Assembly (NCBI GenBank): GCA_964017195.1
Contig: OZ024897.1
Coordinates: 31,954,036-32,018,035, forward strand
Direction of reading: 5' to 3'
Source of the DNA: Siderastrea radians
Taxonomy: Eukaryota; Cnidaria; Anthozoa; Scleractinia; Rhizangiidae
Length of the DNA stretch: 64,000 nt
Positions 1 to 64,000 of the stretch are shown piece after piece (the stretch's first letter is position 1; the number at the start of each line of letters is the position of its first letter). The position numbers and the translations under genes are program-made. The notes under the pieces were generated by a model. It saw only the letters and a list, made by a program, of their open reading frames with translations. It did not search any database and was not told the origin of the DNA.

Positions 1-3000
1 GTTGTTTTCAAACTAATAAAACCAAAATAAAAACTCCTTGATTTAAGGCATCGATCAAGTCTTTCCGTGCCCCTGGACGAAAAACCAAACGAAATTCACG
101 TGAACGAACCAAACATAATCGCTGTCAGGCAAAAAACCACGATATTGCATCAGGCAATTCACTTCATGCACTCGCCGTGACTGCGCGCTGTATCGAATAT
201 AATTCCACTACGGCCACGTGAAACAAATTTGCATTTGCTTTCGCAGACATCTTTCGTCTTATTTAATAATAATATAATAACGCAAACAATCTTCTCCTTC
301 TGGCAATAACAACATATTTCTCTTGACTGTCATAACTGGATTGACAGATTAAAATGACCTTGAAGGGCTAAATGGTTGACCAACGGGTCACTGTCGTTGC
401 ATATTAGATCATACCTCCTAAACAGACCACGAAAGAAATATAAACCAAGTCGCATTATTTTTACCTTAGAACTGCTCAAATCCTTAAAATAACTTGTCAG
501 ATGTAACTTTCGTCTTATGTCGCAGTTTTGACCAGGAAACAGCTGATTTTCGAACTACATCCAGATAAAAATTCGCTTTTCCCAGTCGCCGTATATTAGT
601 TCACCCTCGTGTTCTCCACGCCAGGTCGTCCAAGGTCTGGGATTACGCAATCTTGGAGGTGTGTCAGCGGAAGGATAGAGTCTTTCATGTAAGCTCCCTT
701 GTATTGTCCTCAGAGCTCGTGACTTCTTTCACGTAATTGCGTAATGAGCGTTTTTCGCCCTTGCTGCAGGTTTCTGCTTCAAGTTTTGATTGGGCATCAC
801 GAAAGTTGCAAAAAATCGCCACATAAAACGCAAGAATTGTCAAGGCCGAAAGGAGTTACATGTGATAAGCGATCAAGGAGGTGGAATCGGAGATCGCAAT
901 GCGAGGATCGACCTGGGATTGCAAACCATAGGATTCGGATGATGTTTGACTTATAGGACTAGGGCTCGGACTTGTAGGAAAGCACTCAAGGCCCCACAGT
1001 TCCACAAGACTGACAAAGAAAATTAGAACGGCACCAGATCGGGAGTAAACTTAGTTTTAATCGGAGCCGTGCCCCTAAAGAAGCCTGTTCTAGACTCTCA
1101 AATGGTAGGGAGGTCGAAGATTAAAAAGGGACCACCCCCCCCCCACCCTCAAGAGTTTTTTTGCACTTGTTTTCCCATTCGCTTTTCCGTCGGTTTCGGA
1201 GCCAGGGATAGGTTAATTTTAGAATAAACGGCTCTTCAGTAACTTGAAAAGAAACACAGTATTCAAGCACCTATAATATTTATCTTACATCGTCATTTTC
1301 ATCAAGGAGTCACTTTCATTTTTAGCCAATGACGTCACGTTAGTGACGTCATATGGCTACTGTCAGAGCCTAAAAATCATCGATATACGCCAAGACGCAA
1401 GGCAAGGATATACGTGAGACGTCTGTCTTACGATTTGTGAGGCTGGGGGGATATTCTGTGAGACGATGGGTGGGGGTGTGCACCGGGACACTGAAAGTCT
1501 TACCTTATCAGCGGCACAAACCCATACAGCTAATGTTAGGGGAGTAAGACCCCCGGGCTTTGAAGTGTTTTGCATTCGCAAGTGTGGATCTACTTCGAAT
1601 GCCTGTTTTGTGTACGTGAGGTCTGGCAGGATTTTATTCGCGTTGTAGTCCTGTGTTTACTTAGCTGAAGTACATTTTTCCACAGGAGCAAATACAAGAC
1701 GGACTTGCCAATTTGAGATGTTGTATGAACAGAACGTGGAAATTAACGTTACATCGATCCCTAATTAACAGTGAAAGAAACAATATTTAAAGCCCAAGTT
1801 TATAACGATAGTGAAAAGAGTAGAGTAAAACAGCATAAAATTTTTCGGGATTATCTCTCGGTAACAGCGAATCTAAAATTTGCAGTGTCATTTTTGTGTG
1901 CGTGTTATAAAACATGAACCCAATTAAAACTAAATCGGAAATTGCGCGGCTTGTTGCTAGCTATTCTTAAAACTGAAAAACTTGAATGAAACTAGTATTA
2001 AAATCCAAGTCACAGTGGTGATCAAGGAATTAGAGGATGGATGTAGTAAAATGTTAACAAGATACTAAACGTTATTTCGGGGTTATTCATAGCTCAAAGT
2101 GTAAAGCGTATGTTGAGAAATTTGCATAGTTGACAGCTGTAATTTCAGCCTTTAAGGAATGTAACGCAACACTTGAAACATCTCGAACCGACCGAAACAG
2201 TACCGAAAGATTAACAACAACAGATATGTGACAAAGCATTCTAACAGAGACCTGTTGGATCTACTGGAAAGCGAGCTGAATTTGAACATTTTCGTACTGT
2301 TCGAAGGTAAAGCAAACGAAATTTATTCGGCTGTAGGTTGAGACTCCAAATAAACACGTGAGCTAAAAATAACTTTGTACCGTGGGAAAGTTACAAATGT
2401 AAACATACTTTGGTCGATTTGTGAAGCAAAAAGACGAAAATTATTATAGCCGACTTGATTACAAAGCAAGCAACTTCAAATAACAGGGGAAATAAATATA
2501 GCTGCAAAACTATTTCAGTCGTGTTTATAAACGCTAGTTCAAACCGATTTCGAACGAAAATATTGTGGATACAAGAAACGCCGTTTGATGGCAGACTCCT
2601 GTTTTGACAATACAATGTACTAAGAACGTAAGTGGTTGCCTGAAACGTCTGAAACCTTGCAAATTAAACAAAGTAAAGCGAGTCGCGTGTCACGCAAATC
2701 ACGCAGAGCGTCAAAACGGCACCCTTTTGGAAAGTTGACCGTTTATGAGCACTGAAAAGTATTGGATATTCGCCGGTAGAAGTAAGAAATTAAAAGGTTC
2801 AACTGCAACTTGCATTTATTTCTGAAGTAAAATTGTTAACTTTCCACTGATCTTTGCCTAAATTATGTATGCAATATTTTTCGACGGTGAGTTTAAGTTT
2901 AAGTTTACTTGTTTTTGTCTGTGTTCTTGGAAGAACCGTGAAACAAAGAGCTTTCTTCGGTTTTTTTTTTACTCCGCGTAGTCACGCTGCTGAATCATTA

Positions 3001-3667
3001 CCAGGTTTTATAGTGGATAACCAAGATTTTTTTGATGGTGGTGGTGGGGGAGGGGGGGGGGGCTGAGGGGTTAGGGTGGGACTTACCGGAGGTGTAAAGT
3101 CCCATAGGTTGTCAGGACAAATTTCACCATATTGTGAAAAAAAACGTCATGGGCTCTGCGCGTATTGCGCGCCTATGTTTCATAATGTTCTTCTAGAGAG
3201 CAGTAGAAATATAGATTCTCAGGTTTTCTCACAGGCCTACCATCCTCTGTTTGTTTGGTGGGCTGTGCATTTACAATGGCTGTATCGGTTTATCAAACTA
3301 GCAAAAATAAAGCCGAAATTTTGCTCTTTTAAAAATGATGAAAATGAAATAAAAACTCATAGAATTGTTGCCATGTTGTTTTTCTTTGTGTTTCTGTGTT
3401 TAATTTGGCGACTTAAGGCTCGCGAAAGTAGACTGCGAGCAGTCTCTTTCTTCTCCTAAGTTTAGCGAGAAGCTGGAGAGAAGATCGAAGCACGCGAGCG
3501 GCAAGCGGCGAAGCCGCGAGCCGCGAGTAGCGTGGGCCTTCTCCTCTCTCCCAATCCCTCCTCGTTTTTTCTGTTATTTACAATAAGTTATTTATTTCCA
3601 CTCGCGCGTAGGATCTGAGGAAAATAGGACGACTGCTCGTAGTCTACGCGAAAGCGATGTGCTTGTA
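1..3667. other. non-coding stretch, no gene seen
   Basis: No open frame here has recognisable domains, a credible signal peptide with a donor, or a linked exon chain. The segment around 1440-1560 resembles one near 35190-35270: both carry a 'cagcggcaca' block followed by a GGG-rich 'gggagtaa' block, so it is probably an interspersed repeat. A poly-G run occurs near 3045-3062. Confidence 0.5.
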
Positions 3668-4149
3668 ATGCGCCGATCAATTCGAAAGTTCAACACCCCC
3701 CCCCCCGGGCAACCCCCCGGGCATTTGAACTTTTGAAGATTGGCTTGTTCAAATTCCCTCCCCTCGGGGCAAAAAAGCCGTTCAAATGCCCCACCAATTA
3801 GTACTGAACTTCCTCTCCTCAAAGATAAATTTCGTCTTTAATCAAACACTTAACACGCTTTTCAGGGAGAGATATGCCGTAAAGACACCTTCAAACTTCT
3901 TTTAAAGACCGTTTTGAAAGAGTTATTCAGTAACAAAGGCGAAATTCTATCTTGTAAATCCGTGCAACCCTGCAAAAACCGAAAAAAACTCAGAGGCGAA
4001 TAACCTCAGAACAACAGATAAATCCGGTTCAAATTCCCCACCCTTCCAACGCAACGTTCAAATTCCCCCCTCCCCGGGCACGATGCACAGTCAAATGCCC
4101 GGGGTATGCCCGGGGGGGGGATGTTGAAGTTTCGAATTGATCGACGCAT
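3668..4149. mobile_element. MITE-like element with C-tract terminal inverted repeats
   Basis: About 30 bases at 3668 (starting ATGCGCCGATCAATTCGAAA) reappear inverted at 4149, each followed by a run of C (or G on the other side) and by CCCGGGCA-type words. The interior has several 'caaattcccc' words repeated in both orientations. No coding capacity. This is the structure of a non-autonomous DNA transposon of about 480 bp. Confidence 0.6.
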
Positions 4150-4837
4150 AAGGCCCCTCTTGTAACACCTATTTTAGGGGCCAGCTTTTTAAATTTTTTC
4201 CAGCCCGTTTCACTCTCGTTTTCAAATAAATATGAACTGTTATTCGTCAAGGAAAAGAAAGGACTAGACGCTTGAAACATCAAATTGTATATCGTCGACA
4301 CTAGATGAAAGTCCCATCAACAGCCACTCATCAACCTTTTACCACGAGCTTGTCCCGTGTCATAGGGCTCTGCATGTAAATTTCACTTAGAGCAAGCAAC
4401 ACCAGATCAGTTTTTCTCAGAAAAAAATATATATACTGTATATTGAAAAGGCGCTAAGGTAGACATGTGGAAGTGATAACCCTTCAAACCTTCACCTCAT
4501 ATTAAAGAAAACCAAAATACTAGAAGATACGCCAATCAGGAAAAGGCTTTCAGATCAAACTGTCTCATTTTACAAGAATCTCCCGGGTCAATGGATGCGA
4601 AACTGGTCTTTATTTTTTATTCATTATTTTTTCATAACTAGAATGTTACTAGCTACTCGTCCACTCAGTATCTCTTCGTCGGGCAAGATGAAATTGTCGT
4701 CAATTGACTCATCTTCTTGGGATATTTGCCTCTTAGAAAAGGAAACGACTAATGGTGTTTAACACTAAATCAAATTTGGTCCATTGTGGAGCTCTTACCT
4801 GATAAACCTTCGTGAAAACTTTTTGTTTGCCATTAAA

Positions 4838-7800
4838 ATGTTCCCTGAATCTTTCGGAGCAACACATCTTACACAATGGCCGGCCTTAAGTCTAAGACAT
4901 TCTACACTTCTTTTTTTCCTCATCTTATTCGAAGGTAAGTGCTTTATTTGTTGTGATTATGACAGTAAGTGAAGAGCTTTTTTATTATTTCAAATCGCCA
5001 ATAACACCTTTATTGTATCGTGATCCGTTACTAAAGAGGTTGGATTATAAAATGATTGTTCTCTGCTTTAATAGGAGAAAAGTCAGGCTAGATAACTGCG
5101 GTGAAGTTCTTAACCAAAAAAGCGTCATTTCAATTTATAGTCTGAGAAGAAAGAAATCGCTATAGGAAAACATAATATTTTAAAATGCTAGTCAAATAAT
5201 TTGTTCCGTGAACAGGTGTTTAATTGACAAATTAGTCCGTTCACTAAGCTCGCTCACCGAGACAATTGTCCTTCCTGTTGCTCTTTGTTAGACTCGCGAA
5301 CAATAAACCATAGAAAACAAACAATTTCTCGTATGCGCCAGTTTACATGAAAACGTTCCCTTCACTCCCAGAAAAATCGAAAGTTTTACTGCTCGTTCTT
5401 CTGACTGGCCACTTAGTGTATCTTACGTGTACATCATTCGTTTGTTAGACACTCTTCAGCCTTCCATTGAGTTCAAGAACATCTTCTTCATTTTAACTCA
5501 GTTTCGGGAGATACGTGATTTTACTAAATCGACAAAACCGTGTTTCAGAGAGGCTTTAATTTCCCCATATGCTATCATTTCGTGTCTAAGTAAAGTAGCG
5601 TGACCTCCCTTTCCCTTCCATTACGAGCATCATTTGGAAATGCGTATATTCGGCTGCTTTAAGACCACTTGGGTTCCTTTTAAAACACCATGTATACAAC
5701 GAGCGATTCCTCTTTCCTTCAAGGATAACCCAGCCTGCATAGTGAACACAAAAGGTCAGTAACTGTGAGGTGCAAGTCTCAGAGACGCTCACGGGAGTTG
5801 TACGCGCAAAAGGGAGAGCGCAGGCAGAACTATTCCACGAGCGTCTCCGCAAAACTAAAAAGTAGCCGCTTTCGCCTATAGTACGAGTAATCTTGCGTAT
5901 GTTTCACCCATCCTCAGTAATCCATATCAGAAAAGAGGAATCATTTCTATAGTTAATGTATTAGGGACAAATACCCTTCAGAATCGAGTACCAGCACGAC
6001 TTTCTAATCCCAGAAAAGGTGTGTTCCAAGGGCCCTCGTTCCTCCTAGATGCTGATCACTAGAGAAAAGTTCAACAAACGAGGTTGTTTGGGCGGGAGAC
6101 GTGAAAAAACGGTCATAAAAAGTCGTTCTTTTATACTCTGATCTGAATGTCCCCTTTACTTGATACTGAGGAATAATGTAGTTCTTATTATAGTTCAGAA
6201 CTATCCAAACGGGGTTTGGGGGTAGCATGAGAAGAGGCTCCTTCGAAATATTGACTATCCCTTTCCATACCGTCTTCTCTTCCACCAAGGAAACAAGGAT
6301 TTTACAGCACAGGGAACCCCAACAGAAGGCAGAAGACGCCTGTACCAAACATCAGCGAATCCTATCCCTCATCCAGATACAGACAGCCTAAAAAAATCAG
6401 AGACAATCGAGGGATTGAAAGACAAGTTCATCTTGTACAACCTAGCCAGTCCAACACACAGGGCTACTCCACAAATACCGCTGGAGGAGGAAGGGGTAAA
6501 GAAATCAAGCACGGCTGAAAGACCTGTGGAAAGCAAAAGAAGTGCCTTGATTATTGATTCCATAGAATCGATTTTGAATTTCAAGACGCGTCCAAATGAT
6601 TTGGAGACGGGAGTTGCCGATGAGGCACGCTTTGCAGTTTCGAGAGAGCTTCAAGATCGGAACAAACTAAAGTCGTTGTACGGAAAAGGGCCGCCAGTCT
6701 CAAAGAAGTTGGACATACCTACTTATAAAAATAAGATGGAGGTGTTTCGACGGGTCCAAACACCCCTAATTCCTCTTCCACATATCTCGTCGAACAGCGC
6801 CACTGGAGATCTTCTGGCGGCAAAAGCCCCAGTGTTCCGAAGGGGGGAAACGTCTCGTTTCCCCATTCCTCGTCCTCGATCAAAAGACACTGATAGTGAT
6901 TCCCTAGTAGCGGAAACAGAGGTGTTCCATCGGGGACAAACATCCCGCAATCCTATTCCCCACCCTTTAGTGGAAGTCAATGGCGGAGAATCTTCAGGGA
7001 GTAAGCGTACCCTTGCGTTTTCAGATGAAACATCTAAAATATTAGAAAGAAAAACCTTGTTGTACTCAGAGCCTTTATACAGACCAACTGGTGGTTTAGT
7101 GGTCAGAAAAGAACCTTTAGATCCTAGACGGTTGATTTCAATCTTAGGGGATCCGTTACCTTTCAGAAAAAGTAATATCGCTGCAAACAAGGACACCTCT
7201 CATGTGAGCAAAAGGGTGCATATAAATGACGGACCTCGGAGGAACATGTTCAGAAAGGTGCACGCAAGAGGGGCTTATCTAAGAAAGGCACATTTTAAGC
7301 ACCATCGAAAGGAAAAAATACACCATAGGGAGAAAAACCGGGATCAAGATGGGCAAGAATTCGCAGAAACCATGGTACGACTACTGTCAATATGTTTTAG
7401 AACCAATTACCTTGGGCACCAGAGGTTTTTCTCAAAGTTCACGCTTGGTCTCGCGCACTCGAGAAACGCCCCTGGCACCCCGGGTAGCCTTAGGAAAAAA
7501 AGTCTTCTGTCAAGAAGCTTGCGCAAAAGGTCTATTGTATCCTTTCTTCGTGAAGGAAATATGAGTTGTGTGTAGACTAGCTACCATATGACGCTGTGGA
7601 ATAAGATCTACGGCCTGTTCAAGATCCAAAATACCAATCATGAACTAGAACTAAACTAACTGATTACTTACTAATCATTTTCTGCCTTGGTATTGGTTGT
7701 TTCCACAGGACACCGATGAAGGGCCGGTTCGCAGGGACCCCAGCGAGCACGTCATGTTAGAGCATCTACTCGACGATTACTCCGTTTCATTTGGAACCAG

Positions 7801-8722
7801 AGACGAGAAATTGGAAAAGGAGTCTACGATAAGACAGATCGAGCGCCTGAATACTGAAAGCTCTGATGTTTCTAAAGCCGGTTACGACTTCCTGGATCTT
7901 CCGGACGATGTTTCAAACATGGAAGTTTCCGAGGGAGATTTGCCTTCTTATGACCAAATTCCAGGTTTCCGTGAAGATGAGGTAAATTCAGTAAACATTC
8001 GAAAATCTCATGTTTCCACGAAGAAGGGGTGGGATGCGGACGATCGCACAAAGGCAATTTCTGGTAAGACTCCAAACGTAAACCTAGATGTTGGTTTGGG
8101 AATGACTGGGCCTGAGGACGATTTCGCGACTCGACTCAGGCTCCGGAAAAAGACTAAACGGTCATTACATCATCACCGTCATTATCATCACTACTGGCGT
8201 CCACGCTACTTCCATGCAAGGTCATATCAATTTTTTCCTTACTACGACTTCCCAGACGAACAGGAGCCTTTCGAACCTATACCACGAATATCACAGTTCT
8301 TAGACTTCCCCAGGTTTCCAACTCCAAAACGATTGCCAAGATTTCCGATGTCACTGATGACTGAGCGGTTTATTCCTTATCCCCACCTTCCTAAGATAGA
8401 AGAATCTTTTCCACCTCCATTAGAAAAGTTAGAGCGTTTGCCTGAACCACCGCCCATCCCTCAAGCTATTTTAGACCGAGAGGAAACTGGGACTCGGGAA
8501 GCAGAGCCCGTGGATGAGTGGGCCCCATTACCAGAGCCTGTCCCGGCACCGGAGCCCCCGCCAATACCTGAACCCCCTCCAATACCAGAACTGGCTCCTA
8601 TTAAAGAAATCCCTCCTATTCCAGAACCCCAGGCAAAGACTCCTCCGAATTTGGACCCCAAGAAGACATTTGGCACTGGCAAAAGTAATGGCGGAGTGAA
8701 AAAAAGTACTGGGGGCATTTAA
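4838..8722 (+). CDS. secreted proline/histidine-rich protein, multi-exon, unrecognised family
   Basis: Hand-built model: exons 4838-4934, 5953-6018, 6308-7374 and 7709-8722 (about 747 residues). Exon 1 starts MFPESFGATHL and ends in a hydrophobic stretch (STLLFFLILFE), a likely signal peptide, with a GTAAGT donor in phase 1. The next two exons also join in phase 1; the last junction is phase 0 (donor ATG|GTACGA, acceptor TTTCCACAG). The third exon has spaced repeats of a Ser-Arg-x-Pro-Ile-Pro-x-Pro type (SANPIPHP, TPLIPLPH, SRFPIPRP, SRNPIPHP), about 30 residues apart from 6763 to 6970. The last exon has an acidic segment, a dibasic run (KKTKR), a His/Tyr block near 8160-8260, then PEPPPIPEP repeats to the stop. 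No family recognised. The small second exon and the 7374 donor are the least certain. It may be an extracellular matrix, mucus or skeletal organic matrix protein (inference). Confidence 0.6.
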
Positions 8723-8942
8723 TTCGCAAAGGCAGGATCATTCCCAATCTGCGCGTCAAATAAGCGAAGCGTTTGAAATCTCACAGCTGATTTAGCTCGA
8801 AGAATAGCCGACTTTAGTAAAAAAAAAACTGCACAAACTGGTTCATCACTGTTGTAAAATTTAGATTAGAACAATTTGTACTAGGATGAGTTGTGTAAGG
8901 TTTAGGAGGCTACTTGTTGAACAGCCATTGTTCCTGGCATCA

Positions 8943-8948
8943 TTAAAA
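8943..8948 (+). terminator. possible polyadenylation signal (ATTAAA)
   Basis: ATTAAA lies about 220 bases after the stop of the 4.8-8.7 kb gene. No nearer AATAAA is seen on this strand. Position only; no cleavage-site evidence. Confidence 0.25.
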
Positions 8949-10355
8949 GAATGCTAATTTTTAAAGTTTGCATATCGTTTTGTTTTAACCAACCTAAATT
9001 GGATTTCCGCTTACCTTTTTTTGCGTTATTTTACCCGGTCGTTCGGGATTAAAACAAACCAAAACAATCTCAGGATTGCGACTTTTATTATAATTACTTG
9101 GTTTATGCTTAGTGCGTCCCTGAAGTCGCAGTCACAGCGACAATCCTTTAGTTATTCGAGTTCTTATATTATCTGAAAAATACTTCATTTACTGTAATGA
9201 CTATATTATACAAAAAATATTCGTATGAGCCTCTTACACTTCCATTTTTACTGACAAAAACTCCTAAATCTACCCAAAAAAAATCTACAAGGACGAAACG
9301 TGTACTCATGAGTCCGTGGCATGGTATAGCGGATGCGTGTCACTCAAAGTTAAACATGCGCGTTATCATGCTGCAGGCTGTGCACCGTACTGCTGGCTCA
9401 GTCTGTACTATTCTTCATTTATGTTACGTCACAGTCCAGCTGTAAAATTCAGTGGTGACGTTGCAAAAGATGAATTTTCAGTGGCTGAAGGTGGTTATCT
9501 CTGGAAGAAAAAGAGCAATTCCAGTTAAAGTGCACCAAATTTTCTTTAAACCAACTGCTCACCGATTTGTCAGTTTGATTGGCTAACTTTCTGAAAGTAG
9601 TGAAGTTCCGTTTCATTTTGTATCAGAAAACCGCAGCATATTGCACGAAATAATTAGTCAGCTCTGTGACGTGACATACAAATTGTTGTGCATGTCGTTA
9701 CATATTATAAAACTGACTCCAAGAAAAAAGGAAAGTAAGGAAAAGTAAAAAATCCACGCAATCTTAGATAGAAAGGTTTTCAAGTCATAAATAGATGACA
9801 TAGCCTCACCTTCACTCAAACTGTGGGTAGTAGTAGCAAGCGTATATGATATTTTTACACTGTGTCGGAATGTTTCGACTTTTGACATCATTGACGGCTC
9901 ACGTCTTTATATTTAATGCGATTAATGCGTCATCTTGTCATTATTACGACAATACTTTAAACTACCAAAATCCACTATTATTCGACATAAATTTCATGTT
10001 CAAAACAAAATTCCACTATTATTCGACATAAATTTCATGTTCAAAACAAAATTCTCTAAAATGTGAAATTGTCTTAAATAATTTTTATCGAATTTACCAT
10101 CGTTGTTTACATCATAGAATAACAGAAAAAGTTGAATCAAAATCATTCAACAGCTTGAGCAAACCCGCTAAAAACATGCTACATTCATGATCAATTCAAC
10201 TCAAATGCTGAATAATAGTCATAATCTCATACCCAGACCTTACTTGTACACAACTGAAAAGACCGTGAAAGATCTGGGTACGAGATCAGAACAGTGATGC
10301 AAAAAAACAAGGAAATGTTGAAAATCGTTTGTCTGAGGACTTGAGAAATGTGGGA

Positions 10356-13300
10356 TTACACGAAAATTAGAGTCGGCGAGAGCTGAAGAAAGTGTATGAG
10401 AGTTGAAGATAACCCGTAAGAATTGAAGGTCAAGTAACAGCGAGGAGACTTAACGAGAGACTGGACTTCTAGAGAACATGAGAGTCGATGAGAGAACGAG
10501 AGAAGTGAACCGAGAGTGTCCGAGAGTTGACGACTCATCAAGTCCTCGCCTTCTTTTGGCTTGAAGCTCCTATGCACTCGTTTGTCTGCTAACAATCATC
10601 GACCGATGATCATTTACACGCTTCCAAAGAGTTTGAACTCTATTCAACTCTCGGCAACTCTCATTTTCGCCTTCCCAGCTTAGAATTCCTTCATTCCCTT
10701 CCCCTGAGTAGCCCTCCTCGCGTTTTTACGAGAACCCGTAAAACTCACCAGCCGTCGAGTTACTCACCGTCTTTTTTATCCATCCCACGACGAGTTTCAT
10801 CTGAGAAAGAGAACATTACCAGAATCAGTTCCAATATAATCCTATCATTTTTCTGCTAATTTATCTCCTATATCTCCTGGACTATCTCTCCTGGGTCGAG
10901 AGGACGGATAGATGCACAGATCTTCCTCTTCTTTTTTCATGCCCCTGTTTCCTCTCCATACATAACAAAAACTGATACTCACAATTCCAAAGGAAGTCCA
11001 TGATCTTGTCCGGAACTTTAAGGCCTCGTTTATGAGCTTCAGCGACTTCTAAACCAATAATAAAATAGGAACAGAAATGTTAGAAAACATAGATGGCGAA
11101 ATCGAGAAATCGGACAAGAAAGACACGTTTTACTAGCTCGGCATTCTGCTACGTTTTCTTAACGTCAGATACGTCAGTTTTTCGGGTTTTCGTTGACGAG
11201 TGGTCAGTGGCTTTTACTCTTGGTGCCTTTTATTTTTGTTTCGTTCAGATCATCAAATTTAGACACACGCTAATCCATGAAAGTTCAAGAAAACGTCTTG
11301 TGCCCAGAGTATTCGGAGACGCTTTTGTTAGTTGATAGCCTCTTACTTGATTTTATTTTCTCTGCCAACTTGTCCATTAGGTATCGTTTTCGCTTCTCTG
11401 CGTCTGTCAAACCTGCGACAAAAACAGTATTTTTTAGTTGTCATAATAAAAACTGATACTCTAAACCCTCCCGATCGCCAGCTTCAAATACACTCGTCCG
11501 CTTGATAACAAATTTCGTTTTGATTACACTCAAGTCACTACCTATTAGAAGCTAGCAATTTTAAGCTTGAATGTTCTAGGCTTAAATCTTCAAGACGTCG
11601 GCAGACCGCAATGTAGCTCATACATACTGACTCGTACCGTCTTTTCCGCGAATTAAATCCTTTGTTTCTTTATAGTTCAATTGTTTGTGCACTTCGTTGT
11701 ACGAGCGAACGGCGGTATCTGCAACGAAACCAAAAGCAGATGGACCTGGTTACAGGGTCGTTCGCAGAATACTCCTCAAATTATTAATCCCTCGATTTTT
11801 TCCTCCAGTGCTATGTTTTGTGGAGAACAAAAGAAGAAGAAGAAAAAGAAGAAGAAGAAGAAGAAGACGAAGAAGAAGACGAAGAAGAAGAAGAAGAAGA
11901 AGAAGAAGAAGAAGAAGAAGAAGAAGAAGAAGAAGAAAAAGAAGAAGAAGAAGAAGAAGAAGAAGAAGAAAAAGAAGAAGAAGAAGAAGAAGAAGAACAA
12001 CAACAACAACAACAACAACAAAAACAACAAGAAGAAAAAGAAGAAGACGAAGAAGAAGAAAGCCAACAAGAAGAACAACAACAACAACAACACTGAACAA
12101 AAACAAAAAGAAGAGCAGCAACAAGAACAAGAAGAAGAGGAGAAGAAGGAGGCAGAGAGGGAGGAGAGGGAGAAGGGGATTTATATATGTACCTGGGTTG
12201 ACAGGAGGAGGCAATTTCCCTGGGACCTTTACAGGCTCATATCCTGTTTAACAAAGATAATTATTTTTTAGAAAATCCAATGTGACTATAGTTTAACCAA
12301 CATGCAATGTGAGTGGAACCATAAACTTATTATACTTAAAAAGCTGTTTAACATTACTTTCGAATTTCTGTCTACCTTTTGTATTGCTAACTGTTGAATC
12401 TGTGGATAAAATCCTCAACTTTGATCATCCAGAAGAATTCTACTAAGCAATGCTTTCCAGCGGTGCTACTTGCTTCAAGCGTAAACTTCTTATAACAGAT
12501 GGCTGTTGCCTCACCTGGAACCCAGCTTCCTCTGGAAAGTGCAGTGCGTTCGGTTTTAGTCATAACGCGGTCTGGATCTGAACAAGATAACCAAAACAAA
12601 ATGCTATTTTACCTCAATAGTTATTATTATCGTATAGCCGCAAGACAGTGGGATTGTCACCCCAGGAGAGCCCGGACGTCCGAAGACTTCCGAAGATGTC
12701 CCGACGAGTTCCGAACATAAAAGCTAAGATATTCTCGAACGCTAGTATTATAACAAGGTCGATGCGCTTGGCGAGTTAGGCCTATTTCGGCCTATTTTAT
12801 TATTTTCCTCAAATTGGAATTACGCAGTTAATGGTTTATTTCATATACAAAGTAGATGTTGATTAAATTTATGTTTCATAGGTCTATTTAGCATATTCGT
12901 GAGTGAGGCGTGAAAAATTACTCTTAATTGCTTGGGCGGATCAGCCCCGCAAAGGTAAGGCTCACTTATAAGAAGTGAGAGTTGCTCTAACATGAACATC
13001 TTACCTTCAGGAAGCCCTCTCAAGCCTTCGAGTGGGTCAGGATTGGCTAGAAATCCTCTGCGATTCCCGTCAGAATCACCGTGATCTGAAAAGAAGACAA
13101 GTCAGTAATAAAATAAGACGCAATAAGTCGATCAAGAGAAAAGCTTACTCATGTAATAAGAAAAACTCTAGCGATGAAAGGGACAAAGACAAAATCCGAG
13201 TCCCCGGTGGAAGTCGAACTTATGAGCTCCCGCACACCAGGCAAACGCTTTAAAGGGAACCTCCACTGTTATCTTAAATTGACCTAAAATTTTGGAGATA

Positions 13301-16300
13301 AAGCCTATGTTTTAATTCTTCTAATAAGCTAGCAAGTGAAGAAAAAATTTTGTTGTACCAAAAAATTGGACATGAATACCACCCATTTTCGCTTTTGAAT
13401 TTCTCGCTCGTTAGCATATTGAATTTTTATGATGTCATGCGGGTGCCATGTTGTTGCATACAAAAGTAAGTTGCTTCTTAACAATAGTGGCAACCGTATG
13501 ACGTCATAAAATTCAAAATGGCAGCACGCTGGAAATTCAAAAGCGCAAATAGTTGATATTCATGTCTTACTTTTTGGTACACTAAAACTTTCTTTCCGCT
13601 TGTTAACTTAAAGAATTGAAATTTAGACTTTATTTCCAACAGTTTAACGTCAATTTGTTGTAACAGTGGAGCCTCCCTTTAACCACTGAGCTATGCTCGT
13701 GTGTAGCTAAGACATGTTTATTAGGTTCATATATGACAATGACACGTGTCCTGCACAGAAGCAGAAGTGTCTAACGAGAACCGTTGTTATACCAGCAAGG
13801 AATATTGAAACTAAAGGGCAAAGGTTGCTTCACTTATTTTTTACATGTTGAAATAAGAAGCGCTTCTTGGTCAAAAAAGCGATTCTCTCGACTTACGAGG
13901 GCTTCCGTTTGGAACAGCACTTGGAGTAGTCTCCCACGCAGCCGTTTTTAGTGGCGTCACGCAACGTTGCGTGACGCCACTAAAAACGGCTGCGTAGGAG
14001 ACTAGATTTGGAGGCACACCTGCATAAATCCTTTTCAAGACTTCAACTGGGTCAGAATGTGGTAGAAATCCTCTGCGGTTCAGTTCGTCAGAATCAACTG
14101 AAAAGAAGAAAAGGGATGACGTAATTGTCAGTTGGAATACCGAGATACTTAGGAAAAGATTACTGAGTATTTCATCTTAAAACGGTATACGCTTCTTTGT
14201 CAGCAACAAACATTCTTTCCACTTACGGAAATGACTCGGAGGCTGATCGTAATTCTTGCGATAGGTGACATCTGAAAATGCATAGGAAATAATAAACACA
14301 TACACGCAGGTCGGGGTTGAGTTGTTTGCGGTTTCTATAGAAACTGGTGATGCGTTAGTGCTGACGTTTAGGGTAAACAATGTCACTTATTTAAATTCAG
14401 ATGATATCAAAGTAAATTGTTTCATTCTGCTTATGGACCTGATTCTAACATTTCAGTCTATGATCGAAATTCTACTGAAACAAATTGAAAGCTTTAAGCA
14501 GCACTTTTATCTTGTGCTATCCACAAGGTGGTTGTATAACTTGTTCTTACAGGATCATTCTAACTATGAACCATGCCTAGAATGTGCTCCTCCTTACGTG
14601 AGCTGATAAACAGCATCTTCATAAGTCATACGGCATCTTTGTAAGTCAGACTCCATAAGTCATCTCCCCTCCCCCTCCCCCATCATCTATCTTTCCTACT
14701 CCTTTGTCCCATTGGTCGCTCTATTTACTTGCCCGAAGTTTCCAATGTTCTCCTAGTCCAAGATAGCCGCTGAGAAAAAACCGCGGTCACCTAAAATACG
14801 CCTTCACTGCGGGCTAAACACTTTTGATTGCGCCCCCCTCCTCCCCGCGTCATTTAGCTACGCATCTGGATAAGACTACGTTATTACTATTGAATGTCGG
14901 TCCTTCTTCTCTAGCCTCCCACGCAGTCGTTTTTAGGGGAGTCGTATTACCCTCCTCCCCACAAACGCCAGCTTACCGGATTTACTTGCGAGACAATCTA
15001 ACCAATCACCATTGAGGCATTGTTTGACGATGACCAATCAAATTAATCGTTACAACGTACGCTTCTGTATTTCACATCTGTATTTCTGTATCGGGAGGAG
15101 GCAGGAGCCATAATCGGGGACGGATCCATCCCCGATTATAGCTCCTGGAGGAGGGTAATACGACTCCCCTAAAAACGAATGCGTGAGAGGCTTCTTCTTC
15201 TCAGGCGTATCTTTAATTTTGCATTCTCAGTTTTCGATGGATTATTGTAATTTTTCAAATGTCACAAAACTTCGCTTACCAAATGTCCTCCTGTTAGGAG
15301 CTTCGGGAAAAACTGACAACAACAAAAAACAGATATCAATGAGATCTTCTTATGAGATTAGACAACATTTGAAAGAGAAAGACGTCGTCTAATTATCTCA
15401 GTACCTAACGTTGTCCATGTGACTCGATTTGATTCTCTAAGATGAGGTGCTCAGTTGCGCCAATGGGTTAGGGTTAGCGGAACTAAAATATGGAACACCT
15501 CCCGTTGAAACTGAGGAGGGTTCAGGAATTAACAAGGTTTAAGTCTGGCCTTAAAAAGCTTTTTAAATCTAGCTGAATTTACCCCAAACGCTCACAGTAA
15601 TTGAGTGGTACTATGTTAATACTTTTGTAATCTGAAATTTTGTATTTTGTAATATGTTATTTAGAGCAGTTTTCAATTGAGTGTCGAAAGTAATGTTGTG
15701 TTTGCTTTGGTTTTGCTTTACTTCGCTCTCTGATTGGTTCTAAAAGCTCGTGCCACTTTCTCAACCAATCAGAAGTAAAACCAAAACCAATCGTGACTTG
15801 CTCGCACGCGTTTTCCCGCGCTTAACGTTAATTACTTGTATTTGCTTCGATTTCTGATTGGTTCATTTTGTGTTTTGCTCTTGTTGTGATTGGCCAGAGT
15901 AATTACTTTGGTTTTGGTTTTACGACACTCATTTGAAAACCGCTCTATATGTAAATTTATGTTAAACAGAGCCCCATTCAAACCAGCCTCGCTGAACTGG
16001 GCACCTCTGTCTAAATATTGTTGAAATAAAATAAATAAAGGCTGACTAAGTTAAATACAAAATGTGCGAATTTGGTGAGGCACTTTTCATAGCCATTAAG
16101 ATTCGTAAATTTCATAAATGCTCAGTACACATATGAGTGCCCGCTAGGCAAATGCGTTTTCCTAATACTGAAATTGTAATGTCGACGCTGGTAACTAAGT
16201 TTACGATACTTAGGAAATGAACACTTCTTATATTAGCCCCCACCATAGAAGAAGGACCCGAGGAAGCTACAAAAGCTATCACCATAGTTTCCACGTCTTG

Positions 16301-19300
16301 GTCTCTGTAGTACTTACATGGTCTACGTGGGGGGTAACCGTATTTTAAATCGTCATCTGTGAAAACACGAACAATAACGTATTAAAAAGGAACTTTTACT
16401 GATTGACACTTAAAACTGAGATGAAAGAAATAACATTTAGCCAGTAACCAATCACAGGGAGCCCTCGCATCAATTTGTTTTCCTGTGTCTTTCACAAGTG
16501 GCGGCCATTTTGAATAATTTATTCGCGGTTAGACAGTGTGAGGTCTGGAACAGAGAAACCACGAGTTCAAACCGGAGGTTCGGAGACTGCTCGGAGATAG
16601 TGGTCGCGTGCCGAGAATTCCGAAGGCTTCTGGGTTCTAGACTCCCATTCAAAACGGCGCTATCGGTTCCCGACTCCACTTGAGCCTGACCACGTAGACT
16701 AAAAATCAAAATGGCCGCTTTGAGAAGCGATAATTCGACAGACTCGTACCCAGTCGCTATTTGTGAGTCTGGGGAAAAGGAAGAGAAAATTGGATTCTAT
16801 TGAGGCGCACGGGGTGACATGGAAAGGGGCAAAGGAAAAATAGCGCCAGCAAAAACCGCCTGCAAGCAGGTTAGAACGATTGAGGTCAGCAAACGTAAAA
16901 TAAAAACAAAACGCGTCCGTAGTTCAAAACTTCAAAAATATGCTAGCGCGGTAATGTAAACTCAAAACTTCAACAAGATAGCTTACGAGAGAAATCAGCT
17001 CTAATATGACACCAGTTACTTACCGTATGTCCTTCTAGCTGGAAATTTAGAATGATCTTAAAGAAAAAAAGATGTTTGTATTAGTTGGTAAGTGGACATC
17101 GATTTTCGTGAGCTAAAAACAAAACAAAGTAAGAACAATCACTTACATGGCCTTTGGAGGGATGGAAGATTGTCGTATTTCATGTAGTCTGCATCTGAGA
17201 CAAAAAAATTACAAATCAGTAAAATTGCTTTCCAGCTAGCTTTCGGGAAGAATAAATTATGCACTTGTTTACAGAAAGCTCAATAAACCAATAAAAGAAA
17301 ATGCGTCTGGGTTTTGTTTTTTTGTTTTTTGTTTTGTTTTTTTGCCAGACACTTAGAGTCACGTCGCTTAAATGGATTTAGATTAGGGATGTTTCCCGGT
17401 TATTTTGCCGATGGGTTGTTGAAGGCTTTCTGTCAAAGTCAGCTAGCGCGTGTAATGCTCGAAAACTTCATTCTTCGTCAACTCAAGTACTTTTTGATGA
17501 GTTTGAGACTATCGAATTAACTAATGAATATTTATATTCGTATTGTTCAAAAAGCTGATTAGAGCTGATGAACCCGGGTTTAAAAGCTAGCCGTCATATG
17601 TTTCAAAACGTGGTCCATCAACCAAACTGAATTCAAATTGATGCTATTTCGTAGGTTCGGTCAACGCTGCTTTGAAAATAACCAGCAATGTAAGCCGTCT
17701 ACGTTCGTCAATGGAGGCCTTTACGGGTGCAGGGTTAGGAAGCTGATAAGGGAGGAGACGAAAGACTCCAGATTATTTGTTTACTCACGTAGTCTTGGGA
17801 GTGACGGGTAGTGTGAATTAGCAGCTTCTGATTCTAAAATAAATAGATAAATAAATAAATAAATAAGGGGCTAGATGACAGAATCAAAACTTATAAAACC
17901 AATGGCTTTAAACAAAATTAAGAGAACCAATTCCAACTCTGGTGACCAGAGATTTTTCTGGTGGTCTTTTGTGAAACGATCGTTTAAAAGGATAACTCAG
18001 CAACCGCTACTTTCTGCTATTGTTCATAAACTGTTTTGACGCCTTCGAAGGAAATAAGCGGTAAGAAATGAGGCCTGCCCCTAAAAAGCACCCTATCTCC
18101 AAAAGGGCCCTCCCTTAAATCTCTCCGGCGAAATAAATACGGTAAGCGCCCCGGGCTGTAAATCGAATAATTACGGTACTTAGCGCCGTGTGAGAGACGC
18201 CTCTAGCACCCAGAGTAGCTAATCTCGAAAAGAAAAGCGCATTTATGTTACTTTACCCAAAAGCCGTCTGAAAGCCTCAGTGTCCTTGAAGTCTGAAAAA
18301 AGAGAATCCAGTCAAACGCTTGGTTAGTGGATAAAAATCTGCCTTATTTTACCTTTTTGCTTTAGCGTTTACTTAGACGAGTAAGCTGCGCGATTTCGGT
18401 GAAATTGACACAGACAACTTTGGACTGGTGGTCTTTTTGATAACCATTTGTCATCTAACAAAGGGCTCGCCAACTTTCTATACGCTAATACTGAAGCGGA
18501 TAAATCTACCCCGAGCTTACATAGTCAGCAGTTTTACCTGGTTTGGCTGGCTTCTTAGAGAACTCCGCTGCCGGATCTGCTGAGGCTGGAAAGCAGAATT
18601 TACAGACATTTAGCCTGCTGTATGATTCAGAAGCGATTTTATCATGTAAATTCTAACTTTTGAGTCTTGAAAATCCCTCTCAATTTTAATGTTTGTCTTG
18701 CAAAATCTTTCAACATGAAATTTCCAAAGAAGCTCCAACGTCATGTTCACGCGCCCTTCAGAGTAAAAGGGTTACGAAATCCCTCAAAATTCAACAAACC
18801 GCGGTCGTTTTCTACCCGAGTGAAGTCAGTGTGAGCGAGAGTTCCCAAGAACTTCCGCTTTTGTAAATTTTTTTTGTCTTGGCCATTCAAATGAAAGCTA
18901 TTAAGCGGTACTTTACTGTGATAATATCTTTGTTTTGTTGTTGTTGTTGTTGTTTATTTTTTGCTTGAATATTCTGTCATGCGGGAATAGTTTAAGTAAT
19001 TTTACAGTGGGTCAATGTACTTACTATCTGTGGCCTTCTTATCCGTGTCTGCTTTTGTCTCTGTCGTCGCATCTTTCTTTTGTTCAGTGTCTGTTACAGC
19101 TAAAAAACACCAAAAATTTTAAAATCTTTCACCCTTTTTTAAACTGTCACTCAAAGAAGGTAAACTGAAACGATATTTCTGTTGAACGTTTGGCTAGTTG
19201 GCTAGTCTTACTCTTTTCCAAAGTCTCAAGCTTTTCTTTAGGGACTTCCCTTGTTTTATCTGTAAGCTCCTTCGGTACCTCTGAAGATAAACAGAATATA

Positions 19301-22300
19301 AAATAAACAATTCATCTCTTTGCATGGTATGCCTTTATCTTTGAATGATGGCTTTAATTTCTCTCAGATGAGAGAAATAAAAATTAGAGCAATCGAGGAC
19401 TAAAGAATTTACCAGTCTCTGTCTGTTTGACGATGTCTTCCTTCGTTGATGTGGCCTGGTCGCTCTTAGTCTTTGACGCATCTGAAAACAACATAACAGT
19501 TGTCAATAACAAAATATTGACGAATAGAAAGTAAAAAAAAAATCTATGGGTGCGCACGAGAGTTGGTGAAATTTAGTCCAAAAATACATGATGCAAAACC
19601 ATGTATTATAATTGCCACAAAACATGACGTGCACTTGACAGCAGGAGAGAAATATAGAAGGCACGAGCTTCTTTCTACATTTCTCGAGTGTTCTCAAATG
19701 CACGACGTGCTTTATGACAAAATAATACATGGTTGTACCCTCTATGTGCTTTATGACACAAAATTTGAGCTAAAGCGAAAACTGAAATGAAACGAGTTCT
19801 CAGTCCATTCTGGTACACAACATAGAGAACGTCCGTGAAACCAAAAAAAAAGATTTAATTAGCAAAGCAACGGTTCTACACATGCGTTATACATTTTGGT
19901 ACATTTCTTTGCTGTCTTCGGCAAAACAACAACGTGAATTGACAAATTTTAGATTTTAGAGAGAACTCGAACGTAGGACGAGAATTTTCCTTTAACTGTC
20001 AGACCTTGACGTCCCAACGGATTCAGCTGCAGAATAGTTCGGCCCCAGCTGACCAAATGCAAGAGTTGAAAAAGACGCGAAAAAGTTCAAAATCGTTTTT
20101 TAGGCTTTCACTATAAAAGGCGTTTTACATTATAAGAGACGTTTTACGTTGCTTCCAGACTAAACGGAAGCCTTACCTGAAGCATCATTTTCCTTAGCGG
20201 TTAGTTCTTCTAGTTCTAAAAAAATAAAATTGACGATATTCAGTTATAAACAACCCAAAAATATTTAACATTAAAGAGTAGAGATTTGTTACCTAGTAGC
20301 GGTTAAAGGAAAGGGCAGATCCAGGGGGGGAGTGGATTGGGTCACTAGCCACCCCCTCTTTGGGGTCGTTTAAACTTGAAAGGGAACTAAACTATCACAG
20401 AGGCGATTTTGTCTCGGATTGTTCCGATATGGTCCTGTCAGGTCAGCCACCCCGTTTCAAAAATCCTGGATCCGCCACTGAAAGGAGCGCACTTCCAGGG
20501 ACGTTAGCTTACGGGGTACACAGTGAAAGCGGACCAGTTACCATAACCAAAAAAAAAAGGTTAAAGTTTGAATCTGAGATAACCGTATTTTTACTGGTCA
20601 CAATAGACTTTTAATTATCGGTTAAATTAACCATTTGCTTTTCAGTTAAAATAACCGTTCTTGAAAGGTTGTTTTAACCAAAAAATATGGTTGTTTCAAA
20701 CATAATCATACCCGCGTTTTAAACCATTTGAAATAGGTTGTTATTACCCGACTTTTTTAGGTTTAAATGACCTTTGATATTAGGTTATGTAACCCATGGA
20801 TTTTGGTTAAAATAACCATTTTGTGTGGTTGTATAACCATTCAAAATGGTTATAGTAACCTCAGTTTTTTGGTTCTGTCAATGAATCTGAGGTAACCAAT
20901 TAAAAATGGTCAAGGCTGAGGTAACCAATTAAAAATGCCAAGGCTTTTCGTTATAAGGCATCTCCCAAATAGTGTAAGATTCCGGCAGTTCCAAACATCA
21001 AAGAAGTAGAAGTTGAACAAAACTCCGTTGTGTCTTTTTGATCTAGAAATTATCCAGATGACTTGAGAATGAGGTTATAATCAATTTCTTTGGACGATTA
21101 ACAAAATCGCTTTTGACAAACATAGAAAAGCATAAAACAAATCGAGTACATTTATACAAAAAAAAAACGCCCTAGTAAACACCTTTCTGCAAATGACTTT
21201 TAGGTCTTTCAAATATTTCGGCTAAATTTAAAGTCGTTTTCATTTATTTCAGTGTTTGCAAGAAATGTGTTTGTCTCAGGAACTCGTCCAAATCAAAATA
21301 ACTTAGCGTGAACATTCTGACGTAGGTTTTGTAGTGTTATGGATGGAATTCTTAAATGAAACCTTTCAAATGGTAACTGAAAACCGAGCTTTTCTCTTTA
21401 AAATCGATTCCCCTCTTTCTTATTATTTTCTCAGTGTTTGGGTGTGCCTTGTGACATTTCGCGAATATTTTCCCGCAAAATTCTGTAAACTAATCAATTG
21501 TCTGAGGGCCTCTTCATATGAGCCCGGTTTCCGAGATCTCGCCTCACTCCTATTTCCTTTGTAAAAATTGCGATGTGTTCATATGAGAAGGCGGGCCAGC
21601 CCGGTTACCGAGATCTCGGTTTCTACAACCGAGATCTCGGCAACCGGGATGAAAATTTTCTCATATGAACACTCCAGCCCGGTTACCGGGATGAAAATGT
21701 TTTTGACAAATTAGCTTCGCTTTCGAAACTGGGCGGCCAAAATAGCATAATTTTGCCGTGTGTGCATTTCCACTTCAAAAGTATTCGAATTAGCTTTATT
21801 TTAGTAAAGTTACAAGAGTCGACAAAGCTATGATAGTCGCGAACAATACTTGTTTATGTGGCGCCATTTTGGTTTTGTTTCTTGAATTTCATCCCGGTAA
21901 CCGGGCTGAAATTTCCCATATGAACAGACGACAAAATTCATCCCGGTAACCGAGCCAGCCCGGTTACCGGGATCATATGAAGAGGCCCTGAATCAGGGTG
22001 GAAAAGGGGATCGAGTTTTTGCAGGAAGTAAACGGAATTATAACCACTCAATTTTGGAATTTTCTTTGCAAATTTTTGAAAGCGTCGCGGACGTAAAGAT
22101 TTCAGGCTACGTTAGTTACATCACGGTAGTGCTGCATTTATTTGTACGCAATCCGCCGATGATGTTCGCAGTGACACATTCCGTGATATTAGAGATTTTC
22201 TCCATGGTGTGTTTTTCTTGGCTAATGTTAAGTCAACAAAATTGCTTCTGGGTAAATAAGTTTTAGAGTTTAAAACAGATTATGCTCTTTAATACTTGGC

Positions 22301-23754
22301 ATTGAAAATATGTATTATCGAGCGCTTTCTATAATAAACAAGCACTACCAAGTGTTGTCACCTCCGAACGCAAGATAAGGATTATACTATAGGCTATAGT
22401 TAAAACCGCTGAATTAAATGTTCGTTTCTCGCAAGTTGAAGAAAGATATAAATCACATTTATTCATAAGAATAGCAACGTTCCACCATAAATACTCGTGA
22501 AAGTCACACCTATAGAAAATTTCTTTACACTAACATAAACATTTGTGTTAGATATTTCGATAGGTCTAGACTAGACAATAATGCGCCTGACTGACGTAAT
22601 TCAAAATCTTCTCCGCCTAATTGTGCGATATTTTTGCTAAGTTTGCGGTAAGCACAGGGAGGCAAGCATAGCATTTCATAGCGAAGCAGAAAAATTCTCG
22701 TTGATTTTAACAAAAGCTGACAGACATATTGAAGTATTTTCAGTCTAGCACGCGCCGCGCCTTCGGATTTGACCCAATCAGAATGCGTGAAGAGCCACGC
22801 GTGGTAATTACATCCCGCGCGCTTCCCTCGCAGGTCAAAGGTGACATAATTATCTAAGAGATTTACTGTATTTTCCTGCTCTGCGGGTTGCAACCGTTTA
22901 GAACATTTAAAACAAAGCGAAAGGAAACAATTCTAGTACGGTAGTTAACAGATTGACTTCGATTGAATTCAGTGATTGTCTTTAAACAAAGACTTTCTAT
23001 ATGTGAGATTTATGGACCTCTCTGAGTTGGAAGAAGTCTGCTATGGTTGTGCAGGCCGCGACTATAGCCGCTGTATTATACCTTTTCAAAAATATGTAAT
23101 TTAACGACCAGATTGTGCCCGATTTTGGTCCTAACTTAGAAACTCATTTCAGTGATTCTTACAACTGTACTATATACAATTTTGCACTATGTAATAGTCA
23201 GGTTAATTTCTAAACCCGCCTAAAACAAAAATGGTTATCTTGGTGTGTAACTATGTACTCAAAGGTGCGAACCACGCACGTATGATTGGAATGAATATTT
23301 TGTAAAAAGAAGTCTCTCAACAGCACGTACAGTCTTATGTGGATTTAAGCACAGCAAACTCATATCACAAAACAAAACCGTCAACAGAGCAATCTACATC
23401 AAAGAGATACTGCCAAGGATAATTTTCGATAAGCACTTCTATAACGAAGACAAAATGTGTTGCGCTGTTTACAGTGTTATCGCCATCTGTTCCAAGCTCT
23501 AAAATAATGGCACACAAATGGAACACATTAGTGAATGGCAAACAAGCGGAGGAAGAAAACACTTCTTCCTTAACTTTTGCTCCCTACTTCAGTCTTTCGT
23601 TTTCTATGATATATAAGAGATCGAACATTCAACCGTTCAAACTTCTAGCTTCTAACGACTCACCTTTCTCGATCTCCTCAAGGCTAAGTTCTGGCGATGG
23701 GCGCGCTGAGACCAGTGCTAACATTAAAATCAAGATAAATCGACTGCACAACAT
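10356..23754 (-). CDS. secreted protein encoded by 21-23 symmetrical phase-1 micro-exons
   Basis: Exons in transcript order: 23754-23664, 20215-20177, 19481-19413, 19280-19212, 19099-19025, 18585-18538, 18292-18257, 17833-17789, 17194-17147, 17038-17024, 16356-16318, (15300-15280), 14271-14227, 14097-13897, 13085-13005, 12577-12515, (12399-12376), 12243-12193, 11718-11638, 11412-11347, 11048-10983, 10800-10768, 10585-10356. Bracketed exons are less certain. The sum is about 500 residues. Exon 1 begins MLCSRFILILMLALVSA, a textbook signal peptide, followed by RPSPELS. Every internal exon is divisible by three (15-201 nt) and every intron is phase 1 with GT-AG ends, so the frame survives any exon skip. 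The N-terminal third is Lys/Glu/Thr/Asp-rich and likely disordered; the middle is rich in Tyr, Pro and Arg; the C-terminal part has Lys/Arg-rich helical segments. No Cys pattern or known domain. The last 55 or so residues come from an ACTCTCG-rich repeat and the true end may differ. Confidence 0.72.
11822..12098. repeat. (GAA/AAG)n microsatellite, nearly pure purine, with CAA interruptions
   Basis: About 280 bases of GAA/AAG triplets with short AAC/CAA runs at 11998-12030 and 12073-12092. On the minus strand it is a long CTT/TTC pyrimidine tract inside the intron just upstream of the exon starting at 11718. All long poly-Lys, poly-Glu, poly-Arg and poly-Leu frames here are microsatellite artefacts. 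Confidence 0.95.
13176..13716 (-). repeat. tRNA-like SINE head split by a MITE
   Basis: On the minus strand 13716-13679 carries an A-box-like TAGCTCAGTGG and the sequence resumes at 13250, where a T-arm-like AAGTTCGACTTC lies near 13215. Joined across the inserted element they give one tRNA-like unit. The B box is imperfect, so this is more likely a SINE or pseudo-tRNA than a working tRNA gene. Confidence 0.45.
13254..13678. mobile_element. MITE flanked by TTAA (piggyBac-type target), about 425 bp
   Basis: The ends AGGGAACCTCCACTGTTA and the inverse of TAACAGTGGAGCCTCCCT are terminal inverted repeats. TTAA flanks both sides (13250-13253 and 13679-13682), the target duplication of piggyBac-superfamily elements. 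Further inward the arms still match (for example TTTGAATTTC... on one side and its inverse on the other). No transposase. It sits in an intron of the micro-exon gene. Confidence 0.7.
13897..14097 (-). CDS. exon of the micro-exon gene carrying an in-frame 78-bp palindrome
   Basis: This is the longest internal exon of the gene (201 nt; the others are 15-81). It is open throughout in the gene's frame and ends at a GTAAGT donor in phase 1. A 78-bp near-perfect palindrome (13927-14004) lies inside it and adds exactly 26 codons. An alternative donor at 14019 (GCAG|GTGTGC), also phase 1, would give a 78-nt exon without the palindrome. The first part (DSDELNRRGFLPHSDP) is similar to the next exon, 13085-13005 (GDSDGNRRGFLANPDP), so the two arose by exon duplication. 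Confidence 0.65.
13927..14004. repeat. 78-bp near-perfect palindrome inside a coding exon
   Basis: Two 39-nt arms meet at GCAAC|GTTGC (13965/13966) with one mismatch. The outer words (AGTCTCCCACGCAGCCGTTT) match the end of the MITE at 14913-15192, so this is a miniature foldback of the same family. Its ends read TAG...CTA, compatible with a TA target. Confidence 0.8.
14913..15192. mobile_element. MITE with about 45-bp inverted repeats, 'agcctcccacgcag' family
   Basis: The left end AGCCTCCCACGCAGTCGTTT and about 25 further bases recur inverted at 15148-15192. A second, smaller palindrome (GGCAGGAGCCATAATCGGGG and its inverse) lies near the right end at 15098-15150. No coding capacity. It lies in an intron of the micro-exon gene. 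Confidence 0.7.
15663..15946. mobile_element. interspersed inverted-repeat element, copy 1 (second copy at 38620-38902)
   Basis: The ends are GAGCAGTTTTCAATTGAGTG and the inverse of CACTCATTTGAAAACCGCTC. The body has several CCAATCAGA/TGATTGGTT words. A copy in the opposite orientation lies at 38620-38902, including the TTTTCCCGCGC core. About 284 bp, non-coding. Confidence 0.7.
20520..20945. repeat. cluster of GGTT-N-AACC short palindromes
   Basis: Around ten imperfect 12-14-bp palindromes of the form GGTT-(4-6)-AACC occur one after another (for example GGTTAAATTAACC, GGTTGTTTTAACC, GGTTAAAATAACC, GGTTATAGTAACC), spaced about 20-35 bp, bounded by 'gaatctgag(a/g)taacc' words. It is non-coding and lies in the first intron of the micro-exon gene. 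Confidence 0.7.
21504..21990. mobile_element. foldback MITE, 'gagggcctcttcatatga' family
   Basis: The ends GAGGGCCTCTTCATATGAGC and its inverse at 21964-21990 enclose several GCCCGGTTACCG(A/G)GAT repeats in both orientations and GAGATCTCGG palindromes. About 487 bp, non-coding, in the first intron of the micro-exon gene. Confidence 0.75.
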
Positions 23755-23920
23755 CTCGAAGAGTAAGCTATAGACGATCAAAGTTATTATTCGCCTCTCA
23801 ATGAAAATTCTTGCGTCCGTCTTGGTCTTGTCTAGCTCTAATGGACGCGGGCGAAGTTAAGACGGTATTTTAAAACCGAAATAAATTTTGAGTAGCCAAT
23901 CACCAAGCCCCATTTCAGTT

Positions 23921-23928
23921 TATAAAGG
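23921..23928 (-). promoter_or_regulatory. possible TATA box of the micro-exon gene
   Basis: On the minus strand TTTATAAAC lies about 170 bases upstream of the signal-peptide ATG at 23754, followed by a GATTGGC (CCAAT-type) word. Distance would imply a 5' leader of about 140 nt. Weak evidence. Confidence 0.25.
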
Positions 23929-24206
23929 TGTCCTGTTCTCTATCAGCTATCTATAACATCTTTTGGCAGTTTATTAATAGTTGTCATAATTTATGCATCG
24001 CGCCGACACTGGAAAGACTGTCGACCGCGCGCGCGAGAAGAAATAAATTTCTTACAGGGTCTTGTTTCTTCGTAGACCGCAAAACAGTCGCTTTTTTCCT
24101 CTTAAATTCGAGTTCCATAAAATGCTGGTCTCCCTCCCAAGTATTTTGTTAATGACCAAACTTGAAATATGGGAAAATAAATAATCAATCAATCAATCAA
24201 TCAATG

Positions 24207-24238
<32 letters not shown>

Positions 24239-24306
24239 TTTTTGAGGCGAAAAAAGTCTCTCCCCAGCCTCCCTCCCTGCAATCTCACTCCCAATCTCAC
24301 TTTTGA

Positions 24307-24553
24307 TAGCGCTAAAATAAAGTTATGAATGTGCAAATGAAACTTGACTTACCTCAACTTGGGGTTGTTTTTGCGTCTTGTGTTTAATTCGGGCGCAAAT
24401 TCGTGACAGTTTCAAGCGAGTTTTCCGCGTTATTAGCTGGTGTTGTTTCTCCGGAATAAAACGAATTGCGCCCGAATTACACACAAGACACAAAGACAAC
24501 CCCACGTTGAGGAGAGTTATTTTTTTCCACATTGATAACTTTATTTTAGCACT
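24307..24553. mobile_element. MITE with long inverted repeats
   Basis: TAGCGCTAAAATAAAGTTAT at the left end is matched by the inverse of ATAACTTTATTTTAGCACT at the right. The arms continue inward for about 90 bases (TTGTGTCTTG-type and GGGCGCAA words), meeting near 24420. Non-coding. Confidence 0.7.
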
Positions 24554-25577
24554 GTAAATGGTTTGAACCCAGGAGTCATATCATAGGTCGGTAAATTATG
24601 ATCGTCCGGGTGAGTGTAGTCCTGAGAAGGACTGTTTGTGATGACGTTGACTGACGTTTCGACAACCTGAGCGGAAGTCATCATCAGAGTCAAGTGAACT
24701 GTGAATCGTCAGTAGATTTAACTTGAGTCTCTGGTAGTTGTCCTGATTTGTCGACGATCTCGTGATGTTATTGATCGTCTGTCAGTTGCCGTGATGTTAT
24801 TGGCTGTGAAGACTGTAAAGCACCAATCACAGACGATCATAATTAACCGACCTTTATGTTAGCCTTTTGAAAACCAAACTAAATCTCCCATACAAAGTCT
24901 GTAAGTCGAGTCTGACTACAAGTTAGAGTCACGTTCGAGCTTTCAGATAGCGAGCTTGGGCCGCCTGTGGATTCGAGAACCAATTCACGCAAAAATATGG
25001 ACTCTCGTTTTCATGTTACCATTGACTGAATTTAATGCCAAAGCGACATTCTGTCGGAGAGATTAACAAGCCTTTTTATAACAGCCTCTCTGGTGGAACA
25101 AAGAAATTTTGTTGATTATATTGATACCCTCTGAATAGAAGGCATAACAAACAGAAAAAGGATAACTTTAAAAACTAGGGAAGGCCGGAAAATGCCTGAA
25201 GCAAGAAGGTGTGACATTGCGATATTTTTGACTGACTATTTTTGTCTGCTCTACCCCGCCCTGCGTATGGCCTACGGCATAAAATCTGACTGGAGATCAC
25301 CAGGCTCATGATGTTTCTATGCAAGGTGGGATAGGGAAAGTTAAGAAATGAGAATGTGAAAAGAAAACTGTACAGATATTAAACCTGTAATAGTGGTACC
25401 GTGTTTGGGCTAACTGGTGTTCAGATAAAAATAAATCACTCGAGCTTTTACCTGGACCAAAATAGATAGTTAGATAAACAAACAAACAAACAAACAAACA
25501 AACAAATAAATAAATAAAGGGGTGCAGGGTGGTCGTAGAAGGGTTGGTCTTGAGGCGTGGGCTCGCGTACTGTTCTG

Positions 25578-25640
25578 ATGTGATGATGTGATGTGATGTG
25601 ATGTGATGTGATGTGATGTGATGTGATGTGATGTGATGTG
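25578..25640. repeat. (TGATG)n pentanucleotide microsatellite
   Basis: A run of about 12 copies of the five-base unit GTGAT, preceded by (AAAC)n and (AAAT)n at 25470-25518. Frames across it give artefactual His/Ile/Thr/Ser repeats. Confidence 0.9.
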
Positions 25641-26165
25641 TGAGATCGTTCTCTCGGAGCGTGGCTCCTTATGTAAAAACTGCAAGTCTTCTACGGGAGG
25701 CAGATACGCTTCTGGGGAGGCTAACCCTGACCAAATTCAGATGTTCTAGCCTCTGAGCTGCGGTTTTTTAACAGGATTAAGATTTTCATGTCTTCAGTAA
25801 TTTGTTTCAGGCGGAACGAAGATTATTTTAAAATTTTCCATATGAATTTATATGTTAACTGGATTTTCCGACTGTTCGGAAGCGTTTATAACAACAAGCA
25901 ATCAATTGACAAACAAACAAAAAAGGCCTATACTATAGAACACAACTTCCTTCTTATCCTATCCGTTTCCGATAAGTCTTCACCAAGCGGTTGTTTTGAT
26001 TAAGAGACTGAAAAGGTAGGACTGTAAAACAATGCCAAGAATTTGTATATCTAATACCATGGTGTCTGGATATAGAAACACTTGATTGAATACTGTCAAT
26101 TGTCTTCACACAAGGTCAGGTCATAAGTGCCATAAGCAAAAGGATTGAATTGTTTTGTTTTGTCT

Positions 26166-26268
26166 TATAAAGAGGATTCGTCGCTTGGAGTCTGTCACAA
26201 GCAAATTTTCTCACAGACTTCTGTCGCTGTATACATAGACTGCTGAGGTGATTTCCAACAAAAATCAG
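26166..26268 (+). promoter_or_regulatory. possible TATA box and non-coding first exon
   Basis: TATAAAG at 26166-26172 is followed about 97 nt later by a strong donor (AAATCAG|GTAAGG, 26268/26269). No ATG opens a frame before the donor, so any exon would be a 5' leader. Which gene it would serve is unknown; no partner exon was found nearby. Confidence 0.25.
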
Positions 26269-29200
26269 GTAAGGTCAAGCTCAACTTTAAGGATTCGCGC
26301 TTTTTAAAAGAAATAACATTTTAAGCCCCCAATTTCCTTCCCAGAGGTAATCACTCCAGATATACTTCTAACTTTCTGAGTCTTTTATAAAATCCTCAAG
26401 CGTGAAAATTCAAATGTAAGCTATCGAGACTGGGTACTTTTCAGTGGTACGGCCTACTCACCAACATTTTACAAAATCATTTTAAGATTTTCCCTGCTTG
26501 GAAGCTCTGAGAACTCACCAAAACTGAGAAGGTGAACAGCTTGTTAGTTTTGCCCGGAAGTTTTGTCAGTCGATCGTTAGAGTATGAGATGGAGAAGAGT
26601 CCTTCCTTTCCTCATGCTCTAAGGTCAAAATATGCGCACGCGAACAAGTTTTCAAGCGCACACGGTTCTCATGTCAGTGACCATGAACGTGAAAATTCAA
26701 GATAGAGATTGCTAGTAGCTTAGTTCGAACGCCTAGGCGAGCTTTTTAAACGCCCAGTGAATACGTTCCAAAATCGTAACTTAGAGAAGCACTATAGTGA
26801 AAGGTCACTGAAACAACAAACAAAACACGATCGCTGCTATCTCTCAGGAAGAATCGCTGACTACTACTTTTCTCATAACCAGTTTGGGCGGTGTTATTAA
26901 GGAAACACGATGTTTGTTCTTCAGCTTCTTGTCTCGCGACACTCAATTGTGTTTACAACGTGAGATCATTCCAAACGTTTTCCAGATTTAGGGAAGTTCA
27001 CGGATAAGCTCTTGATCTCAAAGGATAAAATTCAGTTTCATCGCGGCGGAAATGTCTAAGCACTCAACAGTAATTAGATAAATCATTCAACAGTTACGCA
27101 ACTAATTTTTACATCAGCTTGCCTCAGATTTAACTCAGTAGTTATAATCTGATGAAACACAACACAATAAAGAAGACCGGCAGAGAAGAGAAAAGAAGAG
27201 AAAAGAATAGACAAGAAAAGAAAAGAAAAGAAAAGAACGTATAACAACTTTTTCGAGCTGAATGGACAAAGACCGTAAGCAAAATCGCAAAACTCACTAG
27301 TACTAATAAACAAATATACCATGGATTTTCTTTCTTTCTTTCTTCTTTCTTTTTTCTTTCAACCTTTTTTTTGAGTAGCTTCTTGTGACTGAAAATGGAA
27401 TGTTTTCCACTAAAAAAGAACATGCCGGAATTGCTTCTCCTGCCTTCGCCAAGCTAATTTTTACAGTACGTTATTTTCAAACCTTGAAATCAAGAATTTC
27501 CAGGTCTGAAACAAGAAACAGTCAACAGAAGAAAGTACTTAAGTAGAGCATCTTTTATTCGAATGGTCAAACCATCTCGAGTTCCATCCTCGGACTCAAA
27601 AGTTTTAACCACGTTATTATTATTATCACGAGCCTGTTACTTTTCATACGGCTTCTAACGCATCAAGACTCCACTTGATCGAAGGGTGAACAGGTACCTA
27701 AATTAACATAATCTTACTACCAATTCCGGCCACAGAAACGTTCGTTCAAACCAAATAACTTGAATAATAATAAAAATATAAATAGGATATATCTTGATAT
27801 AAAACATGTGGAAAAATGTGCTGAAAACTTTTTAATGGAAGACGTTCAGGCATGATATAATCTGTTTAAATCAAAGCCAATAATTAGCTATAAATCCTTG
27901 TTCATTTCACTAATCCTGGTGATTGCTTACTTGGCTGGCTGGAGGCTGGTGATGCGGTGCGATTCGACGTCTTCCTTTAGCACGTATTAAGACAGACGTT
28001 TAATTTAATTGATTTATTTTGTTCCAAAAATACGTCCGCATATTGACAATAAACAAGAATATGCGTTTTTGCCATGCCCCTTTTTCTTAGATAAGCCTCT
28101 TATCTGTGTAAACTGTAATCCTTTGAAGAAATAACCAAGCGTTTCCTGTCGGTCAAGGGCATTTTAGGACGTGTGCGTCAATAGCCACTTTCACTAGTTG
28201 TTTCAATTTTTTGCGCAGATAACCACAGAAATTCTAACCGCGCGCACAGCGCACAGGTATCCCAAGCTCACACTGTGATGAGAACGTCTTGATCGTGTAA
28301 TGGCAAAAATTTTATGGTTTGTGATGCCGGGAGTTCAAATGGTTTACCTGTTTAGAAAAAAATAGGAACTTTGTAAAGAAGGCGATGCCCTAGTCATTCC
28401 AGAACTCCCAGAAAAAAGGACATCTTCAGGGGCTTTTGTTTATTCCCACGAATACGTTCCATTTGATTTCCCACCGGAGTTTCGCTTCGTTTAGTTTGAA
28501 AAGAGTGACTAACTATGACGTCGAAAACTTTTGAAAATGAGTTGTCACGAGATTGCATTTTTTAAGTTATTAGCATTCTTCATCTAGAAATGCTTGATGA
28601 ACAAGGATAATCATACGCATAGTACAAGACACTTACTCATGCACAAAATATGTTAATTCGTGGAATGATATAAATAGCTAATTTTTGGTGATTGCTGAAC
28701 AGAAACAAATATCAAACTTTCAGACGATTCGCTCTTATGACGTCATGTTTTGAGTATCAATAGTATGTGGCTACTACTGGTGTTATAGTTAATCACAGTA
28801 TTGCTGTTTAACTTCAGCTTGTTTTCATTGATGTAAACAAATTTTTGGGTTTCCTTTAAAAAATAATCAAATATAAGAATATCGTAGGATATCACAACTC
28901 AGCAAAGTTTCGAAACCTCCGTCCTATTCACGACAACGTGTTTGGGGAAAGGTTTTCTCATAAAATATATTCACGGATTTTGTACAGATTTGTTACAGCG
29001 TGGCGACCAAAAAACACGACGCGTCAAGTGCTAACTTATCGTTAAAAAGTCTACAGTTTTTTTTATATCATTTGAGAGTGGCCGTAAATTTCAAGAAGTT
29101 GTATATCTGAAAACACAGCCACACAAGCTGGAAAGCACGAGCTGGAAGCTTGTGGAGCTAATACACGGCCCAACAAGCTAAAAATCTAATCTCAAATCTA

Positions 29201-29849
29201 ATCGTGTGTAAATTAATTTGCTTTACTTTTAACGGATCGCCATCTCCAGACGTGAAACTTTTCATGTAAACTAAAATTGCTAATGTTAAGAAAATGTTTA
29301 AAGAAAACCTTTACAGAGTATGCAGAGGTTCTGATTTTCAAGTTCCGATATGACTGTCAGATAAAAACACTGTTTACGTAGTTATTTTGGGTAGGTATAT
29401 TACTTAATATTTAAGACATTCTCTCAGCCTGCGTCAACATCCGGTACTTTCTCTTGTTTTATCAAACAACGGCTAAAAAACGTGTTCTTTCCGGTGGAAA
29501 AACGTCAGAGAAAAATTCTCTTCGTATGCCTTGCGGGCGTATGTTTCTAGGCCCAAGCTCCTGCAGAGTAAATTAATTTTGGCGCCTTGGCGGGTTTAGC
29601 TTCATCTTCGTAATTTTTGTTTGGTTTTCGTAGTCTTCCATTGATTCGAACCGCGTGAAGGCACTAAATGCTGCTTCGAATTCAATATTGACCATTGTTT
29701 TTGAATTTCGTAAACAATGGTCTGTAAGCAAATGAACGATCAAACTAATTGGAATATAATGAGCTTGGTTTTCTAGAGGTGACCAATTATGTTCATTATG
29801 CGGAAAGTCGTATTGGTTCAGTGCGTCTTTTTGGAATATGCTAAAAAGG

Positions 29850-30454
29850 TAGCACGTCGCACAGTCAGTCGCCTTGAGGTGGTTCTTTCGACAGAAAGGA
29901 AGTTATTTCAAGAGAAAATAGTAAAAGTTTATGGGTAAGTGACTAGAAATCAGTGGATTTTACTGTTTTCACAGTGATATGAATTGAATTCAAGCACACG
30001 TGGGGACATTCTTCGCTAAGCTTCTGAACATTCATGAAATCGAATGTAAACTTCAAAGTCTTCAAGTTTCGTTTTGTCTCGCTTTCGTGACGACAGGTCG
30101 TCGCAACAAGCGAGTGTGTATAACTTTCACTTTTATCTCTGAAGAGCTATGTATCTTTTTTATTGAATTCCCAAGGTATTTTAAACTAAAACCTTAATCC
30201 GTCTGGCTCGTCGTTGCGTTGGGCTAGCAGATTATTGTTTATACGCGACAGTTGTGAATGTTCGTGAAAGCACTTAAAACCTGTACAACCACAACTATAA
30301 ATTAATTTTACCCTTTAATTTAAACACCAAAGAACTACTTTAACATTCTTAGGCTTTCGTGCCGTAGTTTTCTCTCTCTTTGGAGCACACAGACAAGTAC
30401 TATTAGATATGCGTTCTGGCAGCGCCACATTAGCTAGTCAGAATATAAGCTCAG
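29850..30454 (+). promoter_or_regulatory. possible 5' leader exons of the LIM gene
   Basis: Two candidate leader exons: one ending at 29934 (TTTATGG|GTAAGT) and one at 30353-30454 (acceptor CATTCTTAG, donor AAGCTCAG|GTAAGC). The LIM coding exon begins at 31178 after TTGATTTCAG, eight bases before its ATG, so upstream leader exons are required. The short frame in 30353-30454 meets a stop right after that acceptor, which supports a leader role. Confidence 0.4.
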
Positions 30455-31185
30455 GTAAGCCTTAATAATTTTACAGCAAAACCTTTGCGAATGTCAGGAA
30501 TTTTGCAGTTTTACATGACTATTTGGGGACTGTGACACACTGTCCGTATTTTTTGGCCTAATTGTTTAAGGGCTTGCACACAATAAAATGAATTACACTT
30601 GAAAAGTAAAAGTGTTTTTTTGTTTTTGTTTTGAAAGGGGAATTATTGGGACGCAATACATTTAAACCAGATGTCACTTTAAAAGTGTCATCAGGTTGTC
30701 ATACTTGAAGTGGCTCTGAAATATTGATGTCATTTTATAAGTGAATTTTTAAGCTCAAGGCATTCAATTAATATCCTTTAACTTTTCAGTAATTTCTGGA
30801 AGATATGAACTGAAATCAAGTTGGTGCAATATCAGTATCTGCTGATGTTTGACAACAACGAATATTTAATTGCAATAATTAGACTATGAGGCCAAATAGG
30901 CTAATTAATCAGCAATAGCTCTGGATGTATTTGTCATTGAAAGTTTTTTTCCTGGTTATCGGTCTTTAATTTAAGGGGAACACTGAAACGGGATACCCAG
31001 ACAAAAGATCTGATTTTAAAGTGCATGAATCTAAAACACCAAAAGAGTTTTATATTTTGATCTTGTTTAAGTTTTGACGGAAAAATTTGGTCAAAAAACG
31101 CTGCAGGTATAAAGTTTTGTGTGTCTTAATTGAGTTATTCAGTGCTTAATACTAAAGTGCTGTTCTTTTGATTTCAGTTTAAAGG

Positions 31186-33182
31186 ATGGCAAACATCAAA
31201 AACAGGGAAGCAGCTTTAAAACTGGGCCAGACCAATACCAAATGTGCGAGATGTGGGAAGACTGTGTACTTTGCCGAGCAAGTCTTTGGCGCTGGAAAGA
31301 AATGGCACAAGCAGTGTTTTAAGTGTGTGGCATGTAACAAAATGATCAACAGCAGCACTCTACGAGACAAGGATGGTAAGATTAAAAAAAAAACTTTAAC
31401 AAGTGTACAAATTATGACTGTCAAATCCTGGGAGGGAGTTTCTGTATAAAAATGGGGAAAGCAATTTAAGTATCTTTTAAAATTGGTATTTTGGTGCCTC
31501 TTTGGGAGTTTAAATGTAAAATGATCACTGTGAGAATTATAATGGTGCTTTTAAGGTTATTTGAGTAGAAATAAATACTTTAATTATTATTAGCCCTCCC
31601 CCCCATGTCATACTGTTATCTTTATACACCTTTGTTTTGGTTGTTTTGGTAATTTTGTGAAAACTCAGGTGTTTGACTGAGAATTCATTGCCAGAATTGT
31701 TTTTTGAAATGAACTGTCAGATTATGAGGGAAGAAAATATCGACATGGTCCGTGCCAAGTTGTCACCACATATATAATAATAACTTTATTGAATCACCTT
31801 TAGAATGAAAATACAATAACTTTGTAATATATAAGATAAAACTGTGATTAGAATGTACAATTTAAAATTAAAATGTAATTTGGAAATCAAAGTCTCCTGG
31901 ATATGAAAGGTTTGCCTTGCCGCCCTTGGGGAAAAAAGAATCCATGTCTTTTTGTATAGAACATAGGAATCAGCATTTTAGTTTTGTTTTTACACTAGAA
32001 GAGAAAAAAAACAAAATTAATTTTGGGTGAAAAAGCATTCCACTTTATGGTGCTCCGTAAAATGATGCCATAGTGCAGCCCTGTCAAAATGTGCCGGCAT
32101 CCGGCAATTTTGCCATCTACAGACAATCATTTGCTGCTTGCCTCACGCTGGAGTTCCCGAGGAACCTGCTGGCAGACAGAAATACCCAGTCCTTGCTGTC
32201 TACTTCTGTTATGTTGCCTGCTACTATAAATCATTTTGACAGGGCTGATAGTGAAAGTGGCCTATTCAGACTACTGTGTTGTCTTAATTTAGGTGAGATC
32301 TACTGTGCCAGTTGCCATACCCGGTCATTTGGAACAAAGGGTTATGGGTATGGCCTCGGCAGTGGGGTGCTAAGCACAGACACAGGAAAAGCCGGGGAAG
32401 TTGTCTCCACTGCACCAAAAACAGCTTTCATAAACTCAGCTGGCTCTGCAAATGGAAATGGCTGTCCTAGGTGTAAAATGGTGGTGTATGAAGCTGAAAA
32501 AGTCCGGGCAGTTGGCAAGGTAAGGATTTCCTTACCTGATTTATTACACATTTTGATCTGTTGAGTGACTGAGTTGTCATGTGAAATTTATGTTGTTTTT
32601 GTTCAAAAGGGTTATTTTTTGTATTGATTACCCCAGGTATTTCACAAGCATTGTTTCAAGTGTGTTGCTTGTGACAAAGGTATAACTGCAACAACCATGC
32701 GAGAACATGGTCAGGAAATATACTGCAGAGGTAAGTACTTTCAGCTGTTACTCATTCATTCATTCACTCACTCACTCACTCACTCACTCACTCCACTCAC
32801 TCGCTCGCTCGCTCATTCGTTTGTTCGTTCATTCGTTTATGCATGCATTCATTCATTTGTTCGTTTGTTTGTTTGTCTGGCTTATTTCTATCCTTATTTT
32901 TTCTATTGAAGTCTGTTTATTCAGTCATTTGGGAATTTTAAAATTTGATCCAAACTGCAGTTTATTTGTCCATTTTTTATCATCCATTGATTATTTGATC
33001 TGTTGATAAATTTTGTCCATTTATTCAATGACTCATTCCTTCCTTTCACCTCTCACTCATAACCATTTGTTTATATTACTTAATTAAGATTAATTAATCA
33101 ATTGATTCTGTTTACAGCTTGCTATGAGATTAACTTTGCTCCTAAAGGATTTGGATTTGGCCAGGCACTATCCAGGACATGA
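31186..33182 (+). CDS. cysteine- and glycine-rich protein, two LIM domains (CRP/MLP family)
   Basis: Four coding exons: 31186-31375, 32293-32519, 32637-32730 and 33118-33182, with intron phases 1, 0, 1 and a protein of 191 residues, the usual CRP length. Each LIM domain shows the CxxC...HxxC...CxxC...CxxC pattern. LIM1 starts CARCGKTVYFAEQVFGAGKK, has WHKQCFKCVAC, and ends at CASCHTRSFGTKGYGYG, the glycine-rich tail typical of CRPs. LIM2 starts CPRCKMVVYEAEKV, has FHKHCFKCVAC and ends KGFGFGQALS. CRPs bind alpha-actinin, zyxin and actin filaments, and nuclear forms act as muscle transcription cofactors; no enzymatic activity. The linker between domains (STDTGKAGE...) is of normal length. No defect is seen. 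Vertebrate orthology to one of CSRP1/2/3 cannot be assigned. Confidence 0.93.
32755..32875. repeat. tetranucleotide microsatellite (CATT/ACTC/GTTT)n
   Basis: A run of ATTC, ACTC, GCTC, TCGT and GTTT units in the third intron of the LIM gene. The hydrophobic and Ser/His-rich frames over it are artefacts. Confidence 0.85.
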
Positions 33183-33189
33183 TTCCTGT

Positions 33190-36060
33190 GAAGAGCACAG
33201 TGACGCAAAGATGCCATTACATGAAGTATTTCTTAAGCAAAGAACCAGAACTCAAAAAATTATTTTTTTACTTTTAATCTCTTAAGAGTGTAAAAGTGTT
33301 TAAATCCCCTCTATATATGATAACAATTTTAGCAAGGCAACTAACACCACAGGAAATTACTGTGCAAATATTATATAACAATAATGTTAATGCACCTACC
33401 AAAAATAAAATTCACAGTGGTATGGTAAATTTCACAGTCAATTTTTGCTAGAGGTTGAGGATAGATAGATCAGTTTTTGACCCGTTTGGAATACTTCCTA
33501 TAGTAGATTATGTGGGGAGGCTCTGCCCGAAAGGGGTGCCTTTTTTGTGCCTGCAGTACATGACAGGGTACAGTAATATTTCATTTTAGTATGTTAATTA
33601 GTTCGCCAAAATGCATCTTGAACTCCAGGGGCTTGCAGCTAAGGCAAGGTACCAATTTTTGGCAGAAATCACAATTCAAAAAGCCCTCAAGTGACTGAAA
33701 GCTCATGATAATCCATGGTTTTTATCTTTTTGTTGAGGTATAAAATGGTGCAATTTTTTTGTTGTAGGTGTACCAAAGGGGTACCATTTTGAGAAAAAGA
33801 TAGTATATTAAGGGTAAGGGTTTGAACCTCAGAGAAGGAGCTGTACAAAATTTTATTGGCTGCCCTTGTAGGAATTTGTACAGCATGATTGTTGTCTGCT
33901 TGCATGCACCACCTATTTCCTTTTCTATTTCCCAGAAAAGGAAAATGAGGGTCCTAAAACTACATGGAAACTCTATTGTGCAGTTTTACTTTTCTCACCC
34001 AGAAAGCTTATTATAAGAAGTATATGCACCACTGTAAAGTACCAGCTAAAAATAATAATTTATTTGGTAGTCGCTTCTGGGTTATGGACAAAGCTCTTTG
34101 CATTAAAGTGAAAGAGAAGCTTGATCATAAATAATTACCGGTAAACCTCACATTATGTTATGTTGCTACTATAGCTACATTTCAGTGATGCTTGCATGAT
34201 GCACAGGAAGCCTAAGGAAGTGGCTCTGTCCAGCTCAAAAATAGTGGAACCCTGTTAAAACAACCATCAACGTAAACATGCTGTAACGTGATGATATGGA
34301 CAAGGTGGTCGGACCAATGAGGTTTTCAGATAAGAAAATCACTGCATGTTTACTCTTTAATCCCCAATATCCACATACATATTCTCCTCACTATTCTCCT
34401 TATATTTCTTATGTTACTAGTTGGGAGAATTTGATTAAACATCAGCACCTTTCATGTCTGGTGATCATTTTCTTTATTCTCATGATCTGTATGTTTGATC
34501 AAGTAGTGATATTGTAAGGAGAAATTATATGCTTGTCACTATTGGGGCTTAAGGGTTAAGCTATTCCTTTGGCCAAATAAAGCGGTTTTAAAACGAGGTG
34601 GTCGTATTGGCAGTCGCTCCATTTTTCTTGCTGGATTCAACTTTTTGTGGGAAAAAATATAGTTTGAGATATTTTTTATGAGCTTTGCTGACCAGCACTT
34701 CAAGTTTGTGCCTTTTCAAGAGATACGATGAAAGCGATAAAGGGAAGAACTCCATGTTAGTCTTTTGTCATGATAACTTATTCTAGAAACATTTTTTATC
34801 GAAACAAAATAAGTGTAGTTGTGTCCGTTTTTATGTTTTCACATTTAATAGATGCATGTAACCAATGCAAAATTTATTTGACGGTGTAATGTGATTTTAT
34901 TGTAATGATGATAATAATAAAATTCTTCAAAAGAAACCTTTAATTGCAGAATGATCCCCTAGCCCCAAAAGCCTTTTGTGTTAAAGGGAAGGAAATCCAA
35001 GAGGTGGGGGGTGCTCTGAATTTGTGAGTAGGGGTATGCCACTGGGAGCCTAAAACCCTTACCCAGCTGCATTTTGCACCTCTGTTCTAGAAAAAAATTC
35101 CTACCCTATCCTAGACTCGCTGAGAGTAAATTCCTATGTTAGACTAAATTCTCCTTAGCTCTCTGATTTCTATACCTATCCCAGACTAAACTAGTTGCCC
35201 CATACCCTTGACAGCGGCACATACCCATATGGCTAATGTGTGGGAGTAATATCCCCCGGGGGTTGGAAATCAACCGTATGGCTGGTTAAAAAGCAGCTTA
35301 GAGCTTCGTTGCCGCGGCCACGCCTCTTCGGAGCGTTTTCCTTTTCGTAGAAAAATTAACCCTCGGTCACCCAGTATAGTGGACTCATAGCTGATCAACC
35401 CAAATCAGTAAAGTAAAAGTGGGAATCTCCCTATCCCTGTTAAAAAGTCCCCTTTCTGTATTGCTCGCCGGTGAACGTAGCGTCCGGAAGGAAGACTCCC
35501 ATAATGAAAGTTAAGGGAGTTCGTAACCCCTACGAGCAGGCTATGAAGCCCACGGCTTCGGCTGGCAAGTACGATGCCAAAGCGAGTAATGTCAAAGGTG
35601 TCAGTTTTATAGATTCATACTGAGAAGCCTCTAAGTGAGCGGAAACTGAATCCGTCGTCTCTAAGTCCTATGCAAATTTTCGAGGAAGAAAATTACCGGT
35701 AAGATAGTCAACCTAACTATACTCATACACGGTTTGTGTTGAAAGCAAGCAGCTTTCACACACAATTCACACAAAGAAGAAATGCACTCCCACCCGCCAC
35801 TCCCCCCTCGTGGGCGTTTTGCGAAACACTTGTCACCATGTCCAATTAATTTATTTATAAGTTGCTGTCAAATTTTTATCTTTCTCATAAACAAGGCAAT
35901 TTGCTGTTAATAAAGCTTGGTTCACGTCAAAGACAATAACCACAGTAACCTGAAGAGGAGACGAAACGGCTTACAAAGAGTCTCACAGTCCACCACTGTG
36001 AGTTTCATGATCAGGAACTATGTAAACCGGAACTCAGATGGTCTTATGAACCAGCGTGGG
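33190..36060. other. intergenic, no confident gene
   Basis: The 3' flank of the LIM gene (AATAAA at about 33404), then repeats: a CCTATCCTAGAC-rich repeat at 35080-35280 that ends in the 'cagcggcaca' block also present near 1510. A 39-codon frame at 35504-35623 (begins MKVKGVRNPYEQAM) has gene-like codon use but no partner exon and no match I recognise. Confidence 0.4.
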
Positions 36061-36067
36061 GCAAACA

Positions 36068-39000
36068 ATGTACCTCTGGTACCTGCTACTGACTGCCATT
36101 TTATGTTCCGTGTTTTCTTGCGAGGCTCAAAAGAAAGGTTTGTAAAGCATAGTTGTCTAAGATAAGTTTAAAATAAAGGGCCGTAGTCCTTATCCTTATA
36201 TGTTGCTCGAGCGCAAACAAAACTCGAGCGGGAATGTAGCTGGTTTGAAAACCGTTCGTTGTCGACATCGATTGCGCGCGTTTTTTCCCTCTTTCTTTAC
36301 AAACCACGAAAGAAAGACGAGACTCCTCTTAGACGTAAAATAGACGTAAAGCTGCTTCATTTAAACGTGATTACTTCAGAGAGTAAAGAGCTTGTATGCG
36401 GAGTACATCAAATAAGAGAATGCGCCATAGTCAAATAAATTGTCCGACTATTTGGGTTTTCAAACATTATGTTCATTTCCATCAATTTGGAAAAAAGACA
36501 ATAATAATTATTTTGTTCAAAACACACTAAGGAAACTTTCAAGGGACTTTTTCTTTTCGTTAGAGGCTGGGCAGAATGTTCTTCAACAGACATGAATGTT
36601 TATTCATGCGACATGTGCGGACAAACACTTGTAAAATATGAAGAAACTTTAGGTTAGAATGGAGTACGAGTACGAGGTTGATAAGGGTAACACAGACTCT
36701 GGAAACTAGTGCACGATGGAGTACGCCTAGTCAAACCTAGTCAGCATGGCTTATCTTATCACTTGTTACACCATTCTCGTTCGCAGGGAGAAGGAAGAAC
36801 TCTAGAAATGTTTTCGTAATTGCATTCTCCTCTACGTAACTCTCCTCTAAGTCCCTGTTATGGCCTGATCTAATCCTTGCTCAGAGTCGATCGTGCGCAG
36901 GTCATAACATACAGGATGAAATCGCTTTTGATAGTGACCTTATAGAAGCCGAATATATTTTTAGTCTAAGTGGTCGGAGGTTGTTGGCTGGGACAAGAGA
37001 AGATGTTCGAAGGCTCTCTCTAACCAGTCCAGCGCGAAACACAGTGCTTGCAGGTTCGTGTGGAAGATGCCATTTCTCTAGGAGCCCTTATGATCACACC
37101 ACGCACGTTCTTTTCTTACAGCCACCTAGGACGAAAATGTTTTGTCTCTCCAATAATGTTTTTTTAAAGGTTTTTTTTTTTAATTTGTTTACAGGATCGG
37201 CTGCTAAGTTTCCCAAACAATCTTTGCTGAAGTTCTTCACACTAAACAATGACTTTGTAGCGAGCGGAGAAAGCAAAGAATCTGAACATAATTCAGGAAA
37301 CGTGAAATCAAACATCTCAGAAAAAATAGTGCCCAGTTTAAATTCTACACCCCTTACATGTGAACAGCATTCCACAGGAACCCCAGGCAAGAAACTCTGC
37401 ACCAAGAAACACAAGAGTAATGCAGTGAAAAAATCGTTTAGGCCTCACGACTACGATGACGATGAAGATTACGATGACGATGAAGATTACGATGATCCCC
37501 GAAGTGATGACGACGAATCTCCGGATGACGAGGAGCTTCCAGAGGAGGACATGGCAGGTTTGGATCGAGCTTTTGAGGATTCACCGCCCAGACCTCGCGA
37601 TCCCGAGTCGTTAGACGAGTCTGAGGATGACCGTGAGACAAGGCGAAGACCTGAATTCGAGGATGATCCACGTGACATGCCTGGGTATGAGGACGACTTA
37701 GACGGGGAGAGAGAAGGTCCAGACTGGGAACCACCGAGACGCCATCATGGTACTTGAAGTTATTATAATCAGAAACTGGTCATTATGAGTTTATCTTATA
37801 TTTTAACATTAATATGATAGAGAGGTTTTTTAATTATTATATCTGGGCAACCAATTAAAATGAAACAAGAAAAAAGAGACGTAACAAGACTAACAATAAT
37901 TGGTACTTGCCGGAAAATGCACGTTAGCCCATAGGAAGCCCAAGCATAATATTTGAATATCATTAAAAATGGCGTTTCAAAATATAAGACTTTGTATGGG
38001 ATTTCGAAGCGAACATTTTGAGCAATACATAACAACGAACTAACTGAATAAAGTTCATGAAACATTACATGATGTTGTTTGCTATCCTTACAAAGCATTT
38101 CGAGCAATTTTAGGTCCATTTACTTAACTGTGTTAGTACGTGTATAATACATTGACAGTGTATTATAATACAGTGTATTATAATACAGTGTATTATACAT
38201 GTACTAATACACAGTAAAGTAAATGGACCTAAAATTGCTCAAAATACGTTGTAAGAATAGCAAACAACACCATGTAATGTTTCATGAACTTTATTCAATT
38301 AGTTTGCTGTTATGTATTGCTCAAAAATGTTCGCTTCGAAATCCCATACAAAGTCTTATATTTTGAAACGCCATTTTTAATGATATTCAAATATTATGCT
38401 TGGGTGTCCCGTGGTTAGCCCCGGAGTGATTTTGGTTTCGCCAAATCAATTTGTTCGCTTTGACTGGTCAGAGTGCACTGTGTAGTGACTACATTTTACA
38501 AATATTCCACGAGCACGCGTTGCATGTGAGGTGATAAATAGCCAACGAGGCGCGTGGTGCCGAGTTGTTTATGATCACCTCATATCCAACAACCGTGAGT
38601 TGAATAACTGTTTTTTATTAGAGCGCTTTTCAAATGAGTGTCGTAAAACCAAAACCAAAGTAATTTCTCTGACCAATCACAACGAACACAAATTACCCAA
38701 TGAACCAATCAGAACTCGAAGCAAATACATGTATCCGGCGCCAAGCGCGGGAAAACGCGTGGGAGCAAGTCGCGATTGGTTTGACTTTTACTCTGATTGG
38801 TCGAGAAAGTCGTGCGAGATTTTTTAACCAATCACAGAGCGAAGCAAGGCAAAACCAAAGCAAAATACGAATTACTTTCGACACTCAATTGAAAACCTCC
38901 CTAAATTCTCAGCTTTGGTAATGATTGCTGATACATTTTGCCATATTTTTTAACACAATATTTGCTTCACGGCGAAACTTTTAAACGCCGCAGCGCTTGA

Positions 39001-40063
39001 CATTGCATCCAATTTCCTAATAAGGCAAAAAGCAGGGTCCAGCCTCGTTCCCAGTCGTCCTCGGCGCGTAATCAAATTTGACGTCACCCGACGAGCTCGG
39101 CGGGAAAATTCGCCTAGGACGCCTTGCTCTATCGCGCTCGGTTTCAAGCCTCCCTCCTTCACTCGATAGCGCATAAAGGCCTGGGGACGAGGCTGGCTAA
39201 TAATTTGTGTCCGGTGAACCAACCAGAAAGGTAGAAATTCAATAACAAAGATAGGAATTCAATGATAAACCATAGGGTCTCAGTAAACGAAAACTGGCGC
39301 CGAGCATGTAATTATTTATCAGGGTCAAACGAAAACAGTGTTACTTTAGAGTCACGTACACTTAAGTACATTGTTTTGCTGTTGCCTTACAGGTAGGCCA
39401 AGATGGAGATCACATCACCATCCAGAGGATGATGATGACGATGAATATGAGCCCAACTATTACCCTCGATTCCATCATCATCCAAGACATGCGCATTACC
39501 ACCACCATCAGTATGGACACCCTGCAGTCCAAGCTAACTACAGAACATTTAACCAAGCTGCACCTTCGTGGATGCCTTACCCTCAGGGGTTTCAAAGCGT
39601 CAGTTCCGCTCCTAGCCCTATCCCGTACGGTTACTATCCCGCGGGTTGGACAAGAAGTCCTGCGGGTCAAACAAGCTGGCAGTCCCCTTATCTCTTCACA
39701 GCTGCGACTCATTCGTTTAACGCTATAGGACCCAGGGTCATCAACCCTTACCTACAGAATACATTCACCTATCCACAGCGAGAGACCAATTCCTTTTTCA
39801 TTCCCCAGTCCTCACGCCACGTTTCATCGCCTCCTTATTTAGAAGCTACCGCTAGGAATGTCGTTAGTTTCTCAAACACTCTTCCCGGGATTGTTTCGAC
39901 TTTACCGCGGCTGTCTCACGATATCTTTCAGTACACACGGTTTAACCCTCGGGTAGTGTCCCGTATGAGACATTTTGGTGGTCAGTTACCTAGACACTTT
40001 CTAAGACATAGTGTGTTCCCTGACGCCGTTCTTAACAGAATTAGGGAATCAAATCTTCATTAA
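36068..40063 (+). CDS. secreted acidic, His/Tyr-rich protein, three exons, unrecognised family
   Basis: Exons 36068-36137, 37195-37749 and 39393-40063, all introns phase 1; about 431 residues. Exon 1 encodes MYLWYLLLTAILCSVFSC followed by EAQKK: a clear signal peptide. Its donor (AAAG|GTTTGT) is weak but reading past it meets a stop at once. Exon 2 has a Ser/Lys/Asn segment, then a strongly acidic block (DYDDDEDYDDDEDYDDP and SDDDESPDDEELPEEDM), then Arg/Asp/Glu/Pro mixed charge. Exon 3 opens with HHHPEDDDDDEYEPNYYP, then a His-rich stretch (PRFHHHPRHAHYHHHQYGHP) and a Tyr/Pro/Ser/Gln-rich C-terminus. The Asp blocks suit divalent-cation binding and the His cluster metal binding. A skeletal organic matrix, adhesive or mucus role is possible but inferred. 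The signal exon, acidic-then-His layout recalls the 4.8-8.7 kb gene. No known domain. Confidence 0.7.
37939..38403. mobile_element. foldback element with about 210-bp arms in the second intron of the acidic gene
   Basis: CCCAAGCATAATATTTGAAT at 37939 recurs inverted at 38403, and the arms match inward almost to the centre (GTCCATTTACTT... and its inverse). The loop, about 38140-38215, carries repeated ACAGTGTATTATAAT units. Non-coding. Confidence 0.8.
38620..38902. mobile_element. interspersed inverted-repeat element, copy 2 (first copy at 15663-15946)
   Basis: Starts GAGCGCTTTTCAAATGAGTG and ends near GACACTCAATTGAAAACC; same internal CCAATCA words and GCGGGAAAACGCGTGGGAGC core as the 15.7 kb copy in reverse orientation. 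Lies in the second intron of the acidic gene. Confidence 0.7.
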
Positions 40064-41038
40064 GTGACGAGGTAAACTAGGGGAATGCAACTTCAGTCGT
40101 GTAATTTGATCATAACTCAGTTTAGAGTCTTTGGATGAAATCCTACGGATGACCATTTAAACGAAAACCCTTGAACAGTACTTTTCAGTGACGGTTTTGT
40201 CTTACAATATTCAGCGAAACTAAATCTGGGATTTTTGTCGAGTGAGATCGATAGAACGAGGAACCAAGGAATTGTGCTATCAGAGAGATCTTTGAAGTTA
40301 GTGGAGAAAAGAGCATTAGTACTGACACAGTAGACGTTTAATTAGGGATGGTACTATCATAAGGAAGTTCACTATCATTCTTAATAAAATTTCAGAAATC
40401 TCCGCAGTGACGAATGTATAATACACTATTAACCTTTGAGCAAAAAATGGGGGGAGGGGTGCTGGAACCCTGGACCTGTCCCCGAGTTACGCTTCCTATA
40501 TGCCAGGAGGCCGGTTCCATAGACGTTGGTCATGAACCGTTATCGCGGACGTTCATCGTACCTCTGACGTGACAATTCGTGATTTACGTTGGACCACAAA
40601 GCTTGCTTTTCCAACCACAAGTGATACTAAGCTGTTTTGAAAACGTGGCACCAACAAAGGCAAAGAGAAAGCTACAGTTTCACTAGATCGCTGTCCAGAC
40701 AGTAATATATTCTCTGCGTTGTTGACTTTTATGTGGGAAATAAAATTGTTTGGTTATAAAAACTCAACAATGTCAACAATAATCGGGAAAATAACACTAT
40801 TTGGAGAAATAAAGCGGCAAGTTACGGCCTGGCGTACGTTGGGACTTTCATTTCTGAATGGACGTTTGATTAAAAATCATGGTCTTTAAAGTTCAAATCG
40901 GTGCAGTTCATGCAACTGGCTACAGAAGTGTACAAGTTCAAGAGAGGATGAATCCTCTCTTGACAAGTTAAAACAATCTAGATTTTGTTGAACCAAAATT
41001 CTTTCTTGGACTAAAGACAAAATTTTATTCTGCAGACT

Positions 41039-41529
41039 TACCGTGTGGCACTAAATTTTTGCAGGAGTTTAATTTTGCGGATTGACGATTTTTTGTGTTT
41101 TGCGGGAACTAATTTTTGCGATTGGAAGACACTGGTTTTTCTTGCTGGGAATTAATTTTTTCGATTTTCTGAAAGTCGCGTTCAAATGGAACTGATAACA
41201 TTTTCTTTTTTTTTTTTATTTGAGTACATGCAATCGAAATACAGATAAAACAACATCGGAATGTAAGACAGATTAATCGATGTCACTATAGAACACTACA
41301 ATGGATCGACAATAACTAGGGTACCACTTGATGTATTATCCACCGAGTTATCTATGGCATTTTCTCCTTCAAACCAGTATTTTTGTATACAATTTCTACA
41401 GTGGAGTAAATTTTTGCAGAAAAAAAATTTGCGGTAATTTTATTTTGTGGAAACTTATTTTTACGGATCGCGAAAAAAACGCAAAAATCGCAAATGTTAG
41501 AACCCGCAAAAATTCAGTGCCACACGGTA
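41039..41529. mobile_element. MITE with 'taccgtgtggcac' inverted repeats
   Basis: TACCGTGTGGCACTAAATTT at the left end matches the inverse of AAATTCAGTGCCACACGGTA at the right. Internal TTTTTGCGG/GCGAAAAAAACG words repeat in the subterminal parts. About 490 bp, non-coding. Confidence 0.75.
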
Positions 41530-41577
41530 TGCTGTAATTGAGATCTTATTGGGAGACTCTCTTGCATTGGATTTTGG

Positions 41578-41965
41578 ATTTATCAACTGAGTTGATAAGG
41601 TTGATTGGCCACCGTAAAGAGACTGAAAGCTGACGTTTCGAGCGTTAGCCTAGCCTGTGAACAGGCTCCGCGGTGGGGAAAAAGGGCGAATGATAATCTT
41701 GGCGAGCGGAGCGAGCCGAGCGTAGACTGGGAAAGAGGACGGCGCCGCCCCGTCCTCTTTCCCAGTCTACGCTCGGCTCGCTCCGCTCGCCGTGCTCGCT
41801 TCGCTCGCCAAGATTATCATTCGCCCTTTTTCCCCACCGCGGAGCCTGTTCACAGGCTAGCGTTAGCCCTTCGAGCGTTAGCCCTTCGAAGGGCTTCCGC
41901 TCGAAACGTCAGCTTTCAATCTCTTTACGGTGGCCAATCAACCTTACCAACTGAGTTGATAAATT
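41578..41965. mobile_element. nested foldback element
   Basis: The outer repeat (TTATCAACTGAGTTGATAAG, then GGTGG... words) and the 'gacgtttcgagcgttagcc' words occur at both ends. Nested inside is a near-perfect palindrome, about 41650-41859, starting AGCCTGTGAACAGGCTCCGC and running through CTCGGCTCGCTCCGCTCGCC-type GC-rich arms with a GGCGCCGCC centre near 41740. Confidence 0.8.
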
Positions 41966-41986
41966 CAAAATTTTGTGTTTCACGTC

Positions 41987-42022
<36 letters not shown>

Positions 42023-42082
42023 TAAACCCCCTTGAAATTGTGAATATATGAAAGTCATATACTTGAACTGCGGAATGAAGAA

Positions 42083-42225
42083 ATAAATGTAAAGAAGATC
42101 CTCGCAGTTATTAACGCAACTTATGCAGTTGCGAAAAGAAAGGCAAGCCTGATTTTTTTTTCAGGCTTTCTTTTCGCAACTGCATAAGTTGCGTTAATAA
42201 CTGCGAGGATCTTCTTTACATTTAT
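42083..42225. repeat. 143-bp palindrome with T-run loop (SINE-tail derived)
   Basis: Arms of about 65 nt (starting ATAAATGTAAAGAAGATCCT) flank AGCCTGATTTTTTTTTCAGGCT. The preceding CTTGAACTGCGG words match the tails of the SINE copies at 58.1-58.5 kb, which share a lysine/phenylalanine-neutral CAACTGC..AAGTTG core. Non-coding. Confidence 0.7.
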
Positions 42226-42737
42226 ATAAACCCCCTTGTTTGTCTCTTGCATTGGGACAAACAAAAACATTCATTTGAATAAAAAAGGGTTCTGTAAAAA
42301 AGTGGATGTTACAGTATAGTATATCGGTGCCCTTTCTATTATTATACTGAATAGTTTCATTACCATTACACGAAAGACAACGGTCGTTTATGACTCGAAG
42401 GCCATACCATGTGAACTATTTATAGCACCAGAATCTATTTAGACCATTTAGACCTTTTAGGTCATTTTAGTCCTCTCCGTCTTGGCTCAAATAGTTGTAC
42501 GAAATCAATTAATCACATCTGATTAGTCAAAACAAACGCAACTAAGACCAACTAACGTAATGCGTGGCCGTAATTCCTTTCGGTTTTGTTCCTGAGTGGT
42601 TGAATAAAAAGTACGTTCGCTACATGATTGGTTAGAACAAACTGCACGGGCTTTGTGTGGACATGAATAGCAGAGCTCATTAAATGCATATAAGTCAATT
42701 ATTAGACAAAACGTTTGCTAATGAGATCGTCAGTGGG

Positions 42738-44629
42738 CTAAACGGACGCATTGTTCATCACCGGATGACAGGCGGACCTGAAACTAGTGGTCTGTGCTGT
42801 CGGCCGTGTCGGCCTTAGATTGGGCAACGCGGTAGCTGAAATCAACTGCGCATGCGCTGGACTGATCATTTTGACATCCGCTGGACAAGATATGCTGACT
42901 GGTTGCTGTGTCGGCCGCGTGGCTTGAACGGTAGAGCTTGAACCTGGTAACGAAACCATCAGATTTGCTTGTGGAAGAGGTCGCAACAAAGGCGTGGGGA
43001 CTGGGGGCATTGGAGAAAAACTTGTTGAACTCGCCGGAATTACAGGAGGCGTATATGAGGCGTTATTTGTGAGGCATCCTAAAATGCAATTGTTTGAAAA
43101 TAAAGTTAGAGTAGACAATTAAAGGTTTAGAAATCAGGACTAGCTTTGGCGCAGCGGTCATCACCATTGTGCCAGGTCGCAAGCCCGAAGTGGTAATACA
43201 AGAAAAACCCTCGGAACATGGCACGAACCAACAAAGAAAGGGACAGGGAGGATGCGAGATATTCTAAGCAATTTCGGGAACACTTTGAAAAGCCAAAAGA
43301 CGTTTGCGTCAATGGAACCTTAAAATAACTGTTTAGCTTTCGCTCAAAGTTCACAAGAAATACTAGTGCACTGAAAGATCACACCATTACTGAGAGTTTT
43401 TTGTCGTTTCTAGGCTGTGTAGCATGCGTTTCCTTTAGTTTTTCCGCCCGTTCCAGGAATTTTTCGCTTTTTGGCGGCACGAAAATTGGGGCTTGCGCTT
43501 CAAACCTGTGGAAAGCCCTACAGAAACGCTTGCTACGCAGGCGATGTCGTTACAGATGGACAGGACGCATGGAAAATGGATTGCAACTTTAAGCAAACTT
43601 TTTCCCATGAATAAGGGGATTAGTTTCTAAATAGAGGAAACTGTAGTGCTGCGTCGGTGGGGAAGCGAAACACAAAAAACTGTTTGGATTCATCACTGGG
43701 TCGATAAATCCACGGTGAATCCTAAGGTTGAAGGATCAACGCTCGAAACGTCAGCTTTTGGATTTCTTTCCGAGTATGAAGACATAACGACGATACTTAG
43801 TCATACAACATGCATGGTCATTCACAATTCTATTACTGAATACAGGACAGAGGGGGACGAATAACAGTCAATAACCTACTAAAGAAATTTCGAATTAAAT
43901 TGTAGTTGTTCAACCCTTCACACGTTTATAGTTAGTTGGGATTTATTCTCGTTATTTCAAAAGATTCGTCAGTGACAGCCAAGAGGATAAGCTACCGGTG
44001 AGTGTCAAATGGAATATAGTTTAACAGTCACCCCGACGAAAGAGAGCGTACCAGTCCACCAACTGACAAAGTGTTAGTCGTTAATGAGGAGTTAAATATT
44101 GAAAACGCCAAGAATAAAAACGAGGCTGTACATGGCCGCAATAAGGCTTTGTGGTTTGTTTTCATAGAATTTAACTCTGGCCTTACTTTCTGGTTTCTTT
44201 TCTTTGGCTTTCACAGCTTTGGTCTTGCCTGTTTTTTGATTGGCCAACCGAGCCGTTAGCAACCGATCTGGCGCAAATAAGGGACAAAATAGTGTTCCGG
44301 AATCGTCTTGGGGGCTGTCTATACAGTTGGTAACCGTAACCCTCGCGAGAATGAAATAGGTGATGATAAAAAAATAATAATAATAAAATAAATTTTAAAA
44401 AAGGATGCATTTAAATTAAGATGGTTAACAAACGACAAGCAGTCTTCGCTGAAGTCTTCGTTAAGAATGCCGGGTTAAAGTCACATAACTCCATAGACAG
44501 TTCTCCCCAATCTTCAGTTTTCCAAAGAAGTTCAGATAATGATTTTTTGTTTTCGTACTTACCAACTAAAAGAGATCTAGACGAAAGCAAAGGCAAGAAC
44601 GCAACAAATAGAGGCAACACTTGTCCCAT
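42738..44629 (-). CDS. small secreted Pro/Ser/Thr-rich protein, two exons
   Basis: Exon 1, 44629-44563, encodes MGQVLPLFVAFLPLLSSRSL plus LV: a likely signal peptide ending in a phase-1 GTAAGT donor. Exon 2, 43078-42738, enters after GCATTTTAG in phase 1 and runs to a TAG; the total is 135 residues. The mature part opens GCLTNNASYTPP and is rich in Pro, Ser, Thr and Ala. It has three Cys (GC, SCPADV, SACHPV), a repeated RPT(Q/A) motif (ATRPTQQP, TRPTAQ) and NxS/T sites. No family recognised. The upstream in-frame codons before the chosen ATG make an alternative start possible. An unseen middle exon cannot be excluded. It has the same signal-exon/phase-1 layout as the neighbouring secreted genes. 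Confidence 0.55.
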
Positions 44630-46278
44630 TCCGGCCACGTGCTTTAACAAACACCAGTTCGTGCGACCTTGATTAGTTGCAGGTACTGAAACAAAACAAA
44701 TACTGCCAAATCACTTGAAATCATATCTTTTTTGCTTCGGTTCTTTTGATGAAGTAAATGAAATAGTTTCTTAAATTTCGTTAGCCAGAATTATTTGATA
44801 TAACCATCATTGAAACAAAGTTATTTACGATAAAGCATGCATTGAGTTCTGTACTCACCCGTTATCTGAGTCAAGATAGTCAAAGGCGCATCGCATTTCC
44901 CATGTGTTTTCGCTTGGTGAAAAATTCACTTTTCCATCCACCGTGTTTATAAGTGAAATAAACATCTGCTTAATCAGAAAACGTATTGTCTAAGCTCGCT
45001 ATGCTTACGGGGAAGGCCTTCCCACCTGCTTTCGCGCGCATCTGTAAGTGACTGTGGTCAGGGTTTTGATTATCTTGTCCACGATAAAAAGTAGCAATCT
45101 AATTGTTTCCTGGGTTGTCTGAATTTCACTAAACCGGAGAATCGCGGTTGGAAGGCCTGAGAACTGCCTATTTCACCTGATGTACTTCAGGTTTACTTCT
45201 GATTTGACTAAGTTGTGTTTTCGAAAAAAAAAGTTCAAAAGTAGAGAACACTGTTTTGGGTTGAGTAGGGGCACTGTGTCTGGCTTACTATTTTAGCGGA
45301 CCTTATGTAAAAGTGTACTGGAAAAACTGAATTACGACTTTACCTTTATTATGTCACTTTAGTGTCAGCTTTGTAGCACGCACTTTTTATCGATATGATA
45401 CGTCAGCAAATTTATTAAAACAACATGATCTGAAGTCATAAGGCTTCCGGAGATCTTCGGTTGCGCACATCAAACAAACAATAAAACTAAATGTCAAAAG
45501 CAACTAAAAATACTAACAGTCATGCTCACCTCTGCAACTTAAGAAACTGTTTCGCTGGCAGTTTTCGTTTAATTTTGCTTGGAGAATTCGATTAAAACTG
45601 TCATAACAATGACATCAACTAAGGTATTCTTTATCCGTTCTTGCTTAATGCGGCGTCCACGTGTTCAATAATGCGTTACGATTGAACCTTCGTTAAGTCA
45701 CATTTTTTAAGAACCACGTTCTGACTCCGTGCAGTTGGATATTAGGGCTACACTAATCTTTGGGAAGAATGACTAGAGTATCTGAGGCGACTCAGTTTCA
45801 GCGAGTTTTAGTTCCGTTTCCCTCTCCTTGGATCTCTACTGAAAAGGACGGGAAACGTAGAAAATAACTCATTACCACCGGCGAAAATCATACAGGAAAC
45901 AGGGGAATTCACAGTAGATGCAAGGTGATCAATTTTTAATCCAAATTCACTTGTCCTTTTCACCTCAGGCTCTAAGTAAAGACTGGTTTTATTCCATACA
46001 ACCGTTCTTCCCCGCGGGTAACACAGAGGCAACGTTAATACATCAGTCCCTTCCAACAGTGCCCATACCCCCGGGCCAACCCCCTGGCACTAGCTCTCTC
46101 TCTCTTTTTTTTTTTTTTTTTTTGAAATGGCAAATTCCCGGTGGTAGGGATAAATAGGTCCGTCAAATGTCCCCGGGGTGGGACCAAAAACGAAGGCCAA
46201 AGCCCCACCCCCGGCAGCATCTAGAAAGCAACACTGCTCCAGATTTTATAAATCATAACAAGGAAATTCACTCATTAT

Positions 46279-46497
46279 AAGGCTGGTTTCCATATCATCG
46301 CCACGATCGCTGCTAACGCTGGAAAAAATGTTCAGCAATCGTGGTGATCATATGGATTCCACACCTCAGCGATCGTAGCGATCACAGCATTTCACAACGA
46401 TAGCTGAAGAGTGGTCTCTATATGATCGCAACGATTGCTGAACACGTTTTTTTCAGAAATCACAGAGATCGTAGCGATCGTATGGAAAAAAGCCTTT
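46279..46497. mobile_element. foldback element with repeated 'gcgatcgtagcgatc' words
   Basis: AAGGCTGGTTTCCATATCAT at the left end is the inverse of the TATGGAAAAAAGCCTT end. The inside has many ATCGC/GCGAT words around TATGGA/TCCATA in both orientations. Non-coding. Confidence 0.6.
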
Positions 46498-46824
46498 AGT
46501 TTCGGGGCTTTGCGGTTGTTTATAGTGCGTCTATCCTCCCGTTGTTCATTTGCTTTAATGCCACTTTAATACACACCAAATCGTGTACATGACAGTTCCT
46601 TTCGGTTTACTATTTGATTCAATTATTCGTTCATTTATTTGATTTTGACATGCACAATTCATGTGTTCATTTTACAAATAAGCTAAGAAATGCTTTAAAT
46701 ATAACAAATTATCGAAAAACTGAAAATGCATGATCTGTATTCAACAAACGGCCAAAATCGTAAAGGAATCCAAAGATTGTTATGAAAGTGATCATCTTGG
46801 GTAGCTGTAAAATCCTATATTACA

Positions 46825-47131
46825 TGCGAGACCAAAACCTGACAAGGATGTCAAATGCCCTGGGGGTGTCCTGGGGGTAGGCAAAGGCCCAACCCCCGGG
46901 CAGTGATAAAATTTCAAATGCCACACCCCTGGGATTGAAACGTGAGGCTAATGCATCAGTCAATTCCAGCATTGCCTATCCCCACCGGGCATTTGTTGGA
47001 CATTATTTTGCTTAAGTTCTAATCCCAGGGATGGGGCACTTGAAATTTAATTTTATCACTACTGCCTGGGGGCTGGGCACTTGCCTACCCCCAGAGTATT
47101 TATTTGAGATCTTTGTGGTTTTGGTCTGGCA
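46825..47131. mobile_element. MITE, inverted repeats with GGGGGTAGGCAA/TTGCCTACCCCC
   Basis: TGCGAGACCAAAACC at 46825 pairs with the inverse of GGTTTTGGTCTGGCA at 47131. Inward, CTGGGGGTAGGCAAAGGCCC and GCAGTGATAAAATTTCAAAT recur inverted at 47030-47095. Non-coding. Confidence 0.7.
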
Positions 47132-48618
47132 CAATGCAGAGATCACAAACATGGCCGTAACTGAGGATTTTGTTGGCAAAGATGAATATTTTGTAGCGGA
47201 ATGTCTGAATCAGCAAGGGTTGCAAAAGTTCTATCAGAGATGATCAGTTTCATAAAAATCTTCAATTGTTTCACTTGTTAAATAAGGATCATGCTTCTTC
47301 GGTTCTCAACAACATGAATTTAAGCATTCCTTTTCCCAGTGATTTTTTGTTATTAACAAGCTTATCAAGTGCACACTTGAACACAAAAAATAACAACACA
47401 AATTAACAAGTAATTGAAGTACAAAATAAGAACCCAAAAGCAACTGTCATGTAGAGTTTTTACATATTATTAATAAGTAGCATTAAAGTAAGTAAACAAC
47501 AGGGGGGATAGATGTAAAGAAACGGACACCCAAAATAATGATGAGTGATGCTTTCTCGTTATGCTAAAATCTTAAAACATGTCTTAAATCTTGAACTGTG
47601 CTGTTTTCTTCTGGATCCTCCTAGAGGCTGGGCACCAGGGATAAGCCCGGGAGGGGGGGGGGGGAGACAAGAAGGAAGAGCACTATTATATTGTGAAGCT
47701 TGATCATAAGTTTGCCATTGTGTTTGAAAATGTTGATCATTTGTAATTGTTCTCAGTGCCAAAAGTAAGCCATTTTTGTCTCTAGTAACTATCACTACGC
47801 TGCTTACTGCCAGTATGTCTGGTGGATCTATGGAAAGCTAGGGAGGAAGAGAAGAAAGGTGATTCCACCCTGTGTTGTGGTGGCCATTCAAAAAGTTTCC
47901 AAACGTTCGCTCGCGCTTGATATTTTCATTTCGTTCAGCGCGGATTTTAGAGCAAAAGAGAGGCTGCTTGCAGTCTGAGAGGCTGACGGCAACTACACCA
48001 GTTTTAATAAATCTTTTGAATAAAATTCTGAAGTTTAGCTTAGGTGCAGGCCAAATTGATAATTGGATTGTTTGCAAGGATTTCAATCACTGTTAAATAG
48101 TGTTTCCCTTGCCCTCCGTGTTTAAACATAAACCTTTCTTATGTAATGTATCATTACCCGAGTAACTGCTAGACATCACATCATCATCACAAGTAAGAAA
48201 TTTATTTGGCTTCAGTACTTCTTGTTTCTTCATCAGTCGTGCTGCAATGAAGTGCTTTGGTTCTGACAAATATCAAGGCAACAAGGGAGGAAAAGAAACT
48301 TGCTACATGAAATTCTGTCTCCTCTAGCATGTTTTGTTTGTAATCAGTGAAAATGCAAAATTTAAAATTTTGAAATTAGGTATACTAAATCCACAGAAAA
48401 GGATCACTTTTATTTCTGTCTTTGCCCAAAATCATTAGTAAAGGTTGTGTACCACTCCATAATCTGGTTGCAATAAATACTGGTAACTTGATATTAAAAT
48501 ATCTGAATATGTAGTAACAATAATGTGACCTTTTTTATGTTTCCAACAACCTGGATTAGTTTGCAAGATTCATGTTTACAAATTCTGTATAGCATGTCAC
48601 ATTTTAAAACACACCTCA

Positions 48619-48783
48619 ATAGCCCAATTTCGATATATTAAAATTCAACTGAAAACAACAGACATCACATCACTATGAGGCTTAGAGGAATAATATACGG
48701 ATTTATACGGGTTTATTCCCCTAAGCCCCGAAATGATGCCTATTGTTGATGACTGAATTTTAATACATTGAAATTGGGCTATT
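48619..48783. mobile_element. short MITE, about 165 bp
   Basis: AATAGCCCAATTTCGATATA and its inverse at the right end (TACATTGAAATTGGGCTATT) form terminal repeats of about 32 bp, with an inner CTTAGAGGAATAA/TTATTCCCCTAAG pair. Non-coding. Confidence 0.75.
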
Positions 48784-49659
48784 ATGATACATGTCATTCC
48801 TTTACCAAAAACATTAATGGTTATCTGTATTTATTTCAGTGACCTTATTGTTACTGTAATGCTAGTTATTTCCACTGTATTAATTTTGCTTACATGTACA
48901 TGATGGTTAATTCCATATTTAGTTTATATATGCCTGAAGTCCTCAATAAATTATGCATAATTAACATCAACAAATCAAAGCTACAGCTAGTAACAGTATT
49001 TCTTTTAAAAAACCTGCCTGTTTAGTGGTCAGGGGTTAAGGAGATACCCATTTATGGCACTCTCAGGTTGTAGGATCCTATTTCTCTCTTCTGAAACTTC
49101 GAAAATAATTGTGCAATTACAATTATTTTGTACAGTCTCTTTTACAGAGGGAGGGGGGATGGGGTTAAGATCAGTACATAATTTGAGGAACAATTGATAT
49201 TCCTATAAAAAAAACTGTAATACCTCCTAGGAATACTAAGGAATTCTAGCCATGCCCTCAAAACAAGATGCTGGTAAGGTAAGGTTTCTGTCCATAATCA
49301 TAATACTATCCCCTGTGGCATGGCATAGGAAAAAAGCTGCCATAAACATAAGAAAATGTTTCTATCAGGATTTCCTAAGTAACTTATGCCAAATTGATAG
49401 TTACTCTTATTGAGCTAGTTAAAGAAACCTTGACATATGTTGAGAAACTATTTCTTGCTTACTTCCTTGTAGGGTTGGGGCAATGTTTTGTGGTCAAACT
49501 GGCTTTTGAAGTGGAGCTACTTCAATTTCACCATGCTTAAGTGAAATTGTATCTCTCATAAGCTCTTCTACAAATCCGTGTGTTTTCTCCTCATAAATTG
49601 GTTTTGCTACCCTCTTTTTTTGTAGCTTGGGGAAGACACGTTTAAATCATGCTTCCCCA

Positions 49660-52600
49660 GAACTAGTGGTGGCAACTTTGACTTTTCTCCCTGCATTCCA
49701 ATTGTTGTGGAGGATGGCGAACTGAGTGCAGAATTTCATTCCATTGTATGAGAAGTGCTGCAATTTTGGGATGCATTTCTTTGCCAAGGTGCCATGGAAA
49801 ACCTCTTAACCCCAGATCGGATGAATTCTGCAAGGAGGAGGACATCTGTTAGAAACTTGGGTTTGCAGGCTATCTCTTTCAGAGCGTTAAGCGCAGGAGA
49901 CCCAATCCTCACCACTCCTCGTTCCTTTGCCACTCAGGAGTCAGCACATCATGCTCACAGGCTGAAAAGTACTGAAACCCAGGCCATCCGTGGATTCCTG
50001 CAACATGATACACAATAGAGTTCCACTTCTCTTAGCGGAAAAGTGATTCACAGGTAATTCACAATTGAAGAATTAGAAATCCAGAGCACCAGGCTTCACC
50101 TTCTTTCTCTTTCCATACAGCCACCAAATCTTTCCTGAGTGATTTAGCCATGTGCCATGGGTCAAATTGGTGCTTAATAATTATGTGGCTTGTCTTTTTT
50201 CATCATAGTGGCAACCTGGATGTGCCTGTGTGCATTATTGAAATGGATAATATATTTAACAAACGTATATTTTGCCCCTACCCCCTCCCCCAACTTAACT
50301 TATACTACTCACTGAGAAGCTCTCTTGCTGAAATAATACTAAGCTCTCAAAAAACGACCAAATGTGTGTGTGGGAGCCTCAAAAGCAAGTTTTGCATTCC
50401 ATTTCTAATTTTCAGGCCAACCCTACTGTCAGAGAGCCTGGAACTGGCTAACGCATTCGGAAATATCCATGTGGGGGGCATTAAGTGATTGTTTGTAATT
50501 TAGCAACAGGGGCCTCACTCCTGTTCTTCAATAAAATTAGATGGAGTGATCGTGGTTATTTGAGTTACTAGGAAAACTTATACCAAAGGCAGCAAGAACC
50601 TTGATTTTTGTTTACTTTCTGAAACTGCATTAAATGTAGTAGGAAGTAAAGCAATAGCTTAGCATGCAAAGTGGAGAGAGTCTGCCCCCCCCCCCCAAAA
50701 AAAAATTTTTTTAAAAAATAATAAAACAGGAAAAGCAAGAAAAAGGTGCAGACATGGGAAGTTATCAGTTATTTAACCTTACAGTGAAAATTACCTGTCT
50801 GTTGCCAAGATATCAATTGTTTGACCAGCCCTCTCCAAATTTTGCAAACACCACTTCAATCCTTCTTTTTCCATGCAGTTGGAGTTTGCTACTTTGGAAA
50901 CTTGCATGAGAGAAAAGCCCCAGCTAGTACCAGCCGTTCTCCTCGTAATGACTGCAACACTTCCTGCTGCTGTTTGAGATACCTGTGTTTTATTACAGGC
51001 CACAGGTATTTTCGTTGGAAGCTATTAAAGTTTCCTTTCCTGAAAAATGGGATGTTGCAAGTTTTCATAAAAGTATTTGTGGACGCGAAGTGGCCCCCAG
51101 TGAAAAGAATTCCCCCACTACAAACAAGATTTCCTGTCGCTTACCTCAAAGTGAATGGTTGGGAAAACCAGTTTTCTGCATGGCCACCTCCACACGAACT
51201 CTTGACGCAAATAAGGGTGCCCCGTTGCTTCAAAGATGCAAATTTGACATGGGCACCACACTTCTGACGGTCATGTTAAAACGCAGACTGCAGACTGCAG
51301 ACTGTGCAGGCTGCAGACCTTGCAGTTTGTGCAGACCACGCAGATTGGAATTTTTTTTAATTAACTTATTATTTTTTAGTTTCTTTTACCTTGCGAATTG
51401 GTTTGCTGGTGTGTTTACATATACTTTTTACTTTTTGCTATGCCTATAGATGCCTGGAAGCCAGGTATGGTTCTGGAAAAAGTATATAATCAATGTCCCA
51501 GCGGTCAGAAATTCTAGAAGAATTTCTAGGGTCTGCTAGCTTGGAGAATTCAAAACAATGCGACAAAGACGCCCAATTTCTTGCAACGGTTTCCTCAAAT
51601 TTACATTCCACTGTTCTAGCTGCAGCTTTTCCTCCATAATTTTCTCACCGACTGAAGTGATGGGGATTTGTAATTTTGTACAGAAAAGAACGCTAACTCT
51701 TGTTTGTTTGGCTGTACGGTGTTGCTACCACAAAATAGACAAAAATAATCAAGTTGATGTTAACATTTTGCTCGCATCAGTTTTTACTCAATGGGAATTG
51801 CTTAGTCGATATCTCCTATGTAAAGCTTGCATTCAAATTACTGAGAAAAGAATTCAGCTATTGTGAACCGATTTTTATTAGTGAATGTAAAAGCGAATAG
51901 ATTTCTCCCAATATAAATGTCAAGGAGCCACAATGGCAAAATAGTAAATGGATTTTTAATTTGGCGAATGCGAGTTCTGCGGAAGAAAAAGAAGAGAACT
52001 TCAGCTACGCCAAAGTGTGCAAATGGAACTGTTGGGTTTGCGTGACAAGGAAACCTTGCATGCACATCACGCAAATTTTGCACTTCCTGATTAGAAAACT
52101 TTGGCTAAGGTAAGATGCGCCGCCAGTGACATAGCGAGTTGATGGTATGCTCAAGCTCTGAAACTTTGTAAACTGCAAAACCAAAATGCACTTTTCAATC
52201 ACCTGGCAAACAAACATGAAAAACTCCCAGAAGGTGTGAATTGTCTTTACGATGAAATTGTTTGAGGATTTCTTACTGTGGGGCATTTAATTTTTAGAGA
52301 ACCCAGTGCAAAGCTGCTGGCCATGGCACCTTGACACGACAAAACGTGAAAAGTCCCAAAAAGTACAACAAATCAAAGTTAACTTTACAAAAAAGCTAGC
52401 AGTCTGCATAGTCTGTACAGTCTGCACTCTATTTTGAAACAACTGCTTCAAGTTGCTATCAAAGACGATTGATTTCTTCTCTTCATGTAGTTGGTCAGCC
52501 TCCTGTAGCCAGTTAACTTCAGAATTCAGATCGTTAATGACATTTTTGTCATCAGAATGGTACCCAGCCCAGGAGGGGTACTCTGGATTTCAAGTGACGG

Positions 52601-53325
52601 GGATGATCGAATGGGGGCAAAAATCAAAACCCCAAAAAACCCCTAAAATCCCTGAACCAAAAATTTACCCCCAAAAAATCCCATGCCGAATTTCCGAACC
52701 TTAAGAATTTCCAGAAAGGATTAACCCACAAGTCACAAGCGAAAGATGTCAAGAATGAATTCACTACAGCAAAAGGGAATTCCAGTGATGATAAACATGA
52801 TGGATGAGAAATCAGATGTCTGAATGAATTGAAGCCTTGTTGGATACACCATGGGACACTTTGCAGACTATTGTATAACCAGTTTTATGTAAGAGATGCA
52901 ATGTAATGTGACACCATCATTAAATATAATTAAAACAACACAAAAAAAGTTTGGTTGTCAGTACTTAATACTCCCAGAGCTACATGGCTGGGATACGCGA
53001 GCACTACCATGAATCTTCAGATTGTTTTGAATACCTAATCAAGCCACCCCAAAAAAATACTTGCCAAATTTTCCTACCCAAAAAAATTCCAGAATCGAAA
53101 ATTTCAAACCCAAAAAAATCCTTCAATCATCGCCGTCACTTGAAATCCGGAGTACCCCCCCCCCCCCCGGGTACCCAGTCTTCATCAGATGTATCTGACT
53201 CCCAGTCTTCATCAGATGTATCTCACTTACAGTCCATAACTGCATCATCAACCTCTTCACTTTCATCATCGAAGAAATCGGAATCCATTAAGCCTCATCA
53301 TTCACGGAAGTTGTAGGCCTGACAG
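49660..53325 (-). pseudogene. decayed transposase-like coding region downstream of the THAP exons
   Basis: Broken frames on the minus strand read, in order: an acidic piece near 53310-53180 (DDESEEVDD, then SDTSDEDWESDTSDEDW in another frame); a piece at 51250-51060 with LKQRGTLICVKSSCGGGH, a stop, then GGILFTGGHF; a linked piece with NSFQRKYLWPVIKHRYL; MEKEGLKWCLQNLERAGQ and TIDILATDR at 50880-50800; HQFDPWHMAKSLRKDLVAVW at 50170-50105; and WNSIVYHVAGIHGWPGFQYF with ACEH at 50030-49950. The TDRH-then-HxFDxWHxAK spacing is that of a large THAP-linked cnidarian transposase-like family (I think Kolobok-related; not certain). Stops and frameshifts are present throughout. A MITE sits at 52559-53175 inside it. 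Confidence 0.6.
52559..53175. mobile_element. MITE with GGTACCC inverted repeats and C-tract, about 617 bp
   Basis: The left end GGTACCCAGCCC...GGGGTACTC(T/C)GGATTTCAAGTGACGG recurs inverted at the right (CCGTCACTTGAAATCCGGAG, poly-C, GGTACC). The interior is rich in CCCAAAAAA words near both ends. Inserted between the acidic piece and the catalytic part of the transposase-like pseudogene. Confidence 0.75.
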
Positions 53326-53331
53326 ACAGGT

Positions 53332-55225
53332 TTATGGCTGAATTGGGCCAAATTTAAGTTTCTTCTTGCAGTAAGTGTGATCTTGTTCAACTAGCTTCCG
53401 CATGGTGCCAGGTGACACAGTTATGTAGACTATATTTGGAGAACATACTGATGGCTCTGTTTGTGTTCCCACATCTATAAGCACTCTCAGTTCTTCAGCA
53501 ATTGTATATTGAGTAGCTTCCACGATACGGACAGTACTGCTTGGAACTTGGCTAACTGGGACAACTTCCTCCACTTCTTTGGATGTCACATTGGTGGAAT
53601 CATGTTCCACTTCATCGTAGTCAACTTCCATTACTTTGTTCAATGTCGCATCAGTGAAAGATTTCTGGCCCAACAACGATTTTAGAACCTGTAGATTTCA
53701 AAAAGTAGGCACATTAACAACTTAACCGAAAGTTGCTTTGAGGCGTGTTCCGCACAAGGTGTTTTGTCAAAAAAGGGTCTTACTTCAAGTAGAAGACTCA
53801 GAATTTCCAAAACAATTAGTGTATTGTATTCTTTATTGTACAGTAGGGCATTGTTTTCCCCTGTTCATTGTTTTGAGTGTTTGTGTTTATTGTTTTGCAA
53901 ATTCTGTGTCTTCTACCTCAAGTAAGGGCCATTCTGAGAAGAAATTTGAAACTTACTTTTATAAAGAATTTGTTTCTCTTATGTGACAGGTGGAGGGAAA
54001 ACGAGCCCGTGAAGCAAACGTTTAGGCCCCAATTATGTGGAGAAAAGTTGTCTCGGATATCTGAGACATTTAAATGTACCTAGCATTTAAATGATATGAC
54101 ATTGGCCCGGCTGACCGAGATAAAGTTGACCTTACTTAATTACTCCGAAATCTTACTTTGATATTTATGACCTCAATACGAATTTTTCATTGTTTGATCA
54201 CTGTAGCCTCTGTTTGTCTAAATTTTTCTTCTTCAGTTTACCTTTTGTTGATTTAGTCATTTTTAAACCAAAAACCAGACTTAATGTGACACGTGGCACG
54301 CAAAAAGTTGTTCCGGGTAGGCGAGACAAAGTGTTTATATGAGAAAAAGTTGTCCCGCCTGCCAGGGTTACCCTACCTGCCGAGGTGAGACAACTCGCCC
54401 CCCCCCCCCCCGAGTTGTCTGGCCTCCCCGAGACGAGTTGGTGATCTTCATGTAAATGGTTTGTTGAACTTTTCAAAGAAACAGGTGAAAAATTAGTTCA
54501 TCCAGGGTAACCTGAGGGGGAGGGTTGCCTTGGGTACCCGAGACCACAGAAACGGGGCCTTAGGCTAGGACAATGCAGATTCATGAGAATACCACATGTA
54601 GCTGTTGGAGGTCAGAATGAATTTCAGGTCAAAATGATTTCAAACTAATTTGAGTTGTATTCTCCTTTGTTTCAGTTTGATGATATTGACTATAAAACAA
54701 AGGAAATCAAACTAGTTTGAAATCATTTTGACCTGAAATTCATTTTGACCTACAACATAGCCATTGGAAAATATTTTAGCGCAGAATGATTTCTTTCACG
54801 GATATAGGATTTAGATGACTTTATTTTACTGGAGATGAGAAAAAACGACTAACAAAATACTGCTCATTTTTACTTTTAGCATACTATACCTCCTTTCGCT
54901 CTTGTTCAACTTCGCTGATGTCCCGTACTTTTGCAGGTGCCCATTTGAATATTGTTGGAACAGAGCCAGTTTTCAGAGACCTTATGCGGGTATTTCCACC
55001 GAGCAGCTGAAAACGGTACTCCGTTTCGAAACAGTTTTGAGTGAAATGCTCGCTACATACGTACACATTTTGAGGCTTCGGCAGGCCGAACCTCTCACGG
55101 CGAATCTGGTCAAGCCACTGCTCAGCCACTAGCGGTTTCTTCACAGGTAAGCTGTGAAAACTAACTCCTCTCACTCTATCTTTTTCGGACCTGTTATTGC
55201 AACCCGGAACTGAACACGCTGGCAT
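53332..55225 (-). CDS. THAP-type C2CH zinc-finger DNA-binding protein, two exons
   Basis: Exon 1, 55225-54890, and exon 2, 53688-53332, join in phase 0 (donor GGAG|GTATAG, acceptor AAATCTACAG); 230 residues. The start MPACSVPGCNNRS gives the canonical C-x4-C of a THAP finger. CSEHF supplies the second Cys and the His, WLDQI fits the conserved Trp, and SVPTIF matches the AVPTIF box. THAP domains bind DNA and derive from P-element/Kolobok-type transposases. Exon 2 is acidic with DVGTQTE, a motif seen in THAP/transposase proteins. An upstream in-frame ATG at 55342 would add 39 residues before the finger; the finger normally starts at Met1, so 55225 is preferred. Transposase-like remnants follow on the same strand (49.7-53.3 kb), so this may be the surviving N-terminus of a transposon gene. 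Confidence 0.8.
54603..54757. mobile_element. short MITE in the intron of the THAP gene
   Basis: AGGTCAGAATGAATTTCAGG and about 20 further bases (through CAAACTA) recur inverted (TAGTTTGAAATCATTTTGAC...). Arms of about 39 nt, total about 150 bp, non-coding. Confidence 0.75.
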
Positions 55226-55581
55226 TTTCTGTTCACAACATAAAAACGAAACAGAAGCAGCCAACTTTTTAATTTCAAGATGGACGGAATGACGCCACGG
55301 ACAAGCGGCCAGGCTGCTAAGTATGATTGAAAATGGCGGCACGCAACCTCTTTGGAGAGGAATTTCAGCGGGATGTTAGGGGCAACTGTTATCTGAAGTT
55401 CTGCTTTTGTAAGTTTTATAGTGTTATTTTTAAAGGTCCATCACTAACTAACTGAAACAGCCCAGCAACCCTCTTTATTGATTTACTTCCTTGTTGAAGT
55501 CGGATCGCCGAATAGAATTTGACCAAACGTCACTTTTTTCCCTTGTTAAATTTCATTTGTTTCAGTTCCTTTAGCCTGATT

Positions 55582-55658
55582 AAACAGCCGACGTTTCGCG
55601 AGGTCGCCACTTGAGCCCTCCTCAAGTGGCGACCTCGCGAAACGTCGATCGGCTGTTT
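55582..55658. repeat. hairpin palindrome with 'gacgtttcgcgaggtcgccac' arms
   Basis: Two arms of about 33 nt (inner part ACGTTTCGCGAGGTCGCCAC...TTGAG and its inverse) are separated by a five-base loop, GCCCT. Non-coding; a common type of short inverted unit in this window. Confidence 0.7.
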
Positions 55659-56089
55659 TCTCAAGCTACGGTTCCTTCATTTCTGATTCAGCTACACTCT
55701 TTTTCTTTATTAGAAACATTTTTATAAGAACGTTGAGGCTGAGATTTGCCCCCAAATTTAAGAAAATGTATGAGCGAAAATAAGAACACTCTCAGGCCCA
55801 GGCCAATTTTACGCGTTCTTATAAAAAAAAAGTGTAATACAAACCACACAAGTTGTTTTTGTGGTCTCAGTCTTAGCTGCAGCTTACACTTCCGCCTCCG
55901 TTTCCCGTTAAAGGAAAAGTCAAAATAGCAAATTAGTTACAATAAAAACAAAAGTTTTTATGTCAGCAATTCTTTAAGCGACTACAATAGGTCAAGGCTA
56001 CTGACTTTTTTTAGCTGATTCTACGGCAAATACAAGAATGATATTGTGGGAAAAAGCGGAGAAAAAAAGATAAAAAAGGAAGTACATTA

Positions 56090-56853
56090 ATAATAATAAT
56101 AATAATGTTTAATACTTCTATAGCGCTTTTTACATATACATATGATCAAAAGCGCTTTACAAATCCTATCTAATAATAAATTACATGATTTAAACAAATT
56201 GTCTAAAAACTAAATGACTAACTAAACTATTTACATTATATTGCATAGGACAGTTAAAGAAAATTGGAATAAGCAATTCTGAATAAATGCGTTTTTAGCA
56301 TGGTCTTGAAAGTAATTATATTAGTCTGGTCTCTTATCCCTTTTGGCAGTGCATTCCAGGTTTTGGGGGCAGATGCCCTGAACGATCTATCACCTAATGT
56401 GACTTTGTACCGACAAGTCGGATCATCAAGGATCAGTCCATTGGACGCTGACCGTAGAGAAAATCTATTGTTTCCCTTGATAGATAGTAGGTTACTTAAA
56501 TACTGCGGTGTTTTAAAATGAATTGCCTTAAAAGTTAACAACCCTATTTTATACTGAATTCTATATTTAACTGGGAGCCAATGCAGCTTGAACAAAACCG
56601 GCGATATGTGATCGAATTTAGGCGTGAGAGTAATTAAGCGCGCTGCAGTATTCTGGAGACGTTGTAGCTTGGACAGATGTACAGCAGGCACGTTATACCG
56701 TAAACCGTTACAGTAGTCAATTCGTGCCATAATTACTGCTTGCACAAGAAGCTTAGCGCTATCCTGCGTAAGGTACTTGCGAATTTGTCTGGATAGTATT
56801 TGCACGATTAAGCCCAATGCTGAATGGTGCAACATAACACTTTTAAGAACCAA
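56090..56853 (-). mobile_element. 5'-truncated non-LTR retrotransposon (CR1/L2-like), C-terminal ORF2 fragment
   Basis: The 199-codon frame 56853-56254 matches the region after the reverse transcriptase fingers of CR1/L2-type ORF2: the thumb and C-terminal part with MARIDYCNGLRYNVP, LQRLQNTAARLI, FDHISPVLFKLHWLPVKYRI, FKTPQYLSNLL and APKTWNALPKGIR. The catalytic YxDD part is missing, as expected for a 5'-truncated copy. Downstream on the same strand lies GTAAAAAGCGCTATAGAAGT and a terminal (ATT)n/(TTA)n tail at 56087-56108, the usual CR1/L2 end. The fragment is still open over about 600 bases, so it is young. Confidence 0.85.
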
Positions 56854-56876
56854 ATGGCCTGATACAACGATATTGC

Positions 56877-57010
56877 CTTATTGAAGGGGGTCTAAATCCG
56901 CGAGAGGGGGTCCATATCCGCTAGCGGATTTGGACTGGGGGGTCCAAATTCGCTGGCGGATATGGACCGGGGGGTCCAAATCTGCGGGGGATTCCGAATC
57001 CACTGTGACA
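56877..57010. repeat. GGGGTCCAAAT-type short repeats
   Basis: Three or four units of GGGGTC(C/T)A(A/T)AT(C/T)CGC occur in direct and inverted order, with a TCCGCTAGCGGA palindrome near 56917. No coding content. The following stretch to 58.1 kb shows no gene. Confidence 0.6.
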
Positions 57011-58099
57011 CCGGGATCGTTTTCTCACAAATTCGTTATACCGGGTTTCGTCAGGAACAAACCACGAAATGAATACGCTTTTAGTTTTATTTACAACGAA
57101 GCCCCGTTATCCCGGGCCCACAGCACATCGTTATGTCAGGGCGCCACTGTAAAAGGAAAACAACAAAAATACTGGGGAGCAAAAAGGAGTAGGGATGGTC
57201 AAACGTGAACAGCTGAACATGGGGGAGTGGACTCTTAGTTCACGAATTTAAGGTCTGTTTTGCCTTTTAGTCCAGTCCGTTAGCGTCGAAATTTACGAAA
57301 ATCGGGACAAATCGCCTAAAAGCACCAAATTTGGCATACATGTCCTTGAGGGTATATAGAAAACAAATTTAAAAGGGGTGCCACGTGATACGAGTATCCG
57401 GGGGGCCACAGCACTCAAATTAATTTTCATTCATGGTCACAGGACTCCCACGCTCATGAACAGACCACTCACTGGCAAGCTGAAAAGGATTTGATGGGCT
57501 TCTTTAAATGGCCTTGTCAGCGAACGACAGAAAATGACAACAAACAGCCGTTTAAGTTTACCGAGCCACATGTCCTTGTATTTCCGCTCCCTTTTCGCTT
57601 GCATGGGCGCCCTGTGGTCAAATAGACTTGACAAACTGAATCGTTACACTTCCGATAACTGTTAAGGGAACGAATAATTATTACTTCGAATTAGTCGACA
57701 AACAGTCCCAAATCAGCAGCTCAAATCGCAAAGGAAACCGTTACCTGCTACAGCTATTCAAACATTACTTATTTTGGGTTATTTTCGTCATACGTACAGG
57801 AACATGTACGCCGACCCATTTAGGAGAAGGAAAACTGAAAGAACTGACTTCCGCTATTAATTGTTTTGAATTACGTTTCTTTACAGCCTCTCCCCCATTA
57901 AGTTCCTCTGGACAGTAAAAACAAGTCGGGTTGACGGGAAATCTGGAAGTGTACTGTTGAGAAAAACATATCGCGAGATACATTTTAAGGTCACTGACAT
58001 ATCTGCCTTTACTTTAAACGTCAGTTTAATTCACAGTACAATGACTGAAGAAACAAAATTGGTAACGAACATTAATATATGAAATAAACATATATTTGA

Positions 58100-58255
58100 A
58101 CTGCGGATAATGATAGAATTATATGAAGACCATCGCAATGAAGGTGTTTCAACTTAAACAGTTGAACAGAGGAATACTGAAAGAATTCAGGCTTGAACGG
58201 GAATCGAACCCATGACCTCTGCGATACCGGTGCAGCGCTCTAGAGAGCTATGATT
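58100..58255 (-). mobile_element. tRNA-derived SINE, 5'-truncated copy
   Basis: On the minus strand it carries GAGCGCTGCACCGGTATCGC, a perfect B box (GGTTCGATTCC), then CAAGCCTGAATT and a tail with CAACTG-TTTAAGTTG and GCGATGG. The A-box half is missing or changed. It faces the copy at 58318. Confidence 0.75.
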
Positions 58256-58317
58256 ATTTCATATATTAATGTTCATTTCTCCATCTTCGGGATAAATACT
58301 CTCAATTGACCAGCTCC

Positions 58318-58480
58318 CAGTTGGCTTGATAGCTCAGTTGGTTCGAGCGCTGCACCGGTATCGCAAAGGTTATGGGTTCGATTCCCGTTGAAGCCTGAAT
58401 TTTTTCACTGAGGTTTCTTCTTTTCAACTGCTTAAGTTGAAACGCCTCCACTGCGATGATCTTCTTATAATTCTGAAATT
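58318..58480 (+). mobile_element. tRNA-derived SINE, full-length head
   Basis: GGCTTGATAGCTCAGTTGG gives a good A box (TAGCTCAGTTGG) and GGTTCGATTCC a perfect B box, about 45 bases apart, with D-arm GCTC/GAGC. The anticodon region does not fold cleanly and the sequence runs on into GCCTGAATTTTTTCA and a CAACTGCTTAAGTTG tail, so it is a SINE rather than a tRNA gene. It is inverted relative to the copy at 58100-58255. Confidence 0.7.
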
Positions 58481-58489
58481 GGTAACGTT

Positions 58490-59100
58490 CAGTTCAATCT
58501 GCCATTCGTCGTATGTCAGTGAGTACCGTAAGAAGCACGCACGCTTGCTAAGCTCTCTTTCACGGTAGTCAACCAGTTCCAACGATTAGTCACCACTTTT
58601 TCCAGCATCGTAGTTTTTCTTTCTTTTTTGTCTTGCAGTTCTTAATTCAGTACACCACGTTGGGTACTTAATATTGCTTATACCGATAACATTAATCGAA
58701 TCCCTCCCTCTGAGAAAACAGGGGCACCCAACGGTTCGTTTTCGGAGAGTAGTAATGTGCGCTCATCTGGGGCACTTTCATGGCTTCTGATTGGTCGAGA
58801 GCTTTTGGCTTCTGATTGGTTGTTGGGTTGCCCCTAGTAACTGAAACCACTGACCATTGGGTTGGTGGACTCAAGGGGAAGTCACATGACCGGAAAGGAC
58901 GTCACCGGAACCGGAAGTGACTGGAAAGTCACGTGTTTTGGGAGGGAAAACCGCTGAGCAGTAGGAAAAATAGATCGTGGGCTCAGGATGGGGCAAAACC
59001 GCGGAGGAACGCGGGCTCAAAGTCCAAAGTCCAATTCAGGCATCGGGGGTGGTCCCTGGACTCAAAAAAAAAAAACGACGCCATGTTGGAAAACAAAAAA
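58490..59100. other. junction stretch between host repeats and the Maverick-like element
   Basis: No gene seen. TCACGTG/TCACATGACC words at 58883-58935 resemble the TCACGTG near 63372 in the element's divergent promoter, so the element may begin near here. No terminal inverted repeat could be confirmed because the other end is outside the window. A run of 13 A at 59065-59077 is present. Confidence 0.35.
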
Positions 59101-59103
59101 TGA

Positions 59104-59109
59104 TTTATT
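59104..59109 (-). terminator. polyadenylation signal of the polymerase gene (AATAAA)
   Basis: AATAAA on the minus strand about 95 bases after the polymerase stop codon at 59204. It is correctly placed for 3' end formation. Confidence 0.5.
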
Positions 59110-59203
59110 CCAAAGGGAGTGTTACAAGCGACCACGTGGTGATCCATTTCAATTGTAAGAGTGTTCCTTTTTAATGAATGTTCCTTTTCGATGAGTGTGT
59201 CTC

Positions 59204-62200
59204 TCACTGATATCCATAGGGGTAAGTCTGGAAACTGATGGGATCGATCACTCTCTTGTCGTACACCAATTTGTACAACTTGGACTCGTGAAAGGTGTAG
59301 AGTTGATAGGTTTTAGGATCCCGGACAATCTGGTAGGTTTTGTTCACTGTCGTTTCGCGCGGTTTCTGGAGTGGCTTCTGGATTTCATCCAACACGTTCT
59401 GCCTCATAACGCCGTAATTCAACTGGGTTTTTCCTTCACTGTTGAGACGAAAACCTCTCACTTTGCATTCGATCTTTCCCTTCTTGGTTTTATACCCATA
59501 ATTCTTGGGACCTCCCGACACGAATTCCACAATGTGATCATCCTTTCCCAATTCACTGGTAAACTCGCCGAGGTAATTGCCTAAGGCCGGGTTGTTTTGA
59601 TTCTCGTCAGCCAAAAAAATAATAGAGTCCGTGTCGTAGTACAAGACACGTTCCCCCAACTGTTCCAATGCCTCGTATAATTTCAGACGGGCCCAACAGG
59701 TAGTGAAACAGGCGATGAAGATGTTCAGGTTGGGTAAGACGGGGATGTCTTCCTTTTGGTGCTGGTAATGGACCTCTACCGTTTGATCACTGATAATGGA
59801 CACGTGACGTACATCCAAGCTATCGGTGTCCAAAAACTGATGAAAGGCTTGGGGTCATCAAATTCTTGGACGTGGGTCTTGTTCAGCCGTTGTCCAAACT
59901 TGCCCCACATGGAATTCAGCGTCATTTTAGCAAGGGTACGTAACCCTGGATTCTTTTCAATCTTGTGGTACTCCAGCTGGATGCCCTCATGCTTGTAATA
60001 ATCAGCGATGTAGGCCTGTCTTTGTTCTTCTGTTTGTACGTCATCGGGTCACCCACTGGCTTCTTGCTTCATTTTCAACCAAGTGTTGACGTAGTCTTTG
60101 AAGAGACCTTTACAAGTTTCTTCAAAATGCCAGACTTCGTAAATGTACTGGACTTCGTACCCGAGCTCGACGGCTTTCTTTAATTCTGGACTGCACCATG
60201 TCCCGGTCAGGGCGCGTTGCTCGTCAGTGTGCACACATTCTGCGCATCTGTCTAGAAGGGGTTTGTCCATTTCTTCTTCCACACAACGGGCACAGAGGGG
60301 AAAGAGCAGTTTGCTGTCATGGCGGTAAGGCAGGACGGGATGGTAGAGGCCACGTGGAGGGAGGACTTGACATTGGATCAGTCCAAAGTACTGATGGATG
60401 TCTGTGTGACCCGGTTGTGAAATGAAGGTCGGATGTCCTTTAGGGTAGACAGAGTTTTTGTTGACCCAAGGATACAAGGAGGTGACATCGATGTAATGGA
60501 TCTTTTGGTGGGGGGTCACCCTATGGTACAATTTCGTCGCATTGGTACGTCCTCCACAGAAAGCGTCGCGTGGATTCAGGTCTTTTGTGGTTTGAAGGTT
60601 AGCTACAAACGTACGGATGTCGAGGGAGTCGTCTTTGAGGCTGGTCCAACCGCATCCCCACATTTCCACCACGGTGTACCCTTGGGCGCGAAGCCTTTGA
60701 GTTCGTTGTTGGGTTCTCTCGTAGACATCTTGCATGGTGCGATCACAGTGGCGCACATGTGTTTCGTGACGGTTGGGGTAACAGCGAGTACATCCATGCC
60801 AGAAACAGCCGTGAAATTCGTAGATAGTGTTGATAGTGGCATCGAAACCGTCCACATACAAGTTGGTACCAGGGATGCAATACTCGCCGGCATTTTTCCC
60901 ATGTTGAATATGGGGGACTTGGTGTTGTTGGCAGCAGGTTAACCATTCGATGGCCTCGTTCGATTGATTGATCTTGTTCTTCCAACCAAGGGTGGGTTCA
61001 CTGGCAATACTGTTAGGGATCATCCGGTTCATGTGTAAATCCATGTTGCAAGCAGAAGCGATGGTGATGTGGTCAAAGGGATTGAACCCCGCTTGAGCTT
61101 CAAACAACCGTTTGAAAGTCAGACATCCTTGTTTCAAGAGACGCACATCTGATTCACAATACTCCACCAATTCTTTCTGGAAGTCAAAGACCACCTCCTT
61201 CTCGCGTTGTTCTTGATGCCACTTTTCCAAGGCTTGCTTGCCTTCGACAGACATGGTTTCGGGCATGTAGTAATCGAGGGCCGGGACGATGCCCACGTAG
61301 TTTTGATGCTTGCGGATATTGAACTTGTGGGGGAAGTAACCTTTTTTCAATTCCGTTAATCCAAAGGTTTTGGGAAAGGCGGCCAGGGGCATCTGGAAGA
61401 AGCTGAGAGAATCGATGAATCGGATCCGGTCGTGCTTGACGTCTAGTAGTTTACACCCATTCCGGAGCTGTTGGGCGATCCGGTTGTCACTATGGTATTG
61501 ATGCACGACAAAATACCCATCGTATCCTTGAAAATTATGGGCGAGCACATTGACTTGTCGGGTGTCGTTCAACGTGAGGGTATCCAACCATTCGAGAAAA
61601 TCTCGGGTACAATATTCGCCTGGGAAACACATGGAACGGTCATCCTCATCAGTTTCGGCCACGAGGAGATTAGCGATGTGTTGTTCGTCGGGTTGCAAGG
61701 GGGGCAGGTCGTCGTCCTCCTCCTCCGGGGCTGTTTGAGGCTCCGCGGCTACTGCTCCTCGTTTGGCGCGAGGACCTCCTTGTCATGTCCTCTTTCTCTT
61801 CTTCTTGTCTTGAGGCTTGGGGGCTCTTTGAATAAAACATCGATGGGTTTTACCATCCACGTACTCATGGCAAGAACGGCAATCGATATAGTAGCAGCGA
61901 TGCCGTTCAATGTTTTGTAATCCAACGTCCTGTTTAAGACAGATAGGACAGCGACGGCGACGAAAGCACACGGAGGACTCTAGGTTGGTCACTGGTTTGC
62001 CAGCGTGGTCCTTGACGAGATGTGCTTGGAAGCAAGCGTCTCCGAAAAAGTCCCGACGACATTGTTGGCAACGTTGGGTGGCTTTGAGATGTCGAGGGTA
62101 AGCATGAAGAAAATCAGGGCATTCTTTTTGGCAACAGGCCCGGCAATGACCTTTTTGTTTGGTGCAGCGATGTTGTCCCTCATGGTCATAGGGTTTCCAG

Positions 62201-63318
62201 CAGTAGGCACAGACGTAACTGGACCCGAAAAATCCGGGTAAACGGGTAATAACATCGTAATGGGCTTGGTGGTGCAGTAGGATCAAATGTTTGTCTTTGG
62301 GGTCTCCATAGGTGGTGATGTGGAAGGACCGATGCGCATCCACTAAAATAATCTGGTAGCCAGCCAGGGACGGGGCTTTACTGAAGGCCGTCAACGCCTC
62401 GTAGCTGCAAGGCCCCAAGGGCACCTTGGCTTCGTGATGGAGGTCCAGAGCCGGGGTTCTCTGCAGAGGTTTTCCTTTTCGAATCGATTCCCATTTCGGG
62501 TGTTGGTCCAGGCGAGCTTTGGCAGTGACGAGGGCTCTGGCACAACAGAGTTCATCGTCATTTTGGATACGGATGACCGAGTTTTTCTTGGCCGCTAACA
62601 TTTGCATGGTGGGGTGGCCGGGTTTGCCACGACGCGGTCTGCCAGTTCCCTGAGGGGCATGATGGACTTGAGTAATGGATAATTGAAAGGAGTCATCCAT
62701 TTCAAATTGTTCGTTGCTGTTGAGGGCTTGCGCTAAACGGTGGAACAGGGCCTCCACACGCTCCCTGTCTTGACGCCATTCACCAGCACGTAATCCCCAG
62801 CCCTGGAAGTTATTGTGCAAACGGTTTGAAGCGATGGTGAAGTAGAGGCGATCTTGATCGTGGAGGTCAGGCGTGGTGGCTAACACTTTATTCACGGCTC
62901 GACGTAAACCATCTTGTAGGGCTTCCGTGATGTTTTGACCTGGAATCAAGTTCCCCCTTTGGCGTAAACGGGTGTTGAAATGACGTTCACGAACACCCAT
63001 TCGCGTGCTACGACGGTTGACATAATTGTCTAACTTAAACTCGAAGGCGCCCTCTGCACTGGCATCCATACCTCCACCACTTTGTTGAAGGAGTTGGGTT
63101 TGAAAGGCACGTTGCCGTTCGAAACGATCCAAGGCCTCTTGACAGATGTCATCCTCGTCACTGTCCGCCATCTCTTCGGTGCGTAACAAAAGTTCATGAG
63201 AGGAATTCGCTGCCGTCTCTTCTTCTCTCTCAGAGTCCGAGGTGTTCAGGCCTAGTAACGCCAAGGTCTCTTCAGTGGTCAAGCCACTTGGGCCTGGCTC
63301 GTCTGGCTCAGAAGCCAT
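59204..63318 (-). pseudogene. protein-primed family B DNA polymerase of a Maverick/adintovirus-like element, broken
   Basis: One reading frame from the ATG at 63318 to the stop at 59204, about 1370 codons, interrupted by in-frame TGA at 61785-61783 and 60051-60049 and by a one-base frameshift near 59833-59853. The N-terminal 510 residues have an acidic start, the DDSFQLSITQV block and NDDELCCARALV, typical of Maverick polymerases, and a Cys/His-rich region (CRACC, CQQCRRDFF, CPICLKQD). After the first stop: exonuclease motif II (NFQGYDGYFVV), motif III (YCESDVRLL), the endonuclease-like insertion (YEFHGCFWHGC), polymerase motif A (YIDVTSLYP), motif B (LNSMWGKFGQR, past the second stop) and motif C (YYDTDSIIF). 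The usual exonuclease motif I is not seen where expected; an acidic stretch (PEEEDDDLPP) takes its place. With these breaks it is unlikely to be active unless the stops are read through or are errors. Confidence 0.85.
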
Positions 63319-63351
63319 GATCAGATGAACTAGCTGGAGGTTGGTGCTCGT

Positions 63352-63359
63352 TTTTTATA
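63352..63359 (-). promoter_or_regulatory. TATA box for the polymerase gene
   Basis: TATAAAAA on the minus strand, about 35-40 bases upstream of the polymerase ATG at 63318, which would give an extremely short 5' leader. A TCACGTG E-box (63372) and GGCCAATCA (63392) lie just upstream. Confidence 0.6.
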
Positions 63360-63539
63360 GAGAAATAAAGGTCACGTGAGAGAAGAGGGTGGGCCAATCA
63401 CCAAGCAAGGCACAGGGTGGCCCTGGGAGGGGAAGGGGTCATGAGGATGATACCTCGGGAGGGGTGGGAAGAGGTGGGGGGACCCCCCTCCCCCTCTCTA
63501 GATGGACCACCATGCATCGCGGGGAACGAATGGAGAGAC

Positions 63540-63547
63540 TATAAAAC
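63540..63547 (+). promoter_or_regulatory. TATA box for the divergent gene
   Basis: TATAAAAC on the plus strand, about 38 bases before the ATG at 63578. It mirrors the minus-strand TATA about 180 bases away, making a compact bidirectional promoter. Confidence 0.6.
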
Positions 63548-63577
63548 AGATCGCACCTCGAGGTGAGTCATCTCAAG

Positions 63578-63997
63578 ATGGACTCTTGCCCTGAGAAGCT
63601 GCTCGAAGCATTCGAAGATTTTGAACTTGATTTAGAGGTGGAGGACATCTTAAAGAAAGTCAACGAAGACTTGGTGTTGGACGACGAAGACATTCGTGAG
63701 TTTGGGGAGCAGTTGTTAGAGGAAAGAAGGAGACGGAGACAAGCAGCCCAGGCAGCCCAGGCAGCACGAGCCACCTACGTACGTCAGCATTGGACCCCCG
63801 GCCATTATCCCCAGTTGACGACAGATTGGTTTATTGAGGGGCTTGATTACTGCTGTGATTACTGGCGCAACCAATTCAAGCGGCCACTCACCCCTCCGCC
63901 AGCACCACCACCATCGCCCAATGTCTGCCGGAAACGAGGGCCTCCGCCGCAGCAACCGACCACGCACGACCTACCGACAAAACAACGACGACCTTAA
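63578..63997 (+). CDS. unknown acidic/Pro-rich protein of the Maverick-like element, 139 residues
   Basis: The ATG at 63578 lies 38 bases after a TATA box and is preferred to upstream in-frame codons. Residues 1-45 (MDSCPEKLLEAFEDFELDLE onward) are very acidic and likely helical. An Arg-rich run (EERRRRRQ) and AAQAAQAARA follow, then aromatic residues (YVRQHWTPGHYPQ, FIEGLDYCCDYWRNQF), a Pro-rich stretch (PLTPPPAPPPSP) and a basic end (KQRRP). It is transcribed away from the polymerase from a shared promoter. I do not recognise the family. In small DNA viruses such divergent acidic proteins are often early regulators, but that is only a guess. The stop falls three bases before the window's end. 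Confidence 0.6.
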   Translation: MDSCPEKLLEAFEDFELDLEVEDILKKVNEDLVLDDEDIREFGEQLLEERRRRRQAAQAAQAARATYVRQHWTPGHYPQLTTDWFIEGLDYCCDYWRNQFKRPLTPPPAPPPSPNVCRKRGPPPQQPTTHDLPTKQRRP

Positions 63998-64000
63998 CGA

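What the first reader, a model, noticed from the sequence alone, without database searches (positions are those of the whole stretch)
10356..23754. A micro-exon gene: signal peptide followed by 20 or more symmetrical phase-1 exons
Seen: starting from a clear signal-peptide exon (23754-23664), at least 20 further exons of 15-201 nt join in one frame. All are multiples of three and all are bounded by GT-AG introns in phase 1. The chance of so many phase-1 symmetrical open exons in one orientation is very small. Known: this design (signal peptide plus many short symmetrical exons, products varied by exon skipping) is described for the micro-exon genes of schistosomes and relatives. I know of no described cnidarian counterpart. 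Inferred: the gene could generate a large family of secreted peptides by exon skipping.
Basis: partly seen in the sequence, partly recalled or inferred. Interest (0 to 1): 0.88.

Follow-up and report, generated by a model that had tools for sequence, protein, structure and literature searches.

The report
Coral gene of swappable mini-exons
This single-copy gene, whose named relatives all come from stony corals, is cut into a predicted secretion-signal exon, 20 small frame-neutral exons and a likely short last exon, and since nearly every exon can drop out without breaking the reading frame it likely yields a set of related secreted proteins, predicted to be mostly shapeless, whose job is still unknown.

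Summary
Without homology, the best 10 kb holds 15 phase-1-symmetric exon candidates; 40 control strand-windows average 0.40, maximum 3. Of 20 relatives found, the 8 named ones are all stony corals, of two suborders. Among close relatives 8 of 8 internal gaps are whole exon units, and Porites lutea isoforms X2 and X3 differ by exons 13 and 17: exon skipping in relatives. One copy here. The protein has no cysteine after the signal, is predicted mostly disordered, and ends in a conserved helical hairpin. It works like schistosome micro-exon genes but fails their size rule (13% of coding length against about 80%); vertebrate SCPP genes use the same logic in phase 0. Function is inferred only: a secreted matrix-type protein is favoured; a peptide precursor cut at conserved dibasic sites is the main rival.

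The parts
23664..23754 (-). Exon 1, start codon and predicted signal peptide (91 nt), intron 1 in phase 1
   Evidence: aligned in 16 of 17 relatives; same intron place read in P0018/P0019
20177..20215 (-). Exon 2 (39 nt)
   Evidence: 16 of 17 relatives
19413..19481 (-). Exon 3 (69 nt)
   Evidence: 16 of 17
19212..19280 (-). Exon 4 (69 nt), unit missing in P0013
19025..19099 (-). Exon 5 (75 nt), missing with exon 6 in P0017
18538..18585 (-). Exon 6 (48 nt), missing in P0004 and P0017
18257..18292 (-). Exon 7 (36 nt)
   Evidence: 14 of 17
17789..17833 (-). Exon 8 (45 nt)
   Evidence: 14 of 17
17147..17194 (-). Exon 9 (48 nt), first half of cassette copy A
   Evidence: 13 of 17
17024..17056 (-). 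Exon 10 (33 nt), second half of cassette copy A
   Evidence: 9 of 17
16318..16356 (-). Exon 11 (39 nt), first half of cassette copy B
   Evidence: 8 of 17
15280..15312 (-). Exon 12 (33 nt), second half of cassette copy B
   Evidence: 12 of 17
14227..14271 (-). Exon 13 (45 nt), unit skipped in Porites lutea isoform X2
14020..14097 (-). Exon 14 (78 nt), tandem duplicate of exon 15
   Evidence: 9 of 17; 78% over 64 nt
13005..13085 (-). Exon 15 (81 nt)
   Evidence: 17 of 17
12515..12577 (-). Exon 16 (63 nt)
   Evidence: 16 of 17
12193..12243 (-). Exon 17 (51 nt), unit skipped in Porites lutea X3 and Pocillopora verrucosa X2
11638..11718 (-). Exon 18 (81 nt), unit missing in P0020
11347..11412 (-). 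Exon 19 (66 nt), first helix of the C-terminal hairpin
   Evidence: mean identity 0.78
10983..11048 (-). Exon 20 (66 nt), turn and second helix
   Evidence: mean identity 0.76
10768..10800 (-). Exon 21 (33 nt), unit missing in Desmophyllum P0006
9478..9500 (-). Probable last coding exon (23 nt with stop), reads EITTFSH*
   Evidence: 11 of 17 relatives end in SH

Best explanation
It is a single-copy gene, with named relatives only in stony corals, whose 20 internal exons are all in-frame phase-1 cassettes behind a predicted signal-peptide exon, so that exons can be left out or duplicated with hardly ever a broken frame, and it likely makes a set of secreted, mostly disordered proteins that share both ends and differ in the middle. 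Shown by sequence: exon lengths, phases, the joined frame, the exon 14/15 duplication, one copy in this genome at the sensitivity used. Shown in relatives: whole-exon differences, in two cases with the junction residue that phase 1 predicts. Predicted: secretion, disorder, the C-terminal helical hairpin. Inferred: the protein acts outside the cell as a charged, flexible matrix-type protein (skeletal organic matrix, mucus or mesoglea); the constant C-terminal hairpin would be its anchor or self-association part, and the variable middle would set length, charge and the number of repeated units ending in R-R-T-[YF].
For: 20 of 20 internal exons symmetric in phase 1; 15 candidates against mean 0.40, maximum 3, in 40 control strand-windows. 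Twenty distinct relatives over three searches; the 8 with names come from 7 species, all Scleractinia, 3 in Refertina and 4 in Vacatina. Ten unnamed relatives sit on contigs of 1,194-2,259 bases, too short for a gene that spans 14.3 kb here, so they read as spliced transcripts. In the 9 of 13 compared pairs that are 85% or more identical, 8 of 8 distinct internal gaps of 4 or more residues are whole exon units (exon assignment also); a random gap of these sizes has both ends at exon borders in 0.6-3.1% of placements. Skipping exon 6 here predicts codon A|AC = N, skipping exon 4 predicts G|CT = A; P0004 and P0013 have N and A there. The exon 17 unit is absent in isoform models from both suborders, Porites lutea X3 and Pocillopora verrucosa X2. 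13 of 13 genome matches at E <= 1 lie in this locus. No cysteine after residue 18 in 18 of 18 sequences. AlphaFold2 of relative P0001: mean pLDDT 51, C-terminal two-helix stretch 351-400 at 78-91.
Against: No transcript or protein of this species was seen. X2/X3 are database gene models. P0002/P0004, P0010/P0013, P0015/P0017, P0009/P0014 and P0009/P0020 may be different species, so some absences could be genomic loss. Seven of 231 exon joins make a stop, among them skipping of exon 21. In the 4 pairs below 85% identity, gaps of 4, 5 and 10 residues do not sit cleanly on exon borders, and P0015/P0016 differ by a 3-residue gap that I did not count. AlphaFold2 also gives one short confident helix at 131-140 (81), so the middle is not wholly disordered. 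Secretion was judged by eye; nothing tests a matrix role.
Confidence: 0.72

Rival explanations
1. Peptide precursor: the secreted protein is cut at conserved dibasic sites into several short peptides, and cassette duplication or exon skipping changes the number and mix of peptides.
For: Dibasic pairs kept at RR139 (18 of 18), RR181 (10 of 10), RR205 (13 of 13), RK349 and KR350 (17 of 17), KR370 (16 of 17). Outside the C-terminal exons basic residues in dibasic sites are kept better than single ones (0.84 against 0.62, p 0.007; whole protein 0.84 against 0.66, p 0.013). Repeat units of P0001 and P0012 are separated by RR or KR.
Against: No G-[KR]-[KR] amidation site in 18 of 18 sequences; dibasic counts exceed composition in 17 of 18 but by about six at most. 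In the C-terminal part there is no difference between dibasic and single sites (0.82 against 0.81). KR370 lies at the turn of a predicted hairpin. The p-values ignore the kinship of the sequences.
Confidence: 0.22
2. Ordinary constitutively spliced secreted protein: all exons are normally included and the whole-exon differences are mostly species differences or splicing noise without a role.
For: Some compared sequences may come from different species; transcripts that hold most exons exist, such as P0001 and P0002. Several donors score low, which could give noisy skipping.
Against: Two isoform models of one Porites lutea gene differ by two exons; the exon 17 unit is absent in models from both suborders.
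Confidence: 0.2
3. [quoted passage not shown]
For: Signal-type exon, symmetric exons, variants, disorder.
Against: Size rule not met: 13% of coding length in exons up to 36 nt. Profile searches listed only corals among named hits.
Confidence: 0.02
4. Chance open stretches or a decayed gene.
For: Individual exons are short and several splice sites weak.
Against: Homologs through the junctions and the control scan.
Confidence: 0.01

Closest known systems
Uncharacterised coral orthologues (Porites lutea isoforms X2/X3, Desmophyllum OS493_009148, Oculina ACROYT_G009518, Orbicella LOC110052068, Pocillopora LOC131790679, Montipora capricornis, Acropora LOC141895593)
   Same: Same gene by alignment: same exon units, same C-terminal hairpin where complete
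   Different: Named only 'uncharacterized' or 'hypothetical'; number of cassettes and exons differs; the Orbicella model lacks the C-terminus. None of five identifiers searched occurs in the paper library
Schistosome micro-exon genes (MEGs)
   Same: Signal peptide, small symmetric exons, variants by splicing, disordered products in the case studied (PMC5825161, PMC4350168, PMC10399815; passages)
   Different: Exons of 6-36 bp make about 80% of MEG coding sequence, and there are many MEG families; here 33-81 nt and one copy, kept across two coral suborders
Vertebrate SCPP genes (e.g. ameloblastin)
   Same: One intron phase throughout, so exon duplication, deletion and skipping keep the frame; ameloblastin is a secreted matrix protein (PMC6732285, abstract start and passages)
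   Different: Phase 0, not 1; vertebrate family; mineral role shown there, untested here. Disorder of SCPP proteins is recalled
Tropoelastin (ELN)
   Same: Recalled, confirmed by no call: small phase-1 symmetric exons, cassette skipping, secreted repetitive matrix protein
   Different: Coral protein is highly charged (K, D, E, R total 38%); tropoelastin is hydrophobic (recalled)
Tb-MEG1 of the myxozoan Tetracapsuloides bryosalmonae
   Same: A cnidarian gene called a micro-exon gene, product in and on the parasite (PMC7923790, PMC8481699, passages)
   Different: Sequence and exon structure not seen; no comparison made

Membership tests
Micro-exon genes (MEG) | About 80% of coding sequence in symmetric exons of 6-36 bp (PMC5825161) | tested here: not met
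   158 of 1212 nt, 13%, in exons up to 36 nt; 4 of 20 internal exons
Micro-exon genes (MEG) | Symmetric exons | tested here: met
   20 of 20 internal exons multiples of three in phase 1
Micro-exon genes (MEG) | Signal peptide | tested here: inconclusive
   Hydrophobic N-terminus FILILMLALVSA read by eye and kept in relatives; no prediction program was available
Micro-exon genes (MEG) | Protein variants by exon skipping | tested here: inconclusive
   Seen in relatives: Porites lutea X2/X3 models and others; no transcript of the window's species
Micro-exon genes (MEG) | Sequence kinship with a named MEG family | not tested
   No direct comparison with MEG sequences; Pfam scan best E-value 0.015, none of them a MEG family by name in the 25 of 26 listed
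SCPP genes | Virtually all introns phase 0 (PMC6732285) | tested here: not met
   Introns 1-20 phase 1, intron 21 phase 1 if exon 22 is right
SCPP genes | Frame-neutral exon duplication and skipping | tested here: met
   Exon 14/15 duplicate; whole-exon absences in relatives
Peptide precursor (prohormone type) | Amidation-type G-[KR]-[KR] sites | tested here: not met
   0 in 18 of 18 sequences; that some precursors lack them is recalled, so not decisive
Peptide precursor (prohormone type) | Repeated units flanked by conserved dibasic sites | tested here: inconclusive
   Units and conserved RR/KR present, counts only moderately above composition
Coral skeletal organic matrix proteins | Found in purified skeleton | not testable with these tools
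   No proteome data; five identifiers found in no paper

The most novel reading that the evidence does not exclude
Stony corals evolved their own phase-1 counterpart of the vertebrate SCPP genes: a stony-coral-only gene that sets the make-up of the secreted, perhaps skeletal, matrix by regulated skipping and lineage-by-lineage duplication of frame-neutral mini-exons.
Probability: 0.25. Interest if true: 0.78.

Novelty: new variant of a known kind. Interest (0 to 1): 0.52.

Why it matters
A secreted gene built of frame-neutral mini-exons is described for parasite MEGs and for vertebrate mineral-tissue SCPP genes. A single-copy coral gene with the same logic in another phase suggests that this route to tunable secreted proteins arises repeatedly. 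Its apparent limit to stony corals, including Desmophyllum pertusum (a deep-water coral without algae, recalled), makes a role tied to the coral body plan or skeleton directly testable, and says a role in symbiosis is less likely.

Tried and rejected
Extra exons that looked spliced by eye: those near 16768 and 23497 are not multiples of three; one near 16009 (27 nt, frame-neutral, weak donor) has no homolog hit among the 18 best remaining hits listed. A search for further copies of the cassette motif in this gene found none with homolog support.

Full report
WHAT WAS CHECKED. The region was read on the minus strand. Twenty-one exons were located and joined: exon 1 of 91 nt (23754-23664) and 20 internal exons of 33-81 nt, median 49.5. 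All 20 are multiples of three, each lies between AG and GT, and each join splits a codon after its first base. A probable last exon, 9500-9478, is entered in the same phase and reads EITTFSH*: 11 of 17 relatives end in SH, and of 26 candidate acceptors listed downstream only this one reads to SH*. This exon is weaker than the others, since it rests on seven residues. The coding sequence is then 1212 nt, 403 residues. Introns 1-20 are 90-3448 nt, median 425.

MORE THAN CHANCE. With generic splice matrices (values recalled, not trained on this genome) and no homology, the best of ten overlapping 10-kb windows of the target strand holds 15 non-overlapping open phase-1-symmetric exons of 24-120 nt; 40 control strand-windows (20 stretches of 10 kb on the same contig, both strands) have mean 0.40, sd 0.62, maximum 3. 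Two other settings gave 19 against 0.68 (maximum 3) and 11 against 0.23 (maximum 2). The thresholds were chosen after the exons' own scores were known. Within the window, 19 of 29 candidates on the target strand were of this kind against 11 of 54 elsewhere, overlaps counted. With the strictest setting only 1-3 candidates remain on the target strand, because several of its splice sites are weak on this scale.

RELATIVES. Three searches gave 20 distinct proteins (17; P0018 and P0019 new; P0020 new). Eight carry names, from seven species: Porites lutea (two isoforms), Desmophyllum pertusum, Oculina patagonica, Montipora capricornis, Orbicella faveolata, Pocillopora verrucosa, Acropora palmata; all seven are Scleractinia, three in Refertina and four in Vacatina. 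Twelve are unnamed. Ten of these come from the source 'lgn' (which I take, from memory, to be assembled public sequencing runs) on contigs of 1,194-2,259 bases; because the gene spans 14.3 kb in the window, they read as spliced transcripts. P0018 and P0019 differ: they hold exon 1 and then run on in other sequence after EIEKG, which fits genomic DNA with intron 1 at the same codon. Fourteen of 17 relatives cover 95-100% of the query; P0011, P0012 and P0017 cover 55-68%. No named relative outside stony corals was seen, but distant ones may be missed. In the window's own genome (805 Mb) all 13 matches at E <= 1 fall in this locus, so the gene is single copy at this sensitivity.

EXONS ACT AS UNITS. 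I compared 13 pairs of relatives (10, 3). Nine pairs are 85% or more identical; they hold 8 distinct internal gaps of 4 or more residues, and all 8 are whole exon units: exon 13 and exon 17 (Porites lutea X2 against X3), exon 6 (P0002, P0004), exon 4 (P0010, P0013), exons 5+6 (P0015, P0017), exon 17 and a two-exon cassette (P0009, P0014), exon 18 (P0009, P0020). The cassette is a repeat whose exact ends the alignment cannot fix. The assignment to exons agrees with the automatic table (P0020 and the cassette apart). For gap sizes of 12-34 residues 0.6-3.1% of random placements have both ends within one residue of exon borders. Phase 1 predicts the new junction codon: leaving out exon 6 here gives A|AC = N, exon 4 gives G|CT = A; P0004 has N and P0013 has A at these places. 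Desmophyllum P0006 lacks the exon 21 unit against P0007. Against this reading: in the four pairs under 85% several gaps (4, 5 and 10 residues) do not sit cleanly on borders, and except for the two Porites lutea models the pairs may be different species, so that absence could be genomic. Of 231 possible exon-exon joins in the window 224 stay open and 7 make a stop, one of them the skipping of exon 21.

DUPLICATION. Exons 14 and 15 are 78% identical over 64 nt. Exons 9+10 and 11+12 look like two copies of a cassette that ends in R-R-T-[YF]; relatives P0001 and P0012 carry three such units or more, Acropora and Montipora about one, reduced.

MECHANISM. Shown: a gene whose every internal exon is a frame-neutral cassette, and relatives whose products differ by those cassettes. 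Inferred: this coral's splicing also leaves some exons out, giving secreted proteins with constant ends and a variable charged middle. I favour a matrix-type role because the product is predicted secreted, without cysteine, mostly disordered, repetitive and seemingly limited to stony corals; this step is untested. The main rival is a peptide precursor: dibasic pairs are kept at RR139 (18 of 18), RR181 (10 of 10), RR205 (13 of 13), RK349 and KR350 (17 of 17) and KR370 (16 of 17), and outside the C-terminal exons dibasic sites keep their charge better than single ones (0.84 against 0.62, p 0.007), but in the C-terminal part they do not (0.82 against 0.81), dibasic counts are only moderately above composition, and no amidation signal exists.

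COMPARISON. Schistosome MEGs: about 80% of coding sequence in symmetric exons of 6-36 bp (PMC5825161, passages), up to 75% of the gene in 3-36 bp exons (PMC10399815, abstract and passages); secreted or anchored, varied by splicing (PMC4350168, passages). Here 13%. By the looser 51-nt definition (PMC4317164, start of abstract in a listing) 11 of 20 internal exons are micro-exons. SCPP genes: virtually all introns phase 0, so duplication, deletion and skipping keep the frame (PMC6732285, passages). It works like both and, by the tested features, belongs to neither. A myxozoan cnidarian gene has been called a micro-exon gene, Tb-MEG1; I did not see its structure. My searches of the held library listed no paper on this coral gene or on such a design in corals; one search showed 12 of 270 papers, and most subscription papers are not held.

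VERDICT. Observation confirmed, interpretation partly supported, new variant of a known kind, function unknown but testable.

Noticed in passing
window 14913-15192 and 13927-14004: Two inverted-repeat elements in introns 12 and 14 with related ends (46-nt arms 96% complementary; 39-nt arms 97% with no spacer), MITE-like; end sequences 88% alike over 32 nt.
   Followed up: partly
window 11777-12172: Long CTT/GAA-type microsatellite in intron 17, just after exon 17, whose unit is absent in isoform models of two coral genera; whether it affects splicing is open.
   Followed up: no
window 10768-20215, internal exons: Exons whose units are missing in relatives (4, 5, 6, 13, 17, 18, 21) have lower donor scores on average than the other 13 (2.6 against 4.3, worked out from the scores; no test made, different species).
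   Followed up: no
window 6226-8719, + strand: Two neighbouring open frames of 449 and 352 residues, Pro/His/charged-rich, no Pfam match.
   Followed up: partly
window 36840-37754 and 39350-40060, + strand: An Asp-rich and a His/Pro/Tyr-rich open frame without Pfam match, possibly secreted matrix-type genes.
   Followed up: partly
   Followed up: yes
window 54884-63318, - strand: THAP-domain ORF and a type-B DNA polymerase (DNA_pol_B_2) ORF beside an unmatched 511-residue ORF, as in a mobile element; described only.
   Followed up: no
window 21505-21989: Repeated CCCGGTTACCGGG-type motif with inverted copies in intron 1.
   Followed up: no
window 24000-44000, - strand: Five of nine splice-like candidates upstream are also phase-1 symmetric; not examined, may be chance or another gene.
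   Followed up: no
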